Source: Suillus spraguei
Lineage: Eukaryota; Basidiomycota; Agaricomycetes; Boletales; Suillaceae
Direction of reading: 5' to 3'
NCBI GenBank assembly: GCA_016800925.1
Contig: JABCPU010000010.1
Coordinates: 1-64,000 of the forward strand
Length of the DNA stretch: 64,000 nt
The notes beneath the pieces were generated by a model. The model saw nothing but the letters and a program-made list of their open reading frames with translations, was not told where the DNA came from and made no database searches. Numbering within the stretch: position 1 is the first letter of the stretch; every line of letters starts with the position of its first letter. The position numbers and the translations under genes were made by a program. Shown piece by piece: positions 1-64,000 of the stretch.

Positions 1-115
1 TCGCACTCGCTATCTAAATCGTATCGGCTATATTCCTTGTTTTTCGTCTCGCACTCGCTATCTAAATCGTATTGCTATATCCATCGTTTATCGTCTCGCA
101 CTCATCTCGATCATT
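1..115. repeat. Short tandem repeat at window edge
   Basis: A unit of about 50 bp that starts with tcgcactcgctatctaaatc and ends in a run like tatatccatcgtttatcg occurs twice. A third partial copy begins near position 95. The window starts inside it, so the full array length is unknown. It lies downstream of the pol relic in the pol reading direction. I see no coding capacity in it. Confidence 0.6.
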
Positions 116-515
116 ATCGCATAACATTCGTTAACGCTAATCTATTTCTATAACGTTTCAGGCATCACACTAGCGGTCTCCACACCCCTTTGAACTCGCA
201 GCAAGAGCCACTTAGGTCTTACATATAGTAATGATCAGTGCGCAGTATTAGTCTATTCTTTGCAGTCCATTGCAGTATAAACTTTGATATAAGAGTCTGT
301 GTGCTTGTTAGCACGTAGCATAGGTAAGTGAGATCTAGAGAGCGGAAACTTTGATAAGAGAAACTGAGACACCAGCCAAAACCCAGGGTAAAACTGAGAC
401 TATCGTACTGAGTGGTATTTGTTTTTATGTTTTTGTGTTTTTCTGGGAGTGCGTGGTATTAGAGAGTGGTGGTATGATAACGAGTGTCGGTAGTAGCAGT
501 ATGGGATAGGTGGGG
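116..515 (-). mobile_element. 3' untranslated part of the Ty3/gypsy relic
   Basis: There is no gene here. Positions 290-480 resemble 8865-9060; for example aagagtctgtgtgcttgtta here matches aagagtctgtgcgcttgtta there, and both are followed by a stretch ending in aaaac(t/a)gagactatc. In the minus direction both stretches lie just after element coding sequence, so they look like the 3' leader/polypurine region of one element family. No LTR terminus of the TGTAACGAAC type is visible between here and the window edge. The 3' LTR of this relic is therefore lost or decayed. Confidence 0.5.
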
Positions 516-1335
516 TTAAGCGTCGGCGCTGAAGCCAATGTCTTCATCTGCCGGCTCTTCGTTGTCTTCTCCTGCCAATGAGTCCAATGCTTCTTCGTCT
601 AGACTGGTGATGCTAGTAACTGAAAGTTTAGTATTGGTACGCAGGTGATAAAGGATCAAGCGGAACGCTGCGTAATGCAGTTTGGATATGCTGCCATCTA
701 GCTTGGCTAGCCAGTATGAGCCGCCATTGGTATGATGCACTGCTACCATTGGACTGAGGTACCGCAGCTTTGTCTTTCGACTCATTTCATACTCGATCTT
801 GGAATTGCGCACTAAGACTACTGTGCCTGGAGCAAAGTTATAGTCTTTAATAGTGGCGCCATACCGGCACTCAAATTGCTATACCAAATTGAGCCTAGCC
901 TTGGTGACTTTGTCTCTGATGCCGTGGAGATCTTCCTTCTTGCCGCTTCTGTAACTGCCGCGTGCAGTAAGTGATGAGATCGGGTAGTGGAGAACGTCTC
1001 TTGACCGGGTAGGTCTACTAGAAAAGTACTTTCAGCGAGATCAAATGGAAAGATTGGCTTGACGCCATGAACCATAAAATATGGTGATAGCCCAGTGTCA
1101 TGATGAATGGTAACACGCTCAGCCCAGAACACAGTATGAACGGTCTGGTACCAGCGGGACTCATCCCCCTCGCAACTTTTCATGATGGCCTCCCGGACAT
1201 CATAATGACACCACTTGACAATGCTGTTGGCTTGTGAGTTGTGAGGAGAGATGTGGATTGGGTGAATCCCATAACAGTTAGCTAATTCTTCTACTGCCAC
1301 AATAAAAGCTGGCCTGTTGTCAGTAACGATCTTGG
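516..1335 (-). pseudogene. Ty3/gypsy integrase, C-terminal part
   Basis: Two reading frames of the minus strand carry the second half of an integrase. Around 1310-1330 is the TDNRPAF stretch that holds the second catalytic Asp. The segment reading ANSIVKWCHYDVREAI follows; most integrases have Glu at the VK position (VER), so the catalytic Glu seems to be replaced by Lys, as a G-to-A change would give. The C-terminal SH3-like region reads KLRYLSPMVAVHHTNGGSYW and LAKLDGSISKLHYAAFRLI. It is out of frame with the core, so at least one frameshift is present. The first catalytic Asp and the HHCC finger lie beyond the LTR at 1336-2299, which split the gene. It is a dead remnant. Confidence 0.8.
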
Positions 1336-2299
1336 TGTAAAGGTACAACCTAGCCTAGGCTGTAGATAAACCACGGCCTAAACTAGTATGTTAGTCTTGC
1401 GCTCCGTCTAGTCTGCTTCACTTGTAAGAACAAGAGTGTTCGACCCTAAAGGGGGATGCCTATTTAGTATGGTCAAGTTCGAGTCTAACTTATTTGCGAA
1501 ACAAGTGTTGTGGTCAGTGGTAAGTTGCCGCAGTCAGTGATAATACGCCGGAACTAGCGTCGTGAGTAGTGGTGCTACTGGTGTTGAGATAAGGTCAGTA
1601 ACAGTAGCGTTGAATGAGCAATGTCGAGCGGTGGTCTCAGCAGTAGCGGTAAGGTTGCGAGCGGTGCAATGAAACAGTAAAGAAGTCCGCGGTACTTTCA
1701 GCGGTAAAGTAGTGGTTTGTGGGAAGTTCAGTCAAAGTAACAGTCAAAAGTCCAGTGGTATGCCAGCGGTAACGGAGAACAAGCGTGATGTATTAACGAG
1801 CGGTAGGAAGCTTTAAAGACTATGTCCACTACTGGGTAGATCCAGAGCTAGACAATAATCCTGACCTATAGTATGTGCAATGGGGTAAAATCAGGTACTG
1901 TATCGTGCGGGGTATACGGTGCTTATATCCTAATTCATATGTACTCGGAATACTCTAGGCAAGATCAGTAGTGCCGGAGTGTAGTAACTGCTGTAAGTAT
2001 ACATAGCACGAGGCGCTGCGGCATGAGGCAACATGTAATAACGCTTGCCGTGGAATCAGTGATAAGGAACAGAAAACAAACTATGCACCAAATGGAGCTA
2101 TGCAGATGCCGGCAAGGACATGGAAGGACATCGGTTCGTGGAACAAGGTGCGGCAGTCGGTATGGTGTGCGGTAAGCATGGGATGCTGCCGGTACTGCTA
2201 AATGGGGTAAGACGGCCATGGACAAGTGTTATCTCCTGTAGATGTTAGACGAGTGTCAAAATATGGGGTTTTAAGCCCAGCGCCAATATGTTCGTTACA
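1336..2299 (-). mobile_element. LTR copy A1 (964 bp) inside the integrase gene
   Basis: On the minus strand the unit starts TGTAACGAACATATTGG and ends CTTTACA, the TG...CA ends of an LTR. It sits exactly between the two halves of the integrase reading frame. The four bases outside the ends are TTGG on the left and TCGG on the right, a target duplication with one C/T difference. The same 964-bp length recurs in copy A3. Differences from A3 are mostly C/T and G/A, many of them CG in one copy and TG or CA in the other. I see no internal element sequence, so it behaves as a solo LTR. Confidence 0.85.
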
Positions 2300-2802
2300 T
2301 CGGTGATAGGTCCCCACCGACACAGAAGCTCCTCGAAGATGAAGGCACTAAGGGTCCTGGTGTTTTCCTTACGTAGCATATGCCATTCTGGGTAGCCAGT
2401 AAGAGCACAACACACTTGAACTAAGCGATCAAATCTGCCGGCTTTTGGCATCATCATAGTGTCAAGGTGTGCGCGCCTAAAGATACCACTGGGTACAGGG
2501 ATGGTTGGTGGTATGTGCAAGCAGTGGGTCTGCCTGATCTGACACTCATGACAAGTCCTGTTGTGCCATTTGATATCGTCAATAATATATGGCCACCAAA
2601 AACGCAAAAGAAGTCTAGTGCGAGTCGCAAATATTCCCTTATGACCTAAGTCGTCGTGCACTTCCTTCAGGATATGCAAGCGCTTAGCCACTGGTATGAC
2701 TAGCTGATGTTTGCTGAGCAACTGCTGCTGGAAGAGGCTATCCCCTAACACAAAGTACTGAACAAGTGTTCTGACAAAGGATGTGAATTCCTTGTCAGTC
2801 AA
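2300..2802 (-). pseudogene. Ty3/gypsy integrase, N-terminal part
   Basis: The minus-strand frame contains an integrase zinc finger of the HHCC type: HDDLGHKG gives the two His and TCHECQIRQ the two Cys. The start of the catalytic core follows, with HLDTMMMPKAGRFDRL holding the first catalytic Asp. The frame stops at the LTR insertion point after RWGPITDV; the rest of the core is at 818-1335. It follows the RT/RNase H frame after a short break near 2805-2830, so the polyprotein is interrupted here as well. Confidence 0.85.
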
Positions 2803-2832
2803 GCTCGCTGGCCACTTGCAGTCAGTCAGGAA

Positions 2833-4863
2833 TCACTGAATTACCAGCATATGTTCATCTTGGGCTTGAGCGGCCTCAGAATGCGGGATTACGATACCAT
2901 CACTTTCGTGGGTTACAGTACCTAAACATGCGAGTAGCGTGGGTGGTCGAGTTAGTGAGCATGGCACGGGTGAAGAATAAGGGTGCTGCAAGATGTTGCC
3001 GCAAGGACCTGCGACTACGCAAGCCCTGTCATTCAAAATCTCCATACTGAAGGAGTACAAGTGGTCTAACCAATCCTTGTGATCATCCTCCTCAGTGGGA
3101 TCTTCGTCTGCGGCAGGTCTCCTTGAGAGACCATCAGTGCTGGTATCCTTGGTTGCGGGTACATGTACGAGATTGAATTGAAACAAAAGTATACCTGTGA
3201 TCCAGCGATTGATCATAGTGTTAGGCTGGAGATCTGGGTTATTGATTATCCCCTTGATATACTTCGCGTCCACCTCAACCATAAGGTTGATGATGCCAAA
3301 GATATACACCTGCATAGCGCGCAATGCTCTGAATAACCCGTATAGCTCAAGCTTTGCTTGCGAGTAGTGGCTCTCGACTTTGGTAAGCGTTAGTGAACCA
3401 AAGCGGCTAGGGTAGCGCTTCATATCCTTGCTGATTTGCGAGAGTATAAATCCTATGGCAATAGAAGAAGTGTCAACAGCTAGAATGACTTCTCGCCCAG
3501 AAACATAATCAAGCAGTTTTAGCACCAGTGACTGCATAATAGCATCTTTGAGCGCTTGCATAGCTACCTTCTGTTTGTGACCCCACTCGAATATGATGTT
3601 CTTGTGTGTTAGCGCTACTAGCTGTCTCGCTATCTTGGCGAAGTTCTTGATGAAAATATGCAAGACGTCACAGGTACCTAGGAAGCCCCGCACATGCGTA
3701 ATGGTGCCACACTCAGGCCAATCATGGATATTTTGTACCTTCCTGGACTCTGGTACACGCCCTTCAAAGGTACACTTGTGCCCTATGATATTGGCGGTAG
3801 GCACGGCTAAAACGAACTTTTTGGCGGAAACAGTTAGCCCAACCATATGCAAGTGGTGCAAGACGTGGTTAACCACAATTAGGTGTTCCCAGATAAAGCG
3901 GCAAATGCCAGCGTTCTCCGGTATGGTCTCATATGAGCTGTCAGCTCTCTGATACCGTGTCTTTACTGACTTCACAGCAATGTCATCAATGAATGGGAAC
4001 ATATACATTGGGATCTCATCTTGTAGAACGAAGCAAATATCCCCTTGAAAGAGCTGTACACCATTAGCGTGGCCCATCGGAAGCGTGGTTAGGCAGTAGG
4101 GCCCCAACGGTGTGCCAAAGGTGGTCATATTGCGCGAGTCAACATGTAGCGACCGCTGATCATATCCTGAAAACAAGTCCATCATGCCATACACAGCATA
4201 GCCGGCAAATGATTCAGCAAGATGTTCAACAAATGGAGGAATGGAAGCATCTTTGATAGTTACCTTGTTCAGTGGTTGGAGATCATGAACTATACACAGT
4301 GATGTACCGTCTTTCTTGATGACGCAGAACCATCGCGAGTGGTAAGATGCCGTTGACGGTTCATACATGCCAGACACAATCTTTTCCTTGATAATGCCAA
4401 CAACTTTCTCCAGCATGGCAGGAGGGATTGGGATGCTGCACTCTGCCCACGGTGTGTGTGGTACCATCAGTATTTTGTACAGCGGAAAGTACTTCTCGTC
4501 GAGACGGCCACGTTCTGACGCGTCCCAAGCGAAGGCAGTCTTGTGTTCACAAACAAGCCAACGTACAAGCTTGTCCTCCTCTGGCCATAGCCACTTCATG
4601 AAATCCAGATCGAGCATGTCAGCTCTCTCTTGGGTAAACCACTTGCCAGGTACAAAGTCTGGTGGATGCAGCGGTAACTCAGGTAAACTGGCCAAAGGGT
4701 CTGGCAGTAATTCCCATTGCACGCAGTACTCTGGCAGCATGGTAGTCAGGACGGTGTTAACTTTCTTGCCTACAGGTTTGTAGATGTAGGAATGTGTGGT
4801 CTTGTTGTAGGTATAAACACTGTGGAAGGCTTCAGTAGACTCGGCGTTAATGGAGGAATGCAT
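2833..4863 (-). pseudogene. Ty3/gypsy reverse transcriptase-RNase H
   Basis: This is a 676-codon open frame for the central pol region. The reverse transcriptase palm is recognisable from PEYCVQWELL onward, with the IVHDLQPLNKVTIKDASIPP block, MDLFSGYDQ, and the catalytic FPFIDDIAVK, which has the xxDD pair of active enzymes. The RNase H domain of Ty3-type elements follows, with LAVDTSSIAIGFILSQ and KLELYGLFRAL, then the linker that leads to integrase. No aspartic protease motif (D-S/T-G) is seen upstream. The upstream minus frame 4869-5087 is short and not recognisable. The RT frame is open, but the element as a whole is dead because integrase is broken. Confidence 0.85.
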
Positions 4864-4868
4864 AGAGG

Positions 4869-5074
4869 TTAGGTAATGATAATGAGCAGATAACTGAGGG
4901 CAGTCAAAGGGAGACGATGATGTGTCAGCAGTAGTGCTCCATAAGAGTGGTGGTCACGCAGTGGGCGCTGGTATGCGGTCAGTGGGACTTGGTACGGTAG
5001 CGGTAACTTTAGCGGTAACTGGTTCTTGAGAAATGAAAGAAGAAGAAGAATGAAATGTTTGGGAGTCTCCCCAC
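4869..5074 (-). mobile_element. Leader of the pol relic
   Basis: This short stretch lies between pol and LTR A2. In the minus direction the LTR end CTTTACA is followed at once by GTGGGGAGACTCCC. The TGGGGAGACTCCC part could be a tRNA primer-binding site, since such sites begin with TGG. No gag frame fits between the LTR and pol, so the relic either lost gag or the two parts come from different copies. Confidence 0.4.
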
Positions 5075-5909
5075 TGTAAAGATACAACCTAACCTGGGCT
5101 GTAGATAAACTACCTCCTAAGTTAGTATGTGAGTCTTAGTCAGCAGTAAGTTGCCGCAGTCAGTGATGATGCCACCAGAACTAGCGTTGTATGTAGCGGT
5201 GCTACCGTGGTTGAGATATAGTCAGTAACAGTTGCGTTGAGCAAGCAATGATATCAGTGGTAGCAGTAATGTTGTGAGCGGTGCAAAGAAACAGTAAAGA
5301 AGGCCACAGTACTTTCAGTGGTAAAGTAGCGGTGCATGAGAAGTTCAGTCAAAATAGCAATCAAAAGTCCAGCAGTATGCCAACGGTAATGGAGAACGAG
5401 CATAATCGATCAATGAGTGATAAGGAACCTTAAAGACTAAGTCTACTACTGGGTTGATCCAGAGCTAGACAATAATCCTGACCTATAGTATGTGCAAAGG
5501 GGTAAAATCATGTATTGTGCAGGGTATGTGGTGCTTATATCCTAAATTGTATGTACTCGGAATGCTCTAGGCGAGATCAGTAGCGCTCAAGTATAGTAAC
5601 TGCCATATGTAAACATAGCACGAGGCGCTGCAGCACGAGGCAACATATAATAAGACTTGCCATGGAATCAGTGATAACGAACATAAAACAAATGATGCAC
5701 CAAATGGCGCTATGCAGATGTGGCAAGGACATGGGAGGACATCGGTATGTGGAACGAGGTGCGGCAGTCGGTATGGTGTGCGGTAAGTGTGGGATGCCAC
5801 CAGTAATGCTAAAGGGGTAAGACAGCCATGGACAAGTGGTAACACCTATAGACATGAGACAAGTGTCAAAAGATAGGGTTTTAAGCCCAGCACCAATATG
5901 TTCGTTACA
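5075..5909 (-). mobile_element. LTR copy A2 (835 bp)
   Basis: It has the same ends as A1 and A3: minus strand TGTAACGAACATATTGG to CTTTACA. It is about 130 bp shorter because of internal gaps. It precedes the pol relic in the pol direction, so it may be its 5' LTR. A GGGGA block occurs on both sides (immediately outside the right end, and two bases outside the left end), so it could instead be an insertion of its own. Confidence 0.75.
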
Positions 5910-5994
5910 TCCCCTAGGAACTTTAAAAACTGACCGTCCCTGGTCAACTATACCGCCGGTAAGGGACTTAGCAAAAATTTGAGTGATATCAAGA

Positions 5995-6002
5995 TCACGT
6001 GA
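5995..6002. promoter_or_regulatory. TCACGTGA palindrome upstream of the zinc-cluster gene
   Basis: A perfect E-box-type palindrome (CACGTG core) lies about 170 bp before the start codon of the zinc-cluster gene. Fungal bHLH factors bind such cores. A role here is inferred from position only. Confidence 0.3.
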
Positions 6003-6173
6003 TGAGACGCGTAAGCGGAATTTGCCATGCGGAAGTGGAATTGTGGACATGCCATGCTGTGACTGTGGACAATGCAGCGGAGTGTGACGCAGTGTGGTCA
6101 CGAAATTACCATTCCCTACAAAAGGGCCATTGTTGGGCTTCGCCACTTTCTCCCATCTTTACTTCATACCACC

Positions 6174-8397
6174 ATGTCTTCATCTACCTTTGCTTTTGAC
6201 ATCTCTGCTCCTGCCACCGCACCATCTGTGGCACAAACAAAACTCACCGCACTCCAAGAGAAATTGGACGGTCTCATCCTCTCTGCACCAGACGACAAGG
6301 AGGAACTCCTGGAGGAGAAGGAGATGTGGGTAAAAGCATGGGAGAAATTCTTCATGCGTCTTCTTTTTCTTCTTTAGTGGTGTAAAGATACAACCTAGCT
6401 TGGGCTGTAGATAAACCACTGCCTAAACTAGTATGTTAGTCTTGCACTCCATCTAGTCTGCTTCACTTGTAAGAACAAGAGCGTTCGACCCTAAAGGGGG
6501 ATGCCTATTCAGTATGGTCAAGTTCGAGCCTAACTTATGTGCAAAACAAGTGTCGTGGTCAGCAGTAAGTTGCCGTGGTCAGTGATGATACCGCCGGAAC
6601 TAGTGTCGTGAGTAGCAGTGCTACCGTCGTCGAGATAAGGTCAGTAACAGTTGCGTTGGGCAAGCGATGTTGAGTGGTGGTCTCAGTGGTAGTGGTAAGG
6701 TTGCGAGCGGTGCAATGAAACAGTAAAGAAGTCCACAGTACTTTCAGCGGTAAAGTAGAGGTTCATGGGAAGTTCAGTCAAAGTAACAGTCGAAAGTCCG
6801 GCGGTATGCCAGTGGTAACGGAGAACAAGCGTGATGTATTAACGAGCGGTAGGAAGCTTTAAAGACTATGTCCACTACTGGGTAGATCCAGAGCTAGACA
6901 ATAATCCTGACCTATAGTACGCGCAATGGGGTAAAATCAGGTACTGTATCATGCGGGGTATGCAGTGCTTATATCCTAAATCGTATGTACTCGGAATACT
7001 CTAGGTGAGATCAGTAGCACTGGAGTGTTGTAACCGCCATAAGTAAACATAGCACGAGGCGCTGCGGCACGAGGCAACATGTAATAATGCTTGCCGTGGA
7101 ATCAGTGATAAGGAACAGAAAACAAACTACGCACCAAATGGAGCTATGCGGACGCAGCAAGGACATGGAAGGACATCGGTTCATGGAATGTGGTGCGGCA
7201 GTCGGTATGGTGTGCAGTAAGAGTGGGATGCTGCCGGTACTGCTAAACGGGGTAAGATGGCCATGGACAAGTGTTATCTCCTGTAGACGTGAGACGAGTG
7301 TCAAAATATGGGGTTTTAAGCCCAGCGCCAATATGTTCGTTACAGTGGTATTGGTACTAACTTAGCTTTTCTCTAGCATGATGTCGAAGAGTGCCGCCAC
7401 GAAGGCGCAGCACTTGGCCTTAGCTTGGGCTTGACGCCTGAGGAGGTCTTAGAGGCCAATGTGGTGATGCCGACCATCAATGCTTATCGCTTGGAGATCG
7501 CTGCAGCTGAAATGGCCGCAGAGGAGAAGAAGAAGGCTGCCACGGCTCCAGTTGAGCCTGCGGTAGCTGACAAGGGTAAGGGGAAGAAGTGGGCTTTGGA
7601 GGAAGAGCCTGAGGAGGAGGAAGTTGCTAAGGGTGACAGTGAGGAGGAGGAGGAGGAGGAGGAAGTGCCTGCGCCCAAGAAGGTAGCACAGCCCTCCTCT
7701 AAGAAATCCTTGGAGGTGCTGATAGCGCAACCGCCAGTGAGTCCTTTATTTCTTTCTTGACTTAGCTTTTACTGATCTTATTTAGCCCAAGACTGCTCAC
7801 ATGCGCGCTGGCAATCTGCGGCACGCCACAAAGTGTGAGACCTGTGCTAAGGGGGACCACATTTGCACCGGTGAGGAGGGCAAGGTCTGCGACCACTGCC
7901 GCAAGTATAAACATAGGTGCTCCCACAACACTGGTGAGTCTTTCTCTCTTTTCTTGACTTAACTCTGTGCTAACTCATTTTCCTTAGTTCATTGCAAAAG
8001 AGCGTGTCCTGCGGCAAAGACACCGCCTGTGGTCACTGCCACCGGCAGCTCCAAGAGTGCCGCCATGGCTAAGTCAAAGAAGCTGGATGAGGTCATAGAA
8101 GTGACTGATGGTGAGCCAGTGGTGGTCGCCTCTCCCTCCTGCCCAGCAAAAATCGCTGCCAAGGTGCAGTCTGTTGCAGTGGTAGAGGAAGACTCTGAGG
8201 AAGAAGCCGTGGATGTAGCGCAGCATCTGCAGGACCTGCAAGGTGAGGAAAATCTGGACTTCCTTATGGCAGTCTAACTGGAGGACGCCCAAGCACACTT
8301 CATGCAGATGGAAGGGATGATGAAGGAATTGGCGGGGAAGATGAACTTTCTCCATGACTGTATGAACCGCCGCCAAAAGAGGCGCCACTTACAGTAG
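6174..8397 (+). pseudogene. Zinc-cluster (C6-spaced) protein gene, split by an LTR and a stop
   Basis: Four exons join in frame. Exon 1 (6174-6357) starts MSSSTFAFDISAPATAPSVA. Exon 2 (7377-7736) is acidic, with runs of Glu and the block GLTPEEVLEANVVMPTINAY. Exon 3 (7786-7933) holds KCETCAKGDHIC and KVCDHCRKYKHRC. Exon 4 starts at 7988. The cysteine spacing is C-x2-C-x6-C-x7-C-x2-C-x6-C, inside the range of the fungal Zn2Cys6 binuclear cluster, but the basic loop lies in the second half instead of the first. Intron 1 runs from 6358 to 7376 and contains the whole LTR A3; without it the intron is about 55 nt with a CTAAC branch-like site. An in-frame TAA at 8275 replaces a probable CAA. The frame stays open after it for 39 more codons, a Met/Lys-rich helix ending in RRQKRRHLQ. 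DNA binding is inferred, and I do not know the family's role. Confidence 0.7.
6381..7344 (-). mobile_element. LTR copy A3 (964 bp) inside intron 1
   Basis: The ends match A1 and the length is equal to it. GTGG stands immediately outside both ends (6377-6380 and 7345-7348), a perfect 4-bp target duplication. It is 5 bp (GTGGT) if the terminal T is counted as target. The insertion lies wholly inside an intron of the zinc-cluster gene and in the opposite orientation to that gene. Confidence 0.88.
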
Positions 8398-9450
8398 TTA
8401 CTTTAGTCTTTCTCTTCTTTTTCCACTGTGCTTGTACCTTAGCTTCTTCATACTTGTACTATAGCATAGTTGCCGCAATGATAGGAGTCCTGGCGGCTCC
8501 AGAAAAAAACAGTGTGAACACCTAAGTCCTTGGGAGGTCCAATAAGTCCAGATGCCTCCATGTCCAAGTCCTAGCACCAGTCATAGTCCATTTGACGCCT
8601 AAGGTAAATGGTAACGTATAGTAAGCGCTCACTTGCGGTAAACACAAATTGAACTGATACTGTGAGTCTATGCAAGGTTCCGCTCGTCTTGTCTTCTTCA
8701 TTGCGCTATCTTCATCTATGCCTGCCGCCAGTAAGCTTCGGCATGATATCTCCTGTCTTATCAATCAATGGGTGTGGTGTGCTGCCTATGAATTCGAAGA
8801 CAAAGGTGTATAGTACTTTAGCAGTGCACGGTATTCCTTGCTCAATTGATATAGTCCTTTGTACCATAATAAGAGTCTGTGCGCTTGTTAGCGCTAAACA
8901 TATGTAAGTGATGCTGTGTGGGCGTGCATTTGAAAGTGTGAAACTTATCGCTGGATGAAACCTGGGGTAAAACAGAGACTATCATACATGTGTGGTATTC
9001 TTTTCTTTGTTTTTATGATCAAGTAATGAGGGTGGTATTAGCGAATGTCAGTGGCGGTAGGGTAATGAATGATGCCATTGGGGTTTCCGCTGGCGGGTAT
9101 ACGTGCTTGGGTCTTTGACGCTTGACTTCTGGGGTTAACTTCTTCATCTGCAATGGAAACTGTGTGATCTGTGTTCGTACTGCTGTAGCGCTATGCAAGC
9201 ATGCGATGGCCTGTGGTACTGTGGGACAATAGTTGGTGGACGACTAGTGGGCAGTAGGCTGCGCTTCATCATCTGCCGCAAGAACGTATGCCGGTAGTCG
9301 ATAATAAATGTTCTAGCCATGGTAAGGCTAGGAATGCAGTATGGCCTGATAAGACCATCGGCTTTGCATACTAACGCAGTGGTCAACACACAGCGGTAGG
9401 CACATGCGGTCTGTAAGTTCAGCTGAATAGCTCCTGTGGTGAACGTTTCT
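8398..9450 (-). mobile_element. Decayed 3' part of gag-bearing element
   Basis: No intact gene is visible. Positions 8865-9060 resemble 290-480, the stretch downstream of the pol relic. A minus-strand frame at 9144-9389 is open for 81 codons, but I cannot assign it. The simplest reading is an element B (gag at 9451-10287) that lost its pol by deletion and kept its 3' end here. Confidence 0.4.
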
Positions 9451-10287
9451 TTAGATGTCAGTGGTAAATGTTGCTTTTGCGGTATGCATCGGTGCTTCTA
9501 CTATACTATGCCTTTCCAGTGATACTTCCATAAATTCTTCACTATCAGTGCTAGAGGTCTGTGGTACTTCATCTTGAGAGTGTGTAGGTTCCGTGACCAT
9601 CAAGAGTTCTGTCAGTAAAATGTCAGTGCTAACCAAGTCAATTGCCGTTTCGTCTGTTTCTTCTAGCGAGCGGTATGTGTCGCTGTCTGTATAAATGGTG
9701 CAAAACACAGTGTCGTCAGTATAGCGTGTTTCATTCAGGGACAAACTTTTGTCGAGCACTTGGACTGGCAGAGATGCCGTATCCTCGCGCGGTAGTGCCA
9801 TAGGTAGCATAGTGCTGTCTATACTTGGTGCCATTAGCAATTGCTGAACTGCCAGTGGTGTGGTATCTTTGGGCGGTAGCGATACTTGTTCAGCGGTAGT
9901 GATTTCCAATGCCATAACTTGTTGCAGTATGTCAGCGTCAGAGTGCTCAATAGCGTTTCCCTGATAGGGGTCTGCCAGTGGAGCGACTGCTTCAGCGGTA
10001 ACTGTGCGGTTGAACGTAATAGGACCACATTCTGGGTACAAGTGCAAGATAGTGTTAGCGAAGTCTACAAAGCTGTTACCATTGTATTCGTCAAGACATT
10101 CCCATACTTCTGCTTCATCAGGGTCTGCATAGCATATAGCCGCCTTGATGCATGCTTTATCAGCGATGCCGGCCAAGTCTGCCAGCTCGTCTACAGTAGC
10201 AAGGAACATTAGCAATTCTCTTGGGTTACCGTTGAAGTACGGTGCCGCTGCTGTGCAGCGCAGTGGCATGCAAAATCTGTCAGACAT
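9451..10287 (-). CDS. Gag-like protein of element B
   Basis: This is a 278-codon minus-strand frame. The N-terminal 90 residues contain APYFNGNPRELLMFLATVDE followed by a helical stretch and VDFANTILHLYPECG, the layout of retrotransposon Gag (FxGxxxxLxxFL at the start, a Trp/Leu-rich middle). The rest is acidic, Thr-rich and of low complexity. There is no CCHC zinc knuckle and no protease motif in frame. It begins about 115 bp inside LTR B, the normal position for gag. Gag would form the particle shell. Without pol in the same element it could only work in trans. Confidence 0.6.
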   Translation of the reverse strand: MSDRFCMPLRCTAAAPYFNGNPRELLMFLATVDELADLAGIADKACIKAAICYADPDEAEVWECLDEYNGNSFVDFANTILHLYPECGPITFNRTVTAEAVAPLADPYQGNAIEHSDADILQQVMALEITTAEQVSLPPKDTTPLAVQQLLMAPSIDSTMLPMALPREDTASLPVQVLDKSLSLNETRYTDDTVFCTIYTDSDTYRSLEETDETAIDLVSTDILLTELLMVTEPTHSQDEVPQTSSTDSEEFMEVSLERHSIVEAPMHTAKATFTTDI

Positions 10288-10379
10288 ACTTATGTATCAG
10301 TAGCGTAGTGGTGCAGTAATAACTGCGGTGACAAGCGTGCGGTAAGCGATTAAGACAAGAACAAAACTATACCAAAGGA

Positions 10380-10401
10380 CCCCCTCGCAGTGGGCTCCAG
10401 T
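10380..10401 (-). other. Probable tRNA primer-binding site of element B
   Basis: On the minus strand the LTR end CTTTACA is followed by two bases and then TGGAGCCCACTGCGAGGG. The TGG start is what a primer-binding site complementary to a tRNA 3' CCA end needs. The tRNA was not identified. Confidence 0.4.
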
Positions 10402-11302
10402 TGTAAAGATACAATCTAGCCTGGGCTGTAGATGAACCACAGCCTAAACTAGTATGTGAGTCTTGCGCTCTACCTAGTCTGCTTCACTTGCGAAAGCAAG
10501 AACATTCAACCCTAAAGGGAATGCTAAGTTAATATAGTTCGATATTGCCCAACCTGTGGTGCGAGAATGCTGTCGGAGGTAGCGAGATGCTAGCAGTGAC
10601 CTCTGGTCCATGGGAAACTTGCTGTAAAACTAGCGGTAAGTGTGGGAATGCGGTAGGCAAGCAGTAGCATGAACAGTAAAACTGCGGTAAGCGTGGGAAC
10701 TTCTGTGGTAAAACAAGCGGTAGTGTAGCGGTGAAGCATGAGAAAGCGGTAGCGCAGGAAAGCAGTAAAGAGTGGTAGTGCATGCAGCAGTGAAGCAATT
10801 CTTAGAGAGACAGTGACTTTGGATGACTTTATTCAGTAGAGACAGTAGTGGTGACTATTCCTAAGTACTGTGTGTACTATAGGAGGGAAGTAAGGAACGA
10901 GTACAGGTACCTAGGAATTTTATACTAAGGAATAGCTACAGAAACGGAAGGGATAGGATTAACACGCAGCAGACATGTAATAAGACTGCACTACAGTTTA
11001 CAAAACATCACGTACCGGCGAGACTGGATGGACATCGGACGGACAGTAAATCTTGCTTGAGGATGCCAAATGGGTTCGCGGAGATTGCCGAAGATCACCA
11101 CTTCATGGGAAAGTTGCCATAGTACAGCCGCTAAGCTGCAACGAGGCTTCCGGAGTGTGGAACGATACCGTTAGATAGGGGTAATGCATGGTAAAGTGTC
11201 ATGGCAAGGGACGGTGAAGCCAAAAGGTAAGGATAATGATAGCCATGTGACACCTATATGAAAATGTGCCATGTCAAGCTCAGCGTGAGTTTGTTCGTCA
11301 CA
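10402..11302 (-). mobile_element. LTR copy B (901 bp), 5' LTR of the gag element
   Basis: It has LTR ends TGTGACGAACAAAC and CTTTACA on the minus strand and shares only the terminal portions with the A copies, so it forms a second subfamily. It lies directly upstream of the gag frame in the same direction. The interior is filled with gcggta and its transition variants. Confidence 0.8.
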
Positions 11303-12070
11303 GTGGTAATGTAGTGGTGCGTTGTTAAGACTGTACTCAAAGGGTGAAAGATCCAAAGGGCTTTGGCCTCAGTTCATGCACTGTGCCCCTTTCCCAAGTA
11401 ATGCCCCTTATTTCAGAGGGTAGGTATACGTCCGAAGATCCGGAAGGAGTTGCGTGACGGATCAGGACATCCGAAGGTATCAGATATGATACGTCTGAAG
11501 GTTATTCAGAGCGTAGAGATGGAACAAGGATTAAGGCTAGCTTCAGAACGAGTTCCTAACTAGAAACTAACAGAGGTAGACTATCCAAAGATAGAGTCGG
11601 AGATATAGACTAAAGGAATCAATTCCAAGTCTTGGAAGATGACTAGAGTGGAAAGTGAATCAAGTCCGGAGGAAACAGAATGAGCAGAATCTAAGATGAT
11701 AGTTGAACTAAGGTTCTACGGAGATCTACAAGTGGTTTATATACTGTAAGTAACTAGCACAGATAATCAAGGAGTCCAGGACTGAGGGCTATGTACAAAG
11801 TATAATGGAAGTCTATTAGTTAATGCACAGCGGATCAGTAAGCACGAGTTGGAAATAAAACACAGGTAACGGATCAATAAGCAGGACAGAAGTATACACA
11901 GCCGGAATACCGGAAACAGGAGGGATGCTGAAAGGAGATAGATGCAGATATACACAGGGGAGTTAGAGTGCAAGAATTGGGCACTGTTGGATGGGTGATC
12001 CAGACAGGATCTGTGGATCGGACGGAAGTAAGGTTGATCGGATCTGAGATTGGAAATATGGTATATGACA
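11303..12070. other. Unassigned AG-rich stretch between LTR relics
   Basis: There is no convincing gene. The sequence is rich in short purine blocks (tccgaag, gatccgg, agtccgg) and resembles LTR interior sequence, but I found no matching partner or clear termini. Open frames here are short and unrecognisable. Confidence 0.4.
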
Positions 12071-12654
12071 TGCATGAGAAGTTCAGTCAAAATAGGAATC
12101 AAGAGTCCAGCAGTATGCCAGCGGTAACGGTGAACAAGCGTAATCGATTAACGAGCGGTAAGGAAACTTTAAAGACCAAGTCTACTACTGGGTAGATCCA
12201 GAGCTAGACAATAATCCTGACCTATAGTACATGTAATGGGGTACAAATCAGGTATCGTATCATGCGGGGTATGCAGTGCTTATATCCTAAATTGTATGTA
12301 CTTGGAATGCTCTAGGCGAGATCAGTAGCACTCAAGTATAGTAACCGCCATATGTAAACATAGCGCAAGGTGCTGCAGCATGAGGCAACATGTAATAAGA
12401 CTTGCTGTGGAATCAGTGATAACGAACATAAAACAAACAACACACCAAATGGAGCTATGCGGACGCAGCAAGGACATGGAAGGACATCGGTATGTGGAAC
12501 GTGGTGCAGCAATTGGTATGGTGTGCAGTAAGCATGGGATGCCACCGGAAGTGCTAAAGGGGTAAGACAGCCATGGACAAGTGGTAACTCCTATAGACAT
12601 GAGACGAGTGTCAAAAGGTAGGGTTTTAAGGCCAGTGCCAATATGTTCGTTACG
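12071..12654 (-). mobile_element. Truncated LTR copy C of the A subfamily
   Basis: From tgcatgagaagttcagtcaa onward it follows copy A2 (from about 5335) down to the terminus atatgttcgttac. The other end is missing, cut near 12071. It has the same minus orientation as A1-A3. Confidence 0.75.
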
Positions 12655-12699
12655 GCGGAATGGCCCACCTATGGTTCATATACCGCTGGGATAGCCTGG

Positions 12700-13613
12700 T
12701 GTAGCGAACAAAGTCACGCTGACCATGAAAGTGCCGTTTTACACAAGCGTCTCGTTACTGTCTGCAGTGGCTACTGAGAAATCCCCTATAGCGAGCATTA
12801 GTTTTTTTGCTTCGCCAGTACTGTTTTTGCTCCGTGGATCCTTGCCCCTTACTGAATCTTGCTACTGATGTCCTCCTGTCCATTCCATTTCTGTCTAGAT
12901 CCATTGGTGCATAGCATATTTGTTTCCGCCGTTACTAAAGCTACAGCAAGACTTACATTACCTTCCATGACACCGCTTGCTCGCTGCATGCCTCTTTACT
13001 AAAATCATGTAGTACATCTTTATTTCGCTACCATTCTTGCTATGTATTCTGGCCACTCATGGTACATGTTAAAAAGGACTCTTCGCACATACTGGTACTT
13101 TTACTTTTCCCTCTATGGTACACACGGTACTTAGGAATTGTCACCACTACTGTCTCTAACGGAATGAAGTCTTTCGCCAAAGTTACTGTCTCTTAAGAAT
13201 TGTTTTACTGCTGCATGCACCACCGCTCTTTACCGCTTTCCTGCACTTCACCACTTGCACTACACTTTCCCGCACTTTATTGCTATGCTTCACTGCTTGT
13301 TTTGACGCCAGTTTCCCATGCCTTACCGCAGTTTTACCGCTCGCACTACCGCTACTTTACCACTATCTTCCCGTGCTCTACCACTACTTTACTGCAGCTT
13401 TCCCACAGAGCGGAGCTCACCGCTAGCATCTCACTACCTCCGATGGCAGTCTTGCACCACAGGTTGGGCATTATTGAACTATATTAACTTAGCATTCCCT
13501 TTAGGGTTGAACGCTCTTGCTTTGCAAGTGAAGCAGACTAGACAGAGCACAAGACTTGCATACTAGCTTAGGCCGTGGTTCATCTACAGCCCAGGCTAGA
13601 TTGTATCTTTACA
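12700..13613 (+). mobile_element. LTR copy B-prime (914 bp), opposite orientation
   Basis: On the plus strand it begins TGTAGCGAACAAAGTCACG and ends ATTGTATCTTTACA, so it is the reverse of copy B. The interior shows the matching complement (accgc, taccgct blocks). No target duplication is seen: CCTGG stands on the left and CCAGT on the right. It may have been involved in a rearrangement. Confidence 0.75.
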
Positions 13614-13835
13614 CCAGTCCAAATCATCTTGTTTGTTTCTATTTATTTCCCACATTCTATAAAATTATGTACTGCCTTTTCTTCTTTCTTTCTCCTACAT
13701 TTTATTGTGCACCATCCTCTCTCAATATTAGTCCTGCAATGTTCTCTCTCATTTCTTTACTACTTCACTGGGTTGCTTATCTGGGTGGGTACTTCCTGCT
13801 AAGCTCTCTTTTCTATTTAATCTTTAACATTTCTA

Positions 13836-14177
13836 GTGGTGACTTGCTCTTGCAAATCTGACACTAGCCAAGTAGTGCATTCCATAAATCACCAACAATC
13901 TCTCACTTTTTTAACCTTTGATTTTATTAATCTCTGGTTGCTAATTGCTCTCATCATCATGTTCATAATGCTCATTCTCTATGCACTCTACCTTCATTAT
14001 CTTGAACACACAACTGCCAATATGCTAAATGCTATTGAACTTCAACACACTACCACTATTCCTAATAGACCCCTTGCTAGACCTGAACCTATTCTTCAGT
14101 CTTGGAGAACCACTACTAGGGGGCTTCCACAAACCAGATCAACCAAATCAACAAGCCCTCCTATGCTTGTCTTCTAA
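13836..14177 (+). CDS. Small predicted membrane protein, unknown
   Basis: A 113-codon frame has one strong hydrophobic stretch near residues 32-52 (NLWLLIALIIMFIMLILYAL), followed by a polar Thr/Pro/Arg-rich tail. It ends a few bases before the solo LTR at 14179. I do not recognise a family. The AT-rich flanks and transposon surroundings make it equally possible that it is a chance frame or part of an element. Confidence 0.25.
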   Translation: MVTCSCKSDTSQVVHSINHQQSLTFLTFDFINLWLLIALIIMFIMLILYALYLHYLEHTTANMLNAIELQHTTTIPNRPLARPEPILQSWRTTTRGLPQTRSTKSTSPPMLVF

Positions 14178-14178
14178 C

Positions 14179-14655
14179 TGTTATGAACTGGGGTGGCATC
14201 ACCAGCAACAGTGAAAAGACACAAACGGTCTGCTGGGAGGTTCTTACAATGCCCCAAAAGAGGACAAGGTGAAAGTACAAGGAACGCGTTCCGAGTACGA
14301 TCAAGGGTCTGGCCTCAAGGATAAGTCCAAGAGGTTCTTACGAGAATAGAGACTAAGACTAAGGAGTGCTTAGACTTAGAGACGATTCAAGGACAACTTA
14401 GGTTGGAGACCTAAGTGAAGGAGATTCCAGGTAAAACCCAGTAAGATTAAAGTAAAGAATCTACTACAAGTACACTGTGCTTATATAGGTAGATATGTGC
14501 GCACAGACCAGGTAACCGTGAGAATGTAACTGTGTATCCTAATAAGGAAGGCATATATTGTACAGATGCGTTGAGCATATGAGTCAAGTCATGTGACATG
14601 TTATACAAGTAAAAAGATAAAGGGAAAATGAATAGGGGTATGTACAACTGTAACA
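14179..14655. mobile_element. Solo LTR of a second family (477 bp)
   Basis: It starts TGTTATGAACTGGGG and ends ACTGTAACA, so the ends are inverted TGTTA/TAACA. CTAAC stands directly outside both ends (14174-14178 and 14656-14660), a perfect 5-bp target duplication. There is no internal coding region, so it is a solo LTR left by recombination. A tatataggtag block sits inside it. Its orientation cannot be decided. Confidence 0.8.
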
Positions 14656-14744
14656 CTAACCTGATGCAGCATCCCAGTCCAGGATATTCATGTTAGTACT
14701 CTACTATCTCTCCTTTCCCAGCTGTCTGATGCTTCATGTGGGCT

Positions 14745-15010
14745 AGCCCATCATTTGTCCCATAGTCACTGGGACAGTCCACATTATGAAGCAGGGTAGC
14801 CCATTGCTACTTTTATAGTTGCTGGGCCAGCCCGATGTGTGCCCTGGGCTGGCCCACCATACATTACATAGATACTGGGCTGACCCACCATATATATACA
14901 TCCATTCCTTACATACTACTAGGGATAGCCCACCTACCATGAATTAATCTCTGGGATGGCCCAACTACCCCATATATGTCAGCTGGAATAGTCCATCCTT
15001 GATTTGTTAT
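14745..15010. repeat. Degenerate minisatellite with a gggctggcccacc core
   Basis: The core (a/t)gggctggccca(c/a)c recurs with changes about every 45-50 bp, near 14750, 14795, 14830, 14850, 14878, 14920 and 14950. AT-rich spacers such as catatatatacatcc or cattacatag lie between cores. The core is itself nearly palindromic (ggccagcc/ggctggcc). The copies have diverged strongly. Confidence 0.5.
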
Positions 15011-15177
15011 GTGAGATACCCATGATGAGCCTAATCTACATACAATCAAACTCCAAGATATTGATCTTGTCTGGTGAATATTGTACAGCACAGTTTGGAA
15101 CCATGAAAAAGACATATATTCAAGCTATCATACACAGATATATACAAAATTAGTTCAAAGTGTATAAAACATTAGTC

Positions 15178-16510
15178 ACAGTAATCAAAATCATGATCAT
15201 ATAGATCACCATGATGACCAGGAGATAGAGTGTTCCGGCCATAATCAGATCTCTCATGTCCCCTTGCAGCCACTCTCGAAGGGCCTGCAGCCAAAAAATC
15301 ATGGCGAGGATGGGCAATGTTATGCCCATAAGCTTGAACATGACATGAAGACATCTGCCATACCTCATTATGCTGGCGTTGAGGTGGCTCGTAGTCAGGG
15401 CTATGTGCGCAAGGTCGAGGTTGAGGTTGTGGTTGAAGATGAGCAGGAACAAAGTGCTGGGATGGCAATTCAATGTCCAAAGCAGCATCATGATAATGTA
15501 CAACCTGCAAACCAATTTGAATAAAATAATAATAGAATACATTAGTTTTCAGCTTACCTTTGACTTCTTCCTGATACAAGAGTCTAGTACAATCAAGCTA
15601 TCAGCCTCAGATTCAAATTGTTCATCTGCTGGACATTCAATTAGAAGAGTATCTACAAGTGATTCATAGGCTTACCGTAATCTTCTACATGTGGTCACTT
15701 GTGAGGCTGCATCATCTGTGGCTGAAGTCCCACTTGGTGGTGTCCTGGATGCGCTAGATCATCATCACTATAGTGGTCATCACAAACAGAAAATCCATGA
15801 GTAGCATGGTGAGTCTGTGGTTGAGACTGGCAATCACAAGCAGTATCTTCATGCTGTCTTTCTCCAGAAGGGGCACTAACATTCAAACCACTAGTGGTTG
15901 ACATTGCTTCCCTGTACTGTTGAAGCAGCGCTTTCGGGATGCAATGCTTGAATTTCTCGGAGTCTGCTAGTTTCCAGAGTATGACATGGGAAGCGCTGGT
16001 GACTAAAGGAATATCAAACATTTTAGGGTCACATTTTTCACATTGCTCAATGTGATCTAGAGCAACAATATTAGACATGAAGATAAACATGGCAATAAGT
16101 ACCTTCTGGCCAAGGAACAATATCAATTTCGGACACAGTGACATCCAACTCATCGATGATATCGTCAAGAGTGTTATCACTGCATCCCTGCTTGCACTGA
16201 AGTTCGAGTAGATTCTCAGCTTCCGTCTTCAGTTCAGCATTGTAATATTGCTTAGCTCTGTGCTTGATGTAAGGCACAATGAGTAGCTTCAGGTGTTGAG
16301 CGCTAAGGGTGTGGTAGTTGAAGTCTGGGCCAACTGGATGAACTTTGTCAGGCCAGAGTTCAAATTGAAACTTGTTCTGGTATGCAACATCAAGTAGTTT
16401 CCACCACTGGACAGACTTTGTTTTATAGTTGAATTGTTCTGTTTGATCGATATTAAGTTGAGACATGGGCAGGGAATTAGATCGACCTTACCTAGTTTCT
16501 CAAGCACCAT
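15178..16510 (-). CDS. Uncharacterised multi-exon protein, probably element-associated
   Basis: Several minus-strand exons join in frame. The first is from 16510 (MVLEKL). The next runs about 16456-16101, including HRAKQYYNAELKTEAENLLE and VSEIDIVPWPE. Another starts near 16018 (SASHVILWKLADSEKFKHCI). A short one is near 15636-15556 (ECPADEQFESEADSLIVLDS then RKKSK). The last is from about 15510, rich in His, Pro and Gln, ending at 15178 (HDFDYCD). Introns of about 45-85 nt with GT and AG ends separate them. The folded-looking part is the first 200 residues; the C-terminus is low complexity. I recognise no family. Its setting among solo LTRs and decayed repeats suggests an accessory gene of a DNA transposon, which is inference only. 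Confidence 0.5.
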
Positions 16511-16749
16511 GACTGGCCAGATATGTCAGTCACGGTCCTGTGGGGCTTCACCAGACTTCAAAAACAAAATATCATAAGCCCCACTCTTACCAAGGCCATG
16601 TGTCTCCTGCAAGAAGATGAAGACTCACAGAATCATTGTGGAGCCATGCACCCCAAGACATCTGTTGATTGTCCAACCCCTGCGCAAGTCACAAAAGCAC
16701 CCATTCATCCAGTAGAGTGATCTTCCCCACGCAAATCAGAACATCTTGT

Positions 16750-17503
16750 GGAACGCACAGAAGGTAACCGACAGTCTGTCCATGACCAAGATGTCCCTCC
16801 CCCACTACCTCAAAATCCACCACGTGCTTCATCTGAGGATACGCGTCCTAGCCCAGCCATTTCTAGTCATGAGGCACTGGAACCTTGCCACACTGACGCT
16901 CATGAGGCACTGGAACCTTGCCACACTGATGCTCATGAGGCACATAACAATCACTCACACAAGCCCCACAACAATTGATACCTTCATGGTGACCTGCGCC
17001 CTCATTGAGACAACTTGCCTGCACTACATGATGATCATCGTCACCCCAGTGATGAGCCATGTGGTGTGTACATGTACCATGAGGACTTGGGCCGGCATGC
17101 ATATGCCAGGCGACCATGACCTGGAGGAGAGTACCCTTACCAGAGGGAATACTCATATTATGGCAACTGTAGTGAAACCTACCCAGGATATGCATATGCT
17201 CCCCACCATGAGAGCACAGGCTATCATGATGCCACCAGGTATAGGCAACTGTATTATCATGATGTGCGGTATGCAGACTGTGAGCTTCTGGATGACCGCT
17301 TGCACATACCTCCCCTGACAGACATCCATGGAGAATACATGCATGCAACCAGTCACGAGGGTCATGTTGGCTATGAGCGTGCATATCAGCACGAGCCTCC
17401 CCAAGCAGATGGACATCACAAGAGTAGGAGTCCCATTGCTAATGCACCACTCAGTCAGGTAATGGTACAGGAACGATCTGAAGAAGGGACCATTCCAAGG
17501 TAA
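16750..17503 (+). pseudogene. Decayed low-complexity coding region
   Basis: The plus strand reads as a His/Tyr/Pro-rich protein over 250 codons, for example YSYYGNCSETYPGYAYAPHH and YHDVRYADCELLDDRLHIPP. The frame is interrupted by stops near 16976, 17005 and 17128. This looks like a former disordered tail. It is divergent from the minus-strand gene at 15178-16510 and may belong to the same element. The function is unknown. Confidence 0.35.
16868..16943 (+). repeat. 33-bp in-frame tandem repeat
   Basis: The unit catgaggcactggaaccttg plus 13 more bases occurs twice, at 16868-16900 and 16901-16933, with one base difference. A ten-base partial third copy follows. In frame it encodes HEALEPCHTDA twice. 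Confidence 0.8.
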
Positions 17504-18095
17504 TCGTGATGTGTCTGTTGTCTCAATAGTACAAACCTTCCTTTTGTATGTTCCGATCGCCTGCTATGTGTTTTTGTGCTGTTAGTAATACATGTGTCTT
17601 GTGCCTCATATGAGTGATCTACTTCAACCAGATATCAATCAAATGTAAATGGTGCTCAGATAGCTATATTAATGGTCATGTCACTCAGTTGTCAGTGCGT
17701 TGTGCAGGGAATAAACGGCTGGCCCGGGGATTAAACATACAAATACAGTCAGAAAAAAACATAAATGTGAAGTATTGCGGAGGGCACTTAGAGGCCCAGA
17801 GGGTGGAAGAGGACGAGCAGAGAGCATCACAGAAGGCACGACTCTAGAGAGGCACCGAGGGTGGCAGAGGTCATGCAAGAACCTATAGTGCTACACAGGA
17901 GCGGAGAGCATCACAGCGCCAAGAGGACTAACAGGAGCACCAAGAGCTCACAGAAGGAGAGAGGTACTACTATCCTCAGAGAGGTCTCTACACGAGAGGG
18001 TACGTCTCAGAGACTAGTTGCGCTCTACAAGGAAACCGGGTCTCTTAGACTGTGGGAACGGGACGAAAGTGGTGCCAAGGGTGATTCTGTCAAGG
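17504..18095. other. No gene recognised
   Basis: Only short frames are present. From about 17790 the sequence is purine-rich with reiterated agag and cacagga blocks, which could be degenerate coding or simple-sequence DNA. I see no supported feature. Confidence 0.4.
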
Positions 18096-18606
18096 TGTGT
18101 TCTGGTAGAAAAGATGTTGTCATCGGCAGGTTTGAACCTACACAGTCTAAGAGAAACAGATTTTGTTGTGGCAACCATCAGGCTAAGGTGAGCATTCAAG
18201 GAAACCATCCACGAGTGGTGTGTTCCGACAACCACCTGGTTAAGACCAGTTACGGTGAACTTCTAAAGAAACCATCCACGAGTGAATGTCAAGGTGTGTT
18301 TCGATGTAAAAATCCTCGTCGACAGCAGGTTCCAAACCTGCACATTCCAAGAGAAACATATTTTGATTCTGTTGTGGCAATCACCTGGGTAAGACCAATT
18401 ACGGTGAAATTCTAAAGAAACCATCCAGGAGTGAATATCAAGGTGTGTTCCGATAACAAAATTTCTAGTCATCGGCAGGTTTGAAACCTGTACATTCCAA
18501 GAGCAACAGACTTTGATTCTGTTGTAGCAACCACCTGGGTAAGACCAACTATGGTGAACTTCTATAGAAACCACCCATGAATGAATATCAAAGCGTGTTC
18601 CAATAG

Positions 18607-18613
18607 AAAAAAA
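18607..18613 (-). terminator. T7 run, RNA polymerase III-type terminator
   Basis: Seven consecutive T on the minus strand start two bases after the tRNA-like unit. That is the usual place and form of a polymerase III stop. Confidence 0.45.
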
Positions 18614-18614
18614 C

Positions 18615-18697
18615 CGTAGTGCAGCAGGTTTCGAACCTGTATAGTCCAAGAGAAACAGATTTTGATTCCGTTGCGGTAACCGCACTGGCCAGACTAC
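18615..18697 (-). tRNA. tRNA-Leu(CAA)-like, probable pseudogene
   Basis: The 83-nt minus-strand unit begins GTAGTCT and ends GCACTACG, so five of seven acceptor pairs form, plus one wobble. The anticodon arm ACGGA-ATCAAAA-TCTGT pairs, the variable arm is long, as in class II tRNAs, and the T arm reads CAGG-TTCGAAA-CCTG. A run of seven T follows the 3' end. The D arm is poor and position 8 is not T. I would therefore call it a decayed gene or SINE-like head, not a working tRNA. Confidence 0.45.
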
Positions 18698-18700
18698 TTT

Positions 18701-20139
18701 AACCCTTCCACTTGACGAGACTTCCCAAGTTAAAAATTCATGGGGCCCCTGATTGACATAGCCCGAAAAAGATGACATAGACGATAAAGTTCGAGTCTAA
18801 AGGTCTACGAGACGATGAGGCTGCCCCGACAACGGACGAAGACTGAAATAATTCTAATTCACCATCATCAGCAGGTCCAATTGACATCATTACCAAGTAT
18901 ACATGAAGTTTCTGGATACAGAAGGAAATCAGCAGATATTAAAAAAGAGGACAATGAGACACTGTCACCCCCTTGAAGGCAGACATAGAGTATTGGAGAC
19001 GGGAGTCTCGCCTTCACACAAAATTGTGGCCGCACAGCAACCCAAACACAACATCAAGACCACACGCAACCTCGAACTTGACATCGGTAGTGAGCGTACA
19101 GTAATGAATCACTGAGACCATGAGAATTTCAGCGAAATGCGAACTTGGGCTCGAATGGCCGAGTTAACGAGCAATCGAAGAAGAGACTAGAGAAGAATGC
19201 GATTCTCAAAAGCAACAGACACAGGAAGACAACCGATTTGAATGAGGTCTCAGTGGTAAAACACGATATAATCCACTGCCTTATGGACCATGGTAGCGGG
19301 AACAAATCTACATGAGACATTAGAATGGGGTGTTCAGAGGCCAATATTTGGAAATTCAAGCACTTACTAGGAAGCTAGAAGCCTTGGAAGTGAAGCACGG
19401 TGGTCGCGACATTAAATACACCCGGTTGTTACTGACACCTACGCCAGGAAACTCAAGAAAGGTCCGCAAAGGGAAACAAGCAAGAATAGATGAATCCGAG
19501 ACCACTATCAGTACTGGTGTATGGCCACGAAGTAGTGTTATCTGGAACACGAGTAATGGTCTGGGGAGAGCGCTGCTACTCGAGTCCACAACGGGTTCAG
19601 GAATGTAGGGTGGCTTTGTTACCAGGACATCAGGGTGCCAGCTCACCAACAATGGCGAAGATGTAGAATCAAGTACTTCTTTCTGTTGTCTTTCTGCCTG
19701 CCTATAATTGTTTTTGTCATGCCTTCGCTATTACCTTCCATAGCATCCACAGGATTTAAGGTTTCCAACGCCTTCCGCTTTATATTCTTTGATGGATCGG
19801 TCTCAAATGTCCACAAGGATGGAAATAAGGATCCACGGGCTTCCGCAGGAAAGATTATTGATGTTAGACGAGGGCGTTGAGGCGTCACTCATGCATCAGG
19901 GAAGTTGATATTCTGTTGTGTGAATCGGACAGGTCAGAAGGGGATGCAGTACCATAGGAGATACTCATGAATTCGTGACGGTATACACAATCGGGTGATA
20001 CGCATAGGGCGCGACAGTGATGACCACGCGAGCAAAATTGGCAAGAAAGAACGTGGATAGTAGTTGTGCGTATCCAAGACATCTAAGTGATATTAAGTCT
20101 TCGATCATGACCAGAAGGATGACATTAAATAGACAAATT
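18701..20139. other. No gene recognised
   Basis: Frames of up to about 98 codons occur on both strands (for example minus 19356-19652 and plus 19330-19608), but none shows a recognisable domain or a convincing intron pattern. The stretch lies between the tRNA-like array and the 3' end of the secreted-protein gene. Confidence 0.4.
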
Positions 20140-22172
20140 CTAGAAACCATATGGCGCAACTCGCCTAATACACTTGGGCTTGGGCTTCCTCCAGTCATCA
20201 TCCTGCGGACTCATCACTTGCATGAGGAGCTCGTCCGTAAGAGGTGGGCTCTCTGGAAGAGGTGTATTGATGATATCATTGCTTGCATATCGTTCACGTC
20301 GTCCATATGGAGGACGGCGTGGCCACCGACCCCTTGGCATGTTTAAGGGCCAGGAAGGAAGGTAGCACATTTCCTAAGAAACACACAAGTAAGATGTATA
20401 TAGATTGCACATATGGTCAAGACATTTACCTCAGGCCCACAAGCTGGACGACACCTAACCCACACGCTCCAGTCCAGCCATGTCATCAAAGCACTTAATT
20501 CTTGCCTCCACGAATCCATCATGCGAATAATTTGCGCAGCATCAGGAGTGGAATCACGGGGAAGGTATGTATCAAGGCCTGCGAGGACGCCGGACGCCCA
20601 CATCTTTGTAATAACGCGACATATCTCACGCGTGGTCTCTTGTACTGCACGCAACAGAAGGCGTTCTGAGGGGTTCAAGCTCGAAATATATGATACAACT
20701 GATGATGTATGCGCGGACCCGCAAGCTTTGAACACCGGCGCTACCCAGGAGTTAGATGGATCATACGATGCGCTGGGTGGCACAGTAGAGTGGAAAATGT
20801 AGGGCGTGAGCATCACACGCAACTGAACATGCACCTTCAGTGCTCGGTCCACAATCGTGTCATTTTCTGAGTTAAGGAGGTAGTCCATCAACTCAAGACG
20901 CTCCGAGTAACGTTCCACGATAACTCTGAAAAGGGTTTTCCAGTCGATGCCACTGATGTCACCCTGATCTCGCTCTAATGTGCGAGAGACGCTACGCCTG
21001 ACCCCCTCGATATCTGCAGAAGATATGGCTTTAATGTCGTGGTCGCACCGTTCTTGGCCGCTACGTGAACCAACTAGTGACGGTGTGAGGGCGGTGTCGT
21101 ACAGTGAGACGATTCCAGCCAGATCAAGGTTTATTCGTGTATCGCCAGGGTATCGATTGTGCCATGACCCTGCTTGCATCACTTCGAACAAGCGGAGCGC
21201 TAAAAGTATCCATTAGGAAGACACGAAGAAGACGAAATTTGAAGAGACTTGCGAAAAGGGTTTGGTATTCTTGGGACTGCAGACACTGGTTCCACAAGGC
21301 TGGCAAGGTGAGACAAGGAGACAACTTCCAGGCCAGCTGTGAGATTACATAGCATGATTTCACTTACGCAAATAAATCAGTTGAAAAGCATAGGGCGAAA
21401 ATCAAGAACATACAAGTCCATTTCCATTCTGAAAAAGAGTTCGATACCATAGCAAAATGATATCATATCAAAGGCTTACCGAACATAACCGTCAACAGCG
21501 TACGGTGCTCCCCATTTGCACAAATCTTCGATGCGCTTATCCTCCTCGAACCACCAGTCAGGTTTCAATTCTCCCCATGCAATGATATCTTGAGCGTCAA
21601 GAGTGCCATCCATGGTATTGGCTGCGCTAGTCCCATCAAAATAGAGGACTTTGAGGGGACGAGTTGCTGCAAGTGTCAAGTGCCAACATCCTGTGTCTGG
21701 AGAGCCTTGGCAAAAGAGGATGGAGTGTTCCGGATCTGTGGCCGCCCACTCGGGGACCGTAGGGATTGTCTCATTGACAGCTCCATGATACAACAAGGTG
21801 CCCTTTGGAATTATACCGGGAACCATTGTATGCCCTGGTAGATCACGGCAATAACAATACGCGTCAGACATCCATGGCAAGGTCGGAATAGGACTGACCA
21901 TTCCGATAACGGGTGTTGGGCCAATGTTGGAGCAGCGAATTTACAGTTTCAAAAATAAAGTGACCTGTTTCATTAGCGGGAGGTGGGTCATCAAGTTGCC
22001 AAGGTGAAAAGTCGAGGTTGTCCAAGTCCAGAGGGTTAGCAGAGTTATATGGTTGAATTATCGCAGATGCAGTTCCGAGTTTTGATGACGGCTTGCCATC
22101 ATGCGATAAGCTCAACGGGACCTGCGCTGCTAACGATGGTAAGGCAAACCATCCAAGAAACGTCAGAAACAT
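20140..22172 (-). CDS. Secreted protein of unknown function, paralogue D
   Basis: Minus-strand exons are 21899-22172, 21480-21834, about 21300-21362 (3' limit unsure), about 20430-21217 and 20140-20373. The start MFLTFLGWFALPSLAAQVPL is a typical signal peptide. Exon 1 has HFIFETVNSLLQHWPNTRY; exon 2 has GTLLYHGA, DPEHSILFCQGSPDTGCWHL and LKVLYFDGTSA; exon 4 holds a long helical region. The end has CRPACGPE, MCYLPSWPL and KPKCIRRVAPYGF. It is collinear with the intact copy at 41768-43689, with the same introns, but is much more diverged. A second possible break is the junction of exons 3 and 4, where I found no donor giving the right phase. The family appears widely in Agaricomycetes to my knowledge, with no known function. 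Acting outside the cell or in the secretory route is inferred from the signal peptide. Confidence 0.7.
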
Positions 22173-24127
22173 CCTGGGCTACTTCAGCTGAATAGTTATC
22201 GCAGTACTTGACTGACAGACAATCCACTCCGCAGTGCCGCCGCATTTAGTTATTGCGCAGCTATCACCGGTATTCGTCCAAGAATAGCATGACCTGCCAC
22301 TCGAACTTGCTTATGACGTTAGGCCAATAAACAACTACAAATAACTCGGACTTACCATTCTATTGGAAATGGGCGTTGTCGCTCCGAGTAATTTACATGT
22401 TGGAACTGAACGCATTTGCTCACCTATATGCTCAAAATTCGGATCCAGTTCACAAATTTTCCACTACGGTAGTAGTGGGTTTTGCGGTGCCCTACATATG
22501 TTTGTCATACCCGTGACACAGTCCGTTTAGATCTGCCCCATGCTGAGCGCTGAGATGCAGCTAAGGCGATGGGACAAGAAGACACCTTGTCAGTGAATCA
22601 AAAGGACTTTGCCACCGAGATTCCCAGAAGCCAATGATACAGCATTATATTGAGAGCCGTGGGCATATTTGCAGTTGAGTCTTCACTGCGAATTGAACCC
22701 TATGGCATCAAGTTGCTGTGGGGTTATGCCAAGTACTGTAAGTTTCATTGTTGTTTTCATATGACACTAACCCACAAATCATTTAGGTTTTCGCAAAGCA
22801 TTGGCAGACAGAAAATTCACTTGCGACTGTAAAAGTTCTCTGTCTTGGCACGCGTGAGACTTTTGGTTGTTTTTTTTGGTGAAACATGATGCATGATGAC
22901 ATACCGGTAAGTTGTGTATCCCAAAGAGCTGCATTACATGTTTCCATGACAGCAAACAGCCTTTGCAGTCCACAAATACAAGTCTCTCTGCCATGTTGGA
23001 CTTCTTGAATGAAATAATTCTATTGATGGAGTCTTGGACATCTCACAAAGCCTGTATATATTCCTAAAATATTGTTTACACTTACCTAGAGGCCTCACAG
23101 GCCTTAGACGTCACACTACCTGGGCCCAGTGCCATTGAACATGAAGCAGAGTCTATTACAGTACTTTATGTTGAAAACAATGGAATTTTGAAGTTGGAGG
23201 AACTAATTCACGTTGAACATGTTCGAAAAGGATATGTGCATACTGTAGTGGATGAGAAGAACAGTTGTAGTTGTCCTTCCTCCTATTATCATCGACGACT
23301 TGGAAACCATGTAACTTATATGAATATCGATCTCTACTTTCGGAAAGCTGCTAGACTACTAACAGCAGTACCAGTACACAGCCTTTGTCCCGAATCATGA
23401 CCTGGCACGGCGGCACCAATTGTCCAAATTCGCCTTCTGAGTGGCGTACGGCTTGGCGATCCCATCCGCATCACTCAGGAGATCACCACCACAGCATACT
23501 CGTGAGAATGATGGAAGGATGAGATGAATCCGCTGGAGACGAAACCAGCGTACTCACGGTTCACCGAACTAATTTTTCGCCTGCATGGAAGATACCGCAG
23601 CTATCCAGAGTGTACCAAATATAATACTGAGGCTGTGAGAATGATACGAAGGTGTGAGATGCGAGTTCGCAAGGGGTGATCTGCATGGTTCGCAACAACG
23701 GCTGGCGTAGTTACGATTTGACCATAGAGATATGCTGATACCGCGAGCGGCAAGATACTGGGACTGATAAGAAGCGAAGAACCGGAGTTTGAGAGAAGCG
23801 CTCTGAAGCGCGCAGGACAACGTGGGTGAGACACAATAGGGACTTAACGCATTCAGACAAAGGGAAAAATGAAAAATTAAATTAGTTTTGTCTATGACGG
23901 CATTAGACGGAGCAAACCACGCTGTGTGTGAAATTAAAGTTTAGTTACTTATTTTACATAATCAAAAAGGGGTTTACGTTATTTTGATCGGGGGATACGC
24001 AGTAATCTGGTTTTTTCGGTGTGTAACGCTTCTCTTCCTCTTACCACCATCATCCATCCATTCACTCACTCACTAAAGTCCCTTCCTCGCTGGTCGACTT
24101 AACGAATTCAAAAACTAATGTTTTATA
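22173..24127. other. Intergenic region with gene debris
   Basis: No intact gene is visible. Around 22640-22830 a plus frame reads SSLRIEPYGIKLLWGYAKY and, after a possible short intron, FRKALADRKFTCDCKSS. That looks like coding debris, but I cannot name it. A T8 run is at 22870. The plus frame at 23188-23400 is unassigned. The last 150 bases before 24128 are pyrimidine-rich, as fungal promoters often are. Confidence 0.4.
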
Positions 24128-27100
24128 ATGTCTGATACTTCACATTCACACAATTATGGTACAAGAATAAGGAACAATTCAATCCTTAAACCAAGCGCTC
24201 GTCTTCGTCAATCACCACAACCAAGACGTATAAAACCAGTACCACATCCAACACAAGCAGAATCAACTCAAAATCAATCACAATTTCCAATATTTCCACT
24301 ACCAAATGTCATGCTACACCCAGAAGACGCCACTAGCAAGGTATTTCATGCTATCGGTCGTTGCTTCCTCAGCGTGGTCAGTCCTTGTTCCTCGTTCCTA
24401 TTCTCGCCTTCACGCGTGTATATCCAGGACAATCGTGCCATGACGATTAAGGACCTTGCGGAAATGACTTTAAATTTCGGCCTCGTGTGTCAGAAGTGTG
24501 CTCTCCTTTCTTCTCTCTCTTCACCCTGCTCACAATTACCCTAGTGTTTCTGCTGCGTCGCAAGCAATAACTACTTACATTCGAAATCATCTCTCTCGAT
24601 GCGAGGCTCAACAAGATCACCCTCTTCTTCTTCGTCATACCCTCTCTGGCACACCCGCTGACGACGATCTCGTTCCTGCACTCCATTCCCGTGTAGGAGG
24701 CGCACCCCTACAAAGGCAGCCACTCGACTCCACGTGTCTAAACCAGAATATCCCTACTGGTCGCCACACAAACTTTCGTCGTGGTACAATCGTATGGTAT
24801 CTTTCAAAAGCTAGTGGCGTATCCTGTCCTTTCTCTCGTGCTGGTATTCTCCTTTCAAATTACCCTGCTTCCACTTCAATCACAAAGTCTCGAAAGCAAT
24901 ATCACGATCCAATGGAAAAGTGCGGAGAGAAACGCAAAAGACTCATCTCAAGACGTTGTCGCGCCACTGACAGACTCTCAGAGAGCGCCAGTCCACCGCC
25001 CAGCTCTAGTCCTGTAGATAGCGGTTATGCAGAGAGTGCCTCCAGTTCTACTGATGAAGAAGACGAGCCTGAGAGACCCCCAAAGGTCAAACTTACCCTA
25101 CGTCTCCGTCCCTCTCCCACTACTACGGATCCCACAGACATCATCGATCTCTCCCATGATATTTCCTCTGACGAAGACGTCGACATATCTCCAGCAGAGC
25201 CCGATACCAGTTCAGAACCATCTTGCCTCCCACCATACCCTCGCAGATCAATCGCAGTCCCATGTTACACCCCCATATCACCTCCCTCCCTTCAATACAT
25301 CTTTCCCCTACCACCCATCGATCAATCTAGAGGAAGCGCATCACCTCCGCCAGATTCTGACCACGAGGAGGATATCGATTTTGATTTCTCAAGCGATGAA
25401 GAAGAATCTCGAGGTGTGAGTGTGAAAGTAGAAGACGAAGGGGAAGATAATAGTATCGGCACCAGTCAGAACGTGAGAGACATGTTAGATGCCTGGGAGG
25501 ACCTAGATCTCAATCGTGCGCGGTCATATTCATGCTCAGGCTCTGAGTTTGCTTCGGTGACACGAGAAAATCAAAGACGCCATGCGGCCACACCAGAGGT
25601 CAAGGTCGAGGAACTTGAGATGTGGGAGTGGGAGTTTGATAGTGGATGGGCGGGTGCGTGTGGGGAGGTTGAAGTTAAGAAGGAAGATGCTTCAGAGGTG
25701 CTGAATGGATTGTCGTTGTCGCCTACCAGTGTACCATGGAGTGGATTCCCGTTCTCTCCTATGTCGCCACTCACCCCTTCTCCAATGTCCTCGGGCTCGA
25801 GCTCTGGGTACACATTCCATTCCTCACCGGCACTGTCTGCGTCATCAAGGGTCAATAGTTCGCCCCATCGGCCTACGCATGCGAATAAACCGTCTTTGGA
25901 ACGTAAGAACAGCGTGCTGGACTGGCAGGATGCAGAGCTGCTTGGTCCTGATAGTGTCCACATTACCGAGCTGGAGCTAGAATGGGGCAAGGGAACTCGG
26001 CGGACACGATTCGCATCACCCTCACTTGGCGCCTCATCATCAAGTGAAGTCCGCCAAATAACTAATCCTGAGCCTCCCCCCGAACGCAGAGACCAAGCAG
26101 TAGTCGTCCACACGTGCGTGCCGTGCGATCCACCTGTTAGCGCTACGCAAGTCGAAGGTACGTCTCGTCTCGTCCCATTTCTTCCCCTTCTTCTATGGTC
26201 TGTATCAGGCATTGACCGAGTTCCAGGAATACCAGTGTATCAAACTACACTACCTCTTCGCGTGCCCCACACGACGCGTACACTTCTGAGGAGGTTAGAC
26301 ACAGATTTCGTAAACCTCACGCCGTTACTTGCTGCATTGTTGCCATCACCATCGCCTTGTGCTGCTGCAGTCCCGGTTCTTCCACCAAGCGCTGTGCGGT
26401 TTGAGCATCCGAACTTGGCTGTGGCAGGGGTGTGGGTGTCGTTGAATTGTGCGAGGGAGTTTTTGAGGACGATGGTTCAGGCGGGTGCCCGACACGCAGA
26501 ACAGCCTTGCTCTCAAGACGAGGCACTCAGAACAAGTGTAGAGGTATTCCTAAGCGACGAGCTCGTAATGCGGTTCCCGAGTGCCTTGAGGGATTTCTGG
26601 AAAGCGAGTAAGCCTGGCAGGATGTTGGGGCAGTTTGGAGTGTGTTTTGAGGGTGGTAGGGTTGTGGCGAGTCAGGATTCGTCGTCGTCGGTGTTGGTAC
26701 GGGCGTCGTCCGCGCTGTCTCCGCCTCAATCGACTTTGCCCTCGACATCTTCGTCAAGGACTGAATCGTATGACCCACCGTCTTCTTCGGAGTTGTATCC
26801 ACATTCCTCATCTTTGGAGCTGCATTCAGCTTCGTCGCCACGTCTGTCATCATTGCTTACGTCTAGCAGCCCCGCACTTCCCACGCCTACACTCAAAGCC
26901 CACGAAGTATGGAGTCTTCCCGGAGACGCCGCGTCAGAAGCAGCAGTCGAAGCAGAACATGTACTTCCTGCGTTTGATATTGCGCTGGCGGCGCTTGCGT
27001 CGGGGTTAGGATCCAGTGCTAGTTCTGGAAGTGGGTGTGGAATTTATTTTGGGAGGGGGAGTGTCCTTGAGAGTGGTATTGACTTTGGGAGTACGCGCGC

Positions 27101-27518
27101 TAGTTTGGGGAGTGGAAGCACGGGTCTCGAGGTTGGATGCACCGATTTTGGACCACGAAGCGCCGATCTTGGACATGGACATGGGACTGGAAGCGGAGAG
27201 CCGCCACTGAGTCCTACTGAGGCGGAGATGTTCCGTGTATTGTGCGTATGTCCTGATTGGGAGGAGAAGGACGTGGGTCAGGGTGATGTGCGCATGGATG
27301 GTCGGGATCAAGATGCAGACAACGAACATGATCACAACGCGGACAATCAATGTGATAAAGACACGGACGCAGACGGAGATGTGGATGTGGAGATCGTGGA
27401 AGAGGAGTCAAGGAGTTTGAAAGATGGCCGCTCACTGAGACGATCGAAACGGGTTGCGGATGCTGTCGCTCGCACGCGTGGTGTGCGGCCCCGGATGAGG
27501 GGGCCGAGACATGCATGA
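24128..27518 (+). CDS. GDS1-type winged-helix nuclear protein
   Basis: Exons are 24128-24340, 24428-24495, 24545-26157 and 26209-27518. The first two introns are certain from frame; the third (51 nt, GT...CAG) does not disturb the frame if retained. Residues about 95-210 match the fungal GDS1-like winged-helix fold: AMTIKDLAEMTLNFGLVCQN, AASQAITTYIRNHLSRCE, then HTNFRRGTIVWYLSKASG and CPFSRAGILLS. The rest is long, Ser/Asp/Glu-rich and disordered, with an acidic stretch (DVDVEIVEEES) and a basic end (RSLRRSKRVADAVARTRGVR, MRGPRHA) that could be a nuclear signal. Yeast Gds1 affects nuclear control of mitochondria. A DNA-binding or chromatin role here is inference. The start was chosen because it opens the only frame that reaches the domain. 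Confidence 0.7.
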
Positions 27519-28592
27519 GGTCTGATCTGATCTGCTACGTTGTTCCATTGATGGTCCGCCACTCCATCGACGGTCCGAAACTCCATCATTATATTTGCCA
27601 CCCCATCAACTTTCGGTGCATCACTTGACCGATATTCAAACTGCTTTGATATGCATCTGCTCGACTCATTCTTATTACTGCAAGATTTCCCAGGTCTCAG
27701 GCTCCCCTCCTTTGCTTGATTGCTTGCTTGCAGGTTTTCGTTCTGGACTGATTTTTTGTCACTTTTTTTGCCAGCTTCATCCGTTAGAGCTGTATCAGAT
27801 ATCGACCTGTCCCTCCCGTATACCTCTTTGTGCAAAGATGCACCAAGTATTCTAGGTTCCCAGTCAACCCTTTGCTCGCGTTTTACATTTTAACGAGCAT
27901 GGGGTAGATTGCAGCATACACATTCGTCCTTCGGCTTTCATTTGTATGTTATAGCTCAGCCCCCACTCATAGTTTACTCGCTTGTTGCACGCGTGCAGTA
28001 ATGACGAAGCGTTTAAACGAATGATGATCAATCACCAATTGATCAATGCCCTCCGGGTATCGAATGCTGCGCTTGAGGCAGTGACTGGCAGTACTTGAAA
28101 ATTTATGAAACTTGTTAACGCTAATGCGTGGACGAACAAGAATCTTGGGCGTAACAGAGGTGATGCGCTTGGGAAGAATAGCGGAGTGTGAAAAGCAAGA
28201 GTGGGATTTCTTTCGAGGTTTCTCCCAACCAGCACATCTTACTTAGTACTTGCATATTTCTCTGGTCTCAGTCGCCAGGCTTTTCTAAAGTACATCCTCT
28301 CTGGACTGACTGTCCAGTGCAATATCCTTGCTTTAACTCTGTTCTTTTTTTTGGCTTTTTCTATTCCGTTCTTTTTTTTTGTGACAGGCTAATTCACGTC
28401 TCGACCCGCTTCGCAACTGCCACCGTGAAAACGAACGAAACGACCCTGCTTGTCTAGGCTCACACTCAATCATAGGTCCAGCTCGGGCATCAAGTCTTAT
28501 CATTTGCACGACAAAAACAACGGACTAGTCGTCCGTTAATCCATCCCATCCACCCAAACGCTAATCCTAATTCCACCAAAATAAGCCCTATA
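27519..28592. other. Intergenic region
   Basis: This is the 3' flank of the winged-helix gene and the promoter of the RRM-PUF gene. T-rich tracts occur at 28340-28380. The stretch just before 28593 is C/A-rich. No gene is seen. Confidence 0.5.
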
Positions 28593-31500
28593 ATGTCTTT
28601 ATCTGCCTCTGACAACAATGGCTCCTATTCACGAGTCTCCTCGGGAAAGACACCTCCCCCAGCACCTTCTGCTGCATATGCGAAGAGGTATGTCTCGTTT
28701 TTCCTGGCTTGTTTTAGCCGATCTTCTTCGTTTACCACGCTTGCGAACAGGGCACGGGAGATCCAGGCGGAAGAACGGCTCAACGGTGCTAGATATAGGC
28801 CACCTGCGCTGCGCGCTCTTCCTCCGAGCGGTTCTCCCCCAAACGACTTCACCACCACCGTCGCTTCCCCCAGTGATGATTCTACAACATCCGCTTCTAA
28901 TTATCCACCAGGTTTTAGGAGAGCCAGAGCCGGAACACTGCCTTCTGATGTCCATCTCGCTGCTCAGCGCTTCGCTGCTGCATCTAATACACTGAGTAGT
29001 GCTACTCCCTCAACGGAATCGTTTGCCGAACAGTTGCAGCAAAGGCAGGCCGCCAACACGCCTCCTAGCATCCTCGTGCCCTCGCGCCCTACCATTCGGC
29101 ATACCACAACGGTGGCTGCCCCACAGGCAGCTCCCACATCAGTCGGCTCCGAGCGTAACAGTCGCTTGAGGTCAGGTTCATTAACGCTACCTTCAGCCGG
29201 TCTCTCCAACGCTTTCGGCCCATCTATCTTCTCATCGTCATGGTTATCCTCCGCCAACGGGTCTGGGTCCAACTTTCCTGTTCTGGACGAGTTACGCTCC
29301 GTTACGTCCGCAGATTCGGTCGATGATTTTGATGTTCATACCTTGGATTATCTTGGCCTGGATGATAGTCACCGACCACCACCTGCTGCCACTATATCTG
29401 AGCTACGAACCCAAGCACAGGCTGCCATTGCTGGAAACCTCGCTAATCCACCACGCTTGAGAGCGAGTACGGTTTCAAACCCTTATCGTACGCGGTCGTC
29501 CGGTGCTTCATCTCTCCTCGCTACCCCTAATGCAGAGGAGGAAGAGGAGTACTTTGATGCGCACGATAATCAGCCGTACGAGCGTCAAAGGTTGAGTCTG
29601 TACGATGGCTCCATGTCAGACGCTAGTCTCTTCCACTCGTCATACGTGGCAAAGGGGTTCAAGCAGGGCGACCATTTGACGCCTGCGAGCGCGCTCTCAT
29701 CCAGGCCCAGAGCAATTTCCGTTGGAACGCTCGATGACCCCATTCGCACCCTCCAGCGCCGCGCCACGACTAGTGAAGCCCAATCCCCCTACCTCAATGA
29801 GCTTGCAGCTACAAGTGGGAGTCTTGCGAATCTGTCTAATCCGGCTGGAATTTTAAAGAGCGATGTAAAGATGTCAAGTGCGCGCGGGACGTCTTCGCCG
29901 ACGGTGCATTTCCCTAATGGCGAGTTGAGTCGTGCGTCGTCGTACCTTGCCGCACCCAATTCGCAGGGAAGGGCTGTATCTCCGAAGGCCGAGGTAAATA
30001 ACAACTCGCAAATCCAGACTCCTACGCGGTCGTTGTGGATTGGGAATTTAGATAGTGCTGTCACGAGCGAGCAGCTTATTCATGTGTTTGCGCCGTATGG
30101 TGCTATTGAGAGTCTAAGGCTTTTGCCGGAGAAGGTACGTGATTGAGATTAATTGGACGAAGAGATGCTGATGTTTTGGTTGGTTCCAGGAGTGCGGTTT
30201 CGTTAATTTCGTTGATCAAGCGGATGCTATTCGAGCCAAAGACGATGTGCTCAACCGTCTAGGCGGGAATATCGGCATGCCGAACGGGCAGACTGTGCGC
30301 ATTGGCTTTGGGAAGGCGGACAGTGCCCCTGTTGCCCCTGCTAAGGGCACGACTGTTACGAGTTCTGGTGCCACGTCTCCTAGTGGTTTGAGTAAGGCCA
30401 GCAGCCCTGGCCTTGGCGGATTGGACGCACAGCTCCAGTCTACCCCTACTCGTGCGCTTTGGATTGGGTCTATTCCAAGCACTACAACACCTGCGACAAT
30501 TTTGAGCGTTTTCAGCCCTTATGGACCTATCGAATCCGCCAGAGTGTTGACGCATAAAAACTGTGGATTCAGTGAGTGCTGAGTCCCGTGAGGTGTTTTG
30601 ATGTTTAATCATCTGGGCAGTCAACTTTGAACGTCTGGATGATGCTGTGCGTGCCAGGAAGGCCTTGAATGGTCGTGATGTCCTTGGTAGCGACGTTGGT
30701 GCTATCCGGATTGGCTTTGCCAAGGTCCCTGTCAAGAACGGTCAGGAAGGCAACGGAGCACAAGATGAAAGTCCCAGCGTTGCAGTGCAGGGTATTGGTG
30801 ATTTGAGCGTCGGAGCTACCATTCATGCTCTTCGCAGCGTGAAGGGTGCGTCCACTATCCCAGCCGACCAGCAGGTGCTTGGTGGTCAGGTGGAGAACTA
30901 CCGCTCCAATCTGTTGCTTAGCATGATTGGCTCTGGCATGCACAATATCGCGTATGCTTCTGACGGTTTGTCGAAACCCGCTGGATGGTTACCATCAGTC
31001 ACGGAGCAGCAGATGATCATGAAGGAATTGACAGCTGGTAGTCCCGATGCTGATTTCGATATTCAGTCGTTGTCTGGTATGTATTTTAATTTGGTCGCTG
31101 ATTGCAGGATGCCTCTGACGCGCCGTTCGCAGAGTTCCGCCCCCCGACAATGTACTATACAACGATTCCACTCGTTTCCGAGAGACCTAACAACAGGCGC
31201 TGGGATGCTTCAAAATTACGCGAACTCCGGAAGAGGCTAGATTCTGGTACGATGACCGTGGAGGAAACTGATCAAGTTGCTGGTGACTTTTTGGATGGCG
31301 AGATTGTCGACTTGGCCTCGGACTGGCTAGGCAACACGGTGGGTATCCCCACGCCGAGTTCGGTTGCCGTGGCTCACCTGGGTATGCTGCAGGTCGTACA
31401 AAAGCTGTTTGAAAAGTGCTCCTCTGTGCCGCGGTTTGCAATGCTGGAGAGAATCACGCCTCACTTGGCGATGATTGGCATCCACAAGAACGGTACTTGG

Positions 31501-32818
31501 GCCGCACAGAAGATCATCGAGTGTGTCCAGACTCCCGAGGAGGTTGGGCTTATCGTGCAAAACTTGAGGGCTTATGCTCCACCATTGCTGCTTGATCAAT
31601 TTGGTAACTATGTAGTTCAGTAAGTGCATTGATGTTTTCTTTGCTGGTATTATTGATAACTGAACAATCATTAGATGTTGTCTGCGTTTTGGGGCCCCTG
31701 CCAATGATTTCATCTTCGATGCTATGGTCGATCGCATGTGGGAAATCGCACAAGGTCGCTTCGGTGCACGCAGCATGAGAGCGTGTCTTGAAAGCCCACA
31801 CATCACGTTGAGCCAGCAACGTCGTATTGCTACTGCCGTAATCTTGAACTCTATTCCTCTGGCGACAAACCCTAATGGTGCACTACTGCTAACATGGTTG
31901 CTTGACACGTCTTCTTTCCCTTCGCGGTACAACCTTCTTGCGCCTCGTTTCACGCCTCACCTGTCGCATCTGTGCACGCATAAATTGGCCTCTTTAACAG
32001 TTCTTAGGATTGTCAACCAGAAAATCGAGTTTGAAGCATCTCGTCAAATCGTCCAGGCGTTGTTCTCGTCTCCCGGAGACCATGTTCTTACTGACGTGTT
32101 AGGCGACCAAGTGAACGGTGTGGCGGTTGTGCACAAAATCCTGACCAGCCCGTTCATCGACCCTATGGACAAGCCAACTTATATCGAGGCCACTAAGCGG
32201 GTATTAATCGAGCTCAAGGTTATCGCTACCCAGGCTTATCGTCGGCTGATTGAAGAAGTTGGTCTTCCCATCCCAAACTACCAGCCCACATACGCCACTA
32301 ACGGCCCGCCCGGCAAGAAGGGTCAGAACCAGAATCACTATGGGGTGCCTGGTCTGCCGTCTGGCTACCCTTCAAATGATCAGGGATTGGCTTCGATGAT
32401 GGCTGCGTTGCAGATGGGTGGGCAGAACCCCCAGTCTGGGCCCCCGCAACTGCACATTGACCCTGCATACGGTCAGGCTCCCGCGCCACGCGGCCGTATT
32501 TCTCAGCCACCTTCTGCGTTCTCGCCCTCTTCGGATCCTTTCAATCCTTTTGCCCTTCGCTCTCCGGACATGAGCAGTCCTCGCACCTCTACTATTCGTC
32601 GTAATGGCGGACTTCCATCGATTGCTCCTTCCATGACTCCCACCCCCGTCTCTACCATCCCATACGGCAATCAATCTCCCAATCTCGCACCTGGTGGTAT
32701 CCTTAACATGGGTCAGCCAGGCTTCAATACTCAGAATGTCCCCCAGCACCTCTACCAGGCATATATGTACCAAGTATACCAGCAAACACCGCCGTCCAGC
32801 ATGGGCACCTTCAATTAA
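28593..32818 (+). CDS. RRM and Pumilio (PUF) repeat RNA-binding protein, Jsn1/Puf1-like
   Basis: Seven introns fit: 28688-28750, 30135-30189, 30572-30620, 31077-31132, 31339-31392 and 31620-31674 are clear, with exon ends that restore the frame (the second-last is 54 nt and in phase). The Ser-rich N-terminus is followed by two RRMs: the first begins LWIGNLDSAVTSEQLIHVFA, the second ALWIGSIPSTTTPATILSVF, ending in GFINFERLDDAVRARKAL. PUF-type repeats follow, for example HKNGTWAAQKIIECV, LLLDQFGNYVVQCCLRFG and ARSMRACLES. The tail is Gln/Pro-rich. This order of RRMs before PUF repeats is that of yeast Jsn1 and Puf2. Those proteins bind mRNA 3' regions, many encoding membrane-associated proteins, and act in the cytoplasm. 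mRNA regulation is inferred from the family. Confidence 0.88.
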
Positions 32819-33859
32819 AAGAACACTTACGATCCCGCTCACGACCTGCTTTGTTGCATATCGAATGAAATTATTTCTTTCTGTTGTCTATCTATTCTTC
32901 TGCCACACCATGCGCCAGGTTATTTGCCAGACAATCACAATCCATTCCTTTCCGATGATACCCCTCGTCGCGCTTCTTTCAATGTCACGCTCTTTACTTA
33001 CTTTTTCTCCCTTGGGCAAGCACCTGGGCGAAGTTGCGGTGGTTTCAGAGGACCAATGCAGGAAATATTGCTATTCATTTTTTTCCATTCTCCAATTCTA
33101 CATATCTGCATTCCTACGTTGGTTGGTTTGTGTATAAATACTACGTATGGATGGCTGTAACACAATCATCGCCCTGAACTATAGCTAGACGAATAAAACT
33201 GCTCTTCCGTTCGCGTGTATGTGGGTGAGTCTCGAGTGCATCTAAACAGGCTGAAGTCTTAGGAGCGGGATTGACTTGGGGTATGTAAATATGCGCTTAG
33301 GCGCTACTCCGAGCCATGACTGCAGTAGCACTCCTCCCTTCATGTCTCCCACACCTCTCCTGCACTTTATTATTAACTCTGCCAACCCTCTGCTGGTGCT
33401 TTCCGACATTCGCAGGTGAGATTAGTTGGTTGACTCGTACATCTTGAATATGAGCATGTTTGAACGTTTAAGCACGTTCGGTGATTGGGAGGAAGTGAGG
33501 AGAGCGAATGCCTGAAACACAAAGAATGACTCGTCACTCGTCGAGAAAGGAAGGTCACATTTATTGACTGACTTTGCTCTGCTCGCTAGCGCTTCCCGCG
33601 ACAACTCCATCATTCAACTTCTCTACTGAGATCGGTGGATGCTCCTGGTATTCCTCGTCCACCGGGCGTTACAACTTACAAAGTCCTACTCGGTGTAGTT
33701 CTCGGATGGGACAATGATGGCGCTTGCATTTGGAATAAATGCATGTCACCAATAACAAGATGATAGAATACTCATCTTCAAGATGTCTTTCACATCGTCA
33801 CTTGACGTCCGCATCCTCGATGACAAGAATTTCATTCTGGGTGATACGGCAAGTGTTAT
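32819..33859. other. Intergenic region
   Basis: This holds the 3' flank of the RRM-PUF gene and beyond. A minus frame at 33422-33613 (63 codons) has no recognisable feature. No gene is supported. Confidence 0.4.
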
Positions 33860-33970
33860 GTTATCATTCGGATCTTTCTCGGTCCCAAATCCGAATACCC
33901 TCACGTCATTCACAATGAAAAGACCCCAGACCCTGCTAAATATCTTGGCTTCAAGAATCAGTTTAGTGTC
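33860..33970 (-). repeat. Inverted fragment of the secreted-gene upstream region
   Basis: Read on the minus strand, this stretch (ggtcttttcattgtgaatga and the following cgtgagggtattcgg, then gagaaagatccgaatgat) resembles the sequence just before the intact gene at 41690-41760 and before the broken copy at 35040-35150. No coding part of the gene accompanies it. Confidence 0.55.
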
Positions 33971-35030
33971 GCAGCCATCATGACGGTTTCGACATATCCC
34001 TATTACCGTTCTGCAAGCGTTATACCCGAAGACATATGGCGTACACACCCGGCTGCCACGAACGGTAATGAGCAGGTTCACTGCAATGTCAACTGTGATG
34101 ACGTGGACTTTACACTTTTAGGCGGTGTCATCACAGGACGACTTGGAGCTTTTGACGACCGAGTCACGGTGTAGAGCATTAATATTCATTGGTATTTACA
34201 GATTACGCGTACTGGGCATTCAAGTTGGCACTCGTGGATCATGATTCCACTCAAACCTACCGTAGTAGTCAAGGTATGCGTTTTTACTCATACTACTCAA
34301 CTAGTTAACAGTGATTTGGCCCTATTACAGTGCTGCCATGTCACTCAAAATTCAGTACTAGTAGCACAAGCTGCAGGCAACGGACACCAGCACTGTGATT
34401 CCCGACATTATGATTATGCCATGCATTGTGATACACTTGTTAATGCTCTTTGGCCAGAGTACCCGTGTCTGCGGCCGCGACATACTATACACAACTATAT
34501 CAACTGCACTCGTGACTAGTGAGTTTGACGATTCACTCGTTCCACTGTACCGTGATCCCGTCTCACAGTTCGATGGTGCACTGTGTGAATGATGATAGTC
34601 TAGGCACCACCCACTAAACCTGAGTCTACTCAACCTTCAATAAGACACTCTGACTCATTTTACGGCCACGAGTAGTCCTCACCGTCGGCTATGTGCTCTT
34701 TATTACCTATCTTTCCGCTCGTAACCTTCCCACTCTCGAGTAAAGCTTCTCCATAAGCTTTCACTAAACCAACTTCCACTCTTCTTTACTTAACTTTCGC
34801 TGCTCACGTGCTGCTCCGGTGATTCAAGGCACGCTTTATTCTGCGGACGTCGGTCACGAGCAGGCTTCGTAGTTGTGCAATGTGCGTCCTTGTATGCGAC
34901 TATCCATCATATTATTGTATTCACTAATGTGCTACACGCTAGGATATAAATAACACAACGTCTGAACAAAGTTTAACTGCCGCATTAGGGACAGGAAATC
35001 GATAAGGAAAGGCGATGTGAAGCCGGCGTG
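33971..35030. other. No gene recognised
   Basis: Frames up to about 92 codons are present on both strands, without recognisable domains. The stretch is the left flank of the duplicated secreted-gene block. Confidence 0.4.
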
Positions 35031-35162
35031 TGCCAGGAGTCTGGGGTCTTTTGATTGTGGATGATGTGAGGATGTTCGGATTTTGTTTGCTCAGCGTTTG
35101 AAATTGAAGTTATTCGAAGAAGCCAAGAAAGTTCCGAATGATAGCACTGTTGCAAGCGTACC

Positions 35163-36941
35163 ATGAGCCTGAAAGCCGCAGTCGTTTGGGTTTCCCTTGC
35201 CTTTGAATGGGTTTTGACTGCACAAATACCTCTGTCGAGTCATGCGCCTTTTCCTTCTACACGGGGGTCGAAAATGATAGTGGACAATGGGATCTTGGTC
35301 AAGCGCCTGAGATAAAAGCGACAGGACATCTGGTGTTCGCAACGGCCAATAACCTGATTCAACACTGGGCAAATACACGTTATCGTATTGGTGGGTCTGA
35401 AATACTGAACACCGTGCATGTCATGACTCATCGCTTACACCCTGCAGGTCATACAATAGTCCCAGGGACTATTCCCGTAGGCACTCTCCTCTACCATGGA
35501 TCCATCACCGGTCCTCATTTACCGATTGTTCTGGATTGGGTATCTGTGGAACCAGACCACTCCATGATTTTCTGCCATGGGTCGATCGAAACAGGGTGCT
35601 GGCACCTCACCCTTGAAGTCACTCGACCAATGAAAGTGCTCTACTTTGACGGAAGCAGCGCTGTGAGAATCCCTGAGGGCACCATGGACACCAAGATCTT
35701 GTGGCATGGTCGGAAATGAAACCCGAGTGGATGGAAAATGAGGAGCAGCGCATTACAGATCTGTGTAAATGGGGTCAGAAATATGGCTTGAATGGCTTTG
35801 TGAGGTTCGTTAGATATTGAGATGTGTCAATACCTGATATTGATTTGTGAGTTATAGAATGCAAATAAATTTGTACGAACCCATTCGTAGCTCTTTAGTG
35901 ATATGTCACTAACAATGGTCACAGTGAAGTCATGATCTGCAACTTCACCTCTCACATGGAGGTCGTTTCGTTCTTGAATCTCGAGAGCCCTCGCTTCGTG
36001 ACCGGCCCGCCTATCGATTGGCCAGAGAACCCTACTTCGGGTGAGCGATCGTGTCCATGTTTTGACATAGGTCTGATTTATTCTTATATCAAATGTTCGA
36101 AATGCAACATTCTGCTTCATGGCGTGAGATTTATCCAGGAGAAACTCGGATTATGCTTGATTTTTCTGGCCTCGTCTCTTTCTATGACACCGCTCTTGTT
36201 CCCTCCTTGGTGTCGCGCCGTGTAGGCTTGGAGCGGTGGAATCACCGAGTTAGAGGAATCTCACGGGAGGATATAGAACGTGTCCAAGAAAGGCTAGATC
36301 AAGTGTTGATACGACCACCTATGACAACCAGCGGCATTGACTGGAAGACCCTCTTGAGGGTGGTGGTAGATCGATATGCCAGCCGCCTAGAGATGAGCAG
36401 TTTTTGAACATGACGTTAGACGATAAGTCGATCTTTAACCATGCACGACAAGTCCAGAGACGGCTGCGCACCGTGCTTTTGCCCTACACTTTGTTTGCAG
36501 TTATACCTCCCAATACCTCTATCACTGCCAACACGACAAATTCATGGGCCGTGCCAGTTTTTCGGGAATGTGCTACATGCACATGCCCCTTTTATCCTCC
36601 GGAAGAACGGCTTAAAGCTGATCACATACATACTCTCATGGGCGAATGGAAGGAAGATATGACACAGTCAATCTCCTGGTTAGACTGGAGCGTGTGGGTG
36701 AAGTGCCGACCGGCCTGTAGAATTGAGGTAACAAAGTCAAGTCATTTGTTTGGGAAATGACTGATCTCGTCGTGTGTAGGAGATGTGCTACTTGTCTACT
36801 TGGCCCCTTGGGTTTCCCAGCAATGCTCCGCTACTTCAAACTCGATGGGACGGTGTTTCCTTATGGCCAGACCCAAACAATGGGGAATGGAAGAGACCAA
36901 AGCCAAAGTGTATCAGGCGGCTGGAGCCGTATGGTTTTTAG
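35163..36941 (+). pseudogene. Secreted-protein gene, broken paralogue C
   Basis: It is collinear with the intact gene at 41768-43689 in all five exons and introns. One base is missing in exon 1 (gcgccttttccttc against gcgcctttatccttc) and one in exon 2 (gacaccaag against gacactcaag). Exon 4 has lost bases near 36395 and about 130 bp near 36575, where gctacatgcacatgcc joins directly to ccttttatcc. The last exon and its stop are present. The flank after it up to about 37120 also matches, including the region where the HSF start codon lies in the other copy; here that ATG reads GTG. It is a dead copy. Confidence 0.85.
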
Positions 36942-37120
36942 GTTGCATTGTTACTTACACTTGCACGTAGCGTAGTCGTAGTCCTTGTAAAATTATTGCA
37001 GTACATTTTGAAAGAAGGTTTTGATTTGAATGTTTTGATGTGTTGGGTGGCCGGCTGAGATTGTCAAAAGCAAAGTCACTCTTGTCTCTTTCATCGACTA
37101 CAATGTGGGTACAGACCATG

Positions 37121-38216
37121 AGCCAGAGGAAGCCTTGCAACATGGTATCAGTATCCAGATGTGCTTATGAAAAATTGCAATATGGCGACCTTCAAACCTT
37201 CCCTTCTTCAACGTTTTCAAAACCCCCAGAGTACCAGCAGGTCCACCACCATGACTCCACTTGGAGCACTCCCAGCGCCCGCACCTTCCCGTACGTACTT
37301 TCCAAATCCGAAAACCTACATCAAGGCCCCAACGTCGATCCCATCGTCAAGCCCGTCAACGACATTTTGGCCGCATCCACATAATCACATTGCTACATCC
37401 CGATGGGGCGGTCTCTGTCGCTAGCCCGAGAGATTGACCCTCCTGGATGTCTCGAAGTCGCCATCACGTCTATACCCTGACATCAAACAGCCGATGCTAG
37501 CCGACTGGTGCGTGCAAGTCCGTCCTGGGGTGTATCGGTGTCACCGCCTGGAACCACACAGACAAGACGTTTTATGTTTGGTGCGATTCCTTCAAATTCT
37601 CTGACTCCGAAGAAGTGCTAAGCCTCAAAGTACTACAGGAACATATTTTTTCATTCAGGCTTAACACGGCCTTCACAGCACAATGACAATGATTAATAGG
37701 ATACACGTATCTCTCAAGCACGCTTCAGTATCAATTCTAAACACATTTATATTCGCATCCGTATTTCTATCTCGTCGAACAAAGTGAAAGGCAACCTCCT
37801 CCACAAGCATTAACCAGCCTCAACATCGTCAAAATCATCAAGTACTAATACGCCTCGCATCATCAAGCAACACATACACGAATGGCCCTTGCACACCGTG
37901 TCATCATCTTGAGTGATTCTTCTGTAAGCCGGTTGGCGTGAGTCAGGTGAACTCAGAAGATAAGGGTGGGACGTTGAATGAATGAGAAGACGAATCAAAG
38001 GACGAATTGCTAAAGAACTGCAGCAGTGTTGCACAACTTGCCTATTTGCCGAAGCAATTATAAGGATGATTATCATCACGCAGAGGAAATAAGGACCAGT
38101 AGTTCAACGGAAACGTGGGTGGGCAGCTAGTACCAGTAAAGATATAGTTGGTTTACAAAATGCGGGTATCTACATAGGTGACGCAAACCTGCCGCCTAAT
38201 GTGTTTGATTCGTTTG
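37121..38216. other. No gene recognised
   Basis: Plus frames at 37040-37384 and 37161-37424 overlap in different frames and are Pro/Ser-rich. Neither is supported by splice sites or a known domain. The rest holds no recognisable feature. Confidence 0.4.
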
Positions 38217-38885
38217 TTAAGTATGCAATGTATGTTTCGCGAACACGGATAAAAGCCCTCCATTGAGGGCATGGAATACGCTACTTATCTGTCGAACAGT
38301 CAACTCAACCTTCCCACATTCGTCTGGCTCCTTGAAAGTAAGATCGAGATCCAAGACAGAGGGCAAACCTCTTTGTAAACCAGGTCCTTGTGAACCTTCG
38401 CCAGAGCCACCACCGCTTTTTTTTGGTCTGAGGACTGGTAAAGATCCCAGGCGATACATTTGATATGTGCGGTCTAATAGACTGTGCTGGGATCTGCCCG
38501 CGTTCACTGGGACCAAAAGCTGGCGTAGGACTAATAGAGAAACACAGACTTCCAAGTGCTGCTAAAGGACTTTCGTGTTGATTGTACATGCGAAGTTCGA
38601 GCGCTGTGTCCCCACCTTCATTATCAGATATCATTACATGCCACAATACCACTCACAGTTATTGGAATCGGCATGCTGTGTCAGGCTTCGAAGTTGAATG
38701 TCCACTCCCCCAGAATCATGCCGGGTTTTGAAGGCTTCCACCTCGAAGCTGAAACCAGAACCCGAAGTCAATAGTGGCGATCTGCCTCCGCAAGGCTGAG
38801 AGAGACAAAGCTTAACCATCAATCCAATGAGATCTATCATAACGTACACGGTCATACTACCCAATTTCACTGGTGAATAATCCAT
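38217..38885 (-). pseudogene. Possible N-terminal C2-like fragment of an NLR-type protein
   Basis: On the minus strand a short piece reads GDTALELRMYNQHESPLAAL then GSLCFSI, reminiscent of the C2-like domain that begins many Agaricomycete NACHT proteins. A second frame ends DLDLTFKEPDECGKVEL. The pieces lie in different frames and no signal for a full gene is visible. It lies downstream of the NACHT fragment (39890-41505) on the same strand, which is the wrong order for one gene. Confidence 0.25.
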
Positions 38886-39154
38886 TGATCCGTTGGATAG
38901 GAGAGACTTGTTTGGAATGTTCAGATGTTAGTTCAAGGCAAACCCAAGGTCTGTGTGTTTGTATAGGACCATCTCTATGTTGGAAACCGACGCACCAGAG
39001 GGAGAAGAGAATGAATGGCCGAAGAATCCGAGAAGCAAGCACGAGGGGAGAAGCTGAGGAACGTGGTTCGAGCGCAAGCCATGATAGGCCAGTGGGATGC
39101 AGCGCGCTGACGTCGGCCGAGCCTCTACAATATATGTCAACGAGTTATGTCTTC

Positions 39155-39312
39155 TCAGTTCTTCTTCGAGAAACTGAGATGTAAGTCTGTAGATTCTTGT
39201 ACCGTCAGCGTTAACTGACGAAAGCAATAGCGTACCTTGTTCTTCTAGGTAGCGCACGTGTTAATAGAGTTCTTCTTCGAGAAACTGAGATCGTACCTTG
39301 TTCTTCTAGACC
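39155..39312. repeat. Two short direct repeats, one with spacer lost
   Basis: The block gttcttcttcgagaaactga plus gat occurs at about 39159 and again at about 39262. The block cgtaccttgttcttctag occurs after each. In the first copy the two blocks are separated by about 50 bases; in the second they are joined directly. Confidence 0.6.
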
Positions 39313-39547
39313 CTTTTCTCCCGCCCTCGTTAGCCTCTTATCGCAAGACTCTACACCGTCGAATACGTTGGATGTCAAAAGCAGAGAGCTTTAGATCCAA
39401 AGTTAGACCTTGACGCCAAAGCAAAGAAACAACTGTCGCATAGTATGACGCTTCAGCTGGGCATATCTGGTAGTTGAAATGCACCTAATTCGGAATTGGG
39501 CAACCAGTGGCAACACTGAAACCCAGTCAGACACAGTAATGTATCAA

Positions 39548-41505
39548 TCAAGGTGATGGACTCACGTCCGCCAACACACCTAAAACTTTTGAATCTGCTC
39601 CCTCAACAGGCTGTCCTTGAGATACTCCTGGTTTCACCAGGGAAGACTGCAGTTCGGACACGGGAAACTGATATGGACTATCGGAAACCGTGCCACACCT
39701 GTGCACCAGCACATTGGAACTTAAATTCAGAGGTTTTCCAGATAAATCCGCCAGAGCCTCTACAATATAGTAAATCTGGAGGGGGAACAGGTTGATGGGA
39801 TCAAAATAAAGTATGATCAATTGTTCTGCAGTTGCGAGTGACTTGTTCATAGGTGTGAAATCAGGATGAGGTTTGATTTTGGCCCATCCCTAGCATATGA
39901 TAGTGAGAAAAGATGCCCACTCTATTCTATAATAGACGCAAAAACTCACGGAAAACACAGAACGGGCTTTCTGTAACATTGTTAGGCCATTGTTGAGCTC
40001 TCCTAGTAGACATAAGGCCTCAATCCAATGCAGGATGTGAACATGGAGAAATTGCTTTGATGCGGAGACAAGGTGTTCATTGTACTTTGCGAGAGATAGA
40101 TGGTGTGCCCAGTGACGGCAAGCATATCGCATGATATCAGGAAGAGCGGTATCTCGTTTATGCTCGAAAATGTCTTCGGCGGCCATGACTGTGCGATCTG
40201 AAATGGAAATATCGCATAGATTTGCCTTGAGTTTATGTAAAATAATAAAACACTGGTGTCCGAGACCCCTATGGATTTCTGTAGAGTCGGTGTAATATGG
40301 GTGACAGCGCACTGGGTTCTCGAAGAACTCAAATAGTGATGAATGATATGATTGGATGGGAACCATGGGTTTATCGGATGACACAGTCAGAATTGACGAA
40401 AATTCCTCCAGAGTGAGATCGAGGCTTTTGCTATAATCCGGGGGAAAAAATTGCAAGAGTTGAGAACGCGGTAGGGGCTGTGCCAAATTGATGATATCAA
40501 TAAGACATCTGACCAAGGCTCGGTTGTCTCTGATAATATTCTGATACACGTAATCCAGGTCGGCATATGCATCTGCCATAATATGGGGTGACGATGATAA
40601 GAATGCATCCAACCTCGAAACAGGGTGTTTTTTCGGGTGCGAAATGTATTTCATTGCTATGGATGCGCATAGAAATGAATCGCCGACCTTGTTAGTGAGG
40701 TCATCCATTTGACAGGAAGATGGCCACTGGGTCACGTCTCCAAGACTAAGATTACGGGTCTCGACAACTCGCTGAAATTCGTGCGCAAGGAAGTGGCGGA
40801 TATTTGTCTTTGTCTCCTCATCGTAATTCTGCAATGTGATTTCTTGGATGTTTCTGAATCCTTTCCCATAGACTTCACTGATCTGCAACTTGAAGTTGAG
40901 TCGACTTGCTAGAATGACGTGGGCATCGAGTGGATCCTTGTAGGCGCATATGGCTTCCGTTAATAAGTGTGCCACCCGTATAGCATCGTCGGGGGAACAG
41001 GATTCATCCAGTGCATCGATAATGAATGTCACAGGAGACCGAGATTGGGGTCTCCAAAGATGTTTGATGATAAGACGTTGTATTTGGTCCTTTCGAGATT
41101 TCAGGTGTGATAACAATGCAGGATCATCGATAATGGTTCTGATAATATCATCTTTCACCGACGGGAATGCGAGGGCCAACTGATAGGTAAGAGTTGGCAC
41201 GACATGATCGCACATCGTCTTGTCTACATTGTCACGCGAGAAGAAAAAAGGTCCCGCAAGACGTCCTTGTGCCCGTAGCTCTTCCGCAATCGTGAACAAG
41301 ATAGATGTTTTGCCTGAACCTGGAAATTCATGCAACCAAATATTTTTTTGGCTCTTCTCATCCACTACCTGCCAGATGCTCTTCAAAACGGTGGTTCGTG
41401 TGCCCTCAAGACATGGCGAGAGTGCTCGTGGTTCGGCATTGTATATAGCAGGGTGCACCGCAGCCTTGACCAGACGATCCCATGCACGGTCGTGTGTTTC
41501 AAATG
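39548..41505 (-). pseudogene. NACHT ATPase fragment (NLR-like), truncated at both ends
   Basis: A minus-strand exon begins at 41505 after an acceptor (the upstream exons are missing, because the promoter of the secreted gene follows). It reads WDRLVKAA, SPCLEGTRTTVLKSIW, then the Walker A motif LHEFPGSGKTSI, and a Walker B-like VTFIIDALDES. These are the marks of the NACHT domain. The helical C-terminal region ends CRHWAHHLSLAKYNEH and LHWIEALCLLGELNNGLTM. After a likely intron near 39890-39948 a 3' exon ends near 39548. No WD40 or other repeat region follows. Such proteins act as fungal NLR-type sensors in non-self recognition or programmed cell death. Loss of both the N-terminal effector and the C-terminal sensor makes function unlikely. 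Confidence 0.75.
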
Positions 41506-41767
41506 CTGTTCAAGTTAAGTGACGTTGCATGTAAATGAAGCTCAGTGTAACATGGTCAGGCCGCCGCCCGCATAACCGTTACACCAAAAGGTGAAATACT
41601 GAAAGTTTAGGGATACAAGAAGTGTCATATCAAGTAACGAAGGAGAGACGTTTACGTTAAGGAAAGGCGGGGTGAAGCCGGCGAGAGTCTTGGGTCTTTT
41701 GATTATGAATGACGTAAAGGTATCCGACGGACGAGCCGAGAAACTTCCGAATGATAGCAAGGGTACC

Positions 41768-43689
41768 ATGAACCCGAAAGCTGCAGTCGTTTGGCTTTTC
41801 CTTGCCTTTGAACGAGTTCTGACCACACAAATACCTCTGTCGAGTCATGCGCCTTTATCCTTCTACATGGGAGTCGAAAATGATCTTGGTCAAGCACCTG
41901 CTGTAAATGCGACAGGACATCTGGTTTTCGCAACGGCCAATAACCTGCTTCAACACTGGGCAAACACACGTTATCGTATTGGTACATCTGAAATAAAGAC
42001 TGAACACTGTGCATGTCACGATTCATCGCTTACATCCTGCAGGTCATACAATAGTCTCAGGGACTATTCCCGTAGGCACTCTCCTCTACCATGGATCCAT
42101 CACCGGTCCCCATATACCAACTGCTCTGGATTGGGTGTCTGTGGAACCAGACCACTCCATGATTTTCTGCCATGGGTCAATTGAAACAGGGTGCTGGCAC
42201 CTCACCCTTACAGTCACTCGACCAATGAAAGTGCTCTATTTTGACGGAAGCAGCGCTGTGAAAATCCCTGAAGGCACCATGGACACTCAAGATCTTGTGG
42301 CGTGGTCGGAAATGAAACCCGAATGGACGGAAAATGAAGAGCAGCGCATTATAGATCTGTGTAAATGGGGTCAGAAATATGGCTTGAATGGCTTTGTGAG
42401 GTTCGTTGGATTTTGGGATATGTCAATACCTGATATCGATTTGTGAATCATAGGATGGAAATAAATTTGTGCGAACAGATACGCAACTCCTTGGTGATGT
42501 GATTTGTTACTAACAACGGTCCCAGTGAAATTATGATCTGCGACTTCACCTCTCACATGGAGGTTGTCTCGTTCTTAAATCTTGAAAACACTCGATTCAA
42601 GCACAGCCCGCCTACGGATCTGCCAGAGGACCCCACTACTGGTGAGTGACCATATTCATGTTTTGAAATACGTCTGATTTGTTCTTGGACATCAGAGTAT
42701 CAAATTTTTGAATTAATGCATTGTGCTTCATTGCGCGAGATTTATCCAGGAGAAACCCGGATTATACTTGATTTTTCTGGGCTTATCTCTTTCTACGACA
42801 CCACTCTTGTTCCCTCCTTGGTGCCGCATCGTACAGGCCTGGAGCGGTGGGACCATCGAATTAGTGGAATATCATCAGAGGATATAGAGCGTGTCCAAGA
42901 AAGGCTAGATCAAGTGTTGATACAACCATCCGTGACAACCAGCAGTATTGACTGGAAGACCGTCTTGCGGGTGGTGGTAGACCGATATGCCAGCCGCCTA
43001 GAGATGATGCAGTACCTTTTGAACATGACGTTAGACGATAGGTCGATCTTTAACCATGCGCGACAAGTCCAAAGACGACTGCGCACCGTGCTTTTGCCCT
43101 ACACTTTGTTTGCAGTTATACCTCCCAATACCTCTATCACTGCCAACACGACAAATTCATGGGCCGTGCCAGTTTTTCGGGAATGTGCTACATCGCACAC
43201 GGCCTCGATAGAAGCTCATGAAACGACACTGACGCCTTCTGAATATTTGCTACTGCAGGCGGTACGGGAAACTACGCGTGAAATATGCCGCGTCACTACG
43301 AAGATGTGGGCTTCTGGGTTGATTGTTGGAGTTGACCCCTTTTATCCTCCGGAAGGACGCCCTGAAGCTGATCACATACATACTCTCATGGGCGAATGGA
43401 AGGAGGATATGACACAGTTAATCTCCTGGTTAGACTGGAGCGTGTGGGTGAAGTGCCAACCGGCTTGTGGAATCGAGGTAACCAAGTTGGGTCACTTGTT
43501 TGGGAAATGACTGATCTCGTCGTGTAGGAGATGTGCTACTTGCCTACTTGGCCCCTTGGGTTTCCCAGCAATGCTCCGCTACTTCAAACTCGATGGGACG
43601 GTGCTTCCTTATGGCCAGACCCAAACAACGGGGAATGGAAGAGACCGCAGCCAAAGTGTATCAGACGGCTGGAACCGTATGATTTTTAG
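41768..43689 (+). CDS. Secreted protein of unknown function, intact paralogue B
   Basis: Five exons (41768-41981, 42043-42400, 42526-42641, 42696-43477, 43528-43689) join in frame from ATG to TAG. The N-terminus is KAAVVWLFLAFERVLTTQI, a probable signal peptide. Conserved blocks are GHLVFATANNLLQHWANTRY, GTLLYHGSITG, EPDHSMIFCHGSIETGCWHL and MKVLYFDGSSA in the first half. A long helical part with TNSWAVPVFRECA follows, and the end is CQPACGIE, MCYLPTWPLGFPS and PKCIRRLEPYDF. The paired Cys (xGCW, CxPAC, MCY, KC) suggest disulfides. The stop lies 180 bp before the HSF start, so the HSF promoter is confined to that interval or runs into this gene. The enzymatic activity or partner is unknown. 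Confidence 0.85.
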
Positions 43690-43871
43690 AATGCATTATT
43701 ACTTACACTTGAAGTTGTAGTTGTACGTAGTCGATCGTAGTCCTTGTAAAATTATTGCAGTACAGTTTAAGCGCGCGTGACGTATGCGAAGTTTAATGTT
43801 TTGACGTGTTGGCTTTTGTGGCCGAGATTGTCAAAAGCAAAGTCACTCTTGTCTCTTTCATCGACTGCAAT

Positions 43872-46176
43872 ATGAGTACAGACCAACAAATGTATCTGGC
43901 GGTAGCTCCCAGAGCTAGCTCGTCGCATCTGAACAGGCCAGCACGTCAGCTCGTCCCTGCCTTTCTTCAAAAACTATATGAGTGCGTATTTAGTTAAATC
44001 TAATCTCACAGATGCTGTAGTCCTGACATCCTACAACCATCTTGCTCCTATAGGATGGTTAACGACCCCTCAGACCACGATCTCATTCGATGGTCTGACA
44101 CCGGTGACTCTTTCTTTGGTATGTCCAACGACAGTCTTTCTCTATTCAATATTCAACGAGTTTGGCACACTCATAGTCCTCGACCAAGAGCGCTTCGCGA
44201 GTGAAGTCCTAGGACGCTGGTTTAAACACAAGAACTTCTCCTCATTTGTCCGCCAACTTAATATGTATGGCTTTCACAAAATTCCTCATCTCCAACAAGG
44301 CGTACTTCGTTCAGATTCAGATACCGAATTCTGGAACTTCGAGCACCCCCATTTCCTCCGTGGCCAACCAGATATGCTCTGCCTTATCCAGCGCAAGAAG
44401 CAGGCCGCAGCTACTTCCGACGTTGCTACTGCTATCGCTGAAGTTCCTAATAAAGATGTGGGTACAGCTGCGTCTGCAGGTGCCCTGACCCCTGGCCAAT
44501 TGATGGACATGAATTCAATCGTGAATGGTATTCAAGCCATCAAAAGACATCAAGCTGCCATCTCTGCTGACCTCAATGACCTCAAGTCCTCCAACCAGCA
44601 TCTTTGGCAGGAAGCTATCGCTGCTCGTGAGAGGCATAAGAAGCACCAGGACACCATTAACCGTATCCTCAAATTCCTTGCTGGAGTGTTCGGTCATGCA
44701 GATAATCCAATACGCAAGGATGATATAGGTGGAGGTGGGGTTGTTAGTGGTGGTGAGGGGAGTGAGATCGTTGCGAGATTGCCACAGCGGTTGATGATTG
44801 GCGATGGGCGCAGTGGCGGAGGGAGTGGTGCAAAGAAGGGTGTTGACGTTACTGAGATCATAGATGACCAACCGAAGACCAGTATAGACAGTGCAAACTC
44901 TTCTGAAATGGGTACGTTCTGCATTTGCATCTGTGTTTCGACATTGACGCCCTGCCTACATGATTTTGCAGATTTTTTCGCGTCTCTGGACACACCTTCC
45001 GCTATCCCATCTGAGCAGGGCCCTTCGTGCAATACTTCGCCCCGATTTGCGTCCATTGAACCCTCTCTTCCTGATACCCCGACTCCCTCAACAGATGCAA
45101 GTACCGCATCATGCCCCAACACCGTCCCCATCAACACCACTACAACCAACACTATCAATCCAAACCCATTGAATATAAATGGCGCCTCGCCCACCTCGCC
45201 TAATACCTCTTTCCCTCGTCCTGCCGCAATTCAACATTCAGTTTCTGCACCTGCCTTCACCTCCCTAACCACTGCACCCCCTCAGCCTTCTCCACAGAAT
45301 GACGCCCTCATCCATGCCGCACTGTCCCAGGTGCTCTCGTCTCCTGTGCAGATGCAGAAACTGATAGCCGCTCTTGGTGGGGGTGGATTCTCGTTGTCAG
45401 GAGATGGACACACGCAAGGAATAATACCACAGTCCATAATGCAGCAGCCTTTCCCCACCCAACCGCAACCGCAGCCACAGCCGCAACCCCAGTTGCCCCA
45501 ACAGCACACAAACGCCAACCCAACGCAACTGATGCCATACGACCCTCCCACGTTTCAGACGGACTACCCTAGCTCATACTCCCTCCTCTCGCAGAGCGGC
45601 GGCGTTGAGGTATCGCCTTTCGAAGCACACGACGATCACCTGCAGAAGACCTACTCTACAGCACACGAGATCAACACAGATGTTGACTCGCTGGAAACGA
45701 ACATCCATTCCCTCATTCAGAGCCTCGGCTTTGACCCGTCGACTTTCGACGCTACTGATGGCGCTCAGCCGCATCTCGATGATCCCTATGGAGTAGGCTC
45801 GGGGCAGGATTCTTTCGACATTGGCTCCTATCTTAACGGTATGGATCTGGCGCATGATGCAGCTGGGCATACGGGCCAGGGTGAGGAAGACCCAGATATG
45901 GAGAGCCTGAGGCTGGCAGACAAGCTGGACTCGTCAACGGCGCGTGGAGCAGGCGTGGACAAAAAAGTACCAAGTGAAGAGGTGCATGCATTCCTTGATG
46001 GGGTTGCTTCTCAGGATGGCGGCGTGGACATGGCTACGTCTTTGATGCAAACAACCCAAAGTGCGAACGCCACGCGACCCCGCAAACGCAAATCAGACGT
46101 AACGGATGCTGGTTCGCTTTCAGGTCCGACAGAATCGACATCAACAACAGGTAGTAGGACTAAGAGGAAAAGATGA
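43872..46176 (+). CDS. Heat-shock transcription factor
   Basis: Exons are 43872-43981, 44054-44118, 44177-44911 and 44972-46176. Residues about 25-140 form the HSF DNA-binding domain: VPAFLQKLYEMVNDPSDHDL, IRWSDTGDSFFVLDQERFAS, EVLGRWFKHKNFSSFVRQLN and MYGFHKIPH. The recognition helix is SFVRQLNMYGF. A 60-residue hydrophobic-repeat coiled coil follows (NGIQAIKRHQAAISADLNDL to LKFLAGVF), the place of the HR-A/B trimerisation region. The rest is Gln/Pro/Ser-rich with a PQPQPQPQPQLPQQ run. The end is basic (RPRKRKSDV, TKRKR), a likely nuclear signal. HSF trimers bind nGAAn repeats and drive chaperone genes. Spacing to the upstream secreted gene is 180 bp. The arrestin gene ends 260 bp downstream on the other strand, so the two converge. 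Confidence 0.92.
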
Positions 46177-46437
46177 ATAAAAAGTAGGATGGGTAACATG
46201 ATGTGCGTAAGGAATGTTAGAACACTGTAGAGCTATGATGATACTGCTACCACTCCGTTATTATAACGTTACTGTCATATGTAGTCCTGTAATACCTCGA
46301 AAACTGTAACGATAGACAGAAATACGCTGACCGACATTGTCGATAGCACAATCGGGAAGAATGAAGAAAATGCATTAGTAGCTTGTAGTAAACATTCAAG
46401 AAATAAATCATTGAGATGGTTATTCATAGTGCAGAAA

Positions 46438-49400
46438 TTAATTCTGCGGCGGCCAGGGAGGTGGTGGTGGGAGCCGCTGTGCCGCAGGACTGCTGGAGTC
46501 GCATGGCCCAACGTTGAATGGTGTGAACGGCCGGATATCGAGCTGTATTCCAGGATTCGTTAATGGGGACCCAACCCCCACAGGCGGATTGTCAATTCCT
46601 ATGCTTATGCTGTCGTAATATCGCACGCGAGCATCCTCCTCCTGAGTCTCCTGAATATACTCGGCTGGCGGACGTGGCATGAGCGGAGGAGGCTGTTGCA
46701 AAGGAATGGCGCTCGATGGTGAAGGGTGGTGAGAGACGAAACCCGACGTAGATGCGGGCACGTTGCCATTGGCCTGCTGATCCTCAGCGGCGTATTTGGC
46801 GCGTAGTTGTGCCTTCTCCTCTGCTGCTGTGAGTGGTCTGAAACCACTCACAGCAGGTGCAACGGGGGGAGACGGGAGGCGCGAGCCATTGACTGCCCGT
46901 GGAGGGGGAGGCTGAGGGGGAGGCTGTGCGAGTGCTGCAGCGTCACGTTCCTCAAACCTCCGCCGTAATAGTTCCTTTTCTGATAGGGCACTAGTTACAG
47001 AAGATTGTGCGGGTGGAGAGTATAATGGGGAAGCGGTGTATGAGGGCGACATATCAGCAGGAGGAGAACTCTGTGCAGCCATAGCGGCCGCATCCTGTGC
47101 CTCTTGGTGCCTTCTCAGCTTCTCCTTTTCATTCAGATACTGTGGCTGGCCATTCTGCCCATCAAAAGGCGGAGGCATATCGGACCCACTTGGCTGTGCG
47201 CCATAGGACACGCTCCGAGAAATGCTGGATGAGGGGTAGAGGGTATCGTAAGCAACGGGTGCTGCTGAAGATGATGAGATTCCCTCGCGAGTCGCGTACT
47301 GAGTGTTCTGGCTCCGATCGACAGCAAGCTTGGCCTCATGGTACCGCTTTAAGGTAGCCTTCTCCTCCTCGGCGGACGGGTAGTGTGGAACGATCTTGGA
47401 GGAAGTTGAAAGAGGGGGCGAGGGCGGGTTGGGAGAGCGCGCAGGGCTAATATTCACGCTCGCATTGGGGCTTGTGTTGCTCGTGGGATTCTTATTCATA
47501 GACGATACCGCGTGCTGGTAGAGGGCGGCACCTGCAGACAGAGCACTGATGCTACGAGAGGGTTTCGAGAGTCCAGGCGAGCCATTAGCATCCGAACTGT
47601 CTCGGCTGTGGCTTGAGGCACCAAGTGCTTGAGTGCGTTTGGCAGTGGCTTGGGCTTTGTCGAACAGACGAACTTTCTCTTCTTCTGCTGTTGGCCAGGC
47701 AGCACCGAACGAAAGAGAACTTTTCAGTTGTGAGGACTATAAAGAAGATTAACGGACAAGATCGGGATGTTAAACAGGATTTACTTACTGTTTCACCGGA
47801 TTGTGGGGCCATGACAGCAATACCCTGGACTTGCTCAACCTTAGCCCTTGCACTCTCATACAGCTTCTTCTTTTCTTCCTCAGCAGATAGCCACGAACGT
47901 TGACCCCTCATCGGCGGCGTCGTCGGCTGTTGTCTGCTAGCTATCTGTGCTTGTTCCACAGCCTCTCGTAGCTCTGCATCCCGATCACTGATATTAGTGA
48001 TTGTGAGACGGTTTTGCGTCCCAACACCAGCAGCCGAGCCACGTCGTCTGCGGCCCGAGCCACCGACGGGCGCACGACGGTGGAACTGTATTCCTGAATA
48101 CTACCCATGGGAATTTGCGCCGACGAGCCGTAGCCTGGGTTGTCTATTGTACCTGGCACACGCGACTGATGATTCTGGAGAGCGCCGACCTCATCCACTT
48201 CAAGATCGTCGTGCTGGTTATCGCCATTCCGTGCGCTGGGCGTAGTATTGTACTTGATGGATGAGGCCAGAGGTGTCAAAGGTGTGCGTCCATCTTGAGC
48301 AAAGGAGTTGTAGTCAGAAATCTGCGAGTTGCCGGTGAGAGGGCGAGGCGGGGCCGTGGATACAGTGCTTGATGGGGTCATACAAAGGCTGGGAGCGATA
48401 CCAATACGCCTGGATAGTTTTTAGTATAGATTAGTCGTAACAGTGAGTAGCGCATACCTAACAGCTTCCTCGGACACGCTCCTGTATTTCAGTTAGATAT
48501 ATACCACAAAACATGAACTGAAGTCCTCACCTTGGCCAATTCGAGACGATAACAGGAAGGTCAATAGTAATTGCTTGCATCGAACCAAACCACGCTTTGA
48601 CTCCGATTGTATATGTTATGTCAATGTGCCTCGCAGCATTGAGCGTGGTAGTGGTGTGTGTGTTTGGAATCAAACACCCGACTTCCGCCTTGTGCTGCAT
48701 GCCACCAAACAACGTGACGCTGAGAGGTACCTTTTGCTCGCCAATCAGCGCAGTTTTGACCTGCGGGCCATTGCGCTTGCCAGTCTGGCCAACCTGAGTA
48801 CTAGCACGAAATTCGGTTGTTTCCTTGAGAAAAAATTCGAATCCACGGAGGACAACAGGATGCACTGAGTCGGATTTGAGGATAGCCATAACAGACACAC
48901 GGTCGCCTGGTCCAAAGCATGTTCGTTGGCGCTCCACTGTAAGATTTACGCCATCGTGGTTGACGCTGCGTGATTCTGCTTGTGCGTATACAGGCCACGT
49001 CGAGTGGAGTTCGTGCTTGTCAATAATGATAGTAGTGGCTTGTGATGTTACAACGGTTTTACGGCGGCGGAAGAAACCTCTGCAGATGGCAAGTCAACTC
49101 ACGCGACTCAAAGTCTGACTGAAAGACCCACTTCTTCCCAAGAGTACATACAGTCGCAACTAGCTCATAGCGGATGCCAGCTATGCAAATAGACACCATC
49201 AGATAACAAAAACTGTGTTTGCGCAGCCACTCACCGCCTCTTTCAAGAGCGATACTTGGCGGAATCGACTCGGGTATACGGATGTGGAATGCAAGGTCTT
49301 GCTGTCGCTAGCTCTCAGCCCCGGACATATTTATACAGGGATGGCTGGACCACTCACTGAATACAGTAACTCGTATTCTTCGTTCGACTCCCATAGATTT

Positions 49401-49858
49401 ATCGGACTTGAGCCAACAAAGTCGAAGTAGGAGTTCGTCTGACCACCGCCAGGGAGTGTCTCAATCTTCTTGAGCTCGACACGGACCCATTTTGCTTTGA
49501 CGCCCTGAGGTCCCACGCGCACTTCGACGGCCTGACAGATATGAGAAGCCAATTCAATTTGTTTTGTAGAGGGACCACGTACACCTTTAACTGCTGCTTG
49601 AGGACGATCTCTCGCGGCCGGTGGTATGCCGGGATAGCCTAAGAGTATTGTGTCATAAAAAGGTTCAAGCTTAAGAGTTTTTGCACTGACCAACGACAAA
49701 ATCGACATTTGGGGGTGGCTGAAGTGCACTGAAAATACTTGTTGAGTACCGGTATTAGCAGGAATCGGAGGATTCACATCTTCACTTGCGACATTCCTCA
49801 AAGAATATGATATCCAACGCAAGAGAGAGAAACGAGTGGAAGGGGAGGCGCCGCGTGC
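46438..49858 (-). CDS. Arrestin-related protein (ART-like trafficking adaptor)
   Basis: The N-terminal arrestin region is spread over short exons: FVVGYPGIPPAARDRPQAAV, VEVRVGPQGVKAKWVRVELK, NSYFDFVGSSPINLW, FHIRIPESIPPSIALERG, GIRYELVAT. The C-terminal arrestin half follows: LTVERQRTCFGPGDRVSVMA, FEFFLKETTEF, HIDITYTIGVKAWFGSMQ. Then comes a Ser/Pro-rich disordered tail. In the tail the block (A/E)EEEK-x2-L is repeated six times, at about 47887, 47690, 47380, 47125, 46980 and 46820. I did not resolve the first exon (the arrestin frame begins after an acceptor near 49734) or one junction near 48090. Fungal arrestins recruit Rsp5-type ubiquitin ligases to plasma-membrane transporters. That role here is inference. 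Confidence 0.8.
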
Positions 49859-50130
49859 CTAGCTAGTTCAAGTCACTTTTTACGCACAACTGCAAGCAGA
49901 TTTATCAGAGCTGACGACTGCTAGGCGCCGAAATGCACAGCCTACTCTTCACACAACCTTGACATAAACCTATACATGATCCGCCAATACCATCAATTCC
50001 CTGACCCCATTAATAAAATCAACAACTTCATAATGATGGGGCTAAAAGACAAAGAGATATAATGATAAACGGATACTACAATTAGCATGCAGGAAAAACA
50101 ACAAGAATAGCGCAGACGCTGAAAGCTGGA

Positions 50131-52251
50131 TCAAAATTTGAATTCCTTGCCCTTCTTTGAATCCCGCTCGCGATCCATTTTTTGCTTTTTCTTCGCCATT
50201 TCTTTTGCTACCATATCTGAGAAGTCTTCTCTTGATCCGGCCACTCCTGCTGAACCTCGTGAATGTTGCTCGTACTTTCGCCGTAGCTCGTCCTCCGTCA
50301 TGCCTTCCATCTCGCCTGCATCAATAGAAATGTCGATACCATTTGCCTTACGCTGTAACAGCAATCAATCTCCTTGTTGAAAATTTAAAAAACTATTTTG
50401 ACATACCTTTGTTCCCCGCTCCTCTCCAAGCACAGGAAGGTTTTGCGGATTAGTAACTTGACTGACGTCATACCCACGCTCACTTCCCATGAGCCCGCGC
50501 ACGGAGGTTTGTTTTTCCGGTACAACCTGATACAGTGACCGCGGTCCACTCTCTGAGGCATCTGATGGATGTCTAGACGACGTCTTTCGCAGCTCCAAGA
50601 AGTCGGGTGTTTCAAGTCCCCCAGCAACGGTAGAGACAACGCTGGCCATGCCAGATGGCGTTTCCAGGCCGGAAGGTGTTTGAAGGCCGTCAGCTGGTGC
50701 TCCTTCAGTAGCTTCATCCTCGTCCTCATCTTCTGATTCTTCCTCCTCGTCCTCTTCCTCCTCTGTAGGTTCTCTCAACATTTACGACAATACGGGTAAT
50801 AGAAATGCACTTGCCTTCCTCCGGCTCTAGCTCTCCCCACGTATTCTTGTCAACTGGCTCACCAATCTGTGAAGCATAACATAAGAGAAAGGAATTTGAT
50901 GAAAACTTCTTCACGTACGTTCGTATCAGTGACTTTCGGCAACACACCAAACACATCGCCATATAGAGGACGATTGTACTCGTCCAACGGTGGCTTACCC
51001 CATCCACCGGGATGGAAACCCCATTGAGCACTTAAAATATGAATATGATCAGTGATTTCGAGCTCGTCGAAATGTACTACACTCACCCTTCGGGTATGGG
51101 CGCATTGAGACCAGGAATCCGTAAAGTCGGATAGCTCGGTGGAGGGCCGAATCTTTGCATGCTAATTAACCATGGTGGAGGTGCAAGTGGCGGAATCGAT
51201 AGCGCTTCAACAAGCTCTGGCGATAAATCCCCGGGTCGTTTCTCTTTCAGTGACGTTTCAAACTCCTTCCCCTCATAGTACCTGACAAGTAAAATAATAA
51301 GCTAAAGTGGAATGAAAGGAACCAAACGTTTTACATTTCGCCAAAGCCAGTGACCACTGGCTTTGTTGCAAACTTGAAGAAGGCGTCATGTAGCTTTTGA
51401 TAGTCGATGTCAACCTTGCCCATCTTCGGCTGCACTCGCTCACGAGTTTTGGCCTTTAACGACATATTGGCCTCTTTCTCTTTGACTGCGTCTCTCATTG
51501 TTGCGATACCCGTATCTGCTATATACGAAGGGAGCTGGAATGGTGGCTTCTCGATACCGCGTTTTCCTTGCAGGTAGTCTCGTTTTGCACTCCAGTGCGC
51601 AGGAACAGGAGCGGTGTTGCGGTAACTCTTGAGATGGAGTAGTAATCTTGGGTCAGCAGCTGAAGGATCCGTCCATTCGACTGCTTCGGGTTTCGCCACT
51701 AGCTGCTTAAGCTCTGCAATCGTCAAACGGGCCATCTTGCGTTGCTTCTTTTTCGAAAGAGGTTTCTTCTCCTCTGCGTCTGAACCAGCGTCTGATTCCA
51801 TATCATCGTCTGAGTAGATAACCTCTCCTTTTGTGGGTTCCGAATCCTTTGCCTAGATATTGCGTGAACTAAGGGAGTGGAGGTAGGTGGCCATTATATG
51901 ACGCACCTCTGTATAATCCTGAGGAGCCTGGAAACGTGCAAAAATGTCGGAGAAAACCACAAGAGCTGGATCTTTGACATCCAGCTGCTCAATCACGTAC
52001 TCGACATTGCCAAATGGCCCATCCTCCTCTTGCTTCACCGTGTCAGAGCTTCCATTGAGTTCCTGCGGTCACAATTCAATTTCATAATTCACTGTTTCGA
52101 ATTCAGACCGAGATGTGAAACGCACAGGTGTCGTTTGAGCGGCAAGGACTTTCTTTTCTTTTGCCTTTGCTCGCCGAAGCTGGTTTTTGGATTTAATGGC
52201 CTTTCCGTTGGCATTGGATTTGGTAGCTATACCATTGACTGCAGTAGGCAT
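50131..52251 (-). CDS. Splicing factor SF3b subunit 2 (SAP145/Cus1)
   Basis: The N-terminus reads MPTAVNGIATKSNANGKAIK followed by a basic KNQLRRAKAKEKK. The conserved DUF382 block follows: ARLTIAELKQLVAKPEAVEW, LLHLKSYRNTAPVPAHWSAK, QGKRGIEKPPFQLPSYIADT, then YYEGKEFETSLKEKRPGDLS and the PSP domain (LVEALSIPPLAPPPWLISMQ, RFGPPPSYPTLRIPGLNAPI). Next come WGFHPGGWGKPPLDEYNRPL, a Glu-rich acidic run (about 50690-50760), and the tail RKYEQHSRGSAGVAG and FKF. SF3b binds the branch site in the U2 snRNP. Introns of about 45-60 nt separate the exons. The first intron, near 52030-52130, is short and I could not settle its borders. Confidence 0.92.
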
Positions 52252-52905
52252 TCTGCACGATTTCTCGAATGCACTTGAGAATTAAGGGATAACAAAAGGA
52301 CCTTTGAAAGGACCTCAACGCTTCGAGCCTCGGCTATAAACTTGGAGACTTGTCGTCGGAGGTTGGGTCGAAGACACGAGTCAATAATTAGGTAATTTGT
52401 TGGAAGGGGGTCGTTTAATAGCAGTGGGGGTCGCTGTCCACTTCTAAATAGATACAGTAGTACTTTACTTAACGTTCAATCATATTCATCCTAGACTCAT
52501 CTGGATAGCCCTGCCAGGGCCTATCATCTGCCCTCATTGACTATAGGTTGACTGGGTCTAGTCCTGACCTCTACTTTGTTGTCGTAGGTAAGCCAAGTAT
52601 AATCATGAAGATAAGTAATTATTCATCCATTAATAATAATTCTGTTAAAATCCAACTTGCAGGATCAAGTTCTGTCATTTATCGACAAACCGCAGTTCAA
52701 ATACGTGAGCAACGCCGTGTCAAACGAACTCTTCGCGGCCGCCCGTCAAACTTCTGACGCATATTGGATTATGAGCGCCGTCCAGTTGAATACTAGCTTA
52801 AATGTAACGTAAGCCGATCGGTCATAACCGGCTATTCAGAACACACTATTTATACACTCACCTCATTCCCTTGTAATAATCATAATCCTCGACCTCATCT
52901 TAACC
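52252..52905. promoter_or_regulatory. Bidirectional promoter region
   Basis: The SF3b gene (minus) and the enoyl-CoA hydratase gene (plus) diverge from this 650-bp stretch. It contains AT-rich blocks (52610-52650, ttattcatccattaataata) but no clear gene. Both promoters must lie here. Confidence 0.5.
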
Positions 52906-54223
52906 ATGCCTGCAAGTAAAATCTCGGTGAATGTTTCTCAGGGCATCGCCACCATAACCTTGAACGAACCTCACCGTCTGAATGCGCTGACACAAGAAGG
53001 TTTGGGATGTGTTTCAGGAGCAAACTACATTGGCTAAGCAGCTATTTGCCTGCAGACTATGACGAATTTGCCAACTCTTTACGCGCCATAGATAAAAGAG
53101 AAGATGTAGTAGCAACTGTATGGCAAGGCAAGCCAATTTTCAAATTTATGGCAGTAGTTTCTTGCACCAACTTATCTTCACACAGCAAATGGAAAGTGGT
53201 TTTGTACGTAAGTCTGCAGTCCACAGTGCAAGCGTTTTGTGACTTACAGTACGTTGTTTCGGAAAGTGGAACGGACGTGAAGCGAACGCGCACGAGCCCT
53301 GAGGTTCCGAATACTCCGACTCAACGCTCGATGAGGGATTACCTCCTCAATGGAGTAGTGGCTGCGAACACAGATTGCACACATGCAGTACGTTGCAATA
53401 CTTACCTTTCCACAGTGTTTTCGGCTAATTATTCCTATGAAAGCTCTATAGTCACAGCAAAGTTCTTGTTGCAGCACTAAATGGTCCGGTGATGGGTACG
53501 CAACTTCCTTTCCAAATGTCTCGCAAACAGATCAAGTGATGGCCTTAAGGGTAGGTATAGCAGCTGGTACGTTCATCAAAGATTTTATATGCGCCATCTT
53601 TAATAGGTACCGTAGCTTTCCTTGGCAATTTTGACTTCATATACGCCGTACCAGAAGCTTGGTTGAATGTTGGCTTCCCATTCCTAGGTACGCGTGTTTG
53701 ATTGTTTTATTTGATATACACTGAAGACTTGTACCTTCCTAGGTATTGCAGTAGAAGGAGGAGCTAGTGTTTCATTCGTCAACCGCAGTAAGTGAATTTA
53801 TCGTCGTAGTATGCCTTTACTCATGATGCCGTTAAGTGGGAATCGCAAAGGCAAACGAGGTGCTAATTTTCAACAAGAAAATTAGTGCATCAGAGATGCT
53901 TGAATGTGGATTTGTCAAGTGTGTTCCCGCATTAAATTCTTTCTACCACATGCTGATAATGACTTAGCAAGATTTTTCCATCGAAATCAACAGAAGAATT
54001 CCACTCTGCAGTTCACCGACATCTCAAGAAGGAACTCGAGGATCTAGTGCCTGCCTCTATCTTCGCTATCAAATCCCTTATCAAAGCTGGTTTGAATGAT
54101 AAGAACAACTTCCACGCCGTGAATCTGCGAGAGAGTTATGCCCAAGCGGACAGATTTAGTAGTGGAATACCTGCTGAGCGCTTTAGCAAAATTGCTAAGA
54201 AAGAAATCAAGCATAAACTGTGA
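52906..54223 (+). CDS. Enoyl-CoA hydratase/isomerase family protein
   Basis: Exons can be joined from MPASKISVNVSQGIATITLN to the stop at 54221-54223. Conserved blocks are NALTQEDYDEFANSLRAIDK, ATVWQANGKWFCTGTDVKRT, KVLVAALNGPVMG, AVPEAWLNVGFPFLG, EGGASVSFVNRVGIAKANEV and FVNKIFPSKSTEEFH. These are the crotonase fold of the peroxisomal delta3,delta2-enoyl-CoA isomerase type. They bind acyl-CoA in an oxyanion hole (GTDV and NGPVMG regions). One intron near 53121-53187 would be GC-AG (aag/gcaagcc...acacag). A 12-nt exon (53555-53566) links MG to AFLGNF. The C-terminus IKHKL is a weak PTS1-like end. Fatty acid beta-oxidation is inferred. Confidence 0.78.
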
Positions 54224-54419
54224 CCTATGTATGCATATCTCTCCATATCTTTGGTTTGTTTAGTATTGACCGGTGCCATCTGACCAGTGACCACGTGTAT
54301 ACCTGGCTATTTTTAGTCGCTTACCTGCAACAGGAACGGAGTGATTTGTATTAAGAAGATGTAATATATTCGCATATTTTCTCTCATCTTTTGCAGCTAT
54401 TCCCGTCCTTGAGACTATC
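54224..54419. promoter_or_regulatory. Intergenic promoter of the permease gene
   Basis: Only 196 bp separate the hydratase stop from the permease ATG. It contains the AT-rich stretch aatatattcgcatattttctc at its 3' part. The permease promoter must lie within or overlap the upstream gene. Confidence 0.35.
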
Positions 54420-56538
54420 ATGACCAGCAGCCGCCTAAGTGGGTCCGCTATTGAGCACGTAGACGAGAAGTTTTATAATGCGGAGGATCTACAAGACCCA
54501 CATGAGAGCACTCTGCACCGTGGGCTCAAGGCCCGCCAAATGTCTATGATAGCAGTTGGTCGCCCGCTTTTCAGTTATCTACCCTACTAATCAAGACGCA
54601 GCTAGGTGGGACTATCGGCACAGGTTTGATCATGAGCTCCGGAACTGCGTTGGTCCATGGTGGTCCCCTCGGTCTCTGTCTTGGTTTCCTGTTCGTCGGC
54701 CTCATCTGTTTTCTGACTCTTGCAGCCCTAGGGGAGATGACTGCGTATCTTCCACATAAGAAGGGTTTTGCTGGGTACGCAACCCGTTTTGTGGACCCAG
54801 CCCTTGGTTTCGCGCTAGGCTGGATATATCTATCAAGTACCTCATTGCTCCTGCGAGTAACATCAATGCAGCTGGTATTGTGATGCAATATTGGACGCTC
54901 TCGGTGCCTATCGAGGTCTGGGCAGGTACGAATGCTACACAACGCATTGACTTGAATCTTATTCTAGTGGACTTGTAGCATTGTACATCGTCTTGGGTGA
55001 GTTGAACCATCATCTTCTCGAGCTGTCTATTAATATCGTTAGTTGTTATCATGAACTTGCTTGGTATACAATTTTTTGGAGAGTTAGAGTTTTGGATGAG
55101 CGGCCTGAAGGTCATATCCCTGATGGGCTTGACTCTTCTTGGCATTATCATCGATCTGGGAGGAAAATCAAAACATGATCGCATTGGATTCCGATACTGG
55201 CGGCAACCAAACGGACCCATGGGCAGCTACCTCGTCGACCAGGTACACAATGAGCAATTCGCGGTCTTCCTTGGATTCTGGAGCACGTTGACCACTGCAT
55301 TGTTTGCATACATTGGCAGCGAATTGGTTGCGGTGACAGCTGGAGAGGCACAGAACCTGAGGAAAACGATTCCCAGAGCTATCAAGTCGACGTTCATTCG
55401 TATCTTCGTGTTCTATATCGGATGTGTGTTTGCGATTAGCCTTATCGTCCCTAGCACCAGCACTGTACGTAATCCTATGTGGAGACAACTGACCAGTGTT
55501 TTCAATCTGACTACTTCTAGCAACTGTTGGTCGCCAATAGCTCGCGTGCAGGGGCAGCAGCGTCACCCTTCGTTGTCGGTGAGTCATCGTACGTCATTTG
55601 CGGGTCTCCTGATCCGTCGAACCAAAATTTTCGTTCCGTTCAGGGGTGACGCTGGTCGGAATCAAAGGGCTCAACCATGTCATTAATGCGATGATTCTGC
55701 TATTTACCATCAGTGCTGCCAATAGTGATCTATACATAGCGTCCCGGACACTCTACGGTCTCGCGATAGAACGAAAGGCGCCCAAGATATTCACGAAAGT
55801 AAATAAAAGAGGTGTTCCTTGGGTGTCTCTGCTCGTAGTCTCGTTATTCACTTGCTTAACGTTCCTGAACGCAAGTACTTCAAGCTCTACAGGTGAGTTC
55901 TATCTAGCCAGCGACCTCACATTAATTCATACTGGCACCAGTGTTCGCATATGGGGTTAATCTCCTTTCTGCGTTTGGGGCCATCACCTGGATGACAATC
56001 GCTTATAGTCATATGTGAGAAGCCATGACTCTTCTGTCACCATCACATGAATAGGTGTAGATGCTTTATGCAAGCGCTTAAGGCTCAAGGCATCTCGCGC
56101 GACGATCTGCCATATAAAGGACCGGGTCAACCGCTGGGGTCTTGGTTCGTTCTGGTTTCAACTGGAATAATTCTACTCTTCAAAGGTGGCCTGACGCATT
56201 CGGTTACATTGAAGTAAAGCTAACGTGATAACGTTCTGCAGGGTTCAATACTTTCCTGCCTTTCACACCTGGACTGTTTATCACGTGAGTGTATTCACAT
56301 TCAGAATCTCAGGGTTCTACACAACCCTTGATATAGGTCGTACCTCCCAGTACCGTTGTTTTTCATATTCTGGCTTGGATATAAACTTGGTTACCGTACC
56401 CGGGTTATACCATCGTCCAAGGTCGATCTCATTACAGGCAAACGGGAGATCGACGAGGAGGAGGAGCAATTTATATTGAGGGAAAAGGCGGGAGGGCGTA
56501 AGCTGTCGATATGGCAGAGACTTGCGGATATGTTGTGA
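54420..56538 (+). CDS. Amino acid permease (AAT family), possible frameshift
   Basis: Exons join from MTSSRLSGSAIEHVDEKFYN. The YAT-type start HRGLKARQMSMIALGGTIGT (first exon plus one intron of about 45 nt) and GLIMSSGTALVHGGPLGL give TM1. Then LAALGEMTAYLPHKKG follows, with the AAT-typical Glu. TM segments continue with GELEFWMSGLKVISLMGLTL, AVFLGFWSTLTTALFAYIGS, ELVAVTAGEAQNLRKTIPRA, LLFTISAANSDLYIASRTLY and FFIFWLGYKLGYRTRVIP. In the sequence after LGFALGW the frame needs one extra base for KYLIAPASNINAAGIVMQYW to read through, near 54832-54837. I see no intron there, so either the gene is inactive or the assembly has an error. The C-terminus is charged and ends at 56538. Confidence 0.75.
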
Positions 56539-57540
56539 GCATAGGCTATCCGTTTGTGTTCAGTGATCGGTGTTTCATAACAACCAGCTGCGTTTAGTAG
56601 TATTCACCTACATTCGTGTAAACTTGCTCCGCGGCGATGCAATTCAGGGTGTCCCTCGCATAATGGCAGATAACAACCTATTTGGTCCTGCGCGGGCTGG
56701 CTAATTTCCTGAAGGTGTCAGATCTGTTATGACATAGCGGAAAGGCCCGATGCAGATTCAGTATCATTGGGAAAGTTCATCACCAACGTTATCTCATCGC
56801 ATCACGGCGCCTGATGTCATGTCCGCTGTCATCTCATGTACCGTTCGAGCAGGAACTAGACTCTACGTGTGCAGTTGATGGGGAGATAACCAGACTGATG
56901 CTGTGGATAATAGTCGATGAACGTGTGTATCCGGTTTGAGTATCTACGTGCCGCCCCGCAGTATCTACGCCGTGGACGCGTGTAGAAGAAGCGCTACCTG
57001 GTATTAATTCCCGTTCGAACCTTGGCCGTGGGTTGAAACGTTGATCAGTGAGGAACATGATTTCAGGTTCCAATACGCGCGAGGTGCCGTACGGCTGAGA
57101 GATTATCGACTATCGAGTGTGTCCTATGGGGCTAGAACCGTAGCTCCCTCACACGCATCTGCCAATGGTGATGGTGAGTGTACAGTCTTGAAAAGACCGA
57201 TTTAGCGGTATGGGCTAGTCTTAGGCTGCGCACTCTATTAATTTCATTCCCTTTCTTCGTCGCCCGCCGCTCCGAAGCATTGTTTTGACTTCTGCTTCAC
57301 ACAAGCCTGTCGTTACATTTTTGGTTGCAAAAAAGCGGGTTGCGTGAGTGATTACGGAGTGCAGTCGATTTGCCTGCCCGTCAGTGCGGGGAAACATTGT
57401 CGGAAAGTGACACGCTGCAGATATGAATGGACTCAAGTGCCTGGTGTACCAAATAAGATGGCATTATATAATTATAGACTTGTAGTTATTTGTTCCCCTG
57501 AACGACAAATCCGTCCAAGTTCAAAATAATAAATTGAATT
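56539..57540. other. No gene recognised
   Basis: The region past the permease has only short frames (57221-57436 minus and 57344-57529 plus are overlapping). I see no recognisable domain or repeat. Confidence 0.4.
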
Positions 57541-58400
57541 CGGAGTAGTACATACAGAGTGCGTAAAGGTAATTCGTTGTGAGGAGTGATACAGATGCGA
57601 TTATAGATAACAAGATCGAGACGATTACGAAAACAAAGATCCCAACAAGCCACAGTGGAAAAAAATATCAGTGGGGAGCCGAGCTGAATGAAACGACCTG
57701 ATGCGAGGAAATGGACATCAAGTTCTGATACGAGTATTTGAATTAGAGAGGGACACGTCTGTTCCTGTGAAAGTCTCGGGTTGAGGCGCATGCAGATTGA
57801 GTAGGACGGTTGCGTTGTCGTTCGTGTTTAGAACGTCGCGAATGGACTTCTCTGCGAGGGAGCACGTCTACGGAATGGTCAGCTTAGGGATTAATTACAA
57901 ATAGCGCTCCACTAACTCGGCTGTATCCACCTCTCTGAAGGGTTTGCCGTGACACCGCTATGGCATTATGTATGCTATCATACGCGTAACGTCGCCTGAC
58001 AAGCAAGCGAGTGAGATAATGTGAGGTTGGGAAAACAAAGAGTGCTTACAGAACACCTTCGAGTTCGCGACGGGACCGAGGTACAATGAATAGGTCAGAA
58101 CCTGAGAGGTAACGGTTGAATGCTTGATAGGATGCACATCCTGCAACGAGGGTTTCGTTGAATGAGGGATGATCTTGGTCCCAGGTGAACCAATTTTCAC
58201 TGGTACAGAGAGATCAGGACATAATAGAGTTGTAAAAGTAATTGAACATACGTTAAATGGGTGTGAGCCAATGCTTCTGAAGTGTTTGGGGCGAGGAAGC
58301 GATCCATTCAAGGGAGTTATGAAGAAGTGGGGTGGCACAGATGAGCTGTTCGGAAGAACTGCGTTGGGGAAAGGTACAATGGCTCTGTGGTTTATATAAG
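57541..58400 (-). CDS. Uncharacterised multi-exon gene or remnant
   Basis: On the minus strand exon-like pieces read VLPNSSSVPPHFFITPL, ENWFTWDQDHPSFNETLVAG, CASYQAFNRYLSGSDLFIVP and RSRRELEGVL. After an intron of about 60 nt (gtaagc...tgtcag) follows RYAYDSIHNAIAVSRQTLQR and, after another, TCSLAEKSIRDVLNTNDNAT then VLLNLHAPQPETFTGT. The pieces are collinear and the splice-like sites fit, which speaks for a real gene. The first junction is out of phase. I do not know the family. No start codon is certain. Confidence 0.35.
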
Positions 58401-59375
58401 TAGCAGTTGGCCCTCAGTGGTTACTAATATCTAGTAAGCGGATTGTGGATGTGGCTAAGCGAAAACGGTACAACTAGCACAGTCTCTGGCGTTTTCCGGG
58501 TAAGAACTTTTATGAAAATCATTGATTTCTATTTTAAGATAATGGTGTTCGCCCACGTTCGAAAACATACGCAGACTCCAAAATGACTCCATCCACTCAT
58601 CGTTAATTTTAAAAAAAGTAGCATAAAGGGTTTCCGATGCACCCGGCCGTGGTCACCGTGGTCAAGCCTCATTCGTCATCCCAAAGTCAGTTGTTGGCCA
58701 GCGATCGTGCCACATCACTACTCTTGGCGGTTCTAAGTCTGACTTGGCTGGCCTTCGAGGCGTTCTTTAGTTGCCTATATGAACTTCGAAGTCCCATACC
58801 CACAAGAAACCTTGGCTCGATCGCCAGCTGTTACTTGAAATTTATCCGTAGACTTGGCCTCACAGAAGTTTCAACATTGTGCGGGCACCCGCAACTGCTC
58901 ACAAAGGAAATCGAACTTCGCGGCGCCCGATAGTCCATAGTTCCATGTGTTTGTTAAGTTTTTCAATGTTCCTGTGGCATTGCCGTATCATAACCCACAC
59001 GCATACGTATTCGTGTCACATGTCACTCTTCCACAGACTGGTGCTATGTAGTTCGCAGCATAGCCTTCCGCAGCTACCACGCTTCGAGGCTTCGGTCAAT
59101 CTGCGTCCCTTAAACATCTTGAACAGCTCACACTATGCTGACATTGCATCACTGCGTACGCAGCTGCCATTCCCTCACTGAGCGAGGGCCAATCGGCCAT
59201 CGGAAATGACGCATTGATACCATCACATCAACTGGCAACCATGGACACTAGTAAAGGTCAAACGTGTGTTGCCGAACAGCATGGAACGTATAGCCGACGA
59301 GTGCTACTAGCGCGCGCTTGGCTCTGTGCGAGGTGCTGACTAAAGCTTCTATGAACCAATTTTCGTGTCACTGCC
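58401..59375. other. No gene recognised
   Basis: Plus frames at 58637-58933 and 58879-59181 overlap and have no recognisable domain. The first contains a hydrophobic stretch (SLLLAVLSLTWLAFEAFF), which could be a chance membrane segment. No gene is claimed. Confidence 0.4.
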
Positions 59376-59951
59376 AAGCCACACTCATCATCCTGGATCG
59401 CCTAAATTGTTCTCGACGACTATGGAAGAACAAGCGCGCAATCTACAATGAGATTGAACCGGGCTATCATTATCACCGGGAGAAATCTCACCCCTATTTG
59501 GCCTTCGTTTGCATGCGTGTTTGTATGTATTTGTTGTACGAAACTCCAAGAAAATACTATTGAATATAAATGCGTACAGAAGTCACATGTTTCCTACCTT
59601 GTTGGAAAACGTTGAACGTTGGACGGGTGGCCGAATGTATTAAATTCTAAAACTAACGGCTTCCGGCCGTAAGAAAAAGAAAGTACTAGTGAATGAACGA
59701 GTTGCCATCGACTCTAAGGGACCCGACTTGTTAATGTCGAGATCCTACAATTCGTGATTAATATTGTTCCTTTCGTCTGACCACCTCAGGCTAACGCCTG
59801 TGAAATCTGACAGGGTGTCAAGTAGCACTGGCGACAGCGCATCGAGCACATCCACACGCGCCTCCTTATCTATGAATCCAACCGGTTTTACAACAGGAGC
59901 CTCGTGTGACCAGTGCTGGGAGCTTGTCCCAAAAGAAAGGTGCTGCTGTTT
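59376..59951. repeat. Direct repeat R, copy 1
   Basis: It matches 63390-64000 in the same orientation, from cacactcatcatcctggatc to gaaaggtgctgctgttt, with small insertions or deletions in either copy. The copy-2 match runs to the window edge, so the true right limit of R is unknown. Shared blocks include ggcttccggccgtaagaaaaag and ctgaccacctcaggctaacg. Confidence 0.85.
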
Positions 59952-60392
59952 CATTTTACTTCCTTTGTAGGCCGTGAGTCCGTCCGACTTCCATATCAAA
60001 ATCTGCCAGCAATTGGGATAATCAATATTACTGAAATTCGAAGGTGATATTGAATTCAGACTCGTGACTAGCAGATTCTGGTTTGAATGGATGGATGAGT
60101 CTGGGCAAATCTGGGCCAGAAAATAATATGGGACTGTCGACTCTGATCTATAACGACCCAGTGACCCCAGTGGAAAATGTAGAAGATCTCTTTGAGAAAT
60201 CGGAGCTAGAAGCAACAGCGGCAAGTCATTTATCCGAACTGAAGATCCGAATGGTGTTCTACCAATTATAATAGTGCACTCGACTTGCAGGTTTCTTCGT
60301 TGAACTCTATGTATCATGACGTGCAGTGTGGATCTACACGTGCGCCAAGGCGAATAAGATAGCTGAGAGTCCCCTTTAATGCCGAGTGCCAC
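59745..60392 (-). CDS. Open frame in repeat R and its flank, unknown
   Basis: This is a 215-codon minus-strand frame. Its last 68 codons lie in repeat R, where the second copy (63770-64000) has a one-base insertion in gttgggattc and a 7-base insertion near 63855, so it does not keep the frame. Blocks like HEAPVVKPVGFIDKEARVDV are present, but I recognise no family. It may be a real gene in this copy or a chance frame. Confidence 0.25.
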   Translation of the reverse strand: MALGIKGDSQLSYSPWRTCRSTLHVMIHRVQRRNLQVECTIIIGRTPFGSSVRINDLPLLLLAPISQRDLLHFPLGSLGRYRSESTVPYYFLAQICPDSSIHSNQNLLVTSLNSISPSNFSNIDYPNCWQILIWKSDGLTAYKGSKMKQQHLSFGTSSQHWSHEAPVVKPVGFIDKEARVDVLDALSPVLLDTLSDFTGVSLRWSDERNNINHEL

Positions 60393-61163
60393 CTACATAG
60401 TACCATGCTTGAGCTTCTGAGTCCAACACTGTCTTCGATACTCCAGCATTTGTGCGCTTGGGGCCCAGAGTATGGGACGGTATTAGACACGCTGACCTTG
60501 ACCCAAAATCATATCTTCAGAGTGGCGCCGTGCCATTGGAATAGTCATAGGAGCAAATTTCCTAATTTAGAATCGCCCCTATCAAACTCAGTACCTGACA
60601 TACTGGCTGTTCATGCTATGGCACATCTTATCAGGGATCCTAAACAAATAAACCGTCGGAATGCATACGAACTAATTAATGAACTACAACATCTTCATCG
60701 TAGAGCAAGATGAGTATGTCTTTGCCAACTCGGGGTCTCTCCGACTACTTCTACTAACCCTGCCAGTTTCATTCAACGCGTTCTGGGGCTTAACGCACCT
60801 TCATGTGCGTCCACATTGTTGTAATCAAATCAAAATTTCAAGGGCAAGTTTACAGCATCAAGCCAATGCCAGTTTTCGTTATCGATGGTATGACATATAC
60901 GATTTCAAAATTATTAATATTGTGTTTCAGAGGAGGGTTACGTCCTCTCAATATGAAAATAAGTATCTTTACAGTGCTATTGCAATCGGACCGAGCATTA
61001 TTCATTCCCAATAAACCTTTACAAATAACTGCCAACCTGAGTCAACACTGCATCGTGAAACATTATGGCACAGGAACTTACTCTTTAGAGAGCACATTAT
61101 CCGTACGAGGCTTCTTACATATTTCCAATCTTACTCTTCCACGTGTGCGCTTTCTCGAATCCG
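60393..61163. other. No gene recognised
   Basis: A plus frame at 60405-60713 (102 codons) and others overlap without clear features. No repeat is visible except possible extension of repeat R. Confidence 0.4.
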
Positions 61164-61821
61164 TTACGACCGGTTCGAATTCATGTCCATCAATTGGCCA
61201 GGGGTCAGGGCACCTGCAGACGCAGCTGTACCCACATCTTTATTAGGAACTTCAGCGATAGCAGTAGCAACGTCGGAGGTAGCTGCGGCCTGATTCTTGC
61301 GCTGGATAAAGCAGAGCATATCCGGTTGGCCACGGAGGAAATGGAGGTGCTTGAAGTTCCAGAATTCGGTTCCTGAAACTGAACGAAGTACGCCTTGTTG
61401 GAGATGAGGAATTTTGTGAAAGCCATACATATTGAGTTGGCGGACAAATGAGGAGAAGTTCTTGTGTTTAAACCAGCGTCCTAGGACTTCACTTGCGAAG
61501 CGCTCTTGGTCGAGGACTATGAGTGTGCCAAACTCGTTGAATATTGAATAGAGAAAGACTGTCCTTGGGACATACCAAAGAAAGAGTCACCGGTGTCAGA
61601 CCATCGAATGAGATCGTGGTCTGAGGGGTCATTAACCATCCTATAGAGCAAGATGGTTGTAGGATGTCAGGACTACAGCATCTGTGAGATTAGATTTAAC
61701 TAAATACGCACTCATATAGTTTTTGAAGAAAGGCAGGGACGAGCTGACATGCTGGCCTGTTCAGATGTGACGAGCTAGCCCTGGGAGCTACCGCCAGATA
61801 CATTTGTTGGTCTGTACTCAT
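61164..61821 (-). CDS. HSF DNA-binding-domain-only paralogue
   Basis: This copies the first three exons of the HSF gene (61712-61821, 61576-61640, 61164-61516). The first two exons have exactly the lengths of the parent (110 and 65 nt), and the GT and AG ends of both introns are kept. The frame runs open through the whole DNA-binding domain (PACQLVPAFLQKLYE, IRWSDTGDSFFV, SFVRQLNMYGFHKIPH) with a few changes such as VSGTEFWNFKHLHFL. It ends after MDMNSNRS at a new TAA created where the duplication joins unrelated sequence. So it would encode about 175 residues with no trimerisation or activation part. Expression is unknown; the upstream promoter stretch was copied too. A competing DNA binder is possible but is inference. 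Confidence 0.75.
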
Positions 61822-63386
61822 ATTGAAGTCGATGAAAGAGACAAGAGTGACTTTGCTTTTGACAATCTCGACCACAAAAGCCAACACGTCAAAACATTAA
61901 ACTTCGCATACGTCACGCGCGCTTAAATTGTACTGCAATAATTTTACAATACAACTTCAGGTGTAAGTAATAATGGATCCTAAAAATCATACGGTTCCAG
62001 CCGTCTGATACACTTTGGCTGCGGTCTCTTCCATTCCCCGTTGTTTGGGTCTGGCCATAAGGAAGCACCGTCCCATCGAGTTTGAAGTAGCGTAGCATTG
62101 CTGGGAAACCCAAGGGGCCAAGTAGGCAAGTAGCACATCTCCTACACGACGAGATCAGTTATTTCCCAAACAAGTGACCCAACTTGGTTACCTCGATTCC
62201 ACAAGCCGGTTGGCACTTCACCCACACGCTCCAGTCTAACCAGGAGATTAACTGTGTCATATCCTCCTCCATTCGCCCATGAGAGTATGTATGTGATCAG
62301 CTTCAGGGCGTCCTTCCGGAAGATAAAAGGGGTCGACTCCAGTAATCAACCCAGAAGCCCACATCTTCGTAGTGACGCGGCATATTTCACGCGTAGTTTC
62401 CCGTACCGCCTGCAGTAGCAAATGTTCAGAAGGCGTCAGTGTCGTTTCATGAGCTTCTATCGATGTCGTGTGCGATGTAGCACATTCCCGAAAAACTGGC
62501 ACGGCCCATGAATTTGTCGTGTTGGCAGTGATAGAGGTATTGGGAGGTATAACTGCAAACAAAGTGTAGGGCAAAAGCACGGTGCGCAGTCGTCTTTGGA
62601 CTTGTCGCGCATGGTTAAAGATCGATCTATCGTCTAACGTCATGTTCAAAAGGTACTGCATCATCTCTAGGCGGCTGGCATATCGGTCTACCACCACCCG
62701 CAAGACGGTCTTCCAGTCAATAATGCTGGTTGTCACGGATGGTTGTACCAACACTTGATCTAGCCTTTCTTGGACACGTTCTATATCCTCTGATGATATT
62801 CCACTAATTCGATGATCCCACCGCTCCAGGCCTGTACGATGCGGCACCAAGGAGGGAACAAGAGTGGTGTCGTAGAAAGAGACAAGCCCAGAAAAATCAA
62901 GTATAATCCGGGTTTCTCCTGGATAAATCTCGCGCAATGAAGCACAATGCATTAATTCAAAAATTTGATACTCTGATGTCCAAGAACAAATCAGACGTAT
63001 TTCAAAACATGAATATGGTCACTCACCAGTAGTGGGGTCCTCTGGCAGATCCGTAGGCGGGCTGTGCTTGAAGCGAGTGTTTTCAAGATTTAAGAACGAG
63101 ACAACCTCCATGTGAGAGGTGAAGTCGCAGATCATTATTTCACTGGGACCGTTGTTAGTAACAAATCACATCACCAAGGAGTTGCGTATCTGTTCGCACA
63201 AATTTATTTCCATCCTATAATTCACAAATCGATATCAGGTATTGACATATCCCAAAATCCAACGAACCTCAGAAAGCCATTCAAGCCATATTTCTGACCC
63301 AATTTACACAGATCTATAATGCGCTGCTCTTCATTTTCCTTCCACTCGGGTTTCATTGCCGACCACGCCACAAGATCTTGGGTGTC
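61168..63386 (-). repeat. Inverted duplication of the secreted-gene/HSF block
   Basis: On the minus strand this follows 42286-44516 almost base for base. One end lies in exon 2 of the secreted gene (at gacac(t/c)caagatcttg); the other is in HSF exon 3 right after atggacatgaattc. Both ends fall inside coding sequence. The length is close to 2.2 kb in both copies. The copies differ by a few percent, mostly single bases. Confidence 0.92.
61980..63386 (-). pseudogene. Secreted-protein gene, 5'-truncated paralogue E
   Basis: Exons 3 to 5 and the 3' part of exon 2 of the secreted-protein gene are present in reverse. The frame breaks near 62270 because one A is missing (GAATGGAGGAGG against GAATGGAAGGAGG), giving the early end GEWRRI. 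The start, signal peptide and first exon are absent. It is part of the inverted duplication at 61168-63386 and cannot make a complete protein. Confidence 0.88.
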
Positions 63387-63389
63387 AGT

Positions 63390-64000
63390 CACACTCATCA
63401 TCCGAACCTGGATCGCCTAAATGTTCTCGACGACTGTGGGTATCACCTAAGAACAAGCGCGCAATCTACAATGAGATTGAACCGGGCTATCATTATCACC
63501 GGGAGAAATCTCACCCCTATTTTGCCTTCGTTTAAATATCAGTTGCGCAATGCGTATTTGTCTGTGTTTTTTGTACGAAACTCGAGTTAATGAAAATACT
63601 GATGAATATTAATGCGTACAGAAGTCACATGTTTCCTACCTTGTTGGAAACGTTGAACGTTGAACGGGTGGCCGAATGTATTAAATTCTAAAACTAACGG
63701 CTTCCGGCCGTAAGAAAAAGAAAGTACTAGTGAATGAACGAGTTGCCATCGACTCTAATGGACCCGAATTGTTAATGTCGAGATCCTACAATTCTCATTG
63801 ATACTGTTCCTTTCGTCTGACCACCTCAGGCTAACGCCTGTGAAATCTGACAGATTCCAAGGGTGTCAAGTAGCACTGGCGACAGCGCATCGAGGACATC
63901 CACACGCGCCTCCTTATCTATGAATCCCAACCGGTTTTACAACAGGAGCCTCGTGTGACCAGTGCTGGGAGCTTGTCCCAAAAGAAAGGTGCTGCTGTTT
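63390..64000. repeat. Direct repeat R, copy 2 (runs off the window)
   Basis: It matches copy 1 at 59376-59951 in the same orientation and begins four bases after the end of the inverted duplication. Copy 2 has an added gggtatcacct near 63440, cagttgcgcaatgc-type changes near 63540 and an added cttggaatc-type block (plus strand gattccaag) near 63855. Confidence 0.85.

What the first reader, a model, noticed from the sequence alone, without database searches (positions are those of the whole stretch)
61164..61821. New HSF-like gene that encodes only the DNA-binding domain
An inverted duplication copied the HSF promoter and the first exons. Both introns kept their splice sites and the frame is open from ATG to a stop made at the junction (61164-61166). 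The product would have the full winged-helix domain of HSF but no coiled coil and no activation region. Such a protein could compete for heat-shock elements with the full HSF at 43872-46176, or act alone. That it remains free of stops and splice damage, while the linked secreted-gene copy (61980-63386) has a frameshift, is unusual for a passive copy, although it may simply be young.
Basis: partly seen in the sequence, partly recalled or inferred. Interest (0 to 1): 0.8.

Follow-up and report, generated by a model that had tools for sequence, protein, structure and literature searches.

The report
Truncated copy of heat-shock factor gene
In the mushroom Suillus spraguei, the front part of the heat-shock master-regulator gene was copied in reverse to a nearby spot, making an intact-looking small gene for the DNA-binding part alone, but its sequence is changing like an unneeded copy rather than a maintained gene.

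Summary
Bases 61177-63386 (minus strand) are a 96.7% identical inverted copy of 42282-44516 and carry the HSF promoter region, exons 1-2 and part of exon 3. Both introns keep their splice sites, and a TAA at 61166-61164 from the new flank closes a 175-residue frame. The genome is Suillus spraguei; the identical protein is already deposited as BDR07DRAFT_1324811.

New here: the flank that supplies the stop belongs to a local repeat that elsewhere lies just behind a pirin-type gene. The HSF fragment probably replaced a pirin copy and took over its 3' flank.

'Unusual for a passive copy' is not supported: random substitution leaves the frame open in 51-71% of simulations. All seven amino-acid changes are on the copy's branch; 9 of 9 other named Suillus orthologs keep the parental residues, and 7 of 9 have exactly the parental domain. 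Six of seven changes cluster in the wing and just behind it (scan P 0.003, window chosen post hoc).

Best reading: a young lineage-specific partial (chimeric) duplicate, probably not maintained by selection. A DBD-only competitor, or a DBD with an altered wing, is not excluded. No transcript data were available.

The parts
61164..61821 (-). DBD-only HSF gene: exon 1 61821-61712, exon 2 61640-61576, exon 3 61516-61164, TAA at 61166-61164; 175 aa
   Evidence: identical to deposited protein P0001; PF00447 complete
61641..61711 (-). intron 1 of the copy (GT..AG), one base shorter than in the source
61517..61575 (-). intron 2 of the copy (GT..AG), one base longer than in the source
61822..61979 (-). 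copied upstream (promoter) region of HSF; carries a 24-base deletion relative to the source (source 43720-43743)
61177..63386 (-). whole inverted copy of 42282-44516
61980..63386 (-). 5'-truncated, frameshifted copy of the gene upstream of HSF
43872..46176 (+). source: full-length HSF gene, 704 aa, introns 43982-44053, 44119-44176, 44912-44971
   Evidence: 79-93% identical to nine named Suillus orthologs over 99-100% of its length
59377..61176 (.). flanking repeat unit A1; its right end supplies the new stop codon and 3' flank. Homologous units: A2 starts at 63387 (to 65266 in the contig), A3 at contig 72504-74178. In A2 and A3 a Pirin_C-type last exon follows
63387..64000 (.). start of repeat unit A2, abutting the other end of the HSF copy

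Best explanation
A young, DNA-mediated, inverted partial duplication in the Suillus spraguei lineage. A 2.2 kb block (3' part of the neighbouring gene, HSF promoter region, HSF exons 1-2 and part of exon 3) was copied about 17 kb away into a local repeat array. There it was joined in sense to the 3' flank of a pirin-type gene copy, which supplies the TAA and probably the 3' end of the transcript. The result is a formally complete gene for the HSF winged-helix domain alone. It has left the parent's constraint and is most likely a dispensable, drifting copy on its way to becoming a pseudogene. Shown: the structure, the junctions, and that the amino-acid changes are on the copy. Inferred: replacement of a pirin copy, use of its terminator, absence of a maintained function.
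For: Structure and splice sites. Retained introns and promoter region exclude a retrocopy. Flank homologous to A2 and A3, where the last pirin exon's stop lies nine bases beyond the junction-equivalent base. Source and copy share I145, while 8 of 9 other Suillus orthologs have V and one is gapped there, so the copying probably followed the split from S. decipiens. Seven amino-acid changes, all on the copy; 9 of 9 named Suillus orthologs keep the parental residue at all seven sites, and 7 of 9 equal the source at every residue 28-134. The 7-to-0 split has two-sided P 0.016. C25, V105 and L116 were not seen among 181, 238 and 239 aligned homolog residues, and K114 once in 239. An open frame is expected by chance.
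Against: By synonymous sites alone the copy has fewer amino-acid changes than neutral (7 against 13.1 expected, P 0.051). The recognition helix and codons 26-104 carry no amino-acid change. The amino-acid changes are clustered (scan P 0.003), which plain drift does not predict. No exon indel and no splice damage is seen. The AlphaFold2 model keeps the winged helix.
Confidence: 0.72

Rival explanations
1. The copy is a functional DBD-only competitor: expressed from the copied promoter, it binds single nGAAn sites and damps full-length HSF at heat-shock elements.
For: Complete PF00447 domain; winged-helix model matches DNA-bound HSF1 and HSF2 DBDs; copied upstream region; recognition helix unchanged. 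Precedent of short HSFs that repress in Arabidopsis (abstract and passages of PMC12582567).
Against: No constraint detectable on the copy. No coiled coil; trimerisation is reported to raise HSE affinity strongly (passage of PMC8379338). A 24-base promoter-region deletion. No transcript data.
Confidence: 0.12
2. The copy has been remodelled in the wing: loss of acidic residues (D105V, D107G, E114K) together with P116L changes the protein-contact surface, so it acts differently from an HSF DBD.
For: Six of seven amino-acid changes lie in codons 105-133 (scan P 0.0028). Eight of 15 exon substitutions lie in 86 bases (P 0.031 in exons, 0.04 over the whole copied block). DBD net charge shifts from -1 to +2. 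The wing is reported to mediate contacts between DBDs (passages of PMC8379338).
Against: Window width was taken from the data, so the P values are optimistic. Numbers are tiny, and a local mutation cluster or conversion of the remainder by the source would look the same.
Confidence: 0.08
3. The copy acts as RNA: an inverted homologous segment 17 kb from HSF makes sense or antisense transcripts that silence HSF.
For: Inverted orientation and 97% identity over the first exons.
Against: The copy's own promoter would make sense RNA only; no small-RNA data; not examined further.
Confidence: 0.04
4. Assembly artefact (collapsed or misjoined haplotypes).
For: None found; only one assembly was available.
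Against: Both junctions lie inside a 448 kb contig; the copy differs by 46 substitutions in 2209 sites with copy-specific amino-acid changes; the whole assembly holds only these two matches.
Confidence: 0.04

Closest known systems
Partial and chimeric gene duplicates from small DNA-mediated segmental duplications
   Same: Incomplete copy of an ORF that recruits novel flanking sequence for its end, with introns kept, in inverted orientation nearby; described as a class in passages of PMC4546093
   Different: Here the truncation falls just after a transcription-factor DNA-binding domain and leaves it whole
Plant short HSFs (S-HsfA2, S-HsfA4c, S-HsfB1)
   Same: HSF products without coiled coil or activation region; repressive roles reported (abstract and passages of PMC12582567)
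   Different: Those arise by intron retention from the same gene and have a truncated DBD without the wing; this is a separate locus with the whole DBD including the wing
Second HSF of Suillus occidentalis (P0002, EDD22DRAFT_740035, 278 aa, 'partial')
   Same: A second HSF1-like sequence in a Suillus species, diverging from its own full-length gene P0128

Membership tests
HSF-type DNA-binding domain (PF00447) | whole-domain match above the curated cut-off | tested here: met
   121.9 bits against a cut-off of 22, profile 1-100 of 100; fold match to HSF2 DBD 5d8k, E 2.4e-12
Heat-shock factor (full HSF1-type) | coiled-coil trimerisation region behind the DBD | tested here: not met
   frame ends at residue 175; coil columns empty in the copy, present in 114 of 119 aligned homologs; the 5 without are records named 'partial'
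Heat-shock factor (full HSF1-type) | activation region | tested here: not met
   no sequence beyond the coil-side junction; source has 704 aa
Partial/chimeric DNA-mediated duplicate | introns and flanking non-coding DNA copied; novel sequence recruited at the end | tested here: met
Functional short HSF (repressor/competitor) | expressed; alters HSF target expression | not testable with these tools
   no RNA or phenotype data
Maintained gene | purifying selection on the copy | tested here: inconclusive
   7 changes on the copy against 3.65, 4.25 or 13.1 expected neutrally, by yardstick; no DNA outgroup to polarise the synonymous changes

The most novel reading that the evidence does not exclude
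A gene-sized, wing-altered HSF DNA-binding domain arose in one step: promoter, start and domain from HSF, stop and 3' end from a pirin gene's flank. The unchanged recognition helix with a rebuilt, less acidic wing then lets it occupy single nGAAn sites without joining HSF trimers, giving a lineage-specific brake on the heat-shock response.
Probability: 0.07. Interest if true: 0.65.

Novelty: new member of a known kind. Interest (0 to 1): 0.3.

Why it matters
If expressed, it would be a datable case of a transcription-factor repressor born in one rearrangement, with its parent 17 kb away for comparison. More probably it is a clean example of how partial duplication makes gene models that look intact (and are deposited as proteins) without being maintained, and a warning against reading an open frame at 3% divergence as function.

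Tried and rejected
Retrocopy: rejected, introns and upstream DNA are copied. Dispersed transposon carrying the fragment: not supported; the flanking unit was found only three times, all on the same contig (the search skips very common words, so counts are lower bounds). Heat-shock elements in the copied upstream region: six spaced GAA/TTC patterns gave no match in source or copy, so self-regulation is not suggested. Literature: no paper on a DBD-only fungal HSF was seen in three searches, whose listings (1, 4 and 1 papers) were off the topic; the library lacks most subscription papers. DNA of other Suillus species was not available, so synonymous changes could not be polarised. The full-length S. 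spraguei HSF was not listed under its own name (120 of 881 shown, database clustered at 90%).

Full report
WHAT IS THERE. The finding is accurate in its description. A 2.2 kb block, 42282-44516, recurs in inverted orientation at 63386-61177 with 96.7% identity over 2236 columns; without gaps there are 46 substitutions in 2209 sites. The block holds the 3' part of a neighbouring gene, the region upstream of HSF, HSF exons 1 and 2 and the first part of exon 3. In the copy the frame runs from ATG at 61821 through two GT..AG introns (61711-61641, 61575-61517) to TAA at 61166-61164, 175 residues. Residues 1-172 follow HSF, and the short end comes from the new flank. The source is a full HSF of 704 residues. 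Two matches exist in the whole 86.2 Mb assembly. Four further places with the HSF domain lie on other contigs.

WHOSE IT IS. A protein search returned a 100% identical deposited protein of 175 aa, BDR07DRAFT_1324811 of Suillus spraguei, on a contig of 447925 bases, the length of this contig. So the gene model is already public as a hypothetical protein; whether RNA supported that model is not known. Of the 120 listed relatives (of 262 found, length filter about 96-306 aa), 114 of the 119 others carry the coiled-coil region; the 5 without it are records named 'partial'. Within that list the S. spraguei protein is the only one not marked partial that stops behind the DNA-binding domain.

HOW IT AROSE. 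Introns and upstream DNA are copied, so it came by DNA. The copy's HSF end abuts unit A1 (59377-61176). That unit recurs as A2 (63387-65266), which starts exactly at the other end of the insert, and partly as A3 (72504-74178). In A2 and A3 the sequence continues past the junction point into the end of a pirin-type gene on the minus strand. Its last exon matches Pirin_C (36.6 bits, cut-off 27), and its stop codon lies at 65279-65277, nine bases beyond the junction-equivalent base 65267. A1 has no pirin exon there, because HSF takes its place in the same orientation. The HSF fragment therefore probably replaced a pirin copy and uses the pirin 3' flank (inference). Unit distances (K80) are A1-A2 0.044, A1-A3 0.037 and A2-A3 0.030, against 0.019 for the non-HSF part of the block. 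The array is thus probably older than the insert, unless rates differ. Source and copy share I145, where 8 of 9 other Suillus orthologs have V and one is gapped. This suggests copying after the split from S. decipiens, or later gene conversion.

IS IT KEPT. Exons carry 15 substitutions and no gap. Introns carry 1 substitution and 2 gaps, and the upstream part 30 substitutions and 2 gap events. With 8 to 16 random substitutions in the source frame, 71% to 51% of simulated copies keep ATG and have no stop. All four gap events miss the exons with probability 0.35 if placed at random. An open frame is thus no sign of selection. The truncated, frameshifted neighbour copy is no contrast, because it had lost its 5' end at birth. 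Seven codons differ in amino acid: R25C, D105V, D107G, E114K, P116L, L128F, K133N. At all seven, 9 of 9 named Suillus orthologs have the source residue; 7 of these 9 equal the source throughout residues 28-134. So all seven changes are on the copy and none on the source (two-sided P 0.016).

Per branch, the number of amino-acid changes expected without selection is 3.65 by introns plus upstream, 4.25 by all neutral sites, and 13.1 by synonymous sites alone. The copy has 7 (P of 7 or more is 0.078 and 0.138; P of 7 or fewer by synonymous sites is 0.051). The yardsticks disagree because synonymous divergence (0.066) exceeds that of introns plus upstream (0.018). Pairwise dN/dS is 0.276, but half of that tree is the constrained parent. 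In two alignments of 119 and 120 homologs, C25 was seen 0 times of 181, V105 0 of 238, L116 0 of 239 and K114 1 of 239. G107 (6 of 239), F128 (15 of 239) and N133 (13 of 238) do occur. P116 itself is only 69-73% conserved.

AN ODD POINT. Six of the seven amino-acid changes lie in codons 105-133, the end of the wing and what follows (scan P 0.0028). Eight of 15 exon substitutions lie in 86 bases (P 0.031 within exons, 0.04 over the whole block). By codon, amino-acid to silent changes are 1:5 before codon 105 and 6:1 from 105 to 133 (Fisher P 0.029). Boundaries were taken from the data. The domain's net charge moves from -1 to +2. Chance, a local mutation cluster, conversion of the remainder, or selection on the wing could each give this; the first two seem the simplest.

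WHAT IT COULD DO. The AlphaFold2 model (mean pLDDT 73.6; residues 31-90 and 111-130 above 90 on average, wing lower) keeps the winged helix and matches HSF DBD structures, best 5d8k at E 2.4e-12. Residues 138-167 are mostly under pLDDT 50. In passages seen of PMC8379338, one DBD contacts one nGAAn, trimerisation raises affinity, and the wing makes protein contacts rather than DNA contacts. A lone DBD would need high levels to compete. Plant short HSFs show that HSF products without coil can repress (abstract and passages of PMC12582567), but they lack the wing and come from splicing. Nothing tested here shows expression.

VERDICT. An ordinary kind of event, a partial (chimeric) duplicate, with a neat outcome: a formally complete gene for one domain. 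It is already deposited, probably young, probably not maintained. Interest 0.3.

Noticed in passing
window 35121-37118: An older tandem copy (about 87%; K80 0.13 to the source) of the same neighbouring gene and HSF upstream region. It ends in about HSF codon 5 and has GTG in place of the HSF ATG, so the HSF 5' side was copied at least twice.
   Followed up: partly
contig C2 59377-74178 (L003, L004): Local array of pirin 3'-flank repeat units (A1, A2, A3), with Pirin_C-type last exons in A2 and A3. Whether either pirin gene is intact was not established.
   Followed up: partly
P0002, Suillus occidentalis EDD22DRAFT_740035: A second HSF1-like sequence in S. occidentalis (278 aa, 'partial') with L86F in the recognition-helix region and a gap behind the DBD; possibly another decaying partial HSF copy in the genus.
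   Followed up: no
window 1333-13616: Several 0.1-1 kb direct and inverted repeats at 80-92% identity, another local duplication cluster in the same window.
   Followed up: no
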